From: Thioclava atlantica
GTDB taxonomy: Bacteria > Pseudomonadota > Alphaproteobacteria > Rhodobacterales > Rhodobacteraceae
Reading direction: 5' to 3'
DNA length: 64,000 bases
NCBI RefSeq assembly: GCF_000737065.1
Contig: NZ_AQRC01000007.1
Coordinates: 1-64,000 of the forward strand
The notes beneath the pieces were generated by a model. That model saw nothing but the letters and a program-made list of their open reading frames with translations. It did no database searches and was not told where the DNA came from. A program made the translations under genes and the position numbers. Below are positions 1 through 64,000 of the stretch, piece by piece; the stretch's first letter is position 1, and every line of letters starts with the position of its first letter.

Positions 1-2
1 GA

Positions 3-755
3 TATCCGGAACACCTGACCGGATGTTGTCGGAATGCCCGACCGGATGCGTCGGTGTGCGCAGTTGGACACACGCCTGCCTCGCTCGACGCTGCGATCCG
101 GGCGGCGAAATCCGAAGCTAGGCACAGTGGCCGAATGCTCGATGCACCGATGCTGCGGACGTTTCTGGGGCATGGGGAAGAGACATCGGGAGACCTGAAG
201 CGTATCGCCATGCACGAGGCTGGGCACGCTGTTGTCGCCGAACTTCTTCGTCCCGGCTCAGTTCGCAGGGTCCAAGTTTCGCCACTTCATGGCTTTATCG
301 AGCGTGCGCCCGCCCCCGTTTCGATGCTGCTTGCTGACATCGAAGACCAAGTCGTAGCACTCCTTGCCGGCCGAGCCGCAGAGCACGTCCTTCTCGGCAC
401 AGTGTCGAACGGATCCGGAGGTGGGGATCGATCTGACCTCGCGCATGCAACCGAACTCTGCATGGCTATCGAGCATAGATACGGAATGGGAAGCGACGGC
501 TTACTGTGGAGCCCTGAAGACGTTCTCACCGTTGGGAGCCCGCGCGCGCTTCGTTCGCACGTCCGAAAGCGGCTGGACACCGCATGGCAACGCGCATGCG
601 ATTTGGTTCGTGAGAATGTCCTAGCGGTGGAGAGGGTAGGAAATGCGCTTATCGGCGAACGCGAGCTTTGCGGCGAAACCCTTCACGAGCTCACTACTGA
701 AACAAGCGAGCCAGACAGACCAGAGCGCAAACAGGCTCGGCCTGGTGTTGAATAG
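3..755 (+). CDS. FtsH-like ATP-dependent zinc protease, 3' part (5' end outside window)
   Basis: The reading frame is open from the window edge, so this is the C-terminal part of a longer protein. A GTG at 54 could act as a start, but the residues before it continue naturally. The first ~50 residues resemble the end of an AAA lid (TPASLDAAIRAAKSEAR). The peptidase M41 zinc site HEAGH follows, then an SDLAHATELC segment that should supply the third zinc ligand. By family knowledge FtsH proteins unfold and degrade substrates using ATP; the ATPase core cannot be seen here. The C-terminus is polar and the protein looks like a divergent, accessory FtsH paralogue rather than the housekeeping membrane FtsH. 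It sits in the low-GC island next to an acetyltransferase, and no operon partner is visible. Confidence 0.8.
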   Translation, partial: YPEHLTGCCRNARPDASVCAVGHTPASLDAAIRAAKSEARHSGRMLDAPMLRTFLGHGEETSGDLKRIAMHEAGHAVVAELLRPGSVRRVQVSPLHGFIERAPAPVSMLLADIEDQVVALLAGRAAEHVLLGTVSNGSGGGDRSDLAHATELCMAIEHRYGMGSDGLLWSPEDVLTVGSPRALRSHVRKRLDTAWQRACDLVRENVLAVERVGNALIGERELCGETLHELTTETSEPDRPERKQARPGVE

Positions 756-1153
756 TCAGCGATCACCCAGAATGGGAAAGGTTGCCTAACAAGGCCGAGG
801 CCGGGTGGGACCCGTCCTATTTTTTGACCGGTTCGGCCCGAAAGAGACATTGATCCCAAGGCGGACCGCTACGGCGCAGCGTCACCGAACCGGTCATCTG
901 CCCTTTGCTCAGCAAACCGGTTCCGGCGGAGGTCAGCTGAGCGGACGCCACTGCCGTTCGCCTCTACCGCCTTGATGCTCGCTACCTGCGCATTTCCGCG
1001 TTTGGGCGCGTGGCCGGATCTGGGCGCGTTCGCGAACAATCCCGTTACACCAACCGACGTCGTGGAACTCCGCTGTGGGACCGCCTCAAAGTTGACATCG
1101 TGCAACAAGAACTGCACCCTCGAAAGTTGAAATGGGCCGACGAGGAGCCATGC
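756..1153. other. intergenic stretch with weak terminator-like hairpin
   Basis: No convincing gene is seen. A short stem CGGGT/ACCCG at 802-814 followed by a T-rich run (821-826) could end transcription of the upstream protease gene. Open frames crossing this stretch on the minus strand are shadows of the acetyltransferase. Confidence 0.35.
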
Positions 1154-1678
1154 ATGTCGGATGTTTCGGTTCGGATGGCAGAAGATCCTGGTGATTTCGA
1201 AGTTGCCCAGAGGTTGTGCCGGGAATGGCTGGATTGGCATTGGCGCCACTACCCGAGCGATTGGCCGCGCGGGGCCGACAACCCGATGGACCCCATGAAA
1301 TTCGAGGCGATTGTGCAGAGATTGCCAACGCTCCATGAGCGGCCCGGTGGCGGCATCATCATCGGGTCGGTGGATGGGCAAGCCGTTGGGTGCGTGATGT
1401 ATCGTGAAGCGACAAAGGAAGCAGGCCTCGCAGAGTTCAATCGGATGTTCGTGAGCGAGAGCGGCCGGGGCCACGGACTTGGGCAGAAGATGCTGGAGCA
1501 CATGTTTGAGCAGCTAATAGCAGACGGCTACCGCAAGGTATTTTTTTCCTCTGCAAATTGGCTGACTCACGCGAGAGCGATGTATGAAGCGGCCGGCTTC
1601 TCGGATATTCCGCATCCTACGGGTTTTCCGGACACATGGCGAAACCATGTCTACTTCATGGAGCGCACCCTCATTTAG
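1154..1678 (+). CDS. GNAT-family N-acetyltransferase
   Basis: A 174-residue protein with the GNAT fold. The acetyl-CoA binding segment (ESGRGHGLGQKML, about residues 98-110) fits the R/Q-x-x-G-x-G/A motif, and the C-terminal part has the usual ANWLTHARAMYEAAGF pattern. The ATG at 1154 is chosen because GAGGAG lies 6-7 bases upstream. The frame is open further upstream but that part has no family-like sequence. Such proteins transfer an acetyl group to small amines, antibiotics or protein termini; the substrate cannot be told. It stands alone, with about 350-400 bp of non-coding DNA on each side. Confidence 0.85.
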   Translation: MSDVSVRMAEDPGDFEVAQRLCREWLDWHWRHYPSDWPRGADNPMDPMKFEAIVQRLPTLHERPGGGIIIGSVDGQAVGCVMYREATKEAGLAEFNRMFVSESGRGHGLGQKMLEHMFEQLIADGYRKVFFSSANWLTHARAMYEAAGFSDIPHPTGFPDTWRNHVYFMERTLI

Positions 1679-2027
1679 CAGCTGCAGACCGGTCATTCGA
1701 CGCTGACCAGTCATCTGTGCGTTTCATCTGGATGTCCGCAAGGTCCCAAACCACCTGTTCATACCATCCGCAGCATTTGTCACTCTGGGCTTCTGCCTAG
1801 CGCCGCATTTTTTCCGCCGTTGTTCCGGCAGAGAAGGACCAACGGGGCAGAGAAGCCCGCCGCGCGGCGAAGATAGCAGGCGGACCTTTTTCTCCGAAGG
1901 TTCAGACCGCTTGAAATCGAGGCTACTGGTCGAACCGGGATGGCCGACGGCAGAGCGCAGGGGCGGGGTTTATCCTTGATGAGCTGGGTAAGCACGACGA
2001 AGACGCGTCCTCGGGCGCTGCGCGGGC
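1679..2027. other. non-coding stretch between convergent genes
   Basis: The region separates the acetyltransferase from the convergently oriented histidine kinase. I see no gene, RNA or repeat that can be supported. Confidence 0.5.
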
Positions 2028-3479
2028 TCAGTCGATCTGGATCGGCACCCGGAGTGTCACGCGATAGCCCGGGGCCGCATCGCCGGTGCTCATGGAGGCG
2101 CCGAGCTGGCCGACGAGGCCGTCGATGATGCGGGTGCCCAAGCCCTGTTCGGTGTCCTCGGCCTTGCCCGTGCCATTGTCGGCGACGTTGAGGACCAGAT
2201 CGCCGTCTTCCAAGGTCGTCACCACCTCGATCACCCCGTCCGAACGCCCCGCGAGCCCGTGCTTGATCGCGTTAGTTGCCAATTCATTCACGATCAGGGC
2301 GAGCGGGATGGCCTTGTCGGCGGGCAGGTCGACCGCGACCGGATTGCTTCGGACTTCCACGCCGGCGCTCCCGGCATCGCCTTCCGCGAGGTGGTCGCAT
2401 AGCTGCTGCAGGTAGTTCCCGAAGGCGACAGTCGATAACGCGTTCGAACGGTAGAGCATCTCATGCACGGAAGTGACCGCATAGACCCTGCGCGCCGCCC
2501 CTTCAAGCCGGGCGCGAACCTCGCCTTCTCCGGCCCTGCGGGCGTCCGTATTGAGAATGCTCGCCACCAGTTGGAGGCTATTCTTGATACGGTGATTCAC
2601 CTCGCCCAGCAGAGCTTCCATCTGCGCGAGCAACCGATCTCGGTGCTCCAGTGTCTCGGTCAGCTTTTCCTCCCGCTCCTTCGAGATGGAGACGTCGAGG
2701 CTGACAACCAGGAAGCGCGGCAGCGCATCGCGATGATCCCGCACGAGTTCGCCATGCGCGGCCAGCCAGCGCGTCGTGCCGTCCTCGAGGACCAGGCGGT
2801 GCGTGAACGACACGGAGGTATGGTCCGGGGCGTCGATTTCCCGCTCGAGGGTCGCGCGCACATCGGCGCGGTCATCGGGGTGGACACGTGCGAAGAATTC
2901 AGGCGCTGGTAGGGTGCCTTCGCGTTCCGGAAGCCCGAGCAGGGTTGAGAATGCCCGCGACATGTAGATCGTCTCGGTCTTGGGGTCGTATTCCCAGAAC
3001 GCGAGATCGTTGACCCGCTGGGCCGACCGAAGTCGGATCGCCTGATCGCGGCGGAGGGTCACCTCTTCGGTGACGTCCCGGACATGATGGATGAGCGCCA
3101 CGACCTCGCCGTCGCGCAGGACAGGCGTGTTCAACGGCTTCCAATAATGCTCCTCGAAGCCGCCCCGGCCATCTCGAAGCTGAATGTCATATTTCTGAAC
3201 CGCCATCGCGTGCGGGCGGCCGGTCGAGCGCGCGGTTTCCAGCGACGCGCGCAGGTTGCGCACCCCGTCGGCGGTCGGATCCTCGGGATTGTCGGGAAAC
3301 GCGTCGAACAGGGGGACGCCGACGAGGTCCTCCCGCCGGTTGCGGGTCAGGTTCAGGTATTCCTGATTGACGTCGATGATGTTGAATTGCGGGTCGAGGA
3401 TCAGATACCCGTGCGGGGCGGCCTCGAACACGGCATCGCGCAGAAACTCGGTTCTCAGCTCTTCCGAAGTCTCAGTCAT
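2028..3479 (-). CDS. PAS-PAS sensor histidine kinase, HisKA_2/HWE-like
   Basis: A 483-residue predicted soluble sensor kinase. Two PAS domains (about residues 15-145 and 160-280) precede a HisKA_2-type phosphoacceptor box with EVNHRIKNSLQLV near residue 300, and a HATPase domain with N-box VNELATNAIKHGL. No membrane segment is visible, so it probably senses a cytoplasmic signal such as redox state, light or a ligand; the PAS cofactor is not evident. The ATG at 3479 is preceded by GGGGGA four bases away, which is better than an upstream ATG at 3602. No response regulator gene is adjacent, so the partner is encoded elsewhere. Kinases of this class often act in the general stress response of alphaproteobacteria; that role is only an inference here. 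Confidence 0.88.
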   Translation of the reverse strand: MTETSEELRTEFLRDAVFEAAPHGYLILDPQFNIIDVNQEYLNLTRNRREDLVGVPLFDAFPDNPEDPTADGVRNLRASLETARSTGRPHAMAVQKYDIQLRDGRGGFEEHYWKPLNTPVLRDGEVVALIHHVRDVTEEVTLRRDQAIRLRSAQRVNDLAFWEYDPKTETIYMSRAFSTLLGLPEREGTLPAPEFFARVHPDDRADVRATLEREIDAPDHTSVSFTHRLVLEDGTTRWLAAHGELVRDHRDALPRFLVVSLDVSISKEREEKLTETLEHRDRLLAQMEALLGEVNHRIKNSLQLVASILNTDARRAGEGEVRARLEGAARRVYAVTSVHEMLYRSNALSTVAFGNYLQQLCDHLAEGDAGSAGVEVRSNPVAVDLPADKAIPLALIVNELATNAIKHGLAGRSDGVIEVVTTLEDGDLVLNVADNGTGKAEDTEQGLGTRIIDGLVGQLGASMSTGDAAPGYRVTLRVPIQID

Positions 3480-3645
3480 ATCGTCCCCCAATGCATGCCT
3501 TGCGAATATTGGACGCTGTTCTCCGGACCTCTTTAGAGGCGCCGCTTTAATAACTTTCAGGCGAGGGGCATGCTTTCGCATGCGCTCCGCCGAAGCTCGC
3601 AAATCTGTCCGCCTGCATCTGAAGCAGCCCCTCCCGTTGCGCGAG

Positions 3646-3921
3646 CTATGATCGCAGCATACAGCCTACCACGTGTGCGGCAACCGCAGAGCGATACTCA
3701 GCGACAAGGTCGGGCACCGGCATCTCTCCGGTGAGCGCCTCGCAGGCTTGAACACCTCCAAGCGGCAACTCTGCAAGACTTGCGATCTCTTCCTAGCTTA
3801 GGTTGGCTGCGTCGCGCAGAACACCGAGTTCCATCGCGAGATCGATCTTGACCGGAAACTCAGCCTCGCGCTCCGCGATCTCCGGGCGCACCTCTAGCAT
3901 TTTTTCGCGAAAGTTCTCCAT
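3646..3921 (-). pseudogene. small HTH (Xre-like) protein broken by an in-frame TAG
   Basis: Read on the minus strand from an ATG at 3921 with GAGAGA just upstream, this frame gives 91 codons ending in TAG at 3646. Codon 43 (3795-3793) is TAG in the context NLS-stop-EEIASLAELP. A glutamine (CAG) fits there, since LSQEEIA is a common first-helix pattern of Xre-type HTH proteins, so a single C-to-T change explains the break. The frame on both sides of the stop reads as one protein. It was probably a small DNA-binding protein or antitoxin; no toxin gene is recognisable beside it. Amber readthrough is possible but unsupported. Confidence 0.5.
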
Positions 3922-4196
3922 CTGTCTCTCAGAGCATGGTTCGGGTATTTGTGGGAGCTTCGAGTTGTCAGGCTTGGGGGCGATCGGCCCAGAGCTGCCG
4001 CTGAAGTTGACGCCAAATGCTGCGATGCAGCTTCCCCAAAGTGGACGTCCACCACTTAAGCCAAGGCGCGTTGGTTCAGGGCAACCATGATGGGTCGCAA
4101 TATCGTAACCGTCATTCCCGCTTATCGGTTGCTAGACTGAGTACAGGTGAACGTGACTCGTAGGAGTATCGGGACAAACAACAGTCCTGCGGGCGC

Positions 4197-5342
4197 TCAT
4201 TCGCCGTCGACGATATTATGCTCCTCCGGTAGATTTCCCGGTTTCCGACCTCCTTCGAAAACCGAATGATGGATGCACGAGCCTGAAGGGATGCGCCGAG
4301 GTTCCATTCTCGGAATGATCCACCCAAAGACGTCACGCCTCTTGGAGTCCGAAGGCTTTCTCCGCGGAACGAATTCCAGCAGACGCCAGCCAACGCTCAT
4401 GGAGTCATGCTCGTCCGAGGTCGGATCCGGACCAACGTATTGTCCGTGATCGGCCTTTCCGAGAACCAGTTCATTTACGGTTCGTGTCTTGTAAAGCAGG
4501 CCAAAGTCTTTCGTTTCTTCGATCATCCAATGTAGGGGGATCTTGGCCAACCCAGCCTCCTCCTCCGGATACCCGCCTCCGATATCGCCGTGAACACCGG
4601 CAAACCACACTTCCTTGAAATCTTGCGGCGTTCCGTCAGTATCATCAAATCTGTTCGCGCTGAATGTTTGACCCTCGCTCCAAAGCTGAGGCCTGAACAT
4701 CGTTCGTCGATCGGAAATAGCCACGGCATGACGCACTGCCTCAACGGAGGAATTGTTGCGGGTATGGGCATGGCTGCGCAGGCGAGGCAGAGTGCGACCG
4801 CTCTCGATGACAGATGCGACAGTATCAAAAAGTCCGAGCAGTCGTACGGGTGGACGGTCCGGTCGCATGATCCTCTCGAACAGACGCATTTCGGCGAAGG
4901 CATCCTCGCCGCTGGAGCCAATGCGCTTGTAGGCCCTGTAAGCGTAGTCGAGAAGATTAAGGTTCCTCGCTTCCATCAAACCGAACGTGTGAATGAAACC
5001 CGACAGGACGCGGGCCGAGTACGCACCGCGCGAGAACCCGAAAATGTAAATCCTATCGCGCTCCCCGCCATCGTTGCGCTCGTAGTTCTCGACAAGAAAT
5101 TGATAGGCTTCCTTCACATTGGCATCGAGCCCCCACCCCGTTGCCATTCCCCAGATCTCAACCGCCTTTCGCCAAAGATGAGACCAGGCCCCTTCAGCGC
5201 CGAAGGTTCCCACGCCTGGATCATAGTAAACGAGCTGCTCTTCGTTCTTCTTCAGCGTCCCATATAACCGAAGGATGTTGGTCCGATCAGCTGATATTTC
5301 ATTTGATGTGCCGTCGAGCAGAATGACGATATTCTTTGGCAT
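4197..5342 (-). CDS. DUF2235 alpha/beta-hydrolase (phospholipase-like), third gene of ATPase-HNH operon
   Basis: A 381-residue protein matching the DUF2235 family from end to end: N-terminal IVILLDGTSNE, the nucleophile elbow GFSRGAYSAR (about residues 101-110), and a C-terminal NLP-containing tail. DUF2235 proteins are serine hydrolases, and some are type VI secretion lipase effectors (Tle). There is no signal peptide or T6SS gene here. The ATG at 5342 lies 9 bases after the HNH stop, with GAGGA overlapping that stop codon, so it is very likely translated from the same mRNA as the ATPase and HNH genes. This position suggests an enzymatic effector or accessory role in that system, which is an inference. 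Confidence 0.82.
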   Translation of the reverse strand: MPKNIVILLDGTSNEISADRTNILRLYGTLKKNEEQLVYYDPGVGTFGAEGAWSHLWRKAVEIWGMATGWGLDANVKEAYQFLVENYERNDGGERDRIYIFGFSRGAYSARVLSGFIHTFGLMEARNLNLLDYAYRAYKRIGSSGEDAFAEMRLFERIMRPDRPPVRLLGLFDTVASVIESGRTLPRLRSHAHTRNNSSVEAVRHAVAISDRRTMFRPQLWSEGQTFSANRFDDTDGTPQDFKEVWFAGVHGDIGGGYPEEEAGLAKIPLHWMIEETKDFGLLYKTRTVNELVLGKADHGQYVGPDPTSDEHDSMSVGWRLLEFVPRRKPSDSKRRDVFGWIIPRMEPRRIPSGSCIHHSVFEGGRKPGNLPEEHNIVDGE

Positions 5343-5351
5343 ATGCGTTCC

Positions 5352-6302
5352 TCATACTACCGCTTCGAGCCGTTCTTGAAACTCGCGCATCCAGGACTGC
5401 GCCATGGCGGAGTAGGGCTGATCTTCGGCACACATCTCTATCAGCTCGACAAGCGTTCGGTCCCCGAACCCGTCCACCTGCACCCCCGCGCGTTTGATGT
5501 CCGGGTCTGCACTCCCCTTCAACTTTTCAGCCAGGAGTTTCAGATCGATTGCGAGATCGGCCAGAAATTCCAGCCGACGAAGAAGGCGCGTGCGGGCTTG
5601 TACGAGCCTCAGACGATTGAGGCCATAGACATGAACCGACGTGGCACCCTTCGAACTCAAGCCGTCCGCACCCGTAAAGTCCGGATCGCCGGCGAGTTCA
5701 TTGGCTAGGACGAAGGAGACAGGCCTCTCTCTGTCAAAGAAGTATCTGATATGAAGTTTCGGGTCGTCCTCGCACGGGTTCAACAGAAGCGCCTTCTCGG
5801 CCGTTATCTGGTCGGTGCGCTTCGAAGCACGAACGCCCGTCTCTGCGAGCGGAAAACTGTCCTTCTTTCCTGATCCGACGGTGGCCGATGCCGAATACCC
5901 AGCCGTTTCCTCCAGCAGTCGCACTTGGGACGTATCCCCTTTAGGGGTGACCTGGTTCCGCTTTCGATTGCAATCGATGCAACTTGGAAGCAGGTTCTCC
6001 CACACCATCGCCAGCCACCAGTAGCCCCTGTGGTCGCTTTCGCCAGCCACGGCGCCCTTGGGACGGAAGTGTTCAACGTCGAGCGGCTGAGAACTCGCAT
6101 AGAAGGTTTCACAGTAGGCACACTTGCCATGAAACATCTTTTCGAGCGCGTCTTTGACAGACTTGAGCTTGTAGCGCTTGAAGTCAAAGCTCTCTGGGTT
6201 TGCAGGATTGCCTTCGAAGTGCGTAATCGCATCAAGAAGCTCCTGACCGCCCTTCTCACTCAGATCCTCGGGCGCAGCTTCTGTTCGATCGACCTTTCTC
6301 AT
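5352..6302 (-). CDS. HNH endonuclease, PtuB/TIGR02646-like
   Basis: A 316-residue protein with a full HNH/zinc-finger core: CAYC at 61-64, VEHFRPK with His78, and PSCIDCN with the second CxxC at 108-111. This arrangement is characteristic of the HNH family that contains PtuB of the Septu system and the effector of retron Ec78. The start ATG at 6302 overlaps the ATPase stop (ATGA), showing tight coupling. By analogy it would cleave nucleic acid when triggered by the partner ATPase. The C-terminal half (about 170-316) has no motif I recognise. Septu homology is a family-level reading by eye, not an alignment. Confidence 0.82.
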   Translation of the reverse strand: MRKVDRTEAAPEDLSEKGGQELLDAITHFEGNPANPESFDFKRYKLKSVKDALEKMFHGKCAYCETFYASSQPLDVEHFRPKGAVAGESDHRGYWWLAMVWENLLPSCIDCNRKRNQVTPKGDTSQVRLLEETAGYSASATVGSGKKDSFPLAETGVRASKRTDQITAEKALLLNPCEDDPKLHIRYFFDRERPVSFVLANELAGDPDFTGADGLSSKGATSVHVYGLNRLRLVQARTRLLRRLEFLADLAIDLKLLAEKLKGSADPDIKRAGVQVDGFGDRTLVELIEMCAEDQPYSAMAQSWMREFQERLEAVV

Positions 6303-8542
6303 CCGACGCTCCGCAAGGCTTCGAGAATGGATTGGCGGGTTTCGTCTCGCAGCTGCCGCAACTTTTCGTCGCTGGCGTCGCGACGCTCACGCAGGAAAGT
6401 CGCTATCGCCTCCTGGACCAGTCTCTGGACTTCCGTGTGGCCAATCGGCAGATCAGCAGAGAGTTCCGTAAGATAAGCAGACAGCTCCGGATCATCCGAA
6501 GGTTTGGTACCCTTGGCCAAACGGTCCTCCATTTCCGCCGCGCGCCGTTCCGCGGCGAGGCTTTCTGTTGTTCGCATCTGGAAGAAATCGGCGGTCAAAA
6601 GCTGCTCCACTGTCCAGTTCTCGTTGTCGGGCAGATCGACGAGGCTATGTGTAAATACTGGAAGGTCGGTGCGGGCCTGATCGCCGGATATCCGCTCCAG
6701 CACCATAACTTCGCCTTTCTTCATACCTCTAAGACAAAGCGGATCATGCGACGTCGCAATGAATGTGACACCCGGCAACGCCTTTCTCAAACCGGTCATG
6801 ATCGACATTTTCCAGCGAGGATGAAGGTGGGCCTCGACCTCGTCGACCAAGACGAGTGCCGTCGCTCCATCGAGGGACTCAAAGCCCGGGTTCACCCGCG
6901 GGTCCATCAATCCCTGCATGATGTCGCAGAGCATGGCGAGCACGGCGCGAAATCCGGATGACACCAGCTCAATGGGTGTTCTGAGGGGACTTTCCTGCTC
7001 CTTGCCGGACGGCTCTGCGACGACGAAAATCTTACCATCACTTCGCTCAAGGACTTCGAACGCACCCTCGATACTGAAGACCTCTCGCAGGGCACGTACC
7101 ACCATATCGAAGTTCGCATCATCCAATTTGAGCAACCAACGTTCCGGATTGGAGAGGAGCTCGTCTGAATGAAAGAGCGACCTCACGTGCTTGTGGACCG
7201 CGAAGTTGCGCTCGCCTTTCAGGAATTGCCTGTAGGCGCCGTACGCAAAAATGGGTAGATGAACTGAGCCGCTTTGCGTCATGTGGCCGCCCTCTCCGCG
7301 CGACAACATGAGCGATATGGGCGGTTGCTCAGTAAACTCTGCCGATATCTCGGCATTGGGCGGCGCCGCCTGATCGGGTGCCCCAAGATATTTTGGATCG
7401 AGCACGGCGTTCGAGACTGGAAAACGCATTCTTGTCCGCGCAGCCGCCGGCATGATCGCTAGGGCAACAGCTTCCAGAATTGTGCTCTTGCCCGTAGCAT
7501 TCTCGCCCAGAATCAGCAGTGCCGGTGCAGGCTGATTTGGTTCCGATGGCGGCAGATCGAAGTCAATTTGTTCGAGTGACTTGAAATTGCGTATCGACAC
7601 CGATCGCAGCGATGCCGGTTTACCACGAAGTTCGAACAATGGGGCCGCAGCCTCTTCGTTGTCCCCACGCGTGTCGATGCTTTCAATCGCAGCACGGAAC
7701 CGATGGATTCCGTCGTCCGTTCGAGCAAGCGCTGCGATCTGACCGCGCCGGTCGCGGGACGCACGACGGCCCAACGCTTCATGAAGAACCTCGCGTAGGA
7801 ACAGATCACAGGCGCCCTCGTGTCCAAAATCTGTCGGATCTGGCCTTTCGGTCTCGCGCCGTAACTGGAGTTCTGTTTGTTGGATCGAGTGTCTAATTGC
7901 GCGTTCGCGGCTTTCTTGGAGCTCAGTCCGATCGAGTCGGAAATGCCGGATTGTCTCGTGACCGCGTCGACTGAGACCAACGACCTCGCCGGTTGAGCGA
8001 AAAAATAGACTTCTCCAAAGTTGTTTGTCCTTGCAGGGATCGAGAAGCACGTGTCGTTCTTCCAACGGATAGTCCGGCCAACGCCCATCGTTGCGCTCGA
8101 CAAAGCTCTCCAGCATCTGAAGGTCAGGTATGTTTGTCCGTCGCCCATTTACCGGAAAGAAGCTTGGGTTCTCTGGCCTACAGCCATGGCAAATAGGGTA
8201 AAGGTTTTCCCAGGCTTCCGCGAGCCAAGCATAATACAGGTGAGACGCGCTGGCATCTTCGACCGGTTCGGCATTTGCACTTGGTCGAAAACGATAGATC
8301 AAGGGCTCGGTGAGAGGTCTTTCGCAGAACGCACATCTGCTCTTGAAAAGTGTCTCCAAAGCATTCCGAACATCCTCACTTGTGCTCGGCCCCTTGGGAT
8401 CAAGAACAGATTCGAGGCGCGTTTGATGCAATTTTCGGACATCCTGGCGGAACATTTCCAACAAATTGCGACGTGCTTCATGTGCGGTTGGGCGAGAGAA
8501 CGCTGCCGGGACAGAGATGGCATTACGATCGACAAACCTCAC
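6299..8542 (-). CDS. SMC/ABC-like ATPase with N-terminal degenerate HNH domain, PtuA-like
   Basis: A 747-residue protein. Residues 1-130 look like the TIGR02646 HNH region: MRFVDRNAI start, CAFC at 70-73 and CHGC at 118-121. The expected E-H-F-R-P-K is Y-R-F-R-P-S, so the catalytic His is Arg84. A P-loop ATPase follows: RNFKSLEQIDF, Walker A GENATGKST (346-354), then LVDEVEAHLHP (Walker B) and a TSHDP switch histidine. This is the OLD/PtuA type of defence ATPase. The start is GTG at 8542 with AAAGGA about 8 bases upstream. It is the first gene of the operon with the intact HNH gene. The substituted HNH domain may be structural, holding the partner nuclease. Confidence 0.8.
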   Translation of the reverse strand: MRFVDRNAISVPAAFSRPTAHEARRNLLEMFRQDVRKLHQTRLESVLDPKGPSTSEDVRNALETLFKSRCAFCERPLTEPLIYRFRPSANAEPVEDASASHLYYAWLAEAWENLYPICHGCRPENPSFFPVNGRRTNIPDLQMLESFVERNDGRWPDYPLEERHVLLDPCKDKQLWRSLFFRSTGEVVGLSRRGHETIRHFRLDRTELQESRERAIRHSIQQTELQLRRETERPDPTDFGHEGACDLFLREVLHEALGRRASRDRRGQIAALARTDDGIHRFRAAIESIDTRGDNEEAAAPLFELRGKPASLRSVSIRNFKSLEQIDFDLPPSEPNQPAPALLILGENATGKSTILEAVALAIMPAAARTRMRFPVSNAVLDPKYLGAPDQAAPPNAEISAEFTEQPPISLMLSRGEGGHMTQSGSVHLPIFAYGAYRQFLKGERNFAVHKHVRSLFHSDELLSNPERWLLKLDDANFDMVVRALREVFSIEGAFEVLERSDGKIFVVAEPSGKEQESPLRTPIELVSSGFRAVLAMLCDIMQGLMDPRVNPGFESLDGATALVLVDEVEAHLHPRWKMSIMTGLRKALPGVTFIATSHDPLCLRGMKKGEVMVLERISGDQARTDLPVFTHSLVDLPDNENWTVEQLLTADFFQMRTTESLAAERRAAEMEDRLAKGTKPSDDPELSAYLTELSADLPIGHTEVQRLVQEAIATFLRERRDASDEKLRQLRDETRQSILEALRSVG

Positions 8543-8695
8543 ATTGAAATCCTTTCGGCGTGCGGGGTCCTGGAGCAGCTCCTGACCGGACAGAACGAGT
8601 GCGTCGAATGCCAGTGTCGGTAATTGGCATGCGTTGAACCAGCAAAAAAATAGTTTCTGAAGACGCGCGTAGCTTCACATCTGCAAGTCACACTG

Positions 8696-8908
8696 TCAAA
8701 ATCGGTCCTGACCAAGTCCGAAGATGTTCCACTCCGGCGGATTGGACGGCCTGGTTGCCGTTCGCGTGTGCCATTTCGCATACGCAAATTGAGGTGCCCC
8801 TAGATTTGTAGACACTTTGCTCGCTAACTTTGAGGCAAGAAGGCCGACAGCCTCGTCTTCCAACGCATGATTGCGATCGCGCTTGGGTAAATCATCGAAC
8901 GACTTCAT
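8696..8908 (-). CDS. small hypothetical ORF, possible DUF4365-like remnant
   Basis: A 70-residue frame between the helicase and the ATPase operon. Its start FDDLPKRDRNHALEDEA resembles the opening of DUF4365-type proteins, but those continue for 100 or more residues and this frame ends early, with no further match visible. It has no clear ribosome binding site. It may be a truncated remnant or not a gene. The rest of the 8543-8958 interval holds only the leader of the ATPase operon. Confidence 0.25.
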   Translation of the reverse strand: MKSFDDLPKRDRNHALEDEAVGLLASKLASKVSTNLGAPQFAYAKWHTRTATRPSNPPEWNIFGLGQDRF

Positions 8909-8958
8909 CTCATATCATCTACCCGTTCCGCTAACGGTGCGCAGAGGCCTGCCGTCTT

Positions 8959-11900
8959 CTATGTGCTACATATCATTCGAAATTTTGATGCGAAGGTATC
9001 AACAACGAATGACTCCGTTGAGGCTAAGACTTGTGAATGTGTACTATTCTTGGCCGCGAGCGAGTACCCTGGCTGGACCACAAAGATCTCGAATTGGTAT
9101 TCGAGCTGGTTTCGCTGCGAGCGCAGGGCCTTCAAATCGTCAACTCCGCCTTCTTCGAAGCGACTTGGGTTGCCAGCTCGCAGACGATCACCTTCACGCC
9201 TAAGCAACCGATCGATCAACCTCTGTGGTCGTTCGCACCTTCGAACTGACCGTTGGGCTTGACCACACACCTCGTAGAGGTCGCCGACCCTCGCACCAGG
9301 CGCATCCGAAGACGAATATTTGCAGTGATACAATCGCACCGTGACGTGATTGCCATCTTGCTCGAAAGCCACGACATCAGCGACCTCACCGGTCCCATCA
9401 TCATTAAATATGATGTGGCTTCCCGTAGCTGAGCGAACCTGCTCGATTGTCCTCGCTTGAACACTATCGGCCCGCCGCTCAAGTCCGAGCGATTCAACGC
9501 GGATATCCACTCCGGTCCAATCCCAGACCTCGAAATGGTCATCTGGGAAGTACGGCACTTCCGTATCGGGAAGTGGAAAGAGTTCATCCGCCACAAGGGA
9601 ATCACCGTCGGCGAAGTAGATCGTCGGGGGATACTCATGAAACCAGCGTGACAACGGGACAGGCGCCGCACTCTTTTCGGCTGACGCAGATTGACCTTCC
9701 TTCAACGCGTACCGCACGCCTTCGTCGTTGATCGTCATCGTAAACTCTGCACGCGCAGTACCTGCCACTATCGAGAACTCGATGCGGTTCTGTGCGTCAT
9801 GCGACGAAAGTTCCAGTTCGCAGTCATAAATGGAGCGTTGTTCGCCGTTGATTGTGAAAACCCAACTATCTTCATCAAGGACAGACATCCCCTCATACCA
9901 ATCGACAGCGACTGGAGACTTTTGGGGAACCTCCGAGACAAGCTCGGGCTGAATGAGGCGATCAATGATGCCGGCCGTCGAGATCGTCTCATCGAGAAGT
10001 GAACGACCAAGGTCGTGGCACCAGTCCATCCAGCGTCCGAAATCATTGGTACGCTCTTGCGCCCAGATCTTTCCCTTTCGCGAACAGCCGAGCGACACCC
10101 TACCATCGTCAGTGAAGCCGACAACCATCAGGTTTGTCTTGCTGCGCGTCCTGTTCCCACTTCGGCTTCGCAATTCATCAGCAATATCGCTGCCTTGATA
10201 TTGCGAATAACGTATCTTGCGGCGACGCGTTTCACTCAAGCCCAACGTATTCAGCACCGGACGCCGCAAAGGATCGAGCGCCCGAAAGATATCTTCGCCC
10301 CGAATTCGTTCTGCATCGTCGCCGCATAGCGCTTTGGCCAAATCGTCCAAGCGATCATCATGCGAAGCCGAGACATAAAGCAGACCGGCCTCTTGATCCC
10401 AATGCACCATGAAGAGATCGTAGGTAACATCGGCGATGCCTTTGAAGCGGCTCCATTTCGGTAGGTCGGCGCGTTCGGTGATGAAGATTGCCAGCGCGTC
10501 GTGGTGGTTAATGTGTGGACCATCGACGATCAGCTGTCGGTGGTCGAACCTTTCAATGCCACCAATTGGGTCCCAAGGCGATTGGGTTGTCTTGTAGACA
10601 ATCGTCCCCAAGGTCGGGCGCAATGTTTCCAAAGGTATCTCTGCATCAATTCCCCCAAAGCCCTCGAACACCTCTTCGCGTCGGACGGCACGCTCGGTTG
10701 CTTTTGAACCAATCTGATTGATGAGCTTGTTCCAATCCGCATCCTCAGCAAACAAACTTGCCAAGGGGCTTCCTTCATCTCGCGTCACCGCAGCGATAAC
10801 TGTTGCCTCACCCAGATCGTCGCGAGTGCGCGTGAAACGACCAACGAACTGCAGCGTCACGGCCTCTGACTTCTTCGGATCATGCAATCCCGCTATCTTG
10901 AGCTCGGGCAGATCAAAACCCTCACCGAGCATATCGACACAAACGACGATGCGATGCTTGCCTGCTCGTAATTTCGTGATCGCATCAGCTTGCTCAGATG
11001 CGCTCAAACCGCTGTGTAGAAGAACTGGATTGTATTGAGGCCAACGACGCCGATACTTCTCATGCAACTCTTCCGCTCGGGTCCGCTTGTTTCCCCGCGC
11101 CATCGCAAGGTGGCGATATCCGTTCGCCTCGTCCGCTTCGAGAGCTTCACCGACTTTCTCAATGATTTGTTCGTCGATATCGTCGCGGTCGAGCCCATCG
11201 ACGGGCTGATAGTCGATTTTTCTGAAATAGCCCTCCGCTTGAGCCAGTCCCAGCGGGTAAACAAAAATGAACTTGCCATCGACCCGCATTCCATCATTGC
11301 GGAACGGCGTTGCTGTGAATTGAACGATCTTGACGTTACCGAACGCTTCCCTGAATTCGCGCCAGGTTCTCGCAGCCACGTGGTGAGCCTCATCGATGAA
11401 TAGATGCGACGTACACTCAGCCATTGCCGCTTGAATTTCTGACGACACACCAGCGGCGATAGACATCGTTGTGATAACGACGTTCGAGATGGCGAACAGA
11501 CCACGTGCTTCCTCGACACTCGTTGGTCGCTTGCGCAGCAACGATACCACTGGGTATTGCGCGCCTTCATCAATCAAGCCAGCTTTAGGCAGTATACCCA
11601 GTTGCTCGAACGCATTTGCAATCTGTGTTCTGAGCGCGTCGCTTGGCACGATCACCAGAATGCAATTTGCCCGTTCTTGAAGACCTGCTGCAATCATCGT
11701 CTCCGTCTTACCGGTTCCCGTCGGCATAACGACCGTGGCGATCTTCGCGGACACAGTCCAATGGGCTTGCAAAGCGTGTAGAGCGCCAATCTGAGGTGAG
11801 CGGAAACCTGGTTTGATGACCTGATCGCCATCCGTTTGCTCGCTTGCGAAAGAAACGCCATTAGTCCAGCTGGAACCGATCTCATTGCAAAGCTTCGAAA

Positions 11901-12285
11901 TTTCGTCAGCATCTTTTTTCGGGTTCAGCGGCAACGGCGCTAGAAGGGTGAGTGGTGCATCAGAGGCCCTCGTGACGAAGGTCTCGACGTCAACTGCCGT
12001 GGGGCACACATACACTTTGTCGAACGGAACAGATGAGGTTGTCTTACGCGGAAGAAACAGGATTTCGTGTCCGTCCTGATCTTCGCCGACGACACCGACG
12101 AGATGTCGTTGTGAAAACGGTCTTATTCTAAGCCGCCGGGTAATGGCCGGTTCTGCAATTGCCTCAATACTAGCGCCAAACTGCGCTCCAAAAACGGCTA
12201 GCCTGCGATCAAACTCGATATCGATCTCGGGCGCGGATTCATCTATATCGAAGAGCGTGCCGACATTATTTCTTCTACCCGTCAA
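8959..12285 (-). CDS. DEAD/DEAH-box helicase with putative C-terminal nuclease domain
   Basis: A 1108-residue protein. An N-terminal ~150-residue region of unknown function precedes a superfamily 2 helicase core: Walker A PTGTGKT (188-194), DEAH in FIDEAHHVAARTW, FTATP (motif III), and QFVGRFTRTRD (motif VI). Near the C-terminus D970 in VADVVAF and HCKYS (986-990), followed by DLYEVCGQAQ, resemble a PD-(D/E)xK-like nuclease core with His in the second acidic position. The only usable start is TTG at 12285, just after AAGGGGA; no early ATG exists. Such helicase-nuclease proteins are common in restriction and phage-defence loci. It lies upstream of, and in the same direction as, the ATPase/HNH operon, but 416 bp away. 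Confidence 0.8.
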   Translation of the reverse strand: MTGRRNNVGTLFDIDESAPEIDIEFDRRLAVFGAQFGASIEAIAEPAITRRLRIRPFSQRHLVGVVGEDQDGHEILFLPRKTTSSVPFDKVYVCPTAVDVETFVTRASDAPLTLLAPLPLNPKKDADEISKLCNEIGSSWTNGVSFASEQTDGDQVIKPGFRSPQIGALHALQAHWTVSAKIATVVMPTGTGKTETMIAAGLQERANCILVIVPSDALRTQIANAFEQLGILPKAGLIDEGAQYPVVSLLRKRPTSVEEARGLFAISNVVITTMSIAAGVSSEIQAAMAECTSHLFIDEAHHVAARTWREFREAFGNVKIVQFTATPFRNDGMRVDGKFIFVYPLGLAQAEGYFRKIDYQPVDGLDRDDIDEQIIEKVGEALEADEANGYRHLAMARGNKRTRAEELHEKYRRRWPQYNPVLLHSGLSASEQADAITKLRAGKHRIVVCVDMLGEGFDLPELKIAGLHDPKKSEAVTLQFVGRFTRTRDDLGEATVIAAVTRDEGSPLASLFAEDADWNKLINQIGSKATERAVRREEVFEGFGGIDAEIPLETLRPTLGTIVYKTTQSPWDPIGGIERFDHRQLIVDGPHINHHDALAIFITERADLPKWSRFKGIADVTYDLFMVHWDQEAGLLYVSASHDDRLDDLAKALCGDDAERIRGEDIFRALDPLRRPVLNTLGLSETRRRKIRYSQYQGSDIADELRSRSGNRTRSKTNLMVVGFTDDGRVSLGCSRKGKIWAQERTNDFGRWMDWCHDLGRSLLDETISTAGIIDRLIQPELVSEVPQKSPVAVDWYEGMSVLDEDSWVFTINGEQRSIYDCELELSSHDAQNRIEFSIVAGTARAEFTMTINDEGVRYALKEGQSASAEKSAAPVPLSRWFHEYPPTIYFADGDSLVADELFPLPDTEVPYFPDDHFEVWDWTGVDIRVESLGLERRADSVQARTIEQVRSATGSHIIFNDDGTGEVADVVAFEQDGNHVTVRLYHCKYSSSDAPGARVGDLYEVCGQAQRSVRRCERPQRLIDRLLRREGDRLRAGNPSRFEEGGVDDLKALRSQRNQLEYQFEIFVVQPGYSLAAKNSTHSQVLASTESFVVDTFASKFRMICST

Positions 12286-12725
12286 TCCCCTTACGCCTTT
12301 TCTGCTTCTTTATGCTTAAGAGCTTCAGTATACGAACGACCTGCTTTGGACTATGCCGGTTTAGATAACGCGATTCCGGAAGCCCGGTTACAGTCTCCCT
12401 CTTGCTGTACCAATTTCTCTGCCGAATGTCTGCTTTTGCAGGAAGCCGTCCCATACCATGCTATAGCAGCGAAGGTCCGCTTCTCTAATTGGGTGTCTGG
12501 GTCAAGCTCGTTTTCCTTCTTATGAGGGATCGCGTATCCGGGTCACGCTTCTCTTCGCAGTCTGGTTTGGCGTTCGAAGGGCGCCGCTGCATGCATGTGT
12601 CGGATTGGTAGTGGAGAGCCCCGCTTTCCGGCGCGCTTCAAGTTGCGCAGCAGACATTTTCGGCTTCATCCACACACCTCGTCCGGATGGACGATCCCGT
12701 TCAGGTTAGGTGGTGGGCTATTGGG
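12286..12725. other. non-coding stretch with a short ORF remnant
   Basis: Between the helicase and the IS110 transposase. A 49-codon minus-strand ORF (12520-12669) starts with MKPKMSAAQLEARRKAG after a GAGG and could be the start of a truncated small gene, but its second half has no protein-like pattern. Nothing else is supported. The 3' boundary of the IS110 element should lie here just below 12726. Confidence 0.35.
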
Positions 12726-13760
12726 TCATGCCTGGCCTCCCACTTTTTCCTGACGGAACTCTGTGCCGTCGATCCACATCCGATGTAAAAGGACGGCCAG
12801 TTTGCGAGCCACCGCGACGACGGCACGGCGGCGGCCTTTGGTGCGCATGAGGCGCATGCCCCAAGACTTGATCTGCGATCCGGCCATCGTTCGCATAAGC
12901 AACGCATTTGCGGCAGCGTAGAGCGTCGCTCGGACATTCTGATCACCGGCTTTGGAGATGCGACCTGGGTTGTCGTGTTCGCCGGACTGGTATCGCCTCG
13001 GCGTGAGACCAAAGTGCGCGGCTACTGTGCGAGACCGTTTGAACCGATTGGGATCATCGACCGCTGCTTTGAAAGTCAGAGCAGCGATCGGGCCTACACC
13101 AGGCACCGTCATCATCCGCATGCAGACCTCGTCTTGCGACGCCGCACGCTTCACCCGTCGATCCAGTTCAAGATAATGCTGGAACAGGACGGCACGTGCA
13201 TCGAGCAACGGAATGACCGCGTGCGCGAGAACTTCATCCATCTCGATCATGGGCCTCACGAGACCGTCGAAGCTACCGTGCTTGACGGTCCGGGGAAGGC
13301 GAACACCGAATATCTTCAGCAATCCACGCACTTCGTTTGCCAAGTCCATTGTTTTCTTCAGCAAGGCCTTTCTGGTGCTCAGCAGGGCCCGTAGCCCGTG
13401 CGCCTCCCGGCTCTTCATATGCACCGGGCTGAACCAACCCGTCCGCAAAATCTGGGCAATGCCCTTGGCGTCCGTCTTGTCTGTCTTGTTCCGCATCGCT
13501 GAAAGTGCGGCACTGACCTGGCGAGCTTCCATGCACACGATCTCGAAACCCATGTTTTGCAGGCCGAAGAAAAGGTGCTGGCTCAGCGCGCCAGCCTCAA
13601 AGCCGATCCGCACGATTGGGGCGCCGAACGCATTCAGGAAGTTGGCGATTTCGTCGACCTCACACGGGAGCTCTCGCTCCATGCAAACCTTGCCACGACC
13701 GTCCACAATGCAAAGCGCGCAAGACCGAAGCGACACATCCAAACCAACGAAGTATTCCAT
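12726..13760 (-). mobile_element. IS110-family transposase (recombinase) gene
   Basis: A 344-residue transposase. The N-terminal DEDD/RuvC-like domain shows YFVGLDVSL and the KTDKTDAKGIA pattern. The C-terminal Transposase_20 domain has TVPGVGPIAALTFKAAV and GRISKAGDQNVR, which should carry the catalytic serine. Length is typical of the family and no frameshift is visible, so it may be active. The ATG at 13760 has GGGAGA seven bases upstream; the longer frame from 13781 has no such site. IS110 elements lack long terminal inverted repeats, so the ends cannot be drawn from this sequence alone. Recent work shows IS110-group elements express a bridge RNA from the flank upstream of the gene. Confidence 0.9.
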
Positions 13761-14229
13761 TTTCTGTCTCCCTATTCTCACAGCAATGCTGAGATATTAT
13801 CGGGAGCTCGACCTTAGAGCAGGGTCAGCCCAATTACGCATGCTTCCCGCCCCTAGTGTAACTTCCAACCTCAAGGTGAACTAAGAACACTTGGTGAACT
13901 TGGCTAGGCGACCCCTTCTGTCAAGCCGAGCGACTTATCGGCTTGATCACGTGAGCGGACTACCGAAAATGCCTTGCCGCGCCGAATTCGAACACCTATC
14001 CTCGGGGACATCCAAATGTGGCAACAACCACGGATCTACGCAGAAAAGTCTTAACGACTTCAACACCTTAAGACTGAAGACAAGATAGCTCCGTTCCCTA
14101 CCGCCGGAGCCAAATCCCCCTGATAAATCAGAGATTTGCGAGCAAGCCCCTTCGGGGGCTTTTCTCGTTTCCTCCCTAGGGTAACAACTGGGGTAACGAA
14201 AATGCCGCCAAGTTTTCAGCATGGCGGCG
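13761..14229. other. IS110 upstream flank with two hairpins; junction to IS3 remnant
   Basis: This 470-bp non-coding stretch lies upstream of the IS110 gene, where IS110-group elements encode their bridge RNA. A perfect 9-bp stem TCAAGCCGA/TCGGCTTGA with 8-nt loop is at 13921-13946. A second inverted repeat AGTCTTAA/TTAAGACT is at 14047-14054 and 14068-14075. No protein-coding frame is supported. Where the IS110 element ends in this stretch is not evident. Confidence 0.4.
14144..14168 (+). terminator. rho-independent terminator
   Basis: Perfect 7-bp stem AAGCCCC/GGGGCTT around TTCG (14144-14161), followed by TTTCTCGT. No intact gene ends just upstream, so the gene it served has been lost or rearranged by the insertion sequences. 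Confidence 0.6.
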
Positions 14230-14685
14230 GGCGCTCTAGGTTGTCTTGCCGTGGTCATTGATCTCTTCTCGCGTCGTGTCGTCGGCTGGGCAATGCAGAG
14301 CCGCCAGACGACAGACGTTGTCCTGCAAGCGCTGCTCATGGCGACATGGCGGAGAAAACCCCGGGCAAAGGTTCTGATCCACTCGGACCAGGGCAGCCAA
14401 TTCACCGGCATGGACTGGGCTGCGTTCCTTCGGGCCCACAACCTGGAGCACTCGATGAGCCGCCGTGGAAACTGCCATGACAACGCGGTCGCTGAGAGCT
14501 TCTTTAACCTGCTGAAGCGTGAGCGGATCAGACGACGGACCTACCGAACGCGCGAAGAAGCCAGGCAGGATATGTTCGACTACATCGAGATGTTCTACAA
14601 TCCAAAGAGCAAGCACGCCCAGAACGGAATGCTGTCGCCCGTCGACTTCGAGCGACAGCAGAGACTGAGACAAGACGGCGTCTAA
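14230..14685 (+). pseudogene. IS3-family transposase OrfB, 5'-truncated remnant
   Basis: About 150 residues of the C-terminal integrase core (rve). AVVIDLFSRRVVGW, IHSDQGSQFT (second Asp) and NAVAESFFNLLKRERI (Glu) are present, as is the YNPKSKHAQNGMLSPVDFE tail. The region holding the first catalytic Asp and all of OrfA are missing; similarity begins at about CLAVVIDLF. The remnant cannot be an active transposase. It abuts the RNA phosphotransferase stump on its 3' side. Confidence 0.88.
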
Positions 14686-14700
14686 GAAATGCGGGGCTAT

Positions 14701-14814
14701 TCAGTGCTTCATGTCGACGCCGCCGGCCTGCATGCATCCGGGCATGACTTCTTTCAGTCTGACAACGGCGTCTGGCTCGTCGATGAAGTGCAGACGGGGT
14801 ACTTCTCTCTGTAA
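14701..14814 (+). pseudogene. RNA 2'-phosphotransferase (KptA/Tpt1) C-terminal stump
   Basis: Too short for ordinary gene calling, this 37-codon frame ending in TAA at 14814 reads SVLHVDAAGLHASGHDFF then QSDNGVWLVDEVQTGYFSL. This is the conserved end of KptA/Tpt1 proteins (the xVDAxxLxxxGHxFxxSxNGVWL pattern). Everything upstream is replaced by the IS3 remnant, so this is the downstream stump of a gene interrupted or deleted by the insertion. KptA removes the 2'-phosphate left by RNA ligation using NAD. Confidence 0.65.
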
Positions 14815-15040
14815 CTGCCAACTCGGCCCGCGCTTTCATGCACGCGGGCCCAGGCGCCAGCTTTCGAGAGAAGCTCTGGATGGGCTTTTGTCGTGAGCCG
14901 GTGGCTGCATCTATCGCACCCGCACTGCATCTATTTTGCATCTACACTGAGCGATACTTGCCGAAAATCAGCGATATTTCACGACACTTGCATGATATTG
15001 TATGCAGCCCTTAATACCTCAAGGCATTGTTTTTACTTAA

Positions 15041-16531
<1,491 letters not shown>

Positions 16532-16590
16532 TCACGCAATGGACCCGAAGGCAACCCCCTAGCGCGGCAGGCGCATCTGTGCGTGCCCGC

Positions 16591-17553
16591 TCAGGCGATC
16601 GCGGCGTTCGTCTTGAGCGCGAGCTGCCCCTTCGCCCAGAGCTGGAGTACCTTCACCGCGATCGGGATCACGATCACAGTCGCGGCGATCAGCACCACCG
16701 CACCGGGTATCGTCCAGTCGCCGCCCTGCGCCAGGAAACACCCCGCCGCGGCCGTCGCCGGGAAGGTGAACGCGCCCCAGAGCGGCGAGAATCCCGCGGC
16801 GGTGAGCCAGCGCACCGAAAGCAGCAGAACCAGAAGATAGGCCGCGGCCAGCCCGGCCATCACCGCCGCGATCCCCGAGGCCTCGAAACCCGTGGCGACG
16901 GTTCCCAGAAGGGCCGCGGGCGCGAGATGGATCGCGAGCAGCGGCCGCAGAGGCGCGGGCACCCTTTCGCGCGCGAATTGCCCGATCGAGATCACCCAGA
17001 TCGCCGAGGCCGAGATCAGCGCGACCCAGAACATCACCAGCGCGGGCGTCGTCAGCCCGAGCGCGAGCCCCGCGATCGCGCCCACGATCCAGCCCGAGAA
17101 GGTGAGCTGCCAGACCGGATTGACCCGGCGCTGCTCGGCCGGGCCGGTGGCGAAGACGCGGATCACCGTGGCGATCAGCGCCAGGTGCAGAAGAGCGGCA
17201 CCCCAGAAGATCCCCTGCGCGAAGCCGCCATAGGGCCCGAGCGCCGCGGCAACGAGGTAGAGCGTGAGCACCGCCGCCGCCAGCCCCGCCCGCCCCGGCA
17301 GGATCCGCAGATCCTCGATCACCACGCCGGGCCGGCGCGCGATCTTCACCCCATAGGCGAGAAGCGCGAAGAGCGCGATCAGGGTCACCCCTCCGAGAAA
17401 GAGCTCGACGGCACCGGAAGGCAGCGCGAAGGCGCCGACGCCGCGCCGCCAGGCGATCCCGAGCCCCATCAGACCGAGGATCGGCGGAAAGATCGCCGGA
17501 GGCGTGCGGCGAAACAATCCCTTGGGCGTGGGCTTCGAGGGGGCGAAGGTCAT
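16591..17553 (-). CDS. TehA/TDT-family (SLAC1-like) membrane transporter
   Basis: A 320-residue hydrophobic protein with about ten membrane segments and an N-terminal TPPAIFPPILGLMGLG pattern as in TehA and tellurite-resistance/dicarboxylate transporter (TDT) proteins. These act as anion channels or exporters, for example of dicarboxylates or tellurite, in the inner membrane. The ATG at 17553 has AGGAGA eight bases upstream; a GTG at 17583 gives a longer frame with no ribosome site. The substrate cannot be inferred. It is convergent with nothing and lies about 100 bp downstream of the guaB start on the same strand. Confidence 0.75.
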   Translation of the reverse strand: MTFAPSKPTPKGLFRRTPPAIFPPILGLMGLGIAWRRGVGAFALPSGAVELFLGGVTLIALFALLAYGVKIARRPGVVIEDLRILPGRAGLAAAVLTLYLVAAALGPYGGFAQGIFWGAALLHLALIATVIRVFATGPAEQRRVNPVWQLTFSGWIVGAIAGLALGLTTPALVMFWVALISASAIWVISIGQFARERVPAPLRPLLAIHLAPAALLGTVATGFEASGIAAVMAGLAAAYLLVLLLSVRWLTAAGFSPLWGAFTFPATAAAGCFLAQGGDWTIPGAVVLIAATVIVIPIAVKVLQLWAKGQLALKTNAAIA

Positions 17554-17675
17554 GTCGGGCTCTCCTGCATAGAGTTCTGACACCCCCGTGATAGCCGCGA
17601 CAGACAGGCGCTTGCAATCGCGCGCGCGCCGCGAAAAGCTGCCCTGGGCTGCGGCACTTTGTACGAGGGGGGCTT

Positions 17676-18653
17676 ATGGCGGGACATGGCTACGAGACCG
17701 GGCGGCTGAACCTGCCCTTCGTGGGGATCGCGACCTTCGGCAAACGCCCCCTCGTCACGGATTGGGACGCGATCGAGGCCGATGTCGCCGTGATGGGCGC
17801 GCCGTTCGATTTCGGAACCCAGTTCCGGGCCGGTGCCCGCTTCGGTCCGCGCGCGGTACGCGAGGCCTCGACGCTGTTCTCCTTCGGCCATGCCGGGGCC
17901 TATGACCACGAGGATGACGCGACCTATCTCGGGCCCGAGGTAAGCATCGTCGATATCGGCGACGCGGATATCGTGCATACCGACACGGCCAGATCCCATG
18001 CCAATATCGAGACCGGAGTGCGGGCGATGCTCGCGCGCGGCGCGCTGCCGGTGGTGATCGGCGGCGATCATTCGGTCAACATCCCCTGCATCCGCGCCTT
18101 CGCCGAGGATTGCGCCGAGAAAGGCCCGCTCCACATCCTGCAGATCGACGCCCATCTCGATTTCGTCGACGAGCGCCACGGAGTCACCGAAGGCCACGGC
18201 AATCCGATGCGCCGCGCGGCCGAACGCGATTACGTCTCGGGCATCACCGCGCTCGGCATCCGCAACGTCTCCTCCACCGCGAAGGACGGTTACGAAGCGG
18301 CGCGGAAGATGGGCGACGATTTCCTCTCGGTGCGCCAGGTGCGCAAACTCGGCACGCAGGGCGTGCTCGACCGGATCCCCGAAGGTGCGCGGCTCTATGT
18401 GACGATCGACATCGACGGTTTCGACCCCTCGATCGCGCCCGGCACCGGCACCCCGAGCCATGGCGGCTTCCTTTATTACGAGGTGCTCGAGATCCTGCAG
18501 GGCGTGGCACGGCGCAACGAGATCGTCGGCATCGATCTGGTGGAGGTCGCCCCCGATTACGACCCGACCGGCGCGACACCGATCCTCGCCGCCCAGATCC
18601 TGCTCAACTTCCTCGGCTTCATCTTTCACGCCCGCGAGAACGGGCGCGTGTGA
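17676..18653 (+). CDS. agmatinase-type ureohydrolase
   Basis: A 325-residue arginase/agmatinase family enzyme. The Mn-binding motifs are complete: GGDHSVN, DAHLDF and DIDGFDPSIAPGTG, and the GHGNPM and EVAPDYD segments fit. The family hydrolyses guanidino compounds (agmatine, guanidinobutyrate, guanidinopropionate) to urea plus an amine; sequence motifs do not decide which. The ATG at 17676 follows GAGGGGGGC. It is divergent from the TehA-like gene and followed by 255 bp of regulatory DNA. Confidence 0.88.
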   Translation: MAGHGYETGRLNLPFVGIATFGKRPLVTDWDAIEADVAVMGAPFDFGTQFRAGARFGPRAVREASTLFSFGHAGAYDHEDDATYLGPEVSIVDIGDADIVHTDTARSHANIETGVRAMLARGALPVVIGGDHSVNIPCIRAFAEDCAEKGPLHILQIDAHLDFVDERHGVTEGHGNPMRRAAERDYVSGITALGIRNVSSTAKDGYEAARKMGDDFLSVRQVRKLGTQGVLDRIPEGARLYVTIDIDGFDPSIAPGTGTPSHGGFLYYEVLEILQGVARRNEIVGIDLVEVAPDYDPTGATPILAAQILLNFLGFIFHARENGRV

Positions 18654-18729
18654 ATCTTCGGCTCCCGGCAGGAAACGGCGCCGGGTCTCCGGAAGAAGGC
18701 GATTTTTGCCTGCAAATTCGTCGGGTTCT

Positions 18730-18743
18730 GAACTCTTCAGTTC
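18730..18743. promoter_or_regulatory. short inverted repeat upstream of FadL-type gene
   Basis: GAACT/AGTTC arms around CTTC, five bases before the longer palindrome. It could be part of a composite operator; evidence is symmetry only. Confidence 0.25.
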
Positions 18744-18748
18744 AAAAG

Positions 18749-18764
18749 TTGACGTTAACGTCAA
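18749..18764. promoter_or_regulatory. 16-bp perfect palindrome, candidate MerR-type (LiuR-like) operator
   Basis: TTGACGTTAACGTCAA is fully symmetric. It lies about 145 bp upstream of the FadL-type porin gene. The ACGT-n-ACGT layout resembles operators of MerR-family regulators of fatty-acid and branched-chain amino-acid degradation. That assignment is an inference from symmetry and the neighbouring gene. Confidence 0.4.
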
Positions 18765-18908
18765 AAAGCGTGACCCGCAGGCCACAAGAGCCCCGGCCTC
18801 GCCGCGATGCGACGTCACGTAAGCGCAACGTAACGATTGATTTACACCCTTCGGCTGATAGCGTCGCGTCAGGGAACCAGCTTCGGCACGTTAGGGAAGA
18901 GGACTAGC

Positions 18909-20033
18909 ATGAAACGTGTTTTGACATCTGCGGCAGTTCTGGCGCTTTGCGCCGGCGCCGCGCAGGCGGGCGGCGTCGAGCGTTCGAGCCAGTCGGTCGG
19001 CATTCTGTTCGAAAAAGGCAATTACGCCGAATTCAGCATCGGCGGCTTCAATCCGGATGTTTCGGGGACTTTCCCCACGAACGGCGCGCAATCGGGTGAC
19101 ATGGCCCCGGGCTACGGCACGTTCAGCCTTGGCTACAAGCAGGCGCTTAGTGACAAACTGGATCTCGCAGTGATTGTGGACCAGCCGCTCGGCGCGAATG
19201 TCCATTACCCCAGTGGGACCGGCTATCCGTTTGCCGGGTCGACCGCAAAAATCAAATCGACTGCGATCACAGCACTCCTGCGCCATAAGCTCGAAAATAA
19301 CGTCTCGATCTATGGGGGCATCCGTTCGCAGACGGTATCCGGCAAGGCGGATCTGAGCGTCTACTCGACCGCGGCAATGGGATACGTCCCCTATAAGCTC
19401 GACACCTCCACCGAGACTGATTTCGGCTACGTTGTCGGTGTCGCATGGGAAAAGCCCGAGATCGCGGCACGCGTGGCCCTGACCTACAACTCGAAAATCA
19501 CGCACAACTTCAGTGCCACGGAAGTGCTACCGACCACGGCGACTCTGAACTCGACCTTCGAGACCGTTTCGCCTGAATCTGTCAACCTTGAGTTCCAGAC
19601 CGGCATCGCTGCGGATACTCTTCTTCTGGGCTCCGTTCGCTGGGTACACTGGACCCAGTTCCAGATCGCTCCCGACGGCTATCGTGCGACACTGGGCGGT
19701 GGTGCCGCCGGCAAAGACGGCGCGCTCGTGTCTTATGACGACAACACCATCACCTACAATCTCGGCGTCGGGCGCAAGTTTACCGATCAATGGTCGGGTG
19801 CCGTGATCTTCGGCTACGAGAAGCACACCGGAAAGCCGACGGGCAACCTCGGGCCGACCGATGGTTACAAATCCGTGTCGCTCGCGGCGAGCTACCAGGC
19901 CACCGACAATATCAAGGTCACCGGCGGTCTGCGCTATGTCGATATCGGCGATGCGACCACGAAGAGCATCAACGGCGACTTCTCCGGCAACTCCGGTTGG
20001 GGCGCGGGCCTGCGGGTCGGCATCAGCTTCTGA
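18909..20033 (+). CDS. OmpP1/FadL-family outer membrane protein
   Basis: A 374-residue outer membrane beta-barrel protein. The signal peptide is MKRVLTSAAVLALCAGAAQAG, cleaved after AQA. The mature N-terminus GGVERSSQSVGILFEKGNYAEF fits FadL/TodX proteins, and the chain ends in phenylalanine (GISF) as barrel proteins do. Family members pass long-chain fatty acids or hydrophobic aromatics through the outer membrane. It is somewhat shorter than E. coli FadL (about 420). The ATG at 18909 has AGAGGA upstream; an upstream start at 18837 would spoil the signal peptide. A strong terminator follows. Confidence 0.88.
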   Translation: MKRVLTSAAVLALCAGAAQAGGVERSSQSVGILFEKGNYAEFSIGGFNPDVSGTFPTNGAQSGDMAPGYGTFSLGYKQALSDKLDLAVIVDQPLGANVHYPSGTGYPFAGSTAKIKSTAITALLRHKLENNVSIYGGIRSQTVSGKADLSVYSTAAMGYVPYKLDTSTETDFGYVVGVAWEKPEIAARVALTYNSKITHNFSATEVLPTTATLNSTFETVSPESVNLEFQTGIAADTLLLGSVRWVHWTQFQIAPDGYRATLGGGAAGKDGALVSYDDNTITYNLGVGRKFTDQWSGAVIFGYEKHTGKPTGNLGPTDGYKSVSLAASYQATDNIKVTGGLRYVDIGDATTKSINGDFSGNSGWGAGLRVGISF

Positions 20034-20056
20034 TCCAACGCGTATCAGATCTCCGG

Positions 20057-20086
20057 AAAAGCCCTGCCCCTGCGGCGGGGCTTTTT
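20057..20086 (+). terminator. rho-independent terminator after FadL-type gene
   Basis: 12-bp stem AAAAGCCCTGCC/GGCGGGGCTTTT with loop CCTGC, ending in a T-run, 24 bases after the stop codon. Confidence 0.85.
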
Positions 20087-20146
20087 CATGCGTGATCCGC
20101 AAGTTCCGGGTGGCGCGGGTCCCTCGGCGGCAGTAACGCTCATCCC

Positions 20147-21079
20147 ATGAAAAACGCGCCCGCCCCCCTCTCGCTCTCGCCCCTCGCCTGGTCCCTGCTG
20201 GGCGGGCTCGCCTTGATCTGGGGCTCGTCCTTCCTGTCGAACCGCGCGGCCCTCGAGGGCGCGGGCGTCTTCACCGTCGTCTTCGTGCGGGTTCTGGGCG
20301 GCGCGCTCCTGCTCTGGCTCTGGGTGGCGCTGCGCCGCCTGCCCGTTCCGCGCGCGCCGCGCTATCTGGGGCATTTCCTGATCATGGGATTTCTCAACAA
20401 CGCGATCCCCTTCTCGCTCATCGTCTGGGGCCAGCAGCATATCGAGTCCGGCCTCGCCTCGATCCTGAACGCCTCGACCGCGATCTTCGGCGCGCTGGTC
20501 GCGGCGCTGGTCTTTACCGACGAACGGCTGAGCGCACGCAAGCTCGCCGGGATCTCGGTCGGCTTCGCGGGCGTCGTGCTGGCGATCGGGCCCGATGCGC
20601 TCAAGGGGTTCGATCCGACCTCGGCCGGGCAGCTCGCGATCCTCGGCGCCTCGCTCAGCTATGGCTTCGCCGGGGCCTATGCGCGCTTTGCCGTCAAGGG
20701 GTTGCGGCCCGAAGTTGCAGCGGCCGGGATGCTGACCGGGGGCGTCGTCTGGATGACCCCGATCCTGCTTGCGACCGAGGGGCTCCCGCGTCTCGACTAC
20801 GCGCCCTCGGTCTGGGCGGCGATGCTCTGGCTCGGTTTCGGCTGCTCGGCGCTCGCCTATCTGCTCTATTACCGGATCCTCGCACTGGCGGGCGCGGCGA
20901 ACCTCGCGCTGGTGACGCTGCTGATCCCGCCGGTGGCGATCGTCGCGGGCTGGGCGGTCTATGGCGAACGTCTGGGCGCGGCCGAGCTGGCCGGCTTTGC
21001 GCTGCTGGCCCTCGGACTGGTCATCCTCAACCGCCGCCCCGCCGCAAAACCCCGTGACGCGCGCGCCCGGCCAAGCTAA
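20147..21079 (+). CDS. EamA/DMT-family transporter
   Basis: A 310-residue membrane protein with ten predicted helices in two EamA repeats; the first begins WSLLGGLALIWGSSFLSNRAAL. Drug/metabolite transporters of this type usually export amino acids or other metabolites across the inner membrane, and no substrate is implied here. The start ATG at 20147 gives the expected N-terminus. The next gene follows after 27 bp, so they may be co-transcribed. Confidence 0.88.
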   Translation: MKNAPAPLSLSPLAWSLLGGLALIWGSSFLSNRAALEGAGVFTVVFVRVLGGALLLWLWVALRRLPVPRAPRYLGHFLIMGFLNNAIPFSLIVWGQQHIESGLASILNASTAIFGALVAALVFTDERLSARKLAGISVGFAGVVLAIGPDALKGFDPTSAGQLAILGASLSYGFAGAYARFAVKGLRPEVAAAGMLTGGVVWMTPILLATEGLPRLDYAPSVWAAMLWLGFGCSALAYLLYYRILALAGAANLALVTLLIPPVAIVAGWAVYGERLGAAELAGFALLALGLVILNRRPAAKPRDARARPS

Positions 21080-21106
21080 ACCGGGGCGACAGGACAAGGG
21101 GGACCG

Positions 21107-21961
21107 ATGATCTATTCCAATCGTGCAGAATGGCTGGCGGCACCGAAGAAACGCGTGCTGCTCTTCGGCATGTCGGGTCTGGGCAAGACCTGGGCTGCGA
21201 ACCTGCTGCGCGAGGCGGGCTGGTTCCACTACTCGGTCGATTACCGGATCGGCACCCGCTACATGGGCGAGTTCATCTCCGACAACTTCAAGCGCGAGGC
21301 GATGAAGAACCCCTTTCTTGCCGAGCTGCTTCTGTCGGACTCGGTCTATATCGCGTCGAACATCACCTTCGACAATCTCGCGCCGCTCTCGACCTATCTG
21401 GGCAAGCCGGGCGATCCGGCCAAGGGCGGGTTGCCCTTCGAGGAATACATGCGCCGCCAGCGCCAGCACCGCGAGGCGGAAACCGCGGCGCTGCTCGATA
21501 CCGCGCATTTCATCGACCGCGCCGAGGATATCTACGGGATCGAGAATTTCGTCTGCGATTCCGGGGGGTCGATCTGCGAGGTCGTCGATCCCGAAGACCC
21601 GGAAGATCCGATCCTAACGGCGCTGTCGCACAACCTGCTGATGGTCTGGATCGAGGGTTCGGACGCCCATACGGCAGAACTGGTGCGCCGCTTCGACCGG
21701 GCGCCGAAGCCGATGTATTACCAGCCCGAATTCCTCGCCGAGAAATGGGCCGAGTATCGCGATCTGAAGGGGCTGGACGAAGAGGCTGTCGATCCCGATG
21801 ATTTCGTGCGCTGGACCTATGCGAAGGCGCTTGCCCATCGCCAGCCGCGCTATGCGGCGATGGCACGCAACTGGGGTGTGAAGATCCGCGCCGAGGATCT
21901 CTATCTTGTCCGCGACCTCGAAGGGTTTACATCGCTGATCGCGGAGGCCCTTCCCGCCTGA
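21107..21961 (+). CDS. P-loop ATPase of unknown role
   Basis: A 284-residue protein with an N-terminal Walker A motif GMSGLGKT (about 21-28) and a kinase-like layout; FVCDSGGSICEVVD later may bind or catalyse. No membrane segment or signal peptide is visible. I recall similar uncharacterised ATPases in this bacterial group but know no function. The start ATG at 21107 follows AAGGGGG. It lies between the EamA transporter and metA on the same strand, with 53 bp before metA. Confidence 0.7.
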   Translation: MIYSNRAEWLAAPKKRVLLFGMSGLGKTWAANLLREAGWFHYSVDYRIGTRYMGEFISDNFKREAMKNPFLAELLLSDSVYIASNITFDNLAPLSTYLGKPGDPAKGGLPFEEYMRRQRQHREAETAALLDTAHFIDRAEDIYGIENFVCDSGGSICEVVDPEDPEDPILTALSHNLLMVWIEGSDAHTAELVRRFDRAPKPMYYQPEFLAEKWAEYRDLKGLDEEAVDPDDFVRWTYAKALAHRQPRYAAMARNWGVKIRAEDLYLVRDLEGFTSLIAEALPA

Positions 21962-22014
21962 GAGCGCAAAGCTCGCTCATCACTTGAAGAACAAACCATA
22001 AGAGACTGAAAACA

Positions 22015-22935
22015 ATGCCGATCAAGCTGCCAGAAAACCTCCCCGCCTTCGACATCCTGTCGCGGGAAGGCGTGATGGTGATGTCGCCCGAACGCGCGAT
22101 GCGGCAGGAAATCCGTCCGATCCGGATCGGTCTTCTCAACCTGATGCCGAAGAAGATCCAGACCGAGAACCAGTTCGCCCGGCTGATCGGCGCGACGCCG
22201 TTGCAGATCGACTTCCAGCTGATCCGGATGAGCGAGCACCAGACCAAGAACACCGCCGCCGAGCATATGGAGGAATTCTATCGCTCCTTCGCCGAGGTCG
22301 AGGCGACGGGCGAGAAATTCGACGGCCTCGTCATCACCGGCGCCCCGGTCGAGCAGTTGCCTTTCGAGGAGGTGACTTACTGGGACGAACTCACCCGGAT
22401 CTTCGAGTGGACGCAGAGCCACGTCTTTTCCACCTTCGGCGTGTGCTGGGGCGGGATGGCGATGGCCTATCACTTCCACGGCGTCGACAAGCACATGCTC
22501 GATCACAAGGCCTTCGGATGCTTCCGGCATCGCAATTGCGCCCCCGCCTCGCCCTATCTGCGCGGCTTCTCGGATGACCTGCTGATCCCGGTGAGCCGCT
22601 GGACCGAAATGAAGCGCGACGAGCTGGAGGCGGCCGGGATGGTGACGCTGATCCATTCCGACGAGACCGGGCCCTGCCTGGTGGAGGACCGCGCCCATCG
22701 CGCGCTCTACATCTTCAACCATCTCGAATATGACAGCGGGACCCTGAAGGAAGAATACGACCGCGACGTCGCGGCCGGAAAGCCGATCAACGTGCCGAGG
22801 AACTACTATCCCGACGACGATCCGAGCCGCGCGCCGAGCAATCGCTGGAAGAGCCACGCGCATCTGCTCTACGGCAACTGGATCAACGAGATCTACCAGG
22901 AAACCCCCTATGATCTGGCCGAGATTGGTCGCTAG
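22015..22935 (+). CDS. metA: homoserine O-succinyltransferase (MetA)
   Basis: A 306-residue MetA-family protein: [15 protein letters not shown] start, [18 protein letters not shown], the nucleophile Cys in [14 protein letters not shown], and HLEYD. It acylates homoserine in the first committed step of methionine synthesis. Many MetA proteins of this clade actually use acetyl-CoA, and sequence alone here does not settle which. The 53-bp leader is too short for a full SAM-II-type riboswitch that I could recognise. Its 3' end overlaps the following hydrolase gene by 26 bases. Confidence 0.95.
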
Positions 22936-23863
22936 CCTGCTGCTCTTCGCGCTGGTCCTCAGCGCGGCGACTTGGGGGCTGGCGTTGTGGCGCGCGCGCA
23001 AGGCCGAGGCGCGCTACCCGCCCGACGGGATCTTCGTCGAGGTGGATGGCCAGAGGGTGCATCTGGTGGTGATGGGCGATCGCGGCCCCGATGTCGTGCT
23101 GATCCACGGCGCGTCGGGGTCGGCGCGCGCTCTGACCTTCGATCTCGCTCCCGAGCTTGCGAAACGCTACCGGGTCTTCGTGCCCGACCGGCCGGGCTTC
23201 GGCTGGTCGGATCCGCTCGAGACGGACACGATCGCGGCGCAGGCCGCGCATCTGCAAGAAGCGGTGCACCGGGCGGGCGCGCGCGATCCCATCGTGCTGG
23301 GCCATTCCTATGGCGGCGCGGTCGCGATCGCCTGGGCGGTGACACGGCCCGGAACGCTGTCGGGACTGGTCCCGGTCTCGGCGCCCTCGCATAGCTGGGA
23401 CGCGCCCCTGCCTGCCCTCTATCAGATCACCGCGCCGCCGCTCGGCCAGGCGCTCGCCGTGCCGCTGATCTCGGCCTGGACGCCTCCCGCGACGCTGCAT
23501 GGCGAGGTGGCGGCGGTCTTCGCCCCGCAGGAGATGCCCACGGGCTATGCGGAGTGGTTCGGCCCGGGCATGACCCTGCGGGCCCGGACCATGCGCATCA
23601 ATGCCCGCCAGCGCGCGGAGCTCAAGCCGCAGATCGAGGCGCTGATCCCGCATTACGCCCGGCTCGACCTACCCGTGGTCTCGCTGCACGGCACCGCCGA
23701 CACCATCGTCGCGCGGCAGATCCACGCCCTGCCCTTCACCGAGACCGTGGCGGAGGCCGAACTGGTCACGCTCGCCGGGCTGGGACATATGGTTCCCCAT
23801 GTCGCACTCGAGGAGACGGTCGCGGCGGTGGACCGGGTGGCCCTGCGCGCGGGCCGGTTCTGA
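22910..23863 (+). CDS. alpha/beta-fold hydrolase, membrane-anchored
   Basis: A 317-residue hydrolase with an N-terminal hydrophobic segment (about residues 5-27), so it is likely anchored in the inner membrane or exported. The catalytic set is visible: oxyanion region IHGASGS, nucleophile GHSYGG, acid in HGTADTIV and histidine in LGHMVPH. Substrate is unknown; such proteins are often esterases or lipases. The start overlaps the end of metA by 26 bases in another frame. This indicates translational coupling rather than shared function. Confidence 0.82.
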
Positions 23864-23944
23864 CCCGCCGTCGCGAACCGGGGCCGGCGGGCGCTTGCGC
23901 GCTCATCGGGTGCGCCGCATACTGCGCGAAAAGAGGAGGCAGGG

Positions 23945-24841
23945 ATGGCCAAGGACAAGTCCGACACCCCGTTCGAGATCCCCTTCGTGGGCGACATCAC
24001 CAAATATCTTCGCGACGAGGCGCCGTCGGAGATCCGCAAGGCCATCGAGGGCGCGGACAAGGACGAGATCCTCGCCGCCTCCTATCCCTATGACGAGGAA
24101 ATGAAGCGCAAGGCCTATGACCGCCACATGGAGGCGCTCCAGGTCGAGCTGGTGAAGATGTTCTGGGACGTCAAGGAGACCGGCAAGCGGCTGGTGGTGC
24201 TCTTCGAGGGGCGCGACGCGGCCGGCAAGGGCGGCACGATCGGTCGGATGCGGCAGAATCTCAATCCGCGCTCGGCCTATGTCGTGGCGCTGCCCAAGCC
24301 GACCGAGACCGAGGTCACGCAATGGTATTTCCAGCGCTACGTGGACTGGCTGCCCGCGGCAGGCCAGATCGCGATGTTCGACCGCTCGTGGTACAATCGC
24401 GGCGTCGTCGAGCATGTCTTCGACTTCTGCACGCCCCAGCAGCGCGAACATTTCTTCTGCCAGCTTCCCGATTTCGAGAAGATGCTGATCGATGACGGGA
24501 TCATCCTGGTCAAGCTCTGGCTCAATGTGGACCGCGCCGAACAGCTGCGCCGCTTCCTCGCGCGCGAAAACGACCCGCTCAAGCAATGGAAGCTGAGCTG
24601 GATCGATGTCGAGGGGCTGAAGCGGTGGGATGCCTATTCCGAGGCGATCCAGGAAACGCTGGAACGCTCGGACAGCGCGCAGGCGCCCTGGACCGTGATC
24701 CGATCCGACGACAAGAAACGCGCGCGGATCGCGGCGATCCAGACCGTGCTGCATGCGGTCGATTACGCGCGCAAGGACCCCAAGGCGATCGGCGCGGTCG
24801 ACGAGAAGATTTGCGGCGGCATCGACGTATTGAATGTCTAA
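23945..24841 (+). CDS. ppk2: polyphosphate kinase 2
   Basis: A 298-residue PPK2 of single-domain type. Walker [14 protein letters not shown], the [15 protein letters not shown] segment with Walker B acid, and the lid [13 protein letters not shown] are all present. PPK2 enzymes transfer phosphate between polyphosphate and nucleotides (ATP/GTP from ADP/GDP). The start ATG at 23945 follows AGGAGGCAGGG. It overlaps the TetR regulator gene by eight bases, so the two are probably co-expressed. Confidence 0.93.
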
Positions 24842-25442
24842 GCAAGGCTATCACCACGGCAATCTGCGCCAGGCGCTGGTCGCCTCGGCGCTCGCGCTGA
24901 TCGAGGAGAAGGGTCCCACGGGCTTCACCCTCTCCGAGGCGGCCAAGCGCGCGGGCGTCACCCCGGCCGCCGTCTATCGCCATTTCGAGGGGCGCGAGGA
25001 CCTGATCGCGGAATGCGCGCGGCAGGGCTATCTGATCTTCGGCGATCTGCTCGATCACGCCTGGAACGGGGGCAAGCCCTCGGCGCTCGCCGCCTTCTCG
25101 GCGGTGGGGCGCGCCTATCTTGCCTTCGCGCGCAAATATCCCGGCCATTACATGGCGATGTTCGAAAGCGGCATCTCGCCCAACCGGTCGCCGGAGCTGG
25201 CCGCGGTGGCGGCGCGCTCGAATGCGGCGATGGAACGGGCGACCCAGGCGCTGATGGAGCATGTGCCTCCCGAGAAGCGCCCGCCGGTCGCGATGGTGGC
25301 AGCCCATGTCTGGGCGATGAGCCACGGCGTCGTCGAGCTTTACGCGCGCGAGGGCAACCGTGCCCCCTTCGCGCCCGCGGACCTGCTCGAGAGCGGGATC
25401 GGGGTCTATCTGCGCGGGCTCGGCCTGATCGCGCCCGACTGA
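24834..25442 (+). CDS. TetR-family transcriptional regulator (WHG domain)
   Basis: A 202-residue TetR-type repressor. N-terminal [32 protein letters not shown] (about 27-55) and an all-helical C-terminal ligand domain with [11 protein letters not shown] fit the TetR_C_33/WHG type. The gene starts inside the ppk2 end (ATG at 24834). Its target is unknown; it could autoregulate or act on a nearby site such as the 26299 palindrome. Terminator structure follows the stop. Confidence 0.9.
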
Positions 25443-25450
25443 AACGAAAA

Positions 25451-25484
25451 CGGGCGGAGGCCATCGGCCCCCGCCCGCGATTTT
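25451..25484. terminator. hairpin terminator between convergent genes
   Basis: 12-bp stem with one A-C mismatch (CGGGCGGAGGCC/GGCCCCCGCCCG, loop ATC) followed by CGATTTT. It serves the TetR gene and, from its other strand, possibly the convergent barrel protein. Confidence 0.75.
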
Positions 25485-25501
25485 CGCGACAGTCCGTGCG
25501 A

Positions 25502-26092
25502 TCAGAACTTGTAGGACGCGGTGAGGTTCAGCGTCGTGGTGTCCAGGTCGCTGCCGGTGCTGTCGAAGTCGTTACCCTTGCGGTAATCGAGCTCGCCACC
25601 GACCGACCAGTTGTTGCCGATCGCCTTCTTCATGCCGAGGCCGACCATCGGCACGGTGTCGGTGTAGCTGGCACCGCCGATTTCGGCTTTCATGTGCGAC
25701 GCGCCGAGAGCACCGTAGAACAGCATGTCCTGATAGGGCACACCGCCGATGAACTTGAGGTCGGTCATGTTCTTGACGCGGTCACCGGTGGCGTCGTCCT
25801 TCACGTCGGCGCCGCTATAGGCCAGCTCGCCACCCGCGACGAAGTTGCCGAAGTCGTTGAGGTAACCGAGGTGCACACCACCCACGGCGCCGTCGCCGCT
25901 GATGGCGCCGTCGGCATTGCCGTAGCCGATCTGGGCACCGCCGTAGAAGCCGCTCCAGTTGAAGTTCGCGGGCGCGGTCATGACCGGGGCCGGGGCGACT
26001 TCGGGAGCGGGCTGGGGCGCGGTGTAACCGCCGGCCAGCGCCGCGGTGCCGGTGAGGGCGAGAATGCTCGTGGTAGCGATAATGCGTTTCAT
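25502..26092 (-). CDS. small outer membrane beta-barrel protein
   Basis: A 196-residue protein with signal peptide MKRIIATTSILALTGTAALAG, a proline/alanine linker, then NWSGFYGGAQIGYG and alternating amphipathic strands ending in SYKF. This is the OMP_b-brl (Omp25/Opr-like) type common in alphaproteobacteria, with an eight-stranded barrel. The start ATG at 26092 has AGGAGAG upstream. No specific function can be given. It is convergent with the TetR gene and divergent from the SDR gene. Confidence 0.88.
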   Translation of the reverse strand: MKRIIATTSILALTGTAALAGGYTAPQPAPEVAPAPVMTAPANFNWSGFYGGAQIGYGNADGAISGDGAVGGVHLGYLNDFGNFVAGGELAYSGADVKDDATGDRVKNMTDLKFIGGVPYQDMLFYGALGASHMKAEIGGASYTDTVPMVGLGMKKAIGNNWSVGGELDYRKGNDFDSTGSDLDTTTLNLTASYKF

Positions 26093-26298
26093 TGTTTCTC
26101 TCTCCTGTCCTGGGGGCTCATCCCCCGTTTGACATTTCGGATCAGATCCGTGGCCCGGACCTATGCCTGTTTAAGTCCTCGTCAAAGCACTTGGTTCCAT
26201 GCCTCGGCAGGGAGTTGCCGAAACGTGATCGCGACCGGCGAAATAGCGCGCGCGAAACCCGTTGCGGCATCTGGACAAAGCGCCCCCGCACAGGGCTT

Positions 26299-26316
26299 AA
26301 TGAACGAGTGTTCATT
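26299..26316. promoter_or_regulatory. palindromic operator upstream of SDR gene
   Basis: AATGAACgagtGTTCATT has perfect 7-bp arms and ends three bases before the ribosome site. This layout is typical of TetR-family operators on fatty-acid or CoA-ester catabolic genes. The regulator is not known; the TetR gene at 24834 is one candidate. Confidence 0.5.
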
Positions 26317-26329
26317 TAGGGAGGATCAC

Positions 26330-27076
26330 ATGGAGTTGACGGCGCTTCGGGCCGTGGTGACCGGCGGAGCCTCGGGCTTGGGCGCGGCCACGGCGCAATA
26401 CCTCGCCGGGTCGGGGACGCAGGTGACGATCTTCGATCGCGACCGCGCGACGGGCGAGGCCCTGGCGGCGCAGATCGGCGCGCAATTCGCCGAGGTCGAT
26501 GTGACCTCGGAGGAAAGCGTGGCCGCGGGGATCGAGACCGCGCTTACCGCGATGGGCGGGATCAACGCGCTGGTGAATTGCGCGGGGATCGCGACGGGCG
26601 AGCGGATCGTGGGGCGCGAGGGCCCGCACCGGCTCGAAAGCTTCCGGCGCACCATCGACATCAACCTGATCGGCTCGTTCAACGTGCTGCGGCTGGTCGC
26701 GGCCGAGATGGCGAAGAACGAGGGGCCCGAACGCGGCGCGATCATCAACACCGCCTCGATCGCGGCCTTCGACGGGCAGAAAGGTCAGGCAGCCTATTCC
26801 GCCTCCAAGGGCGGGATCGTCGGGATGACCCTGCCGCTCGCACGCGATCTGGCCAGCCAGGGCGTCCGGGTCTGCGCCATCGCGCCGGGGATCTTCGCGA
26901 CCCCGATGATGAAGGGGCTGCCGCAGGACGTGCAGGACAGCCTCGCCGCGGAAGTGACCTTTCCCAAGCGGCTCGGCGAGCCCGAGGAATATGCGAAACT
27001 GGCCGCTTTCATCCTCCAGTCGCCCTATCTGAACGGCGAGGTAATCCGCCTCGACGGCGCGCTGCGAATGCGCTGA
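26330..27076 (+). CDS. SDR-family dehydrogenase, 3-hydroxyacyl-CoA dehydrogenase type 2-like
   Basis: A 248-residue short-chain dehydrogenase. TGGASGLGAAT (NAD binding), NCAGIATG, the catalytic Ser in NTASIAAFDGQ and YSASK are present, and the sequence closely follows the HSD10/3-hydroxyacyl-CoA dehydrogenase type 2 pattern (GIFATPMMKGLP). It probably oxidises short or branched 3-hydroxyacyl-CoA in fatty-acid or isoleucine breakdown. The start ATG at 26330 follows GGGAGG; a much longer open frame upstream is an artefact of high GC. A palindromic operator overlaps its leader and a strong terminator follows, so it is a single-gene unit. Confidence 0.85.
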   Translation: MELTALRAVVTGGASGLGAATAQYLAGSGTQVTIFDRDRATGEALAAQIGAQFAEVDVTSEESVAAGIETALTAMGGINALVNCAGIATGERIVGREGPHRLESFRRTIDINLIGSFNVLRLVAAEMAKNEGPERGAIINTASIAAFDGQKGQAAYSASKGGIVGMTLPLARDLASQGVRVCAIAPGIFATPMMKGLPQDVQDSLAAEVTFPKRLGEPEEYAKLAAFILQSPYLNGEVIRLDGALRMR

Positions 27077-27080
27077 AACG

Positions 27081-27117
27081 GGCGCCCCCGCACGCGCTGC
27101 GGGGGCGCCGAAAAATT
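27081..27117 (+). terminator. strong rho-independent terminator
   Basis: Perfect 11-bp stem GGCGCCCCCGC/GCGGGGGCGCC with 7-nt loop, followed by GAAAAATTTT, directly after the SDR stop codon. Confidence 0.88.
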
Positions 27118-27187
27118 TTGTGAAAAACGGGTTGCAAGCCACCGCGCGGAGCGATAAATCCCGCCCTACCAAAGCGACCACCGATGC

Positions 27188-27277
27188 GGAGAGGTGCCGG
27201 AGCGGTCGAACGGGGCGGTCTCGAAAACCGTTGTGGGTGCAAGCCCACCCAGGGTTCGAATCCCTGTCTCTCCGCCA
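27188..27277 (+). tRNA. tRNA-Ser (CGA anticodon)
   Basis: A 90-nt class II tRNA with long variable arm. Acceptor GGAGAGG/TCTCTCC, anticodon stem-loop CGGT-CTCGAAA-ACCG (anticodon CGA), T-arm CAGGG-TTCGAAT-CCCTG and encoded CCA are visible. It decodes UCG. Its last 14 bases form the left attachment core of the integrated element that starts immediately downstream. Confidence 0.95.
27264..27277. repeat. attL core (14 bp), within tRNA-Ser
   Basis: CTGTCTCTCCGCCA, identical to 39735-39748. It is the T-arm/acceptor end of the tRNA, the usual target of tyrosine integrases. Confidence 0.85.
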
Positions 27278-27367
27278 GATTTCCCCAGTGTGAAATCGGC
27301 ATTTATCAAGCAAAAACAAGATGATATGGAAATCCGCCGCCCGGCGGGTCCGCTATTATGGCTTGAT

Positions 27368-27383
27368 TTGCTACACATTTTGC
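27368..27383 (+). promoter_or_regulatory. candidate integrase arm-type site, left
   Basis: TTGCTACACATTTTGC, about 90 bp inside the left end. It differs by one base from TTGCAACACATTTTGC at 39652-39667 near the right end, as expected of integrase arm-binding sites. Confidence 0.5.
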
Positions 27384-27423
27384 CGCACAAATCGCAGCAC
27401 GGGGCAAAACCGGGAGTCCGGCC

Positions 27424-28695
27424 ATGACCATTATGAAGCGCGGCAGCACATACCACCTGCGGAAGCGGGTTCCGACGCGATACCAGCGGGTTGAAGACCG
27501 CAAGAGCGTCTGGATCAGCTTGCACACTGATTCCGAAACCATTGCCAAACAGAAGGCCCCTATCGCGTGGCAACATCTGGTGGAAGCATGGGAAGCCCGG
27601 CTGGCGGGCGACACGGCAGACGCGGAACGGCGCTTTGACGCGGCCAAGGAATTGGCGGCGGTGCGGGGCTTCCGATACCTTCCGGCGGTCCGCGTGGCCG
27701 ATCTGCCCCGTGAAGACCTTCTGGCCCGCGTGGAGGCCGTCACAGGGCGCGACGGTGAGCCGGACACGCGCGAGGCGGCGGCGGTGCTGGGCGGCGTCCC
27801 CGAGCCGCAAATCACGGTCTCTCGGGCGCTTGATCTCTATTGGGGCTTGGCCGCCGATAAGACCCTCGGCAAGAGCGATGACCAGCTTCGGCGCTGGAAA
27901 AACCCGCGCAAGAAAGCCGTGCGCAATTTCATAGAGGTGGTCGGGGACAAGGCCCTGCCCGACATTACGGGCGACGACATGCTGGATTTCCGGGGCTGGT
28001 GGCTTGAGAAGCTGGAGTCCGACAACCTCACCCCGAACAGCGCCAACAAGGACCTGATTCACCTCGGGGACGTGTTTAAGACGGTCAATAAGATGAAGCG
28101 CCTCGGGCTGGTGCTGCCCCTGTCCGATCTTTCCTTCAAGGAAGGCGAAGCGCGCCAGCGTCCGCCCTTCTCGGAAAGCTGGATCAAGGACCACCTGTTG
28201 AAGCCCGGCGCGCTGGACGGGCTGAACAAGGACGCCCGGTGCATCCTCTTGGCGATGGTCAACACGGGCGCGCGGCCCAGCGAACTGGCGTCCCTGACGG
28301 GCGCGCAAATCCATCTGGACGCCCCGGTGCCCCATATCTCCATTGAGCCGGTCGACAGGCAGTTGAAGACCCGCAACGCCCGCCGCGTCATTCCGCTGGT
28401 GGGCGTGTCGCTGGACGCCTTCAAAGCCTGCCCCAAGGGCTTCCCCAAATACCGCACCACATCCGCCAGCCTGTCCGCGACGGTGAACAAATACCTTCGC
28501 GCCAATGGTCTCATGGAGACGCCGGGACATTCTCTCTACGGGTTGCGGCATAGCTTTGAAGATCGACTCTTGGCGGCGGGCATAGATGAGCGGATCAGGC
28601 GCGACCTTTTCGGCCACGCCCTTGATCGTGAGCGTTACGGCAAGGGGGCTTCGCTGGCCCACGTTCGGGACCTGATTCAGCGGGTGGCACTTTGA
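27424..28695 (+). CDS. tyrosine recombinase / phage integrase
   Basis: A 423-residue integrase. An N-terminal arm-binding part (MTIMKRGSTYHLRKRVPTRY), a SAM-like core-binding domain (about 140-230) and a catalytic domain are visible. Catalytic residues are in NTGARPSEL (Arg), LYGLRHSFEDRL (His-x-x-Arg box) and FGHALDRERYGKG (His/Trp position and Tyr nucleophile). The gene is adjacent to tRNA-Ser and reads away from it, the standard layout for integrases that use a tRNA 3' end. The ATG at 27424 has GGGAG upstream; an ATG three codons later is also possible. Confidence 0.93.
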   Translation: MTIMKRGSTYHLRKRVPTRYQRVEDRKSVWISLHTDSETIAKQKAPIAWQHLVEAWEARLAGDTADAERRFDAAKELAAVRGFRYLPAVRVADLPREDLLARVEAVTGRDGEPDTREAAAVLGGVPEPQITVSRALDLYWGLAADKTLGKSDDQLRRWKNPRKKAVRNFIEVVGDKALPDITGDDMLDFRGWWLEKLESDNLTPNSANKDLIHLGDVFKTVNKMKRLGLVLPLSDLSFKEGEARQRPPFSESWIKDHLLKPGALDGLNKDARCILLAMVNTGARPSELASLTGAQIHLDAPVPHISIEPVDRQLKTRNARRVIPLVGVSLDAFKACPKGFPKYRTTSASLSATVNKYLRANGLMETPGHSLYGLRHSFEDRLLAAGIDERIRRDLFGHALDRERYGKGASLAHVRDLIQRVAL

Positions 28696-28880
28696 GCGGC
28701 AACCGCGCGAGCGCGGGCCACCACGTCATTCGCCAGCAAGGCTTCCTCTTGCGCGATTTCGGCCTCTAGGCGGCTGAAAATCGGCGCATAGACGGGATCG
28801 GCCACCACCAGCTTGGCAACGGTCTCAAGAGCCGCCCGAAGGCGCTCCAAGTCCGTTTGCATGGTGGTGGCCGCCCGCAT
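28677..28880 (-). CDS. small satellite protein, unknown
   Basis: A 67-residue helical protein (QTDLERLRAALETVAKL, then a Glu/Ala-rich helix). It starts 4 bp after the DUF2190 stop and ends overlapping the integrase 3' end by 19 bp. A protein of this size at the end of a head gene module could be a small head-completion or scaffolding product, but no family is recognised. Confidence 0.5.
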   Translation of the reverse strand: MRAATTMQTDLERLRAALETVAKLVVADPVYAPIFSRLEAEIAQEEALLANDVVARARAVAAQSATR

Positions 28881-28884
28881 CGTC

Positions 28885-29214
28885 TTAGCCGTTCAGACGC
28901 ACGTTGACGGTGCCCGACGGGTTCCCGGCGGCGGTCACGGCAAGGCCGATCAGTTCATTGTTGCCCGTGTCGTCATCGGCGGTCGCCAGCTTGGCGGTAT
29001 CGTCCCAATAGACGAAATCGCCCACGGCCAGCACGTCGGTCGAGACTTTCGGCATGTCGAAAACACCGACGGTCACAAGGTCGAGGGAGTCCCCGATTTC
29101 GGCATTCCCGGCAGCAATGCCAAAGAGGTTGCCGACAAGGACGCCTTGGCCGGACGTGGCGGCGGCGGTCGCGGTGATGGTGATATTCTCACCGGGTTGG
29201 ACGTAGTTCTTCAT
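28885..29214 (-). CDS. DUF2190 family protein (capsid decoration/stabilisation-like)
   Basis: A 109-residue protein with the DUF2190 pattern: MKNYVQPGENITITATAAATSGQGVLVGNLFGIA and GVFDMPKVSTDVLAVGDFVYWDD. DUF2190 proteins are found beside HK97-fold capsid genes in phages and are thought to decorate or stabilise the head. It is mostly beta. It lies directly after the gpW-like gene (3 bp). Confidence 0.8.
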   Translation of the reverse strand: MKNYVQPGENITITATAAATSGQGVLVGNLFGIAAGNAEIGDSLDLVTVGVFDMPKVSTDVLAVGDFVYWDDTAKLATADDDTGNNELIGLAVTAAGNPSGTVNVRLNG

Positions 29215-29217
29215 GGG

Positions 29218-29433
29218 TCAGATTCCCTTGCTCATATTGAAGTGGATCGTGGAGGCGGGCCGGGCCGTCTGGGCGGCGATTTCCGCATCAAGAGCGGCCA
29301 GCGCGCGGGCCATCTCGGAGTCGGAGCGGTATTCTACTTCCTCCCCGTTCTGGTCCCGGAAGCGCCGGACGCCGCCAGCGCGAGCGGCCAAGAGGTCCGC
29401 CCGCATTTTCTGAAGTTCGGCCACGGTCGCCAT
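29218..29433 (-). CDS. gpW-like head-tail joining protein
   Basis: A 71-residue protein, MATVAELQKMRADLLAARAG then GVRRFRDQNGEEVEYRSDSEMARALAALDAEI. The size and the helix-hairpin-helix pattern with GxxRxxxxNGxEVEYxS match lambda gpW-type proteins, which complete the head and form the base for tail attachment. The start ATG at 29433 is inside a longer out-of-family frame; it lies 1 bp after the capsid stop. Presence of a tail-joining protein without any tail gene fits a satellite that borrows tails. Confidence 0.78.
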   Translation of the reverse strand: MATVAELQKMRADLLAARAGGVRRFRDQNGEEVEYRSDSEMARALAALDAEIAAQTARPASTIHFNMSKGI

Positions 29434-29434
29434 A

Positions 29435-31180
29435 TTACGCGCCTTCGTTGAAGTAAGCGCCGCGCCAGTCAGCCCAGCCCGTGCCGAAGTCGAGGAACGC
29501 GCGATACTGCATCCCGAGCGTGGTCCACGCTTCCTGACGCTGAATCTGAACGCCCTGCGCCGACGACAGATAGGCGAACTGAAGCGACGGGACCGCCGCC
29601 GGATCGGCCATGACATACCAGCCGGTGCCCGTGATCCGGGGTTCCACCACCAGCTTCAGCTTGATCGGCTGCACGTCATCCGTGGTCGCGGCGTAGATCG
29701 CGGCCAACAGCTTTTCGGCCTTGGTTTCGAGTTCCGGCCCGATCACCAGATAGCGCGGGGTCACGCCGATGATGGTCTTGCCGTCGAGACCCTTCACGCC
29801 GCGCATGGCGAGCCGGGCCGCGTCCAGCGACGTTTCGGTGATGTCAGCACCCGCCGCCGCCATGTTGCCGCGCCCAGTGGCGAAAACAGCCGTGCCGTCG
29901 GACAGGTCGGGGTTGCCGATGAAGGTAGCCACCAGTTCTTCGGCTTCGGTCTGGGCCGCCGCCGCACCAATGGCCGCCGTCATGTCGCCCAGCATGTTCA
30001 GATCATCGTCGATCAACAGTTTGCGGCTGACATTGATCGCCCGCCCGAAGGTCTTCAGGGCCATCTTCTCGCCCGCTTCGGCGCGGCTGGTCGCTTTGAA
30101 CTCGCCGTGTTCCGTCATTTCTTCAAGGCGGCCCATCTCACCCAAGCGGATGGAGGTGGATTCCTTGAAGTTCGGAAGCGTCCGCTGGCGGGCCAGCGCC
30201 TTCAGCGGGCTTTCGGCGGCGCGATACGAGTCCAGGGCGACTTTGCCCATCGCATTGGAGACCAGCAGAGGGAAGTCAGACGTGCCGTGCGCGGCGGCGC
30301 GCTGGAACAGTTCATCCGCCGAAAGGCCACGGGTGGACTCGCCCGCCCGCGTCAGGGCATCGGCGGCCATATCGCGGAGCGACATATTGACGAACTCGCG
30401 CGAGGCATCGGGCAGTTCGCCCCCGGCCATGCGGAAAGCCAGCGCGTCGGCCTGACGGGTGCGCAGCGCGGCGGCGTCATCATTGGCCGGGGCGGCGGTG
30501 CGGATACGGGCCGGGGTTCGGCGCTGCATCGCCTCAAAGGCTTCGGCGCGGGCTTCGGTGATGGACAGATCACGGTCGATCATGTCATCAGCCTGTTCCG
30601 CCGTCATGCCAGCGGAGCGGCAAATCTGGCGGATAGCCGCGCGGGTTTCGGTGGTTTTGTCTTCGGTGTTCTCCACCTGAAGGTCTTCGTTTTCCATGGA
30701 TTCACCTCGGAATTGGCTGCCGGGATCGGCAGGGATAGGGACGGCGGAGACTTCGGAAATAGACCACGCCGCCGCCGTCCGAACGCGAGCGCGGGAATTG
30801 GGATCGGCGGACTCGGCCCAGCGGGTCACGCGGTAGCCGATGGAAACGCCCTTGATGGTGCCTTCGCGGATACGCTCCACAATCGGGGCGGCATCGGCTG
30901 CCCCGGAAAGACGGATGGTCGCCACCAGCTTGCCGTCTTCCATGCGGTGCCCGGTAATGGTGCCGATCACGTCACGGGCAGAGCCTTGGCGGTGGCCGTC
31001 CAGAACGGGCGCACCGATCAGGCGGGACGTATCCAGCCCGGCGGGGTCCAGCCGCTCCATAAAGCCCTTGCGCTGCACCGGGGCGAAGGTCGAAATCACG
31101 GCCTCCACGGTGCCCGCATCGGCGTTGAAGGTGTCCGGGGCGAAGACCGCCCGGCGGGTCAGGAAAGCTTGCGTTTCCAC
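29435..31180 (-). CDS. prohead protease fused to HK97-type major capsid protein
   Basis: A 581-residue protein. Residues ~1-160 form a caudoviral prohead protease: PVLDGHRQGSARDVIGTI with the catalytic His and GVSIGYRV with the Ser. A charged helical linker (~165-260) acts as a scaffold/delta domain. Residues ~270-581 are a capsid domain with SFRDMAADALTRAG-like and LIDDDLNMLGDM segments and a C-terminal FGTGWADWRGAYFNEGA. In most phages the protease and capsid are separate genes; fused forms occur. It would be cleaved during head maturation. The ATG at 31180 overlaps the preceding small gene. Confidence 0.85.
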   Translation of the reverse strand: METQAFLTRRAVFAPDTFNADAGTVEAVISTFAPVQRKGFMERLDPAGLDTSRLIGAPVLDGHRQGSARDVIGTITGHRMEDGKLVATIRLSGAADAAPIVERIREGTIKGVSIGYRVTRWAESADPNSRARVRTAAAWSISEVSAVPIPADPGSQFRGESMENEDLQVENTEDKTTETRAAIRQICRSAGMTAEQADDMIDRDLSITEARAEAFEAMQRRTPARIRTAAPANDDAAALRTRQADALAFRMAGGELPDASREFVNMSLRDMAADALTRAGESTRGLSADELFQRAAAHGTSDFPLLVSNAMGKVALDSYRAAESPLKALARQRTLPNFKESTSIRLGEMGRLEEMTEHGEFKATSRAEAGEKMALKTFGRAINVSRKLLIDDDLNMLGDMTAAIGAAAAQTEAEELVATFIGNPDLSDGTAVFATGRGNMAAAGADITETSLDAARLAMRGVKGLDGKTIIGVTPRYLVIGPELETKAEKLLAAIYAATTDDVQPIKLKLVVEPRITGTGWYVMADPAAVPSLQFAYLSSAQGVQIQRQEAWTTLGMQYRAFLDFGTGWADWRGAYFNEGA

Positions 31181-31353
31181 GTTTCAAATTCCTTGTCTTG
31201 GGGCGTCAGCTTGCGGCCTTCTTTCGGCAGCACGATCACGGTCGCTTTCTCGGGGTTCAGGGTCAGGCGCGGCCCGGTGATTTCGTCAGATGCACCAGCG
31301 CGCTCAACCAGTTTGCGGTGATACTTCTCTCTGTCGCGCTCTTGCGGGGTCAT
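31159..31353 (-). CDS. small satellite head-module protein, unknown
   Basis: A 64-residue charged protein, MTPQERDREKYHRKLVERAG start. It overlaps the portal stop by 4 bases and the capsid start by 22 bases, so it is embedded in the head operon and likely translated. No family is recognised; the position between portal and protease-capsid suggests a head assembly role, by inference. Confidence 0.6.
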   Translation of the reverse strand: MTPQERDREKYHRKLVERAGASDEITGPRLTLNPEKATVIVLPKEGRKLTPQDKEFETWKRKLS

Positions 31354-32723
31354 TCGGCGGCCTCCTGTTTCGGGGCCGTCTGGCGCGGGTCGGCGGCGAT
31401 TTCGGCGTCGAGGTCTTCCAAGGACCACCCGCGTTGCGCCACCAGCTTGCGGCGAGACGTGAGGCCCGCTTCGAGTTCGGCCACGTCGGCTTGAACCTGT
31501 TTGGCGGGGTCCACCTGCATGAAAGCGGGCGGCAGCCACTCGGCAGCGTATGCGCGAGGGGCGGACTCGAAATCGGGCGCGGCCAGATCACCGGACAGGA
31601 CGGCGTAGGTGATGACCTGCCGCCAGATCGGCGCGAGGAACTGCGGGACCAAGACCCCGTATTGAATCTGTTCAACCCGCTGGCGGAAAGGCAGAAGCCC
31701 GGCGCGCAGGCTCGAATAGTTTGCGTTCGAGAGGTCGCCCGACAACAGATGATCCGGCAGGCCCAGACCGGCGGCCAATTGCTGCAATTGCAGGCGAAGA
31801 AAGGACCCGATTTCAGTGAGTTGGCCCGGCGTGTTGAATTTGACGTCGTAGCCGGTGGGCAAGCGTTTCATCGTGCCGGGTTCCAGCCCGGTTTCCAGAA
31901 TCCCGCCTTCCCCGGTTCCATCGTAGGGTTCCCCGCCCGTGCCGTTCAAATCGACAAGGAAGGCGCTGTGCATCGCCGCGACTTTGGCACCCATCAAGAG
32001 CGCATCGGTCAACTGGTCGAAGTCAGAGGCGGAGAGGATGACCGGGGCGAGCCAAGAGACACCGCGCACCTGACCAGCCGCCAAGGGTTTCATGACGTGG
32101 ATGATCTCATCCGCAGGGACCCGGACGGGCGGCGCGTGATTGGCGAATTGATCGTGCGGGCGGTGGGGCAAGACGTGATACGCCACCCGACGGCCTTCGG
32201 CATCGAACTCGACGCCCTGAACGATTACGGCCCCACCCCCGATTTCACGGGTCAGGCTTTCGTCTACCAGTTCCGGCGGCAGCAAGCGGAGACGCGGCCC
32301 GTCTTCACCCGGCAGGACGTGAAGGAAGGCTTCGCCATCAATCACCAGCCCGCGCGCCACATCCGCTTGGAGGCCGAAAAAGTCGGTGCGGCCATCGGCG
32401 TCGGCATGGTCAGCCCAAGCGCCGAAAGCGGCGGTCAGATCGGCACGGGTCGAGGCGTCGGGGTGGCGCGGCGTCGGGACAATTCCGGCCCCGACCAACG
32501 CACCAGCCCAATTTGCGACGGCTTGGGCCATCCAAGGATTGTTCGCCACCAGATAGCGAGCGCGGGACCGAAGAGTCGCGCCAGAGGCGGACACTTCCGA
32601 ATTGACGCGCCCGAACGTCCCAACCCCGAAACCACGGCGGCCACCAGCGGCCCCATCAAATCGACGGACGGCTTTAGCCTTTGCGGGGCGGGTAAACAGC
32701 TTCGGAAAGGACAAAAGGGCCAT
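31350..32723 (-). CDS. phage portal protein (lambda-type)
   Basis: A 457-residue portal protein. Recognisable segments are LRSRARYLVANNPWMAQAVANWAGALVGAGI, EIIHVMKPLAAGQVRGVSWLAPVI and GDLSNANYSSLRAGLLPFRQRVE, all characteristic of the lambda-type portal family. Portals form the ring through which DNA enters the head. The start ATG at 32723 lies 1 bp after the end of the 208-residue gene, so both are in one transcript. Confidence 0.92.
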   Translation of the reverse strand: MALLSFPKLFTRPAKAKAVRRFDGAAGGRRGFGVGTFGRVNSEVSASGATLRSRARYLVANNPWMAQAVANWAGALVGAGIVPTPRHPDASTRADLTAAFGAWADHADADGRTDFFGLQADVARGLVIDGEAFLHVLPGEDGPRLRLLPPELVDESLTREIGGGAVIVQGVEFDAEGRRVAYHVLPHRPHDQFANHAPPVRVPADEIIHVMKPLAAGQVRGVSWLAPVILSASDFDQLTDALLMGAKVAAMHSAFLVDLNGTGGEPYDGTGEGGILETGLEPGTMKRLPTGYDVKFNTPGQLTEIGSFLRLQLQQLAAGLGLPDHLLSGDLSNANYSSLRAGLLPFRQRVEQIQYGVLVPQFLAPIWRQVITYAVLSGDLAAPDFESAPRAYAAEWLPPAFMQVDPAKQVQADVAELEAGLTSRRKLVAQRGWSLEDLDAEIAADPRQTAPKQEAAE

Positions 32724-32724
32724 A

Positions 32725-33351
32725 TCAGTTCACCACGGGTTTGTCGCGGGTGATGTGTTCAAGGATCGGGTCCAGATCGAGGACCCAGAGCGAACGGCGT
32801 TCCCAGCTTTCGCCGGGGTTCCAGAAAGACGTGCCCACCGAATTATTGGACTCGAAATCGTAATGGCGGACGCGGGCCGTGAACTTCAGGTCACCCCGCC
32901 CGGTCGTGTTGCGGATAGTGGCGAGTTCAAAGCCGAAGTTGCGGTGGCCTTGGAGATAGCCGCGCATAACCCACGCGGCGGGGTTCGGTGCGGGCGGCTC
33001 TTGGCCGTCAAGATCATTGAGGTTCCAGCCCAAGAAATGACGCCCGGCAGCGGCCATAGGCTCACCAGTCAGGCCACATTCGGCAAGGCGGTGCAGGATC
33101 GCGGTGACAAGAATCTGTTCAGCGCGGAAAAGATAGCTGCGGCGCTTGTCAGAGCGGCGGCGTCCGTAAGGCGTCACATACCCGTCGGCAACACGATTGC
33201 GGAGAAACTTGGCGGCCTGCTTCGCGTCAAAGCCCACATGGGCGAGCGCACGGGCAGCCTGTTCAGTCGTCACCCCGAGTTCGTCGGGGGCTTCTTCAGG
33301 GATGAAGAACACACCCCCATATTCAGGATCACGGTCTTCGGTGCTGGTCAT
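32725..33351 (-). CDS. satellite protein of unknown function, possible wHTH
   Basis: A 208-residue protein. The middle part (ALAHVGFDAKQAAKFLRNRV followed by GYVTPYGRRRSDKRRSYLF) looks like a winged-helix or MerR-like DNA-binding segment; the C-terminal half resembles nothing I know. The ATG at 33351 follows TTAGGAG. It is the first gene of the leftward head module (portal, capsid) and faces a regulatory region with a palindrome. This would suit a regulator or a head protein; both are guesses. Confidence 0.6.
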   Translation of the reverse strand: MTSTEDRDPEYGGVFFIPEEAPDELGVTTEQAARALAHVGFDAKQAAKFLRNRVADGYVTPYGRRRSDKRRSYLFRAEQILVTAILHRLAECGLTGEPMAAAGRHFLGWNLNDLDGQEPPAPNPAAWVMRGYLQGHRNFGFELATIRNTTGRGDLKFTARVRHYDFESNNSVGTSFWNPGESWERRSLWVLDLDPILEHITRDKPVVN

Positions 33352-33381
33352 TGTCAGGGACTCCTAAGTTGGCGAATCCCT

Positions 33382-33410
33382 GAATATCATCTCGCAACAA
33401 GTCGTCTCAA
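33382..33410 (-). promoter_or_regulatory. candidate leftward promoter of the head module
   Basis: On the minus strand TTGAGA (33410-33405) is followed after 16 bp by GATATT, about 30 bp before the ATG of the 208-residue gene. The match to consensus is partial. Confidence 0.35.
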
Positions 33411-33425
33411 GTGTCTATAATATCA

Positions 33426-33444
33426 CGTCAAATTTGGTTTGACG
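33426..33444. promoter_or_regulatory. palindromic operator candidate between divergent satellite genes
   Basis: CGTCAAAtttggTTTGACG has perfect 7-bp arms and a 5-bp spacer. It lies between leftward (33351) and rightward (33581) genes, where a satellite repressor would be expected to bind. Confidence 0.45.
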
Positions 33445-33519
33445 GTCGATTAAGGGATACAGCAAATCCTTGCATCGTCTTGCAGGAAGATGGTATGGAG
33501 GATTCGTCAACACGCCAAA

Positions 33520-33556
33520 GGGGCGGGCGGGGTTTCGACATGGCCTCGCCCGCCCC
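33520..33556 (+). other. strong hairpin in the leader of the 85-residue gene
   Basis: 10-bp perfect stem GGGGCGGGCG/CGCCCGCCCC, extendable to 13 bp with one G-T pair, loop about 11 nt. It ends 25 bases before the GTG start. It has no T-run on the plus strand, so it is more likely a leader structure than a terminator. Confidence 0.45.
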
Positions 33557-33580
33557 ATCCATTTCAGAAGGATCAAAGAC

Positions 33581-33838
33581 GTGGATCGCAACACCCGGAA
33601 CGCCCACAGCCTGTTTGCCCCGTTCATTGCGGGTGAGATTCATCCCAAGCGCCAAGAGGTCGCGCAGCAACTTGTCCACCAGTGGGTTCGGCGGTCGGGC
33701 GAGTTTGCCAGCCTGTCTTGGGATGACGATCAGATTTGCGAAGCGATTGACGCTGATATGGCCCGCGACACAGGCTTTACCGCCATGCTGAACAAGGTTC
33801 TGGCGTTGCGGGATGGTCGCGGGGCGCTTCCGGTCTAA
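33581..33838 (+). CDS. small satellite protein, unknown
   Basis: An 85-residue acidic, helical protein starting at GTG 33581 with AGAAGGA nine bases upstream. It contains QEVAQQLVHQWVRRSGEFASL and WDDDQICEAIDADMARDTGF. It reads opposite to the head genes, like a regulatory or early gene. A longer frame from 33470 would include the leader hairpin and is less likely. No family is recognised. Confidence 0.55.
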   Translation: MDRNTRNAHSLFAPFIAGEIHPKRQEVAQQLVHQWVRRSGEFASLSWDDDQICEAIDADMARDTGFTAMLNKVLALRDGRGALPV

Positions 33839-33905
33839 TCAAGCGTGGAACTAAGGGCGATTCTGTGGTCAGCTACGCGGGATATTTTTAAAGGGACTCG
33901 CGGCG

Positions 33906-34586
33906 ATGAAAATTTGGAACAGCCTGAGCCTGTGGGCTGGCGTCTTACTCACAATTTCAACTGTTTCACCATTAAAAGCACAAGAGCGCCCTGTAACGGA
34001 GAACTGCTTTGAAGTTGTGACTGCAATGAATTTTGCCCTTCAGGGAATGCCAGATACCGGCGTCATGGGTATCTCATTGAAAAACGGCGGCGAAACAAGA
34101 CTCATGATCTTCGTCGCTTTGGGAAACGCAGCGGACCAATCAAATCCAGCGAAATGGCGCATTCTTGAACGCCAGAATGAAACCCTCACATATTGTCTTA
34201 TCGGGGCTGGGGATGAATTGGAAATCTTGCAGAGTCTACATGACATTCCGGGTTTCGGGGCGGAGTTCGGGCTTCCCGGCACCTCAAGACGGCGCTGCAA
34301 TGACGAGTCGGATGGAGCAATGGGTAGCGTTGCTGTCCGAGCTTGGGCAAACAAAGAGCTTGGCCCAAGTCTAGTGCAGCACTTTAGCTCACCTTTTCGA
34401 GGTTCATCTTATACGGCATTGATTGCAAATGACCGCGTTCAAGGAGGTTATGCGTGGACTCTCTTAAAAAGCGACGGAAATCGGAACTGTTACTTGTCGC
34501 AAGGCGATGACAGTTCTTTTTCGCCAGATTTCGCAATGCGCCCCGAACTAGTCCAAGACCCCAATACATTGCCGCCCTTGCAATAA
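33906..34586 (+). CDS. secreted hypothetical protein (cargo/moron gene)
   Basis: A 226-residue protein with a signal peptide (MKIWNSLSLWAGVLLTISTV, cleavage after LKA-Q) and four cysteines in the mature part, consistent with a disulfide-bonded periplasmic or secreted protein. It reads against the neighbouring terminase and head genes and is visibly richer in A/T than they are, the signature of a cargo gene acquired separately. It converges on the large terminase gene with a 2-bp gap. No family is recognised; a host-benefit or superinfection role is a guess. Confidence 0.65.
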   Translation: MKIWNSLSLWAGVLLTISTVSPLKAQERPVTENCFEVVTAMNFALQGMPDTGVMGISLKNGGETRLMIFVALGNAADQSNPAKWRILERQNETLTYCLIGAGDELEILQSLHDIPGFGAEFGLPGTSRRRCNDESDGAMGSVAVRAWANKELGPSLVQHFSSPFRGSSYTALIANDRVQGGYAWTLLKSDGNRNCYLSQGDDSSFSPDFAMRPELVQDPNTLPPLQ

Positions 34587-34588
34587 CT

Positions 34589-36361
34589 CTACCTTTCCAG
34601 CCAAGCAGACTTAACAACGGTCGGGGCCTTTTTCGGCCCGTCCTTTCTGGCAAGATCGCTTTCCCGGCGTTCCATGTCCAGCCCGACAAGCTGCCGCGCG
34701 GCGTAGGAATAGGCCAAAGTGTCCAGCGCCTCGTTCCGGCGGCCCGAGATGACTTCCCAGACGCGCATGGGGCGGCCCCGGCTGAACTTTGTCACCAGCC
34801 GTTCGGCGCGTATTTGGTCGAAATAATCGCCGGACAGGTCTTCCGAAAACAGGATCGTTTCGCCGTGGGCAAGGCGCTGGTGCAAGGCCAGCTTCACGCC
34901 GTCCACCCCGATCAGAGCCAGCCGGACCTTGCGGGATGAACTGAAGGCCAGAGACGGGCGGCTGAAGCCGGACACGCCTTTGCCGGGCAAGACCCGGCGG
35001 GCCGTGCGGGGGCGGCAGAAATCATAGACTTGATCCGCCCAATTCCCGGAGTCGATCACGGCGGCGTCCACGTTCAACACGCCCCCAAGCGGGTGACGGA
35101 ACTGGCGGCGCAAGGCGTCTTCCACCTCCACCCATGTTTCGGCGTCGGTCGGGTCGCCCCAAATCGGGACATGACCCAAGACGCGCATGTCCCCGTCTGC
35201 CGTCCAGCCCGTATAGGTCAGTTCCACGCGGTCCTTCTGCACGTCCCCGCCCACGGTCAGCACCAGCGAATCTTCGGGCACGGTCTCCATGTTGAAGGGC
35301 CGTTGCAAGGCCGCGAAATCGGTCGAGTCCAGGTCATCGCCTTCCCCGCGCCAAGCCTCGCCCAGCACCGTGTTCAGCCACGGTTTCAGGGTCGTGGGGC
35401 TGCGCTTGGCCTGAAGGAACTCCGCCGCCAGCTTCGGCCATGTCGCGTTCGGCAGCGTGGAGGTCAGAGAAGTCAGCTTATAGCCCCTATGCCCTTCCAC
35501 ATGGGGCGCAAGAGCGCGCCAGCGGCCCGCCGCGACGATCTGGGCCTTGTGGCGGTCCTCCACCCGGCCTTCGCAAGAGGGGCAGCGCCAATGGGCCGTC
35601 TCGGGCTTGTCCGCGTCCCATTTGATGTCCGCCCACAGGATTTCCGAGAACTGCCCACAATGGGGGCAAGGCACCTCAAAGACCCGTTGGTCGGATTGCT
35701 CATAGGCCCGCAAAATCCGGCTGGTCTCGGCATCAACGGGCGTGGAGGCCAGCACGATCCGGCGATTGCCGAAGGTCATGGTGCGGCGCATGGCGAGTTC
35801 TACAGGGTCGCCTTCGGTGCCAGCGGACAGTTCGTAAGCGTCGATTTCATCGGCAAACAGAATCCGGGCCGTCCGGGCGCGAAGGTTGCGGGGCGCGCGG
35901 GCGGAGACGATGGAAAGGCTGCCCCCGGCAAAACGGCGGTGAAGCATGGTGTCACGCCCGGCGGTGTCTTCGGACAGGGCAGCCCGGAGTGACGGGGACT
36001 CTTGGAAGGTCGGTTCGATCACGGAAACCATGAGGTGCCGCGCGTCCGCCTCGGCAGGCACAACGCAAAGGACCGGGCTGGGGTCATTCTCCACGAAATG
36101 CCCCAAGGTTCCCACCATGAGTTGCGTGGCCCCGACGCGGGCCGATTTGAGGATGGAAACGCGCTCCACGGTGTCGTCCCCGATGGAGTTGGCGATTTCG
36201 ATCTGGGGTTTCCAAAGACGCATACGCCCCGGCTGGGCGGCAATCGAGGACGGCAGGAAGACGGACGCCTGAATCCAGTCTGCCAGCGCCAGCTTCGCGG
36301 GCGGGCGGAAGGCTTGCAGGGCGTCCCGGCGCATCTGGGCAAGGCGGGGGTCAACGGTCAT
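34589..36361 (-). CDS. terminase large subunit (GpA type)
   Basis: A 590-residue packaging ATPase/nuclease. N-terminal SSIAAQPGRMRLWKPQIEI, the adenine/Walker region ILKSARVGATQ, Walker B ILFADEIDAY and the C-terminal nuclease segment VLTVGGDVQKDRVELTYTGW fit the lambda GpA family. CPHC and CPSC pairs in the middle form a zinc site. It drives ATP-powered packaging and cuts DNA at cos. It overlaps the small subunit by 11 bases. A satellite with its own terminase packages its own DNA independently of helper terminase. Confidence 0.93.
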   Translation of the reverse strand: MTVDPRLAQMRRDALQAFRPPAKLALADWIQASVFLPSSIAAQPGRMRLWKPQIEIANSIGDDTVERVSILKSARVGATQLMVGTLGHFVENDPSPVLCVVPAEADARHLMVSVIEPTFQESPSLRAALSEDTAGRDTMLHRRFAGGSLSIVSARAPRNLRARTARILFADEIDAYELSAGTEGDPVELAMRRTMTFGNRRIVLASTPVDAETSRILRAYEQSDQRVFEVPCPHCGQFSEILWADIKWDADKPETAHWRCPSCEGRVEDRHKAQIVAAGRWRALAPHVEGHRGYKLTSLTSTLPNATWPKLAAEFLQAKRSPTTLKPWLNTVLGEAWRGEGDDLDSTDFAALQRPFNMETVPEDSLVLTVGGDVQKDRVELTYTGWTADGDMRVLGHVPIWGDPTDAETWVEVEDALRRQFRHPLGGVLNVDAAVIDSGNWADQVYDFCRPRTARRVLPGKGVSGFSRPSLAFSSSRKVRLALIGVDGVKLALHQRLAHGETILFSEDLSGDYFDQIRAERLVTKFSRGRPMRVWEVISGRRNEALDTLAYSYAARQLVGLDMERRESDLARKDGPKKAPTVVKSAWLER

Positions 36362-36872
36362 CGGAAATCACCTCCATAGCGTCCCGGATTTCGGCATCCA
36401 GCGCGGCGGTCGTGGCGCGGTCCATCCCCATCCGCCCAGCCACCCGCGACGGCACGGCCAGCACGGCGGCGCGCAAATCGGTCACGATGGAGCGCCATTC
36501 GTTCGCCACCTCGCGCCCGTCCAGAAGATCGCCCCGCGCCTTCGCGTTCTGGATTTCCAGTTTCTCGGCGGTGGCCTTCGCGGCGCGCAGTTTCTCGGCG
36601 GCCAGTTCGGAATCGACGCGGCGGCCCTGCGCCCCGGCGCGGGCATGATCGCAATAGGCGCGGATCGCCTTGCGGAGCGGAAACCGCTTGTCGGGGTTCC
36701 GGGGCAAGACGCCTTCGCGGGCGAGCGCCGAAACGCGGTTGGGGGTCAGGCCCAGCCATTCCGCCAGATCGGCAGCGTTCACCAGATCGCCGTCTTCGGC
36801 CCGCGTCTCGGGCAGCCCGATCAGGTCATCAATCTCGGCAAGTTCGGTATCGGTCAAATTCTCCATGCTCAT
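36351..36872 (-). CDS. terminase small subunit (Nu1-like)
   Basis: A 173-residue protein with an N-terminal winged-HTH of Nu1 type (NAADLAEWLGLTPNRVSALAREGVLP) and a helical oligomerisation part (LRAAKATAEKLEIQNAKARGDLL), immediately upstream of the GpA-type gene. Nu1 proteins bind cosB repeats and recruit the large subunit. Residues 10-21 (ELAEIDDLIGLP) are identical to a segment of the VapE-type protein. An alternative start is Met3. The region upstream carries repeated GTGACCC motifs that could be its binding sites. Confidence 0.82.
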   Translation of the reverse strand: MSMENLTDTELAEIDDLIGLPETRAEDGDLVNAADLAEWLGLTPNRVSALAREGVLPRNPDKRFPLRKAIRAYCDHARAGAQGRRVDSELAAEKLRAAKATAEKLEIQNAKARGDLLDGREVANEWRSIVTDLRAAVLAVPSRVAGRMGMDRATTAALDAEIRDAMEVISDDR

Positions 36873-37337
36873 GGCCTCTCAACTGTCCCGATCATCCCGC
36901 CACAGCGGAAAACGGGTTTTCGATTTCAAAATTTTCGTGGTGGGCAATACATCGGGGCTTCGGCGCCCCCGCACCCCACCCGCCGTATAGGACCCGTAGC
37001 CCGATCAACGCGCCGCCGTGGTCAAGCCGTGACCTATGCCACCTGTGACCCTCGGCGAAGGTCACGCACAAAGCACTGACAACAAAGGACAAAACGACGT
37101 TCGTGACCCAAGTGACCCACAAAACCCCTATGTTACTCCCCCAGCCCCCGTGCTGCCCTCTCCACTGGTGGGCCGTGGCCTGTCCCTGTTCCCCAGCACT
37201 CTTGTTGAACTGATAAGGGTCACAAGGGTCACAGGACGGATTCAGCCAATGAAAACAGGGTTTTGCGAGTGACCCATAAGGGTCATCCCAAGAGTCACAA
37301 TGGGTCACGCCCCGTTGATATGTTGCCGCCGTGGTCA
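36873..37337. other. non-coding region with GTGACCC repeat cluster (ori or cos candidate)
   Basis: This 465-bp region separates the replication gene from the terminase genes. Seven exact copies of GTGACCC or its complement occur at 37045, 37103, 37112, 37217, 37226, 37269 and 37302, with near copies at 37029, 37060, 37280 and 37292. Two pairs are tandem with 9-bp spacing. An open frame on the minus strand (36892-37386) crosses it, but its composition follows the repeats and it overlaps the VapE-type gene, so I do not call it. Confidence 0.6.
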
Positions 37338-39521
37338 TTAAACCCGCGCCCACCGTTTCCCGACCCGCGTATGGATTTTCGCCCACCCAAGGGTGCGCAG
37401 AATATCGGCCACACGTTTCTGGTTCGCCCGCGTTTGCTGCCCGCTATTCAGGCCAAGCGCACCGCTCAACACTTCCGAAATCCGCACCTCGGTCTTCACC
37501 TCGCCAGCGGCGTCAAAATCGTCTGCGGGCTTGTCCAGCCATTCGGCCACGTCATCCGCCCAGCTATCGGCTTCGCGCGCTGCCTCTTGCACCGGGCGCG
37601 CGTGTTCCGCTTCAAAGTCCCGATCCAAACACCACGCTTCCCCGGCCTCATAGGCGGCGAAGGCTTCGGCAAAAAGCTGGTCCCGCGCGCTGGCAAGGGC
37701 TTCAAGGTCGATCTGGTGAACGGTCACGGGCCAGAAGCGCCGCCCGCCCGTCGCATCCCGCAAGAACTGGTCTTCATTGGTGGTGCCCACGAAAACACAT
37801 TGCCGGGGAAACGACTCGTCAAAGCGGGCGTAGGGCAGCCGCACCCGGTCCACCGCCCCGGACAGGAACGCCTTCAGGTCTTCGGCCTCGCTCTTGCGGG
37901 ACGGCGCGAGTTCGGCCAGTTCCACCAGCCACTTGCCCTGAAGGTGGCGAATAGCGTCCGTCTTGTCCCCGGCGATGCTGGGCAGCGTGTCGCTAAAATA
38001 CTCCGCCCCGGCGAGGATACGGCAGGCGGTCGATTTGCCTATACCTTGCGGCCCGGACAGAACAAGGGTGTGGTCCGCCTTACATCCCGGCTCCATGACG
38101 CGGGCGACCATTTGCAAAAGGAACTTGCGCCCCACGGCCCGCGTATAGGGCGTGTCTGCCGCCCCGGTATAGCGCACCAGCCACGAGTCTAACCGCTCGC
38201 GCCCGTCATGGTGAAGGCTCCGCAACTGGTCCCGGATCGGGTGATATTGCAAATGCCGGGCCACGGTCAGGGCGGCGTCGGCCACCAGTTCCTTCCCGAC
38301 GGTGCGCAAGCCGCGCCGTTCCAGCCCCGTCCGCGCCAGCGCGAGGGCCGCGTCATTCAACGGCCCGTCGCACCATTCATCGCGCCGGGTCATAAGGTTG
38401 TGCCTAAGGCCGGGAAGGATCGAGTCGAGGTTCCGCCCGAGATACACAATCGCGTTGTTCAGGTTGTTCACGGGCTTGCCCCGTTCCCGGATCACGCTGC
38501 CCCAATCCGGCCCTTCCGTGGTCGCGGGCAGGCCGATCAGGTCATCAATCTCCGCCAGTTCATCGGCGGGGATCACGTCATCAAAAGCGGACAGGTCAAT
38601 CCAGCCCCGGCGCTCCGCTTCCGCGCGGATCGTGGCGAAGGTGCGAGGGTTCTTCCCGCCGCCGCCAAACGAGTCCCAGACTTCGGCGGTTTCGTCGGGG
38701 TCATAGCTGGGGTGCCGCTCGCTCCACTCATGGAACAGGGCCAGCCCGTCTTCGCTGCCGCCCGTCGCGTGATGCAGCGCCATGCCCATATGCAGCCACC
38801 AGAGGCGTTCCGCCGCGTCCGGGTTGCTCGCGTCATTGGGGATCGTCAGAAGGGCTTCCCGGACGTGCTGAAGGGCCAGCCCTTCGCCTTCGCCAGAAGC
38901 GGCCCGGCGCTCGCGCTTCACGCTGCCGCCGTCCTTGTAGATCGGGGCCAAGCCATCAACCATGTCAATCGGCTGCCCGTCCACAAGGAAGGTTTCAACC
39001 GGAGTCCCGCCCTCTACGTTGCCCGCGTAATAGGACTGCGAAAGGGTGAAGCTGGCCGGGTCCAGCGCGCCGCCCAGAATGCCGTTCAGCCGCGCCATGA
39101 GGTCTTCGCGGGCCTCGGGCGGCAACGGGCCGCTAAACGGTGCGAGAACGCGCCAGCGGGGCGCGTCCGGGCTATGGCTGGGGGTGGTGTAGACAAGCCC
39201 GGCCACGCCCGCCTTTTCCAAGGCATCGCGGGCCGCGTCGGGGGTCATGTTGCCCGCGTCATAGTCCGCTTCCAGCCCGGTCACGGTGCGGACGTTGGCA
39301 TTGTGGCGAAGGCTTTTCTTCGGCGTCTTATCGGGGCCGAAGGTCGCCAGCTTGATCCACGGCAGGCCGTCTTTGCTCTCCGCCCGCTGGTCCGCAATCC
39401 AGCGCGCCAGATCGGCCAGCGAAAAGGTCAGTTCCTTTTTCTGGAAAGCGCCGCGTGTCGGGAAGCGAGTCAGCGTCAGGGGTTGCCGTGCATCGGCAGA
39501 TTTCGTATTCTTATCAGGCAT
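37338..39521 (-). CDS. VapE-type primase-polymerase/helicase
   Basis: A 727-residue replication protein. The N-terminal ~250 residues look like a primase-polymerase domain (TGLEADYDAGNMTP; YTTPSHSPDAPRWRVL). The C-terminal part is a VapE/D5-like ATPase with Walker A SGPQGIGKSTACRILAG, VELAELAPSRKSEAEDLKAFLS and FVGTTNEDQFLRDATGGRRFWPV. Such proteins start satellite and phage replication. The ATG at 39521 has AGGAG eight bases upstream, better than 39548. A linker carries ELAEIDDLIGLP, shared with the small terminase subunit. It is the first gene of the leftward replication-packaging module. Confidence 0.9.
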   Translation of the reverse strand: MPDKNTKSADARQPLTLTRFPTRGAFQKKELTFSLADLARWIADQRAESKDGLPWIKLATFGPDKTPKKSLRHNANVRTVTGLEADYDAGNMTPDAARDALEKAGVAGLVYTTPSHSPDAPRWRVLAPFSGPLPPEAREDLMARLNGILGGALDPASFTLSQSYYAGNVEGGTPVETFLVDGQPIDMVDGLAPIYKDGGSVKRERRAASGEGEGLALQHVREALLTIPNDASNPDAAERLWWLHMGMALHHATGGSEDGLALFHEWSERHPSYDPDETAEVWDSFGGGGKNPRTFATIRAEAERRGWIDLSAFDDVIPADELAEIDDLIGLPATTEGPDWGSVIRERGKPVNNLNNAIVYLGRNLDSILPGLRHNLMTRRDEWCDGPLNDAALALARTGLERRGLRTVGKELVADAALTVARHLQYHPIRDQLRSLHHDGRERLDSWLVRYTGAADTPYTRAVGRKFLLQMVARVMEPGCKADHTLVLSGPQGIGKSTACRILAGAEYFSDTLPSIAGDKTDAIRHLQGKWLVELAELAPSRKSEAEDLKAFLSGAVDRVRLPYARFDESFPRQCVFVGTTNEDQFLRDATGGRRFWPVTVHQIDLEALASARDQLFAEAFAAYEAGEAWCLDRDFEAEHARPVQEAAREADSWADDVAEWLDKPADDFDAAGEVKTEVRISEVLSGALGLNSGQQTRANQKRVADILRTLGWAKIHTRVGKRWARV

Positions 39522-39639
39522 CTTTTGGTCTCCTATGGGCCTCTGCATGAGGGTGCACTTCTTCCACGCCCCCGGTCAGCCAGCCGGGGGCGTTTCCATT
39601 TCCGAGTTTATCGGGAATCGGTTCTATCGCCACCAGATT

Positions 39640-39667
39640 TTGCAACACAAGTTGCAACACATTTTGC
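39640..39667 (+). promoter_or_regulatory. candidate integrase arm-type sites, right (two overlapping copies)
   Basis: TTGCAACACAAGTTGC (39640-39655) and TTGCAACACATTTTGC (39652-39667) overlap by four bases; the second matches the left-end site at 27368 in 15 of 16 bases. Confidence 0.5.
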
Positions 39668-39734
39668 GGCGCGTGATTTTTGTAAGTCGCTGATTTAAGG
39701 AGATAATATAGTCTGGCAAAGTCGAAACGACGGA

Positions 39735-39748
39735 CTGTCTCTCCGCCA
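39735..39748. repeat. attR core (14 bp)
   Basis: CTGTCTCTCCGCCA, an exact copy of the tRNA-Ser 3' end, with no tRNA body upstream. It marks the right boundary of the element. Confidence 0.85.
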
Positions 39749-39752
39749 CTTT

Positions 39753-39788
39753 CCCCTCGCGAAAACGAATAGCTTTCGCTTTGAGGGG
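39753..39788 (+). terminator. orphaned tRNA-Ser terminator right of attR
   Basis: CCCCTC/GAGGGG outer stem with inner CGAAA/TTTCG pairing. It sits five bases after the attR core, where the terminator of tRNA-Ser would have been before the element inserted. Confidence 0.5.
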
Positions 39789-39875
39789 CGCTTTGCGCGG
39801 TTTCGCCGACCGTCTGGCCTTCCGGCTTCCGGCTGCCAGACCGGCCCGCCCCCCCTCCTCCCCCGGCGCGAACAG

Positions 39876-40772
39876 CTAGAGCAGAACCCCGTTCTCCGGC
39901 TCCAGCGGCGGCGGGACGTCCTCTCCCTCCAGCGCGCCCAGCATCTCGCGCTCGATCGTGCGCCGCATCGCGGAGAGCGGCAGCGAGTTCGGCGCGAAAC
40001 CGAAGGGATTCTCGAGCTGGTGGCCGAGCGCGTCGAGGCCGAAGAAGGTATAGGCCACGAGCAGAACCGGCAGCAGGGTCCACCATCCCAGGCTGCCCGC
40101 CAGCGCGAAGGGCAGCGTCAGGCAGAAGACGATCGCGGTGCGCTGCAGGAGCAGCGAATAGGCGAAGGGCACCGGCGTCCCGGCGATCCGCTCGCAGCCG
40201 CCCTGAACCTGCGCCAGCTTGGTCAGCTGCGTCTCGAGCACGGAATAATGGATCGGGTCCAGCCTGCCCGCCTGCATCAGCGACAGGCAGCGCCGCCCGA
40301 CCCCGGTCAGCACCGTGTTGGTCGGATTGGGATCGCAGGCCGCCGACCCCGCGGGGCACCACTGGCGGATCGCCTCCGCCTCGTCGGTCCCGCGCAGCCG
40401 CGCCGACAGACCGGCGCAGAAGCCGCATACCCCGTAGGCAAGCGCGCGCCGGTCCTCCTCGGGCAATGTCGAGATCTGGCGCGCGAAGGAGCGGCAGGCA
40501 ACGATCAGCTCGCCCCAGAGCTGGCGCCCCTCCCACCAGCGGACATAGCAGGTGTTGTTGCGAAAGCTCATGAAGACGGAGAGCGAGATCCCGATCAGCG
40601 TGAAGGGGATTGCGCCGATCGCCTCGAAAATCCCGGGGTGACGCTTGGCGACGAGAACCGAGGCGATGCTGACCAGCGCGATGGCCAGAAGCCGCGGCCA
40701 GATCCTGGGCAGGATCGACCCGTTCACCGCGAAGAGGATGTCGCGCAGCGAGGGTTGCGAGCGTACGATCAC
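39876..40772 (-). CDS. bestrophin-like anion channel
   Basis: A 298-residue membrane protein of the bestrophin/RFP-TM (UPF0187) family: SFRNNTCYVRWWEGRQLWGEL, QLTKLAQVQGGCERIAGTPVPFAYSLLLQRT, FFGLDALGHQLENPFG. The family forms chloride-permeable channels with four membrane helices. The GTG at 40772 is chosen because GGGGGAG lies just upstream; the longer frame to 40964 starts with Arg/Pro-rich sequence without family features. It is the first host gene right of the satellite. Confidence 0.82.
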   Translation of the reverse strand: MIVRSQPSLRDILFAVNGSILPRIWPRLLAIALVSIASVLVAKRHPGIFEAIGAIPFTLIGISLSVFMSFRNNTCYVRWWEGRQLWGELIVACRSFARQISTLPEEDRRALAYGVCGFCAGLSARLRGTDEAEAIRQWCPAGSAACDPNPTNTVLTGVGRRCLSLMQAGRLDPIHYSVLETQLTKLAQVQGGCERIAGTPVPFAYSLLLQRTAIVFCLTLPFALAGSLGWWTLLPVLLVAYTFFGLDALGHQLENPFGFAPNSLPLSAMRRTIEREMLGALEGEDVPPPLEPENGVLL

Positions 40773-41424
40773 CGGGCGCTCCCCCGGTATCCCGCCCTGC
40801 GGCGGCACGCGTCGGCCTCGGACCGTCCGGGCAGCTGGCCCGGCGTGAAGGGAAATGGGGACGGCATCGGCTCTCTCGCGTTGCTGTGGAACGGTGCTCC
40901 TCCGCGCCGGGCAAACCGGCCGGGCGCGCAGGATCCGCGTGTTCCCACGCGCTGCGCCGGACACGGAACGAGCGCCCCTTGTGGTAGCCCAAAGCCCTGT
41001 GGCGTCAACGAAATTCCTGATAACTCCCGCTTATCACGCCATTCGGCATTGGAATTTCCAATCGCCTCTCCGGGCGCATAGCTAGTGCCATGACCTCCCA
41101 CCGGGGCAAGAGCAGGACCGCAGACCGCGCGCCCGGAGAGACCGGGCACCGAGAAAGCGGAGCGGGGCCAGCGCAACGCGCCGAGACCGGAAGGACGGAG
41201 ATGCCGGGTTTCCCGGCGCCGCCCGCCCTCTCCCCCTCCTCGCGGCGCCTTTCGCCCGCTCACCCCGCCCGGAGGCGCGGCTTGATGCGCCAGCCGCCGT
41301 CCCCCGGCCGGCCGCGGCGCGGATCCCCGTGGAGAGCGTTTCAATCGGGCAGCCCCGCGGGGTTGCGATAGACAAGCGCGCCGCGACGTATCGATCCGCG
41401 GCGCCGGAAAGCGGAGAGGCCGAG
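40773..41424. other. non-coding region with two inverted repeats upstream of the molybdoenzyme gene
   Basis: Two perfect inverted repeats are close together: TGATAA-n7-TTATCA (41018-41036) and ATTGGAATTTCCAAT (41048-41062). Their form suits a LysR-type regulator, and a LysR gene lies at the other end of the molybdoenzyme gene. The rest (41090-41400) is very GC-rich with Arg/Pro-rich open frames that I reject. Confidence 0.45.
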
Positions 41425-43692
41425 ATGGCGGACGAAAAACCCCGGTACAAGACCTACGAACACCCGGCCGGTGGCTGGGGCGCGGCGGCGGCCACGGCCA
41501 AGGTACTGATGGAGCAGAGCGTGCTGAGCAAGGGCTCGCGCGCGCTCTTGGCGATGAACCAGCCCGGCGGTTTCAAATGCTCGAGCTGCGCCTTTCCCGA
41601 TGCCGACGAGCGCAAGCGGCTCGAGTTTTGCGAAAATGGCGCCAAGGCGCTCGCGGTCGAGGCGACCAAGCGGCGCGTGCGCGCGGATTTCTTCGCCCGG
41701 CATACCGTGACCGAGCTGATGGAGAAATCCGATTACTGGCTGGAGATGCAGGGCCGCCTGACCGAGCCGATGCGCTACGATGCGGCACAGGACAAATATG
41801 TCCCGTGCAGCTGGGACGATGCCTATGAGATGATCGGACGCCACCTGCGCGCCCTCGACAGCCCCGACCAGGCGGAATTCTACACTTCGGGGCGGACGCC
41901 GAACGAGGCGGCGTTCCTCTATGCGATCTTCGTGCGCGCCTTCGGCACCAACAACTTCCCCGACTGTTCGAACATGTGCCACGAGCCCACCAGCCGCGGC
42001 CTACCCCCCGCGATCGGCGTGGGCAAGGGCACCATCGTGCTCGACGATTTCGAGAAGGCGGAGGCGATCTTCATCATCGGCCAGAACACCGGGACCAACT
42101 CGCCCCGGATGATGTCCAACCTCGTCGAGGCCCGCAAGCGCGGGGTACCGATCATCGCGATCAATCCGATGCCCGAGCGCGCGCTGGTGCGGTTCACCGA
42201 ACCGCAGGATGCGGTGCAGATGGCGACTTTCGGCTCCACCGAGATCGCGAGCGAATTCGTTCCGGTCCGGATCGGTGGCGACCTCGCGCTTTTCAAGGGC
42301 ATGATGAAGATCATGTTCGAACGCGAGGCGGCAGGTGAGGACGTTCTCGACCGCGATTTCATCGCAGAGCATACCGCCGGGATCGAGGCGCTGCGCGAGG
42401 ATGCGCTGGCACAGAGCTGGGCGGATATCGTCGCGATCTCGGGCGTGCCGGAAGAGCAGATCCGCCGGATCACCGAGGTCTATATCCGCTCAAGCGCGAC
42501 GGTGATGTGCTACGGCATGGGCGTGACCCAGCACCAGCAGGGGACGGGCCTTGTGCAGCAGGTGGCGAACCTGTTGCTGCTGCGGGGCAATTTCGGCAAG
42601 CCGGGCGCAGGCATCGCGCCGATCCGCGGCCATTCCAACGTGCAGGGCGACCGCACCGTCGGGATCGACGAACGCCCGAGCGCGGACTATCTCGACCGGG
42701 TGCATGAGGTGTTCGGCTTCGCCCCGCCCCGCGAACACGGCCATCACGCGGTGGAATCGGTCGAGGCGATGCTCGCCGGCACCGCCAAGGTCTTCATCGG
42801 CATGGGCGGCAATTTCGTGCGCGCGATCTCGGATACCGACCGCGCCTATGAGGCGATGCGCCGGCTCTCACTGACCGTGGGGATCGCGACCAAGCTGAAC
42901 CGCGGCCACCTCGTGCATGGCCGGGATGCGCTGATCCTGCCGGTGGTCGCGCGCTCGGAACGCATCGTGACCGCCGCGGGCGAGCAGTTCATCACGATCG
43001 AGGACGCGATGTCGAACGTCACCGCCTCGCGCGGGGTGCTGGAGCCCGCGAGCCCCGACCTGCGCCCCGAGGTCGAGATCGTCTGCCGCATGGCGATGGC
43101 CACGCTGCCCGACAGCCCCCTGCCCTGGGCCGAATTCATCGAGGATTACGGGCTGATCCGCGACAGGATCGCCGAGGTCTATCCCCATCTCTACCACGAT
43201 TTCGCCGAGCGCATCCAAGCGCCGCACGGTTTTCACCTCGACATTCCGCCGCGGCGGCGCGAGTGGCGCACGCCGAACGGGCGGGCGAACTTCCTGGTTC
43301 TGCCGGGGCTGGAGGCAAACGCGCCGGTCGACGATCCGACCATGTTGCGGCTGGCCACGGTGCGCTCGCACGACCAGTTCAACACGACGATCTACAGCAA
43401 TAACGACCGCTATCGCGGGGTCTACAACGACCGGATGGTGCTGTTCATGAACGCGCTCGACCGGGACGCGCGGGGGCTCGAACCGGGCGCGAAGGTCGCG
43501 CTCGAGACGATCTCGGGAGACGGGATCCGGCGGCGGGTCGAGGGGCTGACCGTGCTCGACTATCCGATGCCGCGCGGCTCGATCGCGGGCTATTATCCCG
43601 AACTCAACCCGCTGTTGCCGCTCGACTATTACGACCGCTCGAGCGGGACGCCCGCGGCCAAATCGATCCCGGTGCGGGTGGTCACGCTCTGA
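41425..43692 (+). CDS. FdhF/YdeP-family molybdopterin oxidoreductase
   Basis: A 755-residue molybdoenzyme. The N-terminal cysteines C52-x2-C55 (KCSSCAFPD) and C69 lie in the YdeP-type arrangement. They are followed by the formate-dehydrogenase-like molybdopterin domain (TSGRTPNEAAFLYAIFVRAFGTNN then FPDCSNMCHEPTS; FIIGQNTGTNSPR) and a C-terminal molydop-binding domain (RSHDQFNTTIYSNNDRYRG). YdeP-type enzymes are related to formate dehydrogenase but their substrate is often unknown. The ATG at 41425 follows GGAGAGG; the frame upstream to 41329 has no ribosome site. It ends 11 bp into the convergent LysR gene. Confidence 0.88.
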   Translation: MADEKPRYKTYEHPAGGWGAAAATAKVLMEQSVLSKGSRALLAMNQPGGFKCSSCAFPDADERKRLEFCENGAKALAVEATKRRVRADFFARHTVTELMEKSDYWLEMQGRLTEPMRYDAAQDKYVPCSWDDAYEMIGRHLRALDSPDQAEFYTSGRTPNEAAFLYAIFVRAFGTNNFPDCSNMCHEPTSRGLPPAIGVGKGTIVLDDFEKAEAIFIIGQNTGTNSPRMMSNLVEARKRGVPIIAINPMPERALVRFTEPQDAVQMATFGSTEIASEFVPVRIGGDLALFKGMMKIMFEREAAGEDVLDRDFIAEHTAGIEALREDALAQSWADIVAISGVPEEQIRRITEVYIRSSATVMCYGMGVTQHQQGTGLVQQVANLLLLRGNFGKPGAGIAPIRGHSNVQGDRTVGIDERPSADYLDRVHEVFGFAPPREHGHHAVESVEAMLAGTAKVFIGMGGNFVRAISDTDRAYEAMRRLSLTVGIATKLNRGHLVHGRDALILPVVARSERIVTAAGEQFITIEDAMSNVTASRGVLEPASPDLRPEVEIVCRMAMATLPDSPLPWAEFIEDYGLIRDRIAEVYPHLYHDFAERIQAPHGFHLDIPPRRREWRTPNGRANFLVLPGLEANAPVDDPTMLRLATVRSHDQFNTTIYSNNDRYRGVYNDRMVLFMNALDRDARGLEPGAKVALETISGDGIRRRVEGLTVLDYPMPRGSIAGYYPELNPLLPLDYYDRSSGTPAAKSIPVRVVTL

Positions 43693-44650
43693 GCGGCCCG
43701 CCCGGCGGCCCGGCCCGGGCCGGGCCCTGCCCGCCGCCCCAAGGGTCGTCGAGCAGCGCCTGAAGATCGAGATTGCCCGCGATCCGCCAGGCGGCGTCGG
43801 ACAGCGTCGTCTGCTCCTCACGCTTGCGGCGCACGAGGCTGACATCCTCGGCATGGGCGGGCGTGATCGGATGCGCCACGAGACCGACTGCCGCCTCGGG
43901 CGGGACCGCGCTGAGCGGCATGACGGTGAAGGCCCGGCCGCTGCGGCATTCCGCCAGCAGGACGCGCAGGGCGTTGGTTTCCAGCACCACGTCCGGCACC
44001 AGTCCTTGGGCGGCGAAGACACGGTCCAGCACCTGACGGTTCCACATGCCGCGCGACAGCAGGCATAATGGAAGCTCGGCGACCTCGCCCCAGCTCAGGC
44101 CGTGCGGAAGGCTGGCCTCGGCCTCGGCGATCAGCACATAGCGTTCCGAGAACAGCGGCAGGACATCGTATTTCTCGCCCGTGACCGACTGGTCATAGAG
44201 CATCGCCAGATGCAGTTCGCCATCCTCGAGCAGATGCAGGATCTCGGGCGTACTGAGCGAGCGCACGTCGAGCGTGATGCGCGAGGCGATCTCGCGGTAT
44301 TCCGCGGCCAGCAGCGAGGCCGCGTGAACGGCGGTCGGCACCACCCCGATCGCCAGATGGCCGCTCGGGACCGCGCGCACCAGATCGGCCTCCTGGCGCA
44401 ATGCCTCGAGCGAGGCGAGCGTCCTGCGCGCCCAGAGGATCACGCGCTCGCCCTCCGGGGTGATGCCCTGGAAGGCGCGGTTGCGGCGGATGATGGTGAT
44501 GCCCAGCTCGCGCTCCAGCTCGCGGATGCCGTTCGACAGCGCGGGCTGCGAGACGTGGCAGCTTTCGGCCGCCCGCCCGAAATGGCGATGCTTGTTGAGG
44601 GCCAGGAGATAGGTGAGTTGCCGGATGAACATGGCCGAACTATCCGCCAT
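43682..44650 (-). CDS. LysR-family transcriptional regulator
   Basis: A 322-residue regulator with an N-terminal HTH (FGRAAESCHVSQPALSNGIRELERELG, about 24-50) and a LysR substrate-binding domain from about residue 95. Starts at Met1 (44650) or Met7 (44632) are both possible. It is convergent with the molybdoenzyme gene and overlaps it by 11 bp; this pairing suggests that it controls that gene, probably through the inverted repeats at 41018-41062. The inducer is unknown. The C-terminal 25 residues are Gly/Pro-rich. Confidence 0.9.
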   Translation of the reverse strand: MADSSAMFIRQLTYLLALNKHRHFGRAAESCHVSQPALSNGIRELERELGITIIRRNRAFQGITPEGERVILWARRTLASLEALRQEADLVRAVPSGHLAIGVVPTAVHAASLLAAEYREIASRITLDVRSLSTPEILHLLEDGELHLAMLYDQSVTGEKYDVLPLFSERYVLIAEAEASLPHGLSWGEVAELPLCLLSRGMWNRQVLDRVFAAQGLVPDVVLETNALRVLLAECRSGRAFTVMPLSAVPPEAAVGLVAHPITPAHAEDVSLVRRKREEQTTLSDAAWRIAGNLDLQALLDDPWGGGQGPARAGPPGGPLRA

Positions 44651-44734
44651 CGCGGCGCCGCTGGCAATCGCGCCCGAGCGGCGGGCCGGATCACATCCGA
44701 CCCGCCCGACCGGGAAGGCGCAGTCTACCCGCCC

Positions 44735-45313
44735 CTACTCCTCCTTCACGATCGTCAGGTGCACATTCGCGTACCAGTCGGAGACCGCGCGGATCTCCTC
44801 GTCGCTCAGGCCCGCGGCGATTTCCGACATGATCTCGTGCTTGCGCTGGCCGAGGCGGAAGGCCTTGAGCTGGGTCACGATATAGGTCGTCGCTTCACCG
44901 GCGAGGTTCGGGGCGTTGAGCGCGACCGAGATGCCGTCGGCCCCGTGGCACGACACGCAGGCGGAGGGGGCATCCTCCGCGCTGACCCCATCGGCAAGCT
45001 CGGCACTGGCGGTGTGCGAAGCATACCAGGCCGCGACATCCGAGATTTGCTGGGCCGAAAGGCTCGCCGCCACGACCGTCATCATTTCGTGTTCGCGCGC
45101 GCCTGTCTTGAATGCCATGAGCTGAGCCTCGAGATAGTCCTTCGGCTCACCTCCGATATTGGGCGCGAGCGGGATCCGCGCCAGCCCGTCGATCCCGTGA
45201 CAGGTCTGGCACATCCGCGCGACCTTCTGTCCCTCGACCGGGTCACCGGCCATCGCCGGGGTGATCCCGGCGAGCATGAGCCCGCCGAGGATCGTGAGTG
45301 TGGCAAGCCTCAT
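44735..45313 (-). CDS. periplasmic diheme cytochrome c (c4-like)
   Basis: A 192-residue protein with signal peptide MRLATLTILGGLMLAGITPAMAG and two CxxCH haem sites, CQTCH (35-39) and CVSCH in the second half. The halves repeat each other (LMAFKTGAREHEMM versus LKAFRLGQRKHEIM), the classic c4 layout, with distal Met ligands. Its start overlaps the stop of the PQQ-type dehydrogenase (ATGA), so it is most likely the electron acceptor of that enzyme. Confidence 0.92.
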   Translation of the reverse strand: MRLATLTILGGLMLAGITPAMAGDPVEGQKVARMCQTCHGIDGLARIPLAPNIGGEPKDYLEAQLMAFKTGAREHEMMTVVAASLSAQQISDVAAWYASHTASAELADGVSAEDAPSACVSCHGADGISVALNAPNLAGEATTYIVTQLKAFRLGQRKHEIMSEIAAGLSDEEIRAVSDWYANVHLTIVKEE

Positions 45314-46572
45314 TGAGACATCCCGGACTTGTAGGAGATCCGCCAGATCGCGCCGGCGAAATCGTCCGAAACCAGCATCGAGCCGTCGGGCAGGAAGGCG
45401 ATGTCCATCGGGCGGCCGCGATATTCGCCGGTCTCCCCGTTCAGCCAGCCATCGGCGAACACCTCGGTGCCCGCGGCATTGCCCTCTTCATCGAGCGTGG
45501 TGAACATCACGCGGGCGCCGACCGGAGTGGTGCGGTTCCACGAGCCATGCTGCGCCGAGAAGATCCCGCCGTGATATTTCTCGGGGAACGAACCCTTGGT
45601 GTAGAAGCGCATCCCCAGATCGGCGGCATGGGCATCCATGTTCACCTGCGGCTCGACGAATTCGACACCTTCGGGCCGCGCGACCTCCTTATAGGCCGGA
45701 ATATCGACCCCGCCATTCGTCCAGGGGAAGCCGAAATGCTGACCCGCGGAGGTCTGGCGATTCAGCTCGCCCGGCGGAATGTCGTCGCCCATCCCGTCCA
45801 CCTGATTGTCGGTGAACCACAATTCGCCATTGGCCGGGTTGAAGTCATGCCCGACCGAGTTGCGGATCCCGCGGGTATAGACCTCGCGGCCCGAACCGTC
45901 GGTATTCATCCGGATGATGCCGCCGATGCCGATCTTGTCATACATCTCGTGCTTCTCGACCGGCTGCACGTTATGCGGCTGTCCGAGCGAGATGTAGAGC
46001 TTGCCGTCCGGCCCGACGCGGCAGACACGGGCGGTGTGGTTGAAGCTCTCTTCCTCCGCCGGGATCAGCTTGCCCTGGGCCACCACCTCGCCGACGGCCG
46101 GATCGGGTCCTTCGAAGAAGAACTCGGCCGCCGGGAAGGTCAGGACCCGGTTGCGCTCCGCGATGAAGAGGAAACCGTCGGGCGAGAAACAGGGGCCGTT
46201 CGGAATGTCGAAGGTGACCGAAGGGGCGAAATCCTTCACCTCGTCGGCGATGCGGTCGCGATCGCGGTCGACGACCGACCAGACCTTGTCCTTGCGGGTG
46301 CCCACGAAGGTCACGGTTCCCTGCGGCGCGACGGCCATCGAGCGCGCATCCGGCACGACGGCGTAGAGACTCACCTCGAAGCCGTCGGGAACCTTGATAT
46401 GCGGGACGATGGCCTTTAAGGCGTCGGCGCGTTCTCCGCTCTGCTCCACATAGGTGAAGGTCGCGTCGGTTCGTTGCATCTTGGAAAGCTTGTCCATGTT
46501 TTCCTGCGCAAACGCAGGAACAGCAAAGACGGCCCCGAGCACGACGCTCGGGATGAGTGCTTTGATAGTCAT
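45310..46572 (-). CDS. PQQ-dependent sugar dehydrogenase-like protein (sorbosone/glucose dehydrogenase fold)
   Basis: A 420-residue periplasmic beta-propeller with signal peptide MTIKALIPSVVLGAVFAVPAFA. Segments HIKVPDGFEVSLYAVVPDARSM, YTRGIRNSVGHDFNPANGELWFTDN and GSWNRTTPVGARV fit the GSDH/sorbosone dehydrogenase family, which uses PQQ to oxidise sugars. The substrate is unknown. The ATG at 46572 has GGGGAGGA upstream. The cytochrome gene follows with an ATGA overlap, forming a two-gene redox unit that would feed electrons to the respiratory chain. Confidence 0.87.
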   Translation of the reverse strand: MTIKALIPSVVLGAVFAVPAFAQENMDKLSKMQRTDATFTYVEQSGERADALKAIVPHIKVPDGFEVSLYAVVPDARSMAVAPQGTVTFVGTRKDKVWSVVDRDRDRIADEVKDFAPSVTFDIPNGPCFSPDGFLFIAERNRVLTFPAAEFFFEGPDPAVGEVVAQGKLIPAEEESFNHTARVCRVGPDGKLYISLGQPHNVQPVEKHEMYDKIGIGGIIRMNTDGSGREVYTRGIRNSVGHDFNPANGELWFTDNQVDGMGDDIPPGELNRQTSAGQHFGFPWTNGGVDIPAYKEVARPEGVEFVEPQVNMDAHAADLGMRFYTKGSFPEKYHGGIFSAQHGSWNRTTPVGARVMFTTLDEEGNAAGTEVFADGWLNGETGEYRGRPMDIAFLPDGSMLVSDDFAGAIWRISYKSGMSQ

Positions 46573-46977
46573 GTGGTCCTCCCCAGGTTAGCGGACCGGC
46601 GCGCCTATGCATTTCTCCCTGAAGTTGCGCAGGCCCATCATCGAGTGTGGGAAGATCATCGTCATTCTGTCAACATTTTCGTGATACCGCTGTGATCGAC
46701 CCATTTCTGCGCCCGCGAAATCCGTTTCGTCCTTCGCATCATCCGGCCGCTCACGCAGCGTCCCTGTGGCGCTCCGCCCGGCGTCGCGGACCCGGGCGGA
46801 GCGCCGATGAACCCCCAGGCCAGTCGTTCTTTTCGCTCTGGCTCCCTGCCCCGCCCCGCGCTAGCGTCGACGAAATCCGGGAGGGAGCGATGAAAGACCA
46901 GACAGTCGTGACAGGTGCTGCGCGTGCAAAGGCGCAGCCGATAGAGCTCACGCGCCCCGTCATTGGAGAGTGCTGAG
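46573..46977. other. divergent intergenic region
   Basis: The region lies between the leftward dehydrogenase operon and the rightward polyol operon and must hold promoters for both. I see no clear repeat, RNA or small gene. Confidence 0.5.
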
Positions 46978-47646
46978 ATGATCGACCTGGTGATCTTCGA
47001 CTGCGACGGGGTTCTCATCGATTCCGAGATCATTTCCGCACAGATGCTGGTCGAGGAACTGGCCAAGCTGCAGGTGCGGATCGATCTCGATTACGTCGCG
47101 CGCCATTTCCTCGGCCGCTCCTACCCGACCGTGATGAACCAGATCCGCGACGCGTTCGGGCTCGATCTGCCCGAGAGCTTCGAGGCGCAGTACCGGGCGC
47201 GGCTTCTCGACGCGTTCGAAGCGGATCTGGAGGTGATGCCGGGCGTGGCCGAGGTGCTCGACCAGATCGCCACGCCGTGGTGCGTCGCCACCTCCTCGAG
47301 CCGCCCGCGCGCCGAGCGATCGCTGGCGATCGCGGGCCTTGCCGAACGCGTCGGCGACCGGCTCTTCACCGCAAGCCAGGTCACGCATGGCAAGCCCGCC
47401 CCCGATCTTTTCCAGCTCGCCGCCCGCGAGATGGGCGCGGAGCCTGCGCGCTGCCTCGTCATCGAAGACAGCCTCAACGGTCTGCGCGCGGGTCGCGCCG
47501 CCGGCATGAAGGTCTGGCGTTTCACCGGCGGGAGCCACCTCGCGGGACGCGATCTCACGGCGCCCGAGGAGGCCCGGCCCGATCACGAATTTGCCTCTTT
47601 CGCCGATTTCTTTCACAGTGTCCCCGATCTCAGGAGGAAATCGTGA
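46978..47646 (+). CDS. HAD-superfamily phosphatase (beta-phosphoglucomutase-like)
   Basis: A 222-residue HAD hydrolase: motif I FDCDGVLIDSE, motif II TSSSRPR, the lysine in GKPAPDLF and motif IV EDSLNGLRAG. These enzymes remove phosphate from sugar or polyol phosphates, which fits the polyol operon it opens. The ATG at 46978 has GGAGAG seven bases upstream. Its stop overlaps the GTG start of the regulator gene. Polyol operons of related bacteria also carry a HAD gene, to my knowledge. Confidence 0.87.
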   Translation: MIDLVIFDCDGVLIDSEIISAQMLVEELAKLQVRIDLDYVARHFLGRSYPTVMNQIRDAFGLDLPESFEAQYRARLLDAFEADLEVMPGVAEVLDQIATPWCVATSSSRPRAERSLAIAGLAERVGDRLFTASQVTHGKPAPDLFQLAAREMGAEPARCLVIEDSLNGLRAGRAAGMKVWRFTGGSHLAGRDLTAPEEARPDHEFASFADFFHSVPDLRRKS

Positions 47647-48596
47647 ACCGGATGACCGAGTTCGAGAGCAGCCGGGAAGACGAGGCCGCCCGGGCGGGCT
47701 GGCTCTACTATGTCGGCGGCATGACGCAGGACCAGATCGCGAACGAGCTGGGCGTGTCGCGCCAGCGCGCGCAGCGCCTGGTGAGCCGCGCGGTGTCCGA
47801 GGGTCTCGTGCGCGTGCGCATCGAACACAAGATCGGGGCCTGTCTCGAACTCGAAGCGGAACTGGTGCGCCGCTTCGGCCTGCAAACCGCCCGTGTGGCA
47901 CCCTCTCTGGGGGAGGCTGGAGACAGCGCGCGCGCGACCGCCCCGCTTGCCGCGACGCTTCTCGAACGGATCCTCGCGCGGCCCGACCCGCAGGTCATCG
48001 CCTTCGGCACCGGGCGCTCGCTCTCGGCGATGGTCGGCGAGGTGATGCAGCGCCCCGCGACCGAACACAAGATCGTCTCGCTGATCGGCAATATCGCCCC
48101 GGACGGCTCGGCCTCGTTCTACGACGTGATCATGCGGATGGCCGACAAGCTGCGGCTGCCGCATTACCCGATGCTGGCCCCCGTAATCTCGGAAACCGCC
48201 GAGGAACGGGCGCTGTTCGACCACCTCAAGCCGGTTCAGGCAGTCAAGAAACTTGCCTCCGCAGCCGATGCGACCTTCGTCGGGATCGGCCAGATGAACG
48301 ACGACGCGCCGATCTACAAGGACCGGTTCATCAGCCTCGAGGAGTTGCGGGAGCTGCAAGGCGCGGGCGCGGTGGGCGAGATCGTCGGGTCGTTCTTCAA
48401 CGACGAGGGGCAGCCCGTCGAGACGCCCCTGACCGCGCGGATCGGCAGCTACCGGATCGAAGGCGGGCGCGAGGCCCCCATCATCGGCATCGCCGCGGGC
48501 ACGAACAAGCTGGCCGCGATTCGCGGAGCGCTGAGCGGAAAACTCGTGAATGCGCTCGTCACCGACGAACCGACTGCCCGCGCCCTGCTCGGCTAA
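47643..48596 (+). CDS. smoC: SorC/DeoR-type sugar-binding transcriptional regulator
   Basis: A 317-residue regulator. HTH AGWLYYVGGMTQDQIANELGVSRQRAQRLV is followed by a SorC sugar-phosphate-binding domain (FGTGRSLSAMVGEVM; GIGQMNDDAPIYKD; GIAAGTNKLAAIRGAL). The GTG at 47643 follows AGGAGG by five bases and forms a GTGA overlap with the HAD gene; an ATG at 47652 is the alternative. It probably controls the polyol genes by binding direct repeats upstream of the binding-protein gene. The name follows the Rhodobacter smo operon and is tentative. Confidence 0.85.
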   Translation: MNRMTEFESSREDEAARAGWLYYVGGMTQDQIANELGVSRQRAQRLVSRAVSEGLVRVRIEHKIGACLELEAELVRRFGLQTARVAPSLGEAGDSARATAPLAATLLERILARPDPQVIAFGTGRSLSAMVGEVMQRPATEHKIVSLIGNIAPDGSASFYDVIMRMADKLRLPHYPMLAPVISETAEERALFDHLKPVQAVKKLASAADATFVGIGQMNDDAPIYKDRFISLEELRELQGAGAVGEIVGSFFNDEGQPVETPLTARIGSYRIEGGREAPIIGIAAGTNKLAAIRGALSGKLVNALVTDEPTARALLG

Positions 48597-48646
48597 CCCC
48601 CTGAAAGCCTTGGCCTGACGCCCGCCTTTCGCGGGCAGCACACGTG

Positions 48647-48665
48647 ATCGCGAACATTTCGCGAT
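48647..48665. promoter_or_regulatory. palindrome ahead of the smoE promoter
   Basis: ATCGCGAAcatTTCGCGAT has perfect 8-bp arms and abuts the -35 box. It may be an operator or activator site. Confidence 0.45.
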
Positions 48666-48719
48666 TGACAGACGCCATCGCGTGACTGAGTATTTTCTCA
48701 CTGGTTGGGCATTTGCTCA
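48665..48719 (+). promoter_or_regulatory. smoE promoter overlapped by two operator-like repeats
   Basis: TTGACA (48665-48670) is followed after 17 bp by GAGTAT. Two related 14-mers, TGAGTATTTTCTCA (48687-48700) and TGGGCATTTGCTCA (48706-48719), match at 11 of 14 bases and are 19 bp apart, so they lie on one face of the helix across the -10 region. A repressor bound there would block transcription. Confidence 0.5.
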
Positions 48720-48739
48720 TTCCGTAAGGGAGGAAATCA

Positions 48740-50059
48740 ATGACTATCTCGATCCGGGCGCTTCTCGGCGCCTGCGCTCTTGGTGCGCTCGCGACTGCGG
48801 CCGCCGCCGAGACCACCATCACCGTCGCCACCGTGAACAATGGCGACATGGTCCGCATGCAAGGCCTGATGGATGATTTCAACAAGCTGCATCCCGACAT
48901 CAAGGTCGAGTGGGTGACGCTGGAGGAGAACGTCCTGCGCCAGAAGGTAACCACCGATATCGCCACGAAGGGCGGGCAGTTCGACGTCCTCACGATCGGC
49001 ACCTACGAGGTCCCGATCTGGGGCAAGCAGGGCTGGCTGGTGCCGCTCGACGACATGCCCGACAGCTATGACGTGAACGACCTGCTGCCCGCGATCCGCA
49101 AGGGCCTCACGGTCGACGGCAAGCTCTATGCCGCGCCCTTCTATGGCGAGAGCTCCTTCGTCATGTATCGCAAGGACCTGATGGAAAAGGCCGGGATGGA
49201 AATGCCCGAGAAGCCCACCTGGTCCGATATCGAGAAAGCCGCCGCCGCGATGACCGACAAGGAGAACGGAATCTACGGCATCTGCCTGCGCGGCAAGGCC
49301 GGCTGGGGCGAGAACGCCGCCTTCCTGACCACTATGGACAACTCGATGGGCGGGCGCTGGTTCGACATGGACTGGAAGCCGCAATTCGACACTGCGCCGT
49401 GGAAGGAAACGATCACCCGTTACCTCGACTTGATGAACAACTACGGGCCGCCCGGCGCCTCGTCGAACGGCTTCAACGAGAATCTCGCGCTGTTCCAGCA
49501 GGGCAAATGCGGCATGTGGATCGACGCCACGGTCGCGGCCTCCTTCGTGACCAACCCGAAGGATTCGACCGTGGCCGACAAGGTCGGCTTCGCGCTCGCG
49601 CCGAACAAGGAAGGCGTGGACAAGCGCGCGAACTGGCTCTGGGCCTGGTCGCTGGCGATCCCGGCGGGCACCCAGAAGGAAGAGGCCGCGAAGACCTTCA
49701 TCGAATGGGCGACCTCGAAGCACTATACCGAACTGGTGGCCGAGAAAGAGGGCTGGGCGAATGTGCCGCCGGGCACCCGCACCTCGCTCTACGAGAACCC
49801 GAAATATCTCGAGGCGGCGCCTTTCGCCAAACTCACGCTCGACTCGATCAACGCGGCCGATCCGACGCATCCGGCCGTCGAGGACGTCCCCTATACCGGC
49901 GTCCAGTTCGTCGCGATCCCCGAGTTCCAGGCGATCGGCACCGCGGTCGGCCAGCAGTTCTCGGCCGCCCTCGCGGGGCAGATCTCGGGCGAGCAGGCCC
50001 TTCAGAACGCGCAGAGCCTGACCGAGCGCGAGATGAAGAAGGCCGGTTACATCAAGTAA
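48740..50059 (+). CDS. smoE: polyol ABC transporter, periplasmic binding protein
   Basis: A 439-residue binding protein with signal peptide MTISIRALLGACALGALATAAAA and the family 1 sugar-binding fold (TITVATVNNGDMVRMQGLMDDF; KHPDIKVEWVTLEENVLRQK-like opening; GKCGMWIDATVAASFV). It captures mannitol/sorbitol in the periplasm for the SmoFG channel. The ATG at 48740 follows AAGGGAGG. The first transporter gene after the regulator, it is preceded by its own promoter and operator repeats. Confidence 0.9.
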   Translation: MTISIRALLGACALGALATAAAAETTITVATVNNGDMVRMQGLMDDFNKLHPDIKVEWVTLEENVLRQKVTTDIATKGGQFDVLTIGTYEVPIWGKQGWLVPLDDMPDSYDVNDLLPAIRKGLTVDGKLYAAPFYGESSFVMYRKDLMEKAGMEMPEKPTWSDIEKAAAAMTDKENGIYGICLRGKAGWGENAAFLTTMDNSMGGRWFDMDWKPQFDTAPWKETITRYLDLMNNYGPPGASSNGFNENLALFQQGKCGMWIDATVAASFVTNPKDSTVADKVGFALAPNKEGVDKRANWLWAWSLAIPAGTQKEEAAKTFIEWATSKHYTELVAEKEGWANVPPGTRTSLYENPKYLEAAPFAKLTLDSINAADPTHPAVEDVPYTGVQFVAIPEFQAIGTAVGQQFSAALAGQISGEQALQNAQSLTEREMKKAGYIK

Positions 50060-50142
50060 CCGACCTCCTCCCGGTCGGGGCGGCCAATGGGTCTGGCCGC
50101 CCCGATTCCCCCCCTCAACACCTGACTGCCGGAGCCGGACCG

Positions 50143-51015
50143 ATGTCCACGCAAGCCTCGCGCGCAGCCGCGCGCCTGATGATTTCGCCCTCCGTCATCC
50201 TTCTTCTTTTGTGGATGGCCGTTCCCCTGGGCATGACGCTGTGGTTCTCGTTCCAGCGCTACAACCTGCTGATGCCCGGCCAGGGCGGTTTCACGGGCTG
50301 GGACAACTACTATTACTTCCTCACCGACCCGGCCTTCTTCACCGCGCTCAAGAACACGCTCGTTCTGGTCGGGGGCGTGTTGTTGATCACGGTGGTCGGG
50401 GGGATCCTGCTCGCGCTTCTGCTCGATCAGCAGATCTTCGGTCAGGGCATCGTGCGCGTGCTGGTGATCGCGCCCTTCTTCGTGATGCCGACCGTCTCGG
50501 CGCTGGTGTGGAAGAACATGTTCTTCAATCCGGTGAACGGGATCTTCGCCCATATCGCGCAGGCGATCGGCCTGCCGCCCTTCGATTTCCTCGCCCAGGC
50601 GCCGATGCTCTCGATCACGCTGATCGTCGCCTGGCAATGGTTGCCCTTCGCGACTCTGATCCTGCTCACCGCGCTGCAATCTCTCGATAGCGAGCAGCTC
50701 GAGGCCGCCGAGATGGATGGCGCCGGGGCATTCTCGCGCTTCTTCTACATCATGCTGCCCCATCTGGCGCGCGCCGCGACCGTGGTGATCCTGATCCAGA
50801 CGATCTTCCTGCTCTCGACCTTCGCCGAGATCCTCGTGACCACCAATGGCGGCCCCGGCAACGCGTCGACCACGCTGACCTATCTCGTCTATGTCCAGTC
50901 GCTGCTGCAATTCGACGTGGGCGGCGGAGCGGCGGGCGGCATCATCGCGGTCATCCTCGCAAATATCGTGGCGATCTTCCTGATGCGGATGATCGGCAAG
51001 AACCTGGAGGCCTGA
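50143..51015 (+). CDS. smoF: polyol ABC transporter permease 1
   Basis: A 290-residue inner membrane permease of the MalF type with six helices and the EAA loop EAAEMDGAGAFSRFFYIMLPHL. The ATG at 50143 has GGAG upstream; the longer open frame to 49399 lies inside smoE and is not coding. It pairs with the next permease (3-bp gap) to form the channel energised by SmoK. Confidence 0.9.
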   Translation: MSTQASRAAARLMISPSVILLLLWMAVPLGMTLWFSFQRYNLLMPGQGGFTGWDNYYYFLTDPAFFTALKNTLVLVGGVLLITVVGGILLALLLDQQIFGQGIVRVLVIAPFFVMPTVSALVWKNMFFNPVNGIFAHIAQAIGLPPFDFLAQAPMLSITLIVAWQWLPFATLILLTALQSLDSEQLEAAEMDGAGAFSRFFYIMLPHLARAATVVILIQTIFLLSTFAEILVTTNGGPGNASTTLTYLVYVQSLLQFDVGGGAAGGIIAVILANIVAIFLMRMIGKNLEA

Positions 51016-51018
51016 GGC

Positions 51019-51849
51019 ATGGCACGCAAAGTCTCGACCCGCCGCAAGGCCATCATGACCGCCATCGCCTGGGTGATCGCCTTCCTGATCTTCTTCCCGA
51101 TCCTCTGGACGATCATCCTGTCGTTCAAATCCGAGGGCGACGCGATCAAGTCGCCGCTGCAGGTGCTCACCTCGCATTGGAGCTTCGAGAGCTATTTCGT
51201 GGTGCAGGAGCGTTCGGACTATTTCCGGCACTTCTGGAACTCGGTGGTGATCTCGCTCGGCTCGACGCTGATCGCTCTGGTGATCGCGATCCCCGCGGCC
51301 TGGGCGATGGCCTTCGTGCCGGGCAAGCGCACCAAGGACGTGCTGATGTGGATGCTGTCGACGAAGATGATGCCCGCGGTGGGCGTGCTCGTCCCGATCT
51401 ACCTGATGTTTCGCGACTGGGGGCTTCTGGATACCCGGATCGGGCTCGTCGCGGTGCTGTGCCTGATGAACCTGCCGATCGTGATCTGGATGCTCTACAC
51501 CTATTTCAAGGAGATCCCGAACGACATCCTCGAAGCCGCGCGGATGGACGGGGCGACGCTCTCGAGCGAGATCCTCTATGTCCTGACGCCGATGGCCGTG
51601 CCCGGCATCGCCTCGACGCTGCTCCTGAACGTGATCCTCGCCTGGAACGAGGCGTTCTGGACGCTCAACCTCACCGCGGCGAAAGCCGCGCCGCTGACCG
51701 CCTTCATCGCCGCCTATTCCAGCCCCGAGGGGCTCTTCTACGCCAAACTCTCCGCCGCCTCGACGCTGGCCATCGCACCGATCCTGATCCTGGGCTGGTT
51801 CAGCCAGAAACAGCTGGTGCGCGGCCTGACCTTCGGCGCCGTGAAATAA
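51019..51849 (+). CDS. smoG: polyol ABC transporter permease 2
   Basis: A 276-residue MalG-type permease with six helices and the EAA loop EAARMDGATLSSEILYVLTPMAVPG. It starts 3 bp after smoF. Together with SmoF it forms the transmembrane path for mannitol/sorbitol. Confidence 0.9.
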   Translation: MARKVSTRRKAIMTAIAWVIAFLIFFPILWTIILSFKSEGDAIKSPLQVLTSHWSFESYFVVQERSDYFRHFWNSVVISLGSTLIALVIAIPAAWAMAFVPGKRTKDVLMWMLSTKMMPAVGVLVPIYLMFRDWGLLDTRIGLVAVLCLMNLPIVIWMLYTYFKEIPNDILEAARMDGATLSSEILYVLTPMAVPGIASTLLLNVILAWNEAFWTLNLTAAKAAPLTAFIAAYSSPEGLFYAKLSAASTLAIAPILILGWFSQKQLVRGLTFGAVK

Positions 51850-51861
51850 GGAGCAAATCCA

Positions 51862-52856
<995 letters not shown>

Positions 52857-52857
<1 letters not shown>

Positions 52858-53618
52858 TGCGGCTGCAGGGCAAACGGGCGCTCATCACCGGGGCCGCGCG
52901 CGGCATCGGAAGGGCCTTCGCGGAAAAATATATCGCCGAGGGCGCCGAGGTGGTGATCGGCGATATCGACATCGCGCGCGCCGAGGACACCGCCGCAGAG
53001 ATCGGCGCCTCCGCGCTGCGCCTCGACGTGACCGATCAGGACAGCATCGACGCGACGATGGCCGCGATGCGCGCCTCGGGCGGGATCGACATCCTGATCA
53101 ACAACGCCGCGATCTTCACCGCCGCGCCCCTCGTCGAGATTACCCGCGCCGATTACGAGCGGGTGTTCCGAATCAATGTCGAGGGCACGCTCTTCATGAT
53201 GCAGGCGGCCGCGCGCGAAATGATCGCGCAGGGCGGTGGGGGGCGCATCATCAACATGGCCTCTCAGGCCGGTCGTCGCGGCGAGGCGCTGGTCGCGGTC
53301 TATTGCGCCTCCAAGGCCGCGGTGATCTCGCTGACCCAATCGGCCGGCCTGAACCTGATCTCACACGGCATCAACGTGAACGCGATCGCGCCCGGCGTGG
53401 TCGATGGCGAGCACTGGGACGGTGTCGATGCCTTCTTCGCCAGATACGAGAACAAGCCCCTGGGACAGAAGAAGAAAGAGGTCGGCAAGGCCGTGCCTTT
53501 CGGGCGCATGGGCACCGCGGACGACCTGACCGGCATGGCCGTTTTCCTCGCCTCGGACGAGGCCGAATACATCGTCGCCCAGACCTACAATGTCGATGGC
53601 GGAAACTGGATGAGCTGA
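52857..53618 (+). CDS. smoS: sorbitol (glucitol) dehydrogenase, SDR family
   Basis: A 253-residue short-chain dehydrogenase: TGAARGIG cofactor motif, INNAAIF, catalytic NMASQAG, YCASK and VDGGNWMS end. The polyol operon setting and the close fit to Rhodobacter SmoS (GVVDGEHWDGVDAFFARYENKPLG) support sorbitol-to-fructose oxidation with NAD. The ATG at 52857 overlaps the smoK stop; the very long frame reaching back to 51177 is not coding. mtlK follows after 1 bp. Confidence 0.9.
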
Positions 53619-53619
53619 T

Positions 53620-55086
53620 ATGAAACTCTCGAACGCGACCCTTCCCGAACTCCCCGCCGAGGTGGCCCGTCCGACCTATGACCGCGCCGCGCTCACCCCC
53701 GGCATCGTCCATATCGGCTGCGGCAATTTCCACCGCGCGCATCAGGCGGTCTATCTCGACGACCTGTTCAATCTCGGCGAAGGCCATGACTGGGCGATCC
53801 TCGGCGCGGGCGTGCGCGAGGGCGACGCGAAGATGCGCGCGGCGCTTCTGGCGCAGGACGGGCTGTCGAGCGTGATCGAGCTGGACCCGGGCGCCAAATC
53901 GGCGCGGGTGATCGGCGCGATGACGGGCTTCGTCGAGGTCGCCGGGGGCAACGCCCCGCTGATCGCCGCGATGGCGGATCCCGGCGTGCGGATCGTCTCG
54001 CTCACCGTGACCGAGGGCGGCTATTACATCGACCCGAAGACCGGCACCTTCTCGCCCTCGCATCCCGACATTCAGGCCGACGCCGCGCATCCCGAGACGC
54101 CCGACACCGCCTTCGGCGCGATCATCGCCGCCTTGAAGACGCGCCGCACCGCCGGGATCGCGCCCTTCGCCGTCATGTGCTGCGACAACGTTCCCCATAA
54201 CGGCCATGTCACGCGCGACGCTGTCTGTGGTCTGGCCGCGCTGTCCGATCCCGAACTCAGCGCCTGGATCCGCGACAACGTCGCCTTCCCGAACTCGATG
54301 GTCGACCGGATCACCCCCGCGACCGGCCCGCGCGAGCGCGCGCTGACCGAGAGCTTCGGGATCGAGGACGCCGCCCCGGTCACCTGCGAGCCGTTCCGCC
54401 AATGGGTGATGGAGGACGATTTCCCCGCCGGGCGCCCTGCCCTCGAGAAGGTCGGCGTGACCTTCACCGACGCGGTGGACCGGTTCGAGACGATGAAGAT
54501 CCGCATCCTCAATGGCGGCCACGCGATCATCGCCTATGCGGCGGGTTTGCGCGATATCGAATATGTCCACGAGGCGATGGCCGACAGCCGGATCCGCGCC
54601 TTCCTCGACAAGATCGAGACCGACGAGATCCTGCCGATCCTGCCGCCGGTGCCCGATACCGATCTGACCGCCTACAAGGCCAAGATCCTCGAGCGGTTCT
54701 CGAACCCCGAGGTCGCCGACACGATCCGGCGCCTGTGTTTCGACGGCTCCAACCGGCAGCCGAAATTCATCCTGCCCTCGATCCTCGACCGGATCGCGGC
54801 GGGCGGGTCCTGCGCGGGGCTCCTGCTCGAGAGCGCGCTCTGGTGCCGCTATTGCTACGGGGTGAGCGAGACCGGCAGCACGATCGCGCCGAACGATCCG
54901 AACTGGGATCGCCTCGTGGCGCAGGCGACGCTGGCGAAGGACCGTCCCGCCGCCTGGCTCGAGATGTCCGATATCTATGGCGACCTGGCGGCGAACCCGG
55001 AGATCGTGGCGCAATTCACCCGGACCCTCGATGAAATCTGGGCGCGCGGCTCGCAGGCGGTGATCGCGGACTATCTCGCGGGCTGA
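53620..55086 (+). CDS. mtlK: mannitol 2-dehydrogenase
   Basis: A 488-residue long-chain polyol dehydrogenase. The N-terminal Rossmann part shows HIGCGNFHRAHQAVYLDDL and the catalytic K-x4-N-x2-H box is in KIRILNGGHAIIAYAAGLRD. The enzyme oxidises mannitol (and arabitol) to fructose (xylulose) with NAD. It is the last gene of the operon. No fructokinase or xylulokinase gene follows inside the window, although the R. sphaeroides operon is known to include one. Confidence 0.94.
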   Translation: MKLSNATLPELPAEVARPTYDRAALTPGIVHIGCGNFHRAHQAVYLDDLFNLGEGHDWAILGAGVREGDAKMRAALLAQDGLSSVIELDPGAKSARVIGAMTGFVEVAGGNAPLIAAMADPGVRIVSLTVTEGGYYIDPKTGTFSPSHPDIQADAAHPETPDTAFGAIIAALKTRRTAGIAPFAVMCCDNVPHNGHVTRDAVCGLAALSDPELSAWIRDNVAFPNSMVDRITPATGPRERALTESFGIEDAAPVTCEPFRQWVMEDDFPAGRPALEKVGVTFTDAVDRFETMKIRILNGGHAIIAYAAGLRDIEYVHEAMADSRIRAFLDKIETDEILPILPPVPDTDLTAYKAKILERFSNPEVADTIRRLCFDGSNRQPKFILPSILDRIAAGGSCAGLLLESALWCRYCYGVSETGSTIAPNDPNWDRLVAQATLAKDRPAAWLEMSDIYGDLAANPEIVAQFTRTLDEIWARGSQAVIADYLAG

Positions 55087-55117
55087 GCCCGGCTGCCTCG
55101 CGTCCCGCGCCGTCCCC

Positions 55118-56038
55118 CTACCCTCGGCAGGTCTCGAGGATCACCTGGCGCAGCCAGCGATGCATGGCCGAGGCATTCGTGCGCGCGGTCCAGACCACCG
55201 AGAGGTCGAAACTGCCGCGAAACGGGCTTTCGCCGAGCACGAGCCGCCCCGACATCGTCTGGCCCAGCCGGCGCGGCATCGTCGCGACGAGATCGGAATT
55301 GGCCAGCAACGTGCCGAGCCCGGCGGGGCTGGGGACGGTGATCGTGGGCGAAAGCGTATGGCCCGCGGCCTCGAGCTCATGCACATAGGCCGATTTCCAG
55401 CTTCCACCGTAATTGATGTAGACATGCTTGAGCGCGAGATAACTTTCGACATCGAGGGTCTTTCCCGCCAGAGGGTGCTCCGGATCCATGAAGCAGGCAT
55501 ATTCCTCGGTATAGAGGCGGCGCGAGTGAAAGCCCGATTCCGTGCGCCCGAAAGGCCCGACCAGGACATCCGCCTCGCGCCGAAGCAGCCGCAGATGGCC
55601 GTCGCCGAGCGCGTTGATCACCTCCACCGACAGCCGGGGCGCCTGCCTGCGCAGCGCGGAGACGATCTTGGGGATCATCAGGATGCGCTCGTAGTAATTG
55701 CAGGCGATCGTGACCTTCTGATCCGAGAGTTTCGGGTCGAACGCCTCGGGCTGGGCGATGTCGTCGAGCATGTCGAGGATCTCGACCACCTGCCCCAGAA
55801 TGTGTTCGCAGCGATCGGTGGGCACCTGCCGCCCGCCCTCGCGCACGAAGAGCGGATCGTGGAAATGCCGGCGCAGCTTGGCGATCGTGTAGCTCACCGC
55901 CGACTGGTTGACGTCGAGCGTCTCGGCCGCGGCGGTGAAGGAGCCGAGCTGATGCACGAGCCGCAGCGTTTCCAGCGCCGCGAAATCGAGCCTGCCGGCG
56001 TCTGCGCTGGCATTCTTCGGCATGACCGCCCCCATCAA
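55118..56038 (-). CDS. LysR-family transcriptional regulator
   Basis: A 306-residue regulator with HTH FTAAAETLDVNQSAVSYTIAKLRRHF and a LysR effector domain with VTIACNYYERILMIPKIVSALR. It is divergent from the P450 gene (95 bp apart), the standard position for a regulator of that cluster. Start ATG at 56038; ATG at 56023 (Met6 region) is less likely. The inducer is unknown but presumably the substrate of the P450/TRAP system. Confidence 0.9.
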   Translation of the reverse strand: MMGAVMPKNASADAGRLDFAALETLRLVHQLGSFTAAAETLDVNQSAVSYTIAKLRRHFHDPLFVREGGRQVPTDRCEHILGQVVEILDMLDDIAQPEAFDPKLSDQKVTIACNYYERILMIPKIVSALRRQAPRLSVEVINALGDGHLRLLRREADVLVGPFGRTESGFHSRRLYTEEYACFMDPEHPLAGKTLDVESYLALKHVYINYGGSWKSAYVHELEAAGHTLSPTITVPSPAGLGTLLANSDLVATMPRRLGQTMSGRLVLGESPFRGSFDLSVVWTARTNASAMHRWLRQVILETCRG

Positions 56039-56132
56039 ATCTGTTGATGATATATACTAGATTCATCTTATTGTTACACGGGCCGCCCTCCTCTAGTCAA
56101 AATGGCAGGGAGATTATTTGGGGGGAGGACAC

Positions 56133-57308
56133 ATGGCGCTCGCACCGCTTGACGAGGAAATCACACTCGAGCAACTCAACGCGGATCCCTATCCGATCTA
56201 CCGGCGGCTGCGCGCGCAAAGCCCGGTCCTGCGGGTCGCGTCGGCCGGACGCACCTTCCTGACCAAGGCCGCGCTGACCAAGGAGGTCAAGGACAATCCG
56301 GAGCTGTTCAGCAGCGACGATCCGAACACGCCGATGAAACCCGCCTTCCGCGCACATACGCTGATGCGCAAGGATGGCGAAGAGCATCTGCGCGAGCGCA
56401 AGGCGATGATGCCGGCGCTGACGCCGAAGAAGATCCAGTCCGACTGGGGGCCGCTCTACGAGAAGCTGGCCGCGGAATATGTCTCGCGCCTGCCGCGCGG
56501 CGAGACGGTGGATCTGTTCACCGAGCTGTGCGGCCCGCTCGCGGCGCGGATCCTCGCCCATGTGCTCGGCATCCCGGAGGCCAGCGACGAAGAGATGCAG
56601 CGCTGGTCGCAGCGTCTGATCGACGGCGCGGGCAATTTCGGCTGGAAACCCGAGCCCTTCGCCGCCTCGGACGAGGCCAATGACGAGATGGACCTGCTGT
56701 TCGGCCAGTTGTGCGACAAGCGCAGGGCGGAACCGGACGGCTCGGCCTATTCGGTCATGCTCAACGCCGACGATCCGATCCCGATGAGCCAGATCTACGC
56801 CAATATCAAGATCGCCATCGGCGGCGGCATCAACGAGCCGCGCGATGCGCTGGCCACGATCGTCTACGGGCTGCTCACCAATCCCGACCAGCTCGCCGAG
56901 GTGCGTGCCCAGCAGGCCTGGGGCAAGGCTTTCGAGGAAGGCGTCCGCTGGGTCGCTCCGATCCAGGCCAGTTCGCGCCTGGTCACCGAGGATACGCAGC
57001 TCGGCGGTTTCGACATCCCCAAGGGCGACACGGTGATGACGATCCAGGCCTCGGCGAACCGCGACGAGGATCTGTTCGAGAACGGCGAGGAGTTCTTCGT
57101 CTTCCGCGACAAGAACCCGCATCAGGCATTCGGCAACGGCCCGCATCACTGCGCGGGCGCCCATATCGCGCGCCGGACCGTGGGCAAGATCATCCTGCCG
57201 ATGCTCTTCGACCGCTTTCCCCAGATGCGCCTGCCCGATCCCGGTGCGGTCATCTGGCGCGGTTTCGGGTTCCGCGGACCGATCAATCTGCCGGTCGTGT
57301 TGAACTGA
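56133..57308 (+). CDS. cytochrome P450
   Basis: A 391-residue bacterial P450. The haem-binding loop FGNGPHHCAGAHIAR carries the Cys ligand, and a K-helix ExxR-type segment is replaced by EEGVRWVAPI, with Glu and Arg three apart as usual. The I-helix reads IGGGINEPRDAL, so the usual acid-threonine pair is Glu-Pro. The ATG at 56133 has GGGGGGAGG just upstream. It is followed by its own ferredoxin and reductase, a complete class I electron chain. Substrate is unknown; hydroxylation or demethylation of a small carboxylate brought in by the adjacent TRAP system is a plausible inference. Confidence 0.92.
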   Translation: MALAPLDEEITLEQLNADPYPIYRRLRAQSPVLRVASAGRTFLTKAALTKEVKDNPELFSSDDPNTPMKPAFRAHTLMRKDGEEHLRERKAMMPALTPKKIQSDWGPLYEKLAAEYVSRLPRGETVDLFTELCGPLAARILAHVLGIPEASDEEMQRWSQRLIDGAGNFGWKPEPFAASDEANDEMDLLFGQLCDKRRAEPDGSAYSVMLNADDPIPMSQIYANIKIAIGGGINEPRDALATIVYGLLTNPDQLAEVRAQQAWGKAFEEGVRWVAPIQASSRLVTEDTQLGGFDIPKGDTVMTIQASANRDEDLFENGEEFFVFRDKNPHQAFGNGPHHCAGAHIARRTVGKIILPMLFDRFPQMRLPDPGAVIWRGFGFRGPINLPVVLN

Positions 57309-57349
57309 CCTGCGCGCGGCGGATCAGACAGATTTGAGGAGGCTAACGA

Positions 57350-57673
57350 ATGGTGAAGGTAACCTATGTCGCGCATGACGGCACGCAAACGACGGTCGAG
57401 GCCGAGGATGGCGACAGCGTCATGCATGCCGCCGTCTCGAACGATGTCGACGGGATCGTCGGAGAATGCGGTGGCTCGATGATGTGCGCGACCTGCCATT
57501 GCTATGTCGACGAGGCATGGCAGGACCGTGTCGGCCCGCGCAGCGACGGCGAGGAGGACATGCTCGAAGGCGCGGCCTGCGAGGTCAATGACCGCTCGCG
57601 CCTGTCGTGCCAGATCAAACTCGGCGCCGATCTCGACGGGCTCGTCGTTCATCTGCCCGAGGAACAGTTTTGA
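57350..57673 (+). CDS. [2Fe-2S] ferredoxin, adrenodoxin type
   Basis: A 107-residue ferredoxin with cluster ligands C40, C46, C49 and C87 (CGGSMMCATC and LSCQIK), the adrenodoxin/putidaredoxin spacing. It passes electrons from the reductase to the P450. The ATG at 57350 follows GAGGAGG-like sequence. Its stop overlaps the TTG start of the reductase. Confidence 0.93.
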   Translation: MVKVTYVAHDGTQTTVEAEDGDSVMHAAVSNDVDGIVGECGGSMMCATCHCYVDEAWQDRVGPRSDGEEDMLEGAACEVNDRSRLSCQIKLGADLDGLVVHLPEEQF

Positions 57674-58848
57674 GCCGCGAGAGCGTCGTCATAATCGGGG
57701 CCGGCCAGGGCGGGCTGCAGGCGGCGATCAGCCTGCGCCAGAACGGGTTCGCGGGTGCGATCACGCTGATCGGCGACGAGCCGGGGCTGCCCTATCAGCG
57801 CCCGCCGCTCTCGAAGGCCTATCTGCATGACGGCAATGCGGAGGCGCTGCGCCTGCGCCCCGATAGCTTCTTCACCTCCAAGGAGGTCGACTATCTGCCC
57901 GAGACGCGGGTCGAGCAGATCGACCGCGCCGCGCAGGAGATCGTCATCGCAGGCGCAAGCGGGAAACGGCGCCTGGGCTACGACCACCTGATCCTGGCGA
58001 CCGGCACGCGCAACCTTCGCCCGCCAATCGCCGGGGTCGAACGCAGCTGCGATCTGCGCACCCTGCGCGACGCGGAGATCCTGCGCGCGCGCCTGTCGCA
58101 GCCGCAGCGTATCGCGGTGATCGGCGGTGGCTTCATCGGGCTCGAATTCGCCGCGGTGGCGCGCAAGCTGGGCCATGAGGTGAGCGTGATCGAGGCCGCG
58201 CCGCGACTGATGGCCCGTGCCGTATCGTCCTGGATGTCGGACCATTTCGCCGCGCTCCATCGCGACTGGGGCACCGCGCTCCATCTCGGAGAGGCCGCGG
58301 TCGCGGTCCAGGGGGACGGCGTGACGCTGGCGAACGGGACCACCATTCCCGCCGAATTCGTGTTGCTCGCCGCAGGCGTGCGCCCCAATACCGAGCTTGC
58401 CGAGGCGGCCGGGCTCGAGATCGAGAACGGGGTGAAGGTCGATGCCTGTCTGCTCAGCTCCGATCCGGCAATCTCTGCGCTTGGCGATTGCGCCTGTTTC
58501 CCCGACCCGCGCACCGGACGGCCGGTCCGGCTCGAGAGCGTGCAGGCCGCGACCGATCACGCGCGGCTGATCGCGGCCCGGATCGCGAAGGGCGAGAGCG
58601 CGGCCTATTCCGCCCTGCCCTGGTTCTGGTCGGATCAGGGCGACAGGAAACTGCAGATCGCGGGCTATGCCGACCCCGACGCGACGGAGGAGGCCGTCGC
58701 CGAGGGGATCGTGGCGCGGTTCGACGCGCAGGGCCTCGCCGCGGTTGAGACCGTGAACAACGCCCGCGTCCACATGAAGGCGCGGCGGCTTCTGGCAAGC
58801 GGCGCACCGGTTGCGCTTGACGATCTGGGAGAGATCGTCGCCGCATGA
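57670..58848 (+). CDS. ferredoxin reductase (NAD(P)H-dependent, FAD)
   Basis: A 392-residue flavoprotein of the putidaredoxin-reductase type. FAD motif IGAGQGGLQAA, NAD motif IGGGFIGLEFAA and ALGDCACFPDP are in the expected order. The start is TTG at 57670 with GAGGAA upstream, overlapping the ferredoxin stop by TTGA; the ATG at 57607 lies inside the ferredoxin. It completes the P450 chain. Confidence 0.9.
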   Translation: MSRESVVIIGAGQGGLQAAISLRQNGFAGAITLIGDEPGLPYQRPPLSKAYLHDGNAEALRLRPDSFFTSKEVDYLPETRVEQIDRAAQEIVIAGASGKRRLGYDHLILATGTRNLRPPIAGVERSCDLRTLRDAEILRARLSQPQRIAVIGGGFIGLEFAAVARKLGHEVSVIEAAPRLMARAVSSWMSDHFAALHRDWGTALHLGEAAVAVQGDGVTLANGTTIPAEFVLLAAGVRPNTELAEAAGLEIENGVKVDACLLSSDPAISALGDCACFPDPRTGRPVRLESVQAATDHARLIAARIAKGESAAYSALPWFWSDQGDRKLQIAGYADPDATEEAVAEGIVARFDAQGLAAVETVNNARVHMKARRLLASGAPVALDDLGEIVAA

Positions 58849-58910
58849 ACGGGAGAGCATTTCGTCGAACCTTTTGACAGGTTCATCAAAGGTCCAAGGG
58901 AGGAGAGACC

Positions 58911-59891
58911 ATGAAGATCACGTCATTCACCGTCGGGGCGGCGCTCGCGGCATCCACGGCCGCGAGCGCTGGTGCGCAGGAGCTGAAATATGCCAACTGG
59001 GCCCCGCCGACCCACACGATCAACGCGGCCCAGATCGAGCCGCTCGCCAAGGCGCTCGCGGAGGGCACCGACGGTGCCGTCACCCTGCGCGGCTTTCACG
59101 GCGGCGAACTGGGGGCCGGCCCGGCCGACCAATATGTCCGCGTGCTCCAGGGCACGGCCGATATGGGTTGGGGCCTGCAGGGCTATACCTCGTCGCAATT
59201 TCCCAAGAGCCTGATCGCGGAACTGCCGGGCGCCCTGCCGCTCGACGCGCCGGGCTACAAGGCGCTGTGGAACGCGTTCGACGGCAATCTCAAGGGCGAA
59301 TACCCGCAGACCGAGGTGATCGCGCTCTGGGGCTCGGAACCCAACGTGCTGATGATGCGCGACAAGGAGGTTCATTCGCCCGCAGACCTCAAGGGGCTGA
59401 AGATCCGCGTCGCCGGCTCGATTTCGGCCGCCGCGATGGAAGCGCTCGGCGCGACGCCGGTGCAGATCCCGATGACGCAGGTCTATAACGGGCTGCAGAC
59501 CGGGCTGATCGACGGGGTGGTGAGCGGTGCCTCCGTGCTCTCCGATTTCAAGCTCAACGAGGTCGTGGGCAGCGTGACCACCGGTCCGAACCTCGGCCGT
59601 CTGGCCTTCTTCACGGTGATGAACAAATCCGCCTATGACGGGCTGTCCGACAAGGGCAAGGCGGCGCTCGACGCGATCAAGGGCGAGAAGATCTCGAAGA
59701 TGACCGAGGAGGCCTGGATCGCGACCGCGAATGCCGCTCTGGACGCGGCGCGCAAATCCGACGGCACGACGGTGATCGACCTCGACGCGGCCGGCAGCAA
59801 GCCCTTCGACGACGCGCTCGCGGGTGTCACCGACGCCTATGTGAGCAAGGTCGGCGGCGAAGCCACGCTCGCCGCGATGCGGGGCGAGTGA
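58911..59891 (+). CDS. TRAP transporter substrate-binding protein (DctP)
   Basis: A 326-residue TRAP binding protein with signal peptide MKITSFTVGAALAASTAASAGA. ELKYANWAPPTHTINAAQIEPLA and KGLKIRVAGSISAAAMEALGATPVQIPMTQVYNGLQTG are typical of DctP, with the conserved Arg that holds a carboxylate. The ATG at 58911 follows GGGAGGAG. It begins the three-gene transporter operon right after the P450 genes. Confidence 0.92.
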   Translation: MKITSFTVGAALAASTAASAGAQELKYANWAPPTHTINAAQIEPLAKALAEGTDGAVTLRGFHGGELGAGPADQYVRVLQGTADMGWGLQGYTSSQFPKSLIAELPGALPLDAPGYKALWNAFDGNLKGEYPQTEVIALWGSEPNVLMMRDKEVHSPADLKGLKIRVAGSISAAAMEALGATPVQIPMTQVYNGLQTGLIDGVVSGASVLSDFKLNEVVGSVTTGPNLGRLAFFTVMNKSAYDGLSDKGKAALDAIKGEKISKMTEEAWIATANAALDAARKSDGTTVIDLDAAGSKPFDDALAGVTDAYVSKVGGEATLAAMRGE

Positions 59892-60403
59892 TGCTCGCGC
59901 GGCTGCAGAAACTGACGGACAGGCTGATCGGCCTGTCCGCGATCATCGGCACGACGGGGCTCCTCTTCGTCGTCGCCGTGATCGTGATCGACGTGATCGG
60001 GCGCAATTTCGGCATGCCGCTCTATGGCTCGCAGGATCTGATCACGATGACCATGGTGCTGATCGTCTTCGGCGGCATGGCGCTGTGCGATCGCAATGAC
60101 GGCCATATCGTCGTCGACATCTTCGAGAGTTCCTTCTCTCCGGCGCTGAACCGGGCGATCGACATCCTCTCGGCCCTGCTCGGGGTGACGATCTTCGTTC
60201 TCATCGCCTATACCGTCTTCAAGTCGGCCCAGCTCAGCCAGATGCTGAACCTCTCGACCAATCTGCTGAACCTGCCGACGGCCTGGTTCCAATTCGCGCT
60301 CTGCGTGCTGTCGCTGGTCGGCGCGCTCGCGATGTTGCTCCGCGCGGTGACGCTGGTGCTCACCCCCGGCTACGAACATCACCCCGAAAAGGAAATGCTA
60401 TGA
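59891..60403 (+). CDS. TRAP transporter small permease (DctQ)
   Basis: A 170-residue four-helix membrane protein of the DctQ type (DVIGRNFGMPLYGSQDLITMTMVLIVFGG). The ATG at 59891 overlaps the dctP stop (TGATG); a GTG one codon earlier is possible. It binds the large permease. Confidence 0.88.
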   Translation: MLARLQKLTDRLIGLSAIIGTTGLLFVVAVIVIDVIGRNFGMPLYGSQDLITMTMVLIVFGGMALCDRNDGHIVVDIFESSFSPALNRAIDILSALLGVTIFVLIAYTVFKSAQLSQMLNLSTNLLNLPTAWFQFALCVLSLVGALAMLLRAVTLVLTPGYEHHPEKEML

Positions 60404-61698
60404 GCCCCGTTCTCGTCGGCACGCTCGGCCTTGCGCTGCTTCTGGCCATGCTCCTGATGCGCGTCCCCGTGGCTTTCAGCATGTTCGCGGTCGGCTTCGT
60501 CGGGATCTGGATCCTGAACGGATTGCAGGCCGCGACCGGGCTTCTCGCCTCCGAGACCTTCTCGCTCGCGTCGAATTCCGAGCTGATCGTGGTGCCCCTC
60601 TTCATCCTGATGGGCAATGTCGCCAGCGTCACAGGGATGAGCCGACGCCTCTACGATGCCGCCTATGCGACGATCGGGCAGGTCCGTGGCGGGCTCGCGC
60701 TGGCCACCGTGATCGGCTGCGGCGGGTTCGCCGCGCTCTCGGGCTCGTCGGTCGCCTCGGCGCTGACCATGGGCCGCACCGCGCTGGCCGAGATGGACCG
60801 CTATGATTACAGCCCGCGCCTCTCCACCGGGGTCGTGGCCGCGGGCGGCACGCTGGGCATCCTGATCCCGCCCTCGACGGGCTTTGTCATCTACGCGATC
60901 CTGACGCAGCAAAGCATCGGGCGGCTCTTCATGGCCGGGATCCTGCCCGGTCTCTTGCTGCTGAGCGCCTTCGTCCTGACCATCGCCCTCCTCTGCGCCG
61001 TCCATGCCGAGATGGGCCCGAAGGGGCCGTCGACCAGCACCGCCGAGAAAGGCCGCGCCTTCCTGGGCGCGATTCCGATCCTTCTGGTCATCTTCATCAC
61101 CATCGGCGGCATCTATTCGGGATATTTCTCTCCCACGGAGGCCGCCGGGATCGGTGCCGCGCTCGTCATCGCGATCGGGGCGGTCAGCGGAAACCTCACC
61201 CTGCGCAGCTTCTGGGAGGCGGCGCGCAGCAGCATCGTCACCACCGCGTCGGTGATGCTGATCCTGATCGCGGCGCATCTGGTGAACCCGTTCGTCGCGC
61301 TGAGCCACCTGCCCGCCGAAGTCAGCAATCTTCTGGTCGCCCTCGATCTGGGCCGCTACGGCACGCTGATCCTGATCCTCGCGATCTATCTCGTGCTCGG
61401 CTGCTTTCTCGAAGGGCTCGCGATGCTGGTCCTGACCCTGCCGATCTTCCTGCCCGTCATCCTCGATCTCGGGATCGACCCGATCTGGTTCGGCGTGCTG
61501 GTGGTGCTGACGCTGGAGATGGGCCTGATCTCGCCGCCCGTCGGAATCAACGTCTTCATCGTGAAATCGGTCGCGAAGGATGTGCCGCTGATCGAGATCT
61601 TCCGCGGGGTGGCGCCGTTCTGGATTGCCATGCTCGTGACGCTGGCGATCCTCGTGGCCGCGCCGCAGATCTCGCTCTGGCTGCCGGGCATGATGTGA
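60400..61698 (+). CDS. TRAP transporter large permease (DctM)
   Basis: A 432-residue permease with about 12 helices and the DctM patterns (VPLFILMGNVASVTGMSRRLYDAA; GFAALSGSSVASALTMGRTAL; LISPPVGINVFIVKS). It moves the organic acid with sodium. Its ATG overlaps the dctQ stop by ATGA. The substrate is unknown and likely related to the P450 cluster. Confidence 0.92.
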   Translation: MSPVLVGTLGLALLLAMLLMRVPVAFSMFAVGFVGIWILNGLQAATGLLASETFSLASNSELIVVPLFILMGNVASVTGMSRRLYDAAYATIGQVRGGLALATVIGCGGFAALSGSSVASALTMGRTALAEMDRYDYSPRLSTGVVAAGGTLGILIPPSTGFVIYAILTQQSIGRLFMAGILPGLLLLSAFVLTIALLCAVHAEMGPKGPSTSTAEKGRAFLGAIPILLVIFITIGGIYSGYFSPTEAAGIGAALVIAIGAVSGNLTLRSFWEAARSSIVTTASVMLILIAAHLVNPFVALSHLPAEVSNLLVALDLGRYGTLILILAIYLVLGCFLEGLAMLVLTLPIFLPVILDLGIDPIWFGVLVVLTLEMGLISPPVGINVFIVKSVAKDVPLIEIFRGVAPFWIAMLVTLAILVAAPQISLWLPGMM

Positions 61699-62014
61699 CG
61701 AACAGCGCCGGCGCCCCGTGCCGCACGCGGCCGGGGCCCGCCTCCGCTTGTCGATGCCGGCGCGACAGGGTCTAAAGGGACCTTTCACCACCGGACTTGA
61801 CGAATCTTTCGCAAGACCTGCCGGCTGCGTTCTTTCCTTCCTCATTGAGCCTCCGGAACGGAGTTTTCTGCCTTCTGGCGCGAGAAAGCGCCCAAAGTTT
61901 GGGCATTTTGCCCTGCCGCCTCGAAAACCTCGATTTGAAGGGCATTAAACATTGACAGGTGCGTGAACCTTTTCCCGAATGGTCCGTGAGCCAATCGGGA
62001 ATTGATCCGCACCC
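61699..62014. other. intergenic region with palindrome and promoter candidate
   Basis: GCCCAAAgTTTGGGC (61890-61904) is a perfect 7-1-7 inverted repeat followed by ATTTT; it can be an operator of the GntR regulator, or part of the TRAP operon terminator. TTGACA at 61952-61957 may be a -35 box for the GntR gene. No gene is seen in the 316 bp. Confidence 0.4.
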
Positions 62015-62707
62015 ATGTCCGCCGACGCCCAGAACGCCCTCGCCCAGTTGCGCCACCTGATCACCTCGAGCGATCTCGGCGAGGGAGGACAATTGCCGAC
62101 CGAGCGGGCTCTGGCCGAGGAGCTCGGGGTGTCGCGCCGCGCGCTGAGAGCCGCGCTCGAGGTGCTCGAGGAGGAAGGGCTCGTCTGGCGCCGCCAGGGC
62201 AAGGGCACCTTCATCGGCCAGCCGCCCGATCCGCACGGAAAGATCGCGGCCGATATCGTGCAGGTGGTCGATGCGCAGGCGATCATGGAGGCGCGGCTTT
62301 GCGTCGAGCCGGCGCTGGCCGAGCTTGCGGCCGCCCGCGCGACGCCGGCGGATGTCGAGCAGATGCGCCGGCTCGTCGATCATATCGGCCTGTCGCCCGC
62401 GACCGAGACGGCGGAGTTGTGGGACGGCGCGCTGCACCGGATGATCGCGCGGGTCGCGGGCAATCCGATCCTGTTGACCGCCTTCCAGCTGATCGACGAG
62501 CTCCGTATCCGCGAGGACTGGCAGGCGCTGCGCGAACGTGCGCGCTCGGCCGCCTCGATGGCGAAATCCGATCACGAACACCGCACGATGATCGACGCGA
62601 TCGAGGCCGGGGACGGCGCGAAGGCCCGACGCTGCATGGAGACCCACCTGACCCGTCTCGCAGGCACGCTCGTCACCTCGAACACCAAAGCGGAGGCCGC
62701 GTCATGA
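62015..62707 (+). CDS. GntR-family regulator (FadR/FCD subfamily)
   Basis: A 230-residue regulator with winged HTH LPTERALAEELGVSRRALRAALEVLEEEGLVWRRQGKGTF and an all-helical FCD effector domain with Asp/His metal-site residues. It overlaps the following ABC transporter gene by ATGA, so it should regulate that transporter, possibly as an autoregulated repressor. Effector unknown; such proteins usually sense carboxylic acids. Confidence 0.9.
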   Translation: MSADAQNALAQLRHLITSSDLGEGGQLPTERALAEELGVSRRALRAALEVLEEEGLVWRRQGKGTFIGQPPDPHGKIAADIVQVVDAQAIMEARLCVEPALAELAAARATPADVEQMRRLVDHIGLSPATETAELWDGALHRMIARVAGNPILLTAFQLIDELRIREDWQALRERARSAASMAKSDHEHRTMIDAIEAGDGAKARRCMETHLTRLAGTLVTSNTKAEAAS

Positions 62708-63687
62708 GCGACACCGCCCTTCTGACCGTGCGCGACCTCGCGATCCGCATCCGGGGCGCGCAGCGCAACCTCGTCGAGGAGGTCTCCTTCTCGGTCGCCC
62801 CCGGCGAGACGCTCTGCCTCGTGGGCGAGTCGGGCTGCGGCAAGAGCCTGACCGCGCTCGCGCTGATGGGCCTGCTCGCCAGCCCTCCGCTCGAGATCGC
62901 CGAGGGCGCGGCGGAATTCGAGGGACAGGATCTGCTGACCCTGCCCCGCACCGAGCGCGCGAAGCTCAGCGGCAACCGGATGGCGATGATCTTCCAGGAG
63001 CCGATGAGCGCGCTCAACCCGGCGATCCGCATCGGCGAGCAGATCGCGGAATCGGTGCGCCGCCATCAGGGGCTCGGGCATCGCGAGGCCGAGGCGCGCG
63101 CGCTCGAGATGCTGCGCCGGGTGCGGATCCCCGCGCCGGAAAAACGCCTGCGCGAATTCCCGCACCAGCTCTCGGGCGGGATGCGCCAGCGCGCGATGAT
63201 CGCGATGGCGCTCGCCAACGACCCGGCCCTGATCATCGCGGACGAACCCACGACCGCGCTCGACGTGACGATCCAGGCCCAGATCCTCGACCTGATGCGG
63301 GCGCTGCGCGACGAGGCGGGCACGGCGCTCATCATGATCACCCACGATCTGGGCGTGGTCGCCGAGATGGCCGACAAGGTGGCGGTGATGTATGCGGGCC
63401 GGGTGGTCGAGGCGGGCCCGATGGCCGAGATCTTCGCAAATCCGCAGCACCCCTACACGATCGGTCTGATGAGCTCGATGCCCTCTTTCGGGGCACGCAC
63501 CGAGCGGCTGGTCACGATCCCCGGCATGGTCCCTCCGATCGCGACGATGGCGCCCGGATGCCGATTTGCGAGCCGCTGCCCCTTCCGCGCGGCGCAATGC
63601 GCGCAGGTGCCGCCGCTCACCGCGCTGGACGGCCATTCCGTCGCCTGCTGGCGCGCCCCGCTCGAACGTCTGGAGGAGCCCGCATGA
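62704..63687 (+). CDS. dipeptide/oligopeptide-type ABC transporter ATP-binding protein (DppD-like)
   Basis: A 327-residue ATPase of the OppD/DppD type. Walker A GESGCGKS, signature LSGGMRQRAMIAMAL, Walker B LIIADEPTTALD and the C-terminal cysteine-rich Opp/Dpp motif GCRFASRCPFRAAQC are all present. It pairs with the next ATPase to power uptake of peptides or similar solutes. Start ATG at 62704 overlaps the regulator stop. Confidence 0.92.
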   Translation: MSDTALLTVRDLAIRIRGAQRNLVEEVSFSVAPGETLCLVGESGCGKSLTALALMGLLASPPLEIAEGAAEFEGQDLLTLPRTERAKLSGNRMAMIFQEPMSALNPAIRIGEQIAESVRRHQGLGHREAEARALEMLRRVRIPAPEKRLREFPHQLSGGMRQRAMIAMALANDPALIIADEPTTALDVTIQAQILDLMRALRDEAGTALIMITHDLGVVAEMADKVAVMYAGRVVEAGPMAEIFANPQHPYTIGLMSSMPSFGARTERLVTIPGMVPPIATMAPGCRFASRCPFRAAQCAQVPPLTALDGHSVACWRAPLERLEEPA

Positions 63688-64000
63688 ACAGGGTCATCCT
63701 CGAAGCGATCGCTCTCGAGCGCCGCTTCACCACCGACAACCCGATGTTCGGCACCCCGACCGTGGTGCATGCGGTCAACGGGGTGAACCTGAAGGTGCGC
63801 CAGGGCGAGACCTTCGCGATCGTGGGCGAATCCGGCTGTGGCAAATCCACCCTCGCGCGCGTGCTGACCCGGCTGATCCCGGCCTCGGGCGGCGCGGTGC
63901 ATTTCGCCGGGCGCGATCTGTCCCTGCTCAAGCCCGCCGAGGTGCGCGCGCTGCGCCGCGAGATCCAGTTCATCTTCCAGGACCCGTTCTCCTCGCTCAA
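63684..64000 (+). CDS. dipeptide/oligopeptide-type ABC transporter ATP-binding protein (DppF-like), 5' part
   Basis: The first 105 residues of a second Opp/Dpp ATPase. [38 protein letters not shown] and IQFIFQDPFSSL match OppF/DppF. It overlaps the DppD-like stop (ATGA) and runs past the window end; permease and binding-protein genes should lie beyond. Confidence 0.9.
   Translation, partial: MNRVILEAIALERRFTTDNPMFGTPTVVHAVNGVNLKVRQGETFAIVGESGCGKSTLARVLTRLIPASGGAVHFAGRDLSLLKPAEVRALRREIQFIFQDPFSSL

Follow-up and report, generated by a model that had tools for sequence, protein, structure and literature searches.

The element described here, 12,471 bp in length, is most likely (a probability of roughly 0.8) an integrated phage satellite that would make and fill its own capsids and rely on a helper for tails and probably for lysis. 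It lies within a window of 64,000 nucleotides of Thioclava atlantica DNA (GCF_000737065.1, NZ_AQRC01000007.1, positions 1-64,000, forward strand). Since many relatives share a similar size and layout, the comparison suggests a long-lived lineage of genetic parasites, probably borrowing phage tails. This lineage is probably separate from that of the cf-PICI satellites, with which it would share the same job.

The element and its ends

The element is bounded by 14-bp repeats of the 3' end of a tRNA-Ser(CGA) gene, and the + strand of the window has no copy of the 14-mer other than these two. Both the repeats and an integrase at this tRNA had been proposed in the original prediction and are borne out by the features collected in Table 1. 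The core genes are open reading frames. The tRNA and the left flank are kept in 10 of 15 congeners; a search for an empty site with two flanks did not find the right flank beside the left flank and tRNA.

Table 1. Features of the element and its integration site (window coordinates)
Feature	Position	Strand	Basis or remark
tRNA-Ser(CGA), integration target	27188-27277	+	ARAGORN
att copy 1	27264-27277	+	last 14 bases of the tRNA-Ser(CGA) gene
Tyrosine integrase, type A	27424-28695	+	DUF6538 and Phage_integrase (PF00589)
67-aa protein	28677-28880	-	convergent with the integrase gene, the two overlapping at their 3' ends
Cement/decoration protein (DUF2190)	28885-29214	-	PF09956 2.3e-28, phrog_122
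gpW-like head-tail adaptor (Ad1)	29218-29433	-	phrog_2545 8.6e-14
Fused prohead protease/major capsid protein	29435-31180	-	phrog_4523 4e-160; PF04586 (Peptidase_S78) and PF25209 (Phage_capsid_4)
64-aa small protein	31159-31353	-	between portal and capsid genes; no family match
Portal protein, lambda family	31350-32723	-	PF05136 3e-86
208-aa MerR-like regulator (predicted)	32725-33351	-	AlphaFold2 model; no sequence-family match
85-aa small protein	33581-33838	+	gene call; divergent from the 208-aa regulator gene
Cargo gene, 226 aa, orphan	33906-34586	+	variable slot; N-terminus hydrophobic by eye
Terminase large subunit (GpA type)	34589-36361	-	PF05876, PF20454
Terminase small subunit	36351-36872	-	phrog_57 7.9e-23
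Lambda-type cos-like site, GGGTCCT ... GCGGGGGCGCCGAAGCCCCG	36953-36995	-	spaced motif, preceding terS
Primase-helicase	37338-39548	-	PriCT_2 and VapE domain
att copy 2	39735-39748	+

Head, packaging and replication genes

All of the head and packaging genes named in the original prediction (both terminase subunits, portal, fused protease-capsid, gpW-like and DUF2190 proteins) are confirmed by family matches, as is the VapE-type replication protein, in which a VapE domain (2.5e-76) accompanies PriCT_2. The large terminase subunit matches both the GpA ATPase (7.2e-77) and its nuclease (2.7e-69). The protease-capsid fusion matches PF25209, PF04586 and PF10124, with no match to PF05065 at E ≤ 0.1. 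The capsid protein matches 114 of 50,697 phage records, every one at less than 60% identity. Identities among the 60 that were listed are 24-35%, with 31% over 99% of the query for the record ranked first. Neither an HNH protein nor a head closure (stopper) family was matched among the searched ORFs of the element, and the 64-aa and 67-aa orphans remain candidates for the latter. The 64-aa protein has homologues in near relatives.

Proposed integrase partner and predicted regulator

All 18 loci with integrase type A have the 67-aa gene, compared to 0 of 47 with type B, and a congener also has it next to a type A integrase in an unrelated element. The 67-aa protein is proposed as a partner, perhaps an excision factor, of the type A integrase. 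Of the 47 loci with integrase B, 34 have an AlpA-like gene alongside it, a label given by the analyst from match tables that do not name the matching member; for the window's element, no searched ORF matched HTH_17, and so no alpA homologue was found.

The 208-aa protein was modeled with AlphaFold2 (mean pLDDT 73.9). The best PDB match of the model was the MerR-type protein CvkR (7xn2; E 5.4e-3, probability 1.00, query TM 0.45), and the next matches were mostly MerR-type as well, none of them at E ≤ 0.001. From this model, the protein is predicted to be a MerR-like regulator. The 85-aa protein encoded divergently from it lay outside the individually searched set of ORFs and has homologues at the same place in relatives L028 and L032.

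The variable slot

Between terL and the portal operon lies a slot with a GC content of 0.52, compared to 0.63 for the element. Its 226-aa gene is found in one of 61 genomes, its own, with no homologue in the 60 relatives and no match in Pfam, PHROGs, PADLOC or plasmid searches. The contents of the slot vary, being exchanged between elements that are 92-93% identical in DNA, and in some relatives defense-type genes are found there (the Pycsar system of L039 is the analyst's assignment, from a match table that does not name the matching member). The slot would appear to hold exchangeable cargo, of an anti-phage type in some relatives.

Search for tail and lysis genes

The original prediction had noted the absence of tail and lysis genes, and within the reach of recognizable families this holds: at E ≤ 0.1, the searched proteins of the element gave no match to any family of tail, baseplate or lysis proteins. 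The 64-, 67- and 208-aa ORFs and the 226-aa ORF of the + strand matched no family at E ≤ 0.01. Thirteen tail and lysis proteins of the tailed Rhodobacter phage RcKemmy had no homologue (E ≤ 0.01) in 91 loci. As a control, 11 of the 13 were found in the tailed prophage L058, the capsid of which is 35% identical. Since only one of the 13 was found in prophage L059 and none in L060, both taken as tailed, these queries are blind to some tail types. An attachment protein of an unrecognized kind could also be encoded among the orphan ORFs. PHROGs searches of 95 unassigned proteins from 17 loci, which were gene-caller picks with chance ORFs included, gave no tail-described family among those listed, which in one of the two sets were 25 of 39 families.

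Two weak matches were taken as chance. One was to an Rz-like spanin family, a single match (E 0.0032) among 47 proteins, in a table that does not name the matching member, and not to a protein of the window. The other was to the tail terminator PF23818, below the cut-off (E 0.048), at L023:8948-9340, where HTH_17 fits better (0.0019).

The complete head, packaging and replication set could also belong to an autonomous tail-less virus with HK97-type heads that leaves and enters cells by an unknown route and needs no helper. The orphan small genes (64, 67 and 85 aa) would suit such a virus, as would relative L023, which has the appearance of a 12,049-bp plasmid-like circle with a RepL-like gene and in which no integrase was found. 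Against it, no lysis or entry gene was recognized, the gpW-type adaptor implies that more neck and tail components dock to it, and the 67-aa gene tracks the type of integrase. The autonomous virus is considered very unlikely.

Relatives and gene order

The same head module was found in 83 loci, many of them partial, from Rhodobacterales, Rhizobiales and metagenomes. The relatives found comprise 8 genome loci and 29 IMG/VR loci. An alignment search identified 321 IMG/VR relatives. The best 80 of these were retained and checked for tail genes; more distant, possibly tailed ones lie beyond. Most relatives long enough to show an order present primase, terS, terL, slot, regulator, portal, capsid, adaptor, cement and integrase in succession. 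The 16 elements with defined ends measure 10,306-13,161 bp (median 12,242). End repeats were sought in 26 relatives and accepted in 14, the remainder being L020, L026, L027, L043, L053, L075, L077, L078, L093, L103, L112 and L119, some of which are contigs cut back to the genes of the element.

Of 92 rows, 72 have the adaptor gene behind the capsid gene and one, the tailed prophage L059, has it before the portal gene; in 19 it was undetected. This count, like the 91-locus tail search and the initial motif scan described below, includes duplicate records (L027 is the window's element). Each of the seven tailed phage records that were read has either a gpW/Ad1 gene or an ORF of that size between terL and portal. 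On this comparison, the placement of the adaptor behind the capsid gene is a shared derived order of the tail-less family.

A capsid tree was calculated from 104 rows, 11 of which were dropped (8 duplicates; L028, L031 and L057). Across the remaining 93 rows, the label of tailed or tail-less changes twice, and 82 of the 83 rows without tail genes stand apart from the 10 tailed rows, where tail-less, partial contigs included, means that no tail gene was found in the DNA available. The split has an SH-aLRT of 93, under the 95 mark. The exception is L074, labeled tail-less with an FII-like match, which groups with the tailed rows. The tailed label was given by annotation or matches (L058, L059, L064, L132, L133, L135, L136), as an isolated phage genome (L065, L134), or by a 2,024-aa ORF of tape-measure size (L060).

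These data bear on the alternative offered in the original prediction, here taken as a decaying prophage from which the tail and lysis modules have been deleted. Tailed phages such as RcKemmy do have homologues of the head genes, and the module ends where a head-tail attachment (gpFII) gene would start. The core genes, however, are open, and a loss of the tail confined to this copy is unlikely, given that a diverse clade shares its size, order and lack of tail genes, along with the moved adaptor. Neither broken core genes nor close tail-bearing relatives of the same synteny were found, the latter among 50,697 phage records and the best 80 of 321 IMG/VR relatives. More generally, full-length tailed relatives in the same synteny and a hidden tail or lysis gene, the two observations said to count against a satellite, were both looked for and neither was found within reach of the searches. 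A lone deletion derivative is not borne out, and decay was rejected as the main reading from the size of the family, the shared derived order and the excised form of a relative presented below; its probability is judged to be very low.

The cos-like site and a possible packaged form

The spaced cos-like motif has its sole match in the window ahead of terS, sits at the same place in relatives, and has a layout similar to that of the phage lambda ends. Of the 59 loci in which terL was detected, 41 have the motif on the same strand as terL, and in 40 of those 41 it lies just 5' of terS. In total, 44 matches were found in 84 loci; shuffling each locus once gave 4, and ten Markov resamples gave 6-12. 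Metagenome contig L034 contains one att core and breaks at the cos-like site. As a result, it is read as the excised form of a relative, as packaged DNA would look.

An HNH gene before terS, as in cf-PICIs, was considered and rejected, as the ORFs at this place in six relatives (L038, L039, L024, L043, L025, L021) have no Pfam match. Since the differences between the window and L032 in the stretch before terS are even over codon positions (21/22/23), the stretch is read as non-coding.

A putative helper and a proposed mechanism

That the element uses helper tails is inferred from its own gene content. In the host genome, no match was found for PF10145, PF04984 or the RcKemmy tape measure, and a search with PF05521 led only to an RcGTA-like neck/tail cluster (G000:C2:192.8-206.7 kb). 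As the only neck/tail cluster found, it raises the alternative that the tails to which the satellite docks come from the gene-transfer-agent cluster of its host and not from a phage. However, the cluster has a PF05521-type closure protein compared to the gpW-type adaptor of the satellite, and because only four families or proteins were queried in the host genome, a helper may have been missed. Docking to the host's cluster is given the slimmest of chances.

For a satellite served by a helper phage, the following sequence of events may be proposed. The MerR-like regulator, in its divergent pair with the 85-aa gene, would respond to a helper or to damage. The integrase and its putative 67-aa partner would excise the element from the tRNA-Ser at the att repeats, and the primase-helicase, going by its VapE family, would replicate it. 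The element's own TerS and TerL would then cut the lambda-type cos-like site just before terS, and one unit of about 12.5 kb would be packed through its own portal. The destination would be a small, protease-matured and cement-coated capsid closed by the gpW-like adaptor. As no recognizable stopper or tail gene follows the adaptor, the helper would have to supply the stopper, tail and lysis.

A broader proposal is evenly poised: that these elements are a second, independent lineage of capsid-forming satellites with a lambda-type head and a near-fixed size of about 12 kb that radiated in Alphaproteobacteria, with anti-phage cargo as payment to the host and, given that the particles would end at a gpW-type adaptor, with stopper and tail from helpers. 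The strategy of making one's own head and borrowing a tail is suggested to have more than one origin, here from a different head lineage, and to be widespread in Alphaproteobacteria. Judged by titles and the starts of abstracts, no description of such satellites in this class was found among the literature matches listed. Candidates that may be listed as incomplete in surveys of prophages can thereby be examined as satellites, for which the ends, a packaging site and a cargo slot are all predicted.

Comparison with known systems

In the available portions of the published descriptions, cf-PICIs are integrated satellites with their own capsid, protease, portal, both terminases, an adaptor and a primase-replication gene, and without tail genes (PMC10690885, PMC13230959, PMC10448857, PMC13345588); their capsids are given as PF05065 (PMC13230959). 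Measured against these accounts, the element shares the terminases, portal, capsid and head protease (fused to the capsid), the head-tail adaptor, the primase-replication gene, an integrase with defined att sites, and the lack of a recognizable tail gene. It differs in its PF25209 capsid with fused protease, in its lambda-type GpA terminase, portal and cos-like site, in the lack of HNH, a recognizable closure protein and AlpA, in the adaptor gene behind the capsid gene, and in the named hosts of its family, which are Alphaproteobacteria. cf-PICIs are also characterized by an Stl-like regulator that a helper induces and by chimeric particles with helper tails; for the element, the predicted regulator is MerR-like and helper tails would be used. 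The same functional content, together with the AlpA-like gene (an inferred label) beside the integrase of sister elements, could point to a strict-sense cf-PICI with signature genes diverged past recognition. Given the capsid and terminase types and the missing HNH and closure proteins, this is judged very improbable. The original description of the element as cf-PICI-like stands as its most likely mode of working and not as membership of the group.

The satellite-plasmid cf-PISP TG54 of Vibrio resembles L023 as a small tail-less capsid-forming circle but is described with a PF05065 capsid, HNH, an Stl-like regulator and a Vibrio host in the part of the source available (PMC13230959). From a similarly partial source, the Streptomyces satellites MulchRoom and MiniFlayer likewise have terminase, portal and capsid without a full tail set and differ in their direct terminal repeats, lack of a primase, virulent helpers and actinobacterial hosts (PMC10690885). 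Among tailed phages, RcKemmy and RcMamaDuck of Rhodobacter share terL, gpW-like, portal and protease-capsid fusion genes with the element, RcKemmy with homologues of terS and cement as well, and their capsids are 29-30% identical to that of the element. Unlike the element, both phages (about 41 kb) place gpW before portal and continue into head-tail attachment and tail genes, and RcKemmy also has a holin and endolysin.

Anatomy of the integrated element

The element, read as a phage satellite, is bounded by two exact copies of a 14-mer, the first of which is the 3' end of a tRNA-Ser(CGA) gene. It spans 12,471 bp, and no further copy lies on the plus strand of the 64-kb window. Read from the tRNA end, its genes specify a tyrosine integrase and a 67-aa protein, then a DUF2190 cement protein, the gpW-like adaptor (Ad1) and a fusion of protease and capsid. 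A 64-aa protein, a portal of the lambda family and a 208-aa protein come next, and the two terminase subunits and a PriCT_2/VapE primase-helicase complete the set; 85-aa and 226-aa proteins are encoded on the strand opposite to the 208-aa protein. The att repeats with an integrase at tRNA-Ser and the replication, packaging and head genes of the original prediction are all present. Its statement that no tail, baseplate or lysis gene is visible also held, with no match to such families at E ≤ 0.1 among the element's proteins searched against Pfam and PHROGs (all but the 85-aa protein as separate queries).

Positions of features in the window
Feature	Position	Strand	Basis or remark
att copy 1, 3' end of tRNA-Ser(CGA)	27264-27277	+	exact 14-mer
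att copy 2	39735-39748	+	exact 14-mer
cos-like motif	36995	-	single match in the window
slot between terL and portal operon	34599-33837		
ORF, presumably DUF2235-like	4197-5342		beside PtuB/PtuA
Septu-like pair PtuB/PtuA	5352-8542	-	PADLOC 1.2e-127 and 1.9e-253
large helicase-like ORF	8959-12285		by eye
transposase-like ORF	12726-13781		by eye

Elsewhere in the window, PtuB/PtuA and the DUF2235-like, helicase-like and transposase-like ORFs make up a lower-GC defence island.

A family of tail-less elements

Among 61 genomes (the host and 60 relatives), the capsid was matched at E ≤ 0.001 in 14. The nearest match outside the host was 56% identical, in the congener G004, while a 44% match in another genus (G019) was broken over two frames. 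A one-genome-per-species scan yielded eight, in Rhodobacter viridis, Paracoccus nototheniae, Falsigemmobacter faecalis, Mangrovicoccus ximenensis, Martelella radicis, Sinorhizobium psoraleae, and two metagenome bins. IMG/VR yielded 29 loci at first and 321 relatives when an alignment served as the query, of which the best 80 were analysed. Contigs of these 80 were 4–20 kb in length with one exception of 31.9 kb, which carries a second terL and portal in opposed orientation. After removal of 8 duplicates, the 83 loci, many of them partial contigs, contained portal and capsid (83), cement (80), adaptor (75), integrase (69), terL (59), terS (51) and a primase match (37). As sought from the outset, the gene order is common to most of the relatives long enough to display it; L082 and L103 carry the primase-terminase block in the reverse orientation.

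Direct repeats delimited 15 integrated elements: the window's and those of 14 of the 26 relatives tested (L021, L022, L024, L025, L032, L039, L056, L076, L090, L091, L098, L105, L122 and L129). The 14 covered by the tRNA search, all but L090, are inserted at Ser, Arg, Met, Cys, Glu or Phe tRNA genes. Together with L023, the 15 range from 10,306 to 13,161 bp (median 12,242). So narrow a range suggests a fixed capsid volume and is not what separate deletions should produce. L023, from F. faecalis, is a 12,094-bp contig read as a circle from its 45-bp terminal repeat. With a RepL-like gene (1.8e-4) present and an integrase not detected, L023 may be the satellite in plasmid form. No primase was matched between the repeats of L056 (10.3 kb, from a congener), and that of L021 was matched only when another member's protein served as query.

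Absence of tail genes and the position of the adaptor

When 13 tail and lysis proteins of the tailed Rhodobacter phage RcKemmy were used as queries, none had a match in 91 loci at E ≤ 0.01, while 11 of the 13 were matched in the tailed prophage L058, whose capsid is 35% identical. By itself this test is weak for other tail types because L059 and L060, prophages taken to be tailed, gave only 1 and 0 matches. In PHROGs, 47 unassigned proteins of eight elements matched 14 families, none described as tail, with one weak Rz-like spanin match; for 48 unassigned proteins from nine further loci, there was no tail description among the 25 of 39 families listed. A Pfam tail-terminator match to an L023 protein fell below threshold (E = 0.048). 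Neither tail-bearing relatives of the same synteny nor a hidden tail or lysis gene, which the original prediction had named as refuting a satellite, were found by the RcKemmy queries or PHROGs. Capsid identity to the phage records listed reaches 35%.

Annotation puts the gpW/Ad1 gene between terL and portal in RcKemmy and RcMamaDuck and in one Microcystis and one Vibrio phage. Its size and location assign it there in LPPA33, MinM1 and a Bordetella phage as well, and prophages L059 and L060 also have it there. Across 92 rows with portal and capsid, the adaptor is behind the capsid gene in 72, before the portal in one (L059) and undetected in 19, nine of which are tailed. The position behind the capsid gene is a derived gene order of the tail-less family. 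On an unrooted capsid tree of 93 rows, the tailed or tail-less label requires two changes: one branch (SH-aLRT 93) has 82 of 83 tail-less rows on one side and 10 tailed rows with L074 on the other. L074 is the 10,690-bp plasmid RHOAph of Rhodovastum atsumiense, with an FII-like protein match (2e-6). It also carries a protease-capsid fusion, a DUF3987 protein, ParA and toxin-antitoxin genes, and had no terminase match.

A putative packaging site

Directly 5' of terS, the family has GGGTCC(T/C), present in 43 of 52 upstream stretches, followed about 25 bases on by a GC-rich near-palindrome. The spaced motif had 44 matches in 84 loci compared with 4 in one shuffle of each locus. The background is higher than that shuffle showed, since ten Markov resamples gave 6–12. 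Among the 59 loci in which terL was detected, the motif was matched on the terL strand in 41, on the other strand only in L129, and on neither in 17. In 40 of the 41 it sits 2.3–2.8 kb before the terL 3' end, just 5' of terS; the remaining one is L034, a permuted contig. The layout is similar in phage lambda, where GGGTCCTTTCC starts 30 bases ahead of the left end. We read the two parts as cosQ and cosN of a putative packaging site. In L059 and L060, the prophages taken to be tailed, a match also precedes the terS-like gene; the spaced motif had no match in RcKemmy and several further tailed phages.

L034, a metagenome contig, runs from terS to integrase and primase, with a single-copy stretch between the last two that by eye is a tRNA-Ser 3' end. 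Excised circles, or the linear units derived from them, are arranged in this way. In the comparison with L038, the contig's own sequence ends inside the cos-like site, followed by an inverted chimera of about 70 bases; the other end starts about 50 bases past the site, after a primer-like 17-mer. In this one contig, the ends are suggestive of linear DNA cut at cos.

Cargo slot and integration module

The metagenome element L028 is 92–93% identical in DNA to the window's across terS-terL and regulator-integrase, but the slot and most of the primase gene fail to align. Slots elsewhere encode a PIN protein matching PDC-S34 (L043), HEPN-like (L033) and DUF3800 (L024) proteins slightly below Pfam cut-off, and a protein of MtlR type (L048). 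By our assignment, the slot of L039 holds a PycTM effector together with a Pycsar cyclase (PADLOC 5e-89), and in that of L075, a Paracoccus plasmid, DNA methyltransferases are annotated along with an HNH gene. Those of L026, L028 and L032 had no Pfam match, and the window's 226-aa slot gene had none in Pfam, PHROGs, PADLOC or the 60 relatives. The 208-aa protein adjoining the slot is predicted to be MerR-like, from a model of moderate quality and at a weak E-value.

All 18 loci with the element's integrase type (DUF6538 and Phage_integrase) also encode the 67-aa protein. None of the 47 with the other type do, and 34 of these have an AlpA-like neighbour. In congener G010, the same integrase type and a 67-aa homologue stand at the same tRNA site ahead of a 15.3-kb element that is unrelated and carries tail genes. 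The two genes move together as a module, and the 67-aa protein may have a role in excision. The G010 element (contig C1, about 2066.7–2082.0 kb, at the same tRNA-Ser) encodes an HK97-type head, a tail tube and a closure protein; its tape measure is divided between two ORFs, and it has a weak match to a tail terminator. The tRNA and its left neighbour occur together in 10 of 15 congeners. In six of the eight regions examined, the genes that follow the tRNA include no integrase of the element's type; the other two are that of G010 and one ending 183 bases past the tRNA.

Candidate helpers and relation to cf-PICIs

In the host genome, the element's own GpA terminase is the sole GpA match. The sole closure-protein match lies in a cluster (G000:C2:192.8-206.7 kb) that we read as an RcGTA-like gene transfer agent from gene order and five matches to RcKemmy tail proteins. 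Paracoccus is reported to carry tailed prophages, those described being at least 35 kb, and 17 of the siphovirus prophages have a fused structural protein of nearly 700 aa (PMC6536676). The word "satellite" is absent from the text of that paper. These prophages are plausible helpers.

Capsid-forming phage-inducible chromosomal islands (cf-PICIs) are described as encoding, beside capsid, protease and portal, also connectors, terminases and HNH; published members have capsids of PF05065, and alpA and Pri-Rep are given as signature genes (PMC10690885, PMC13230959, PMC10448857). The prediction of a cf-PICI-like satellite stands with respect to this functional plan, which the window's element shares, but not to four of the markers: HNH, a PF05065 capsid, a recognisable closure protein and alpA were not found among its searched ORFs. 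From this combination, the element most likely functions in the manner of a cf-PICI, a state at which it probably arrived separately.
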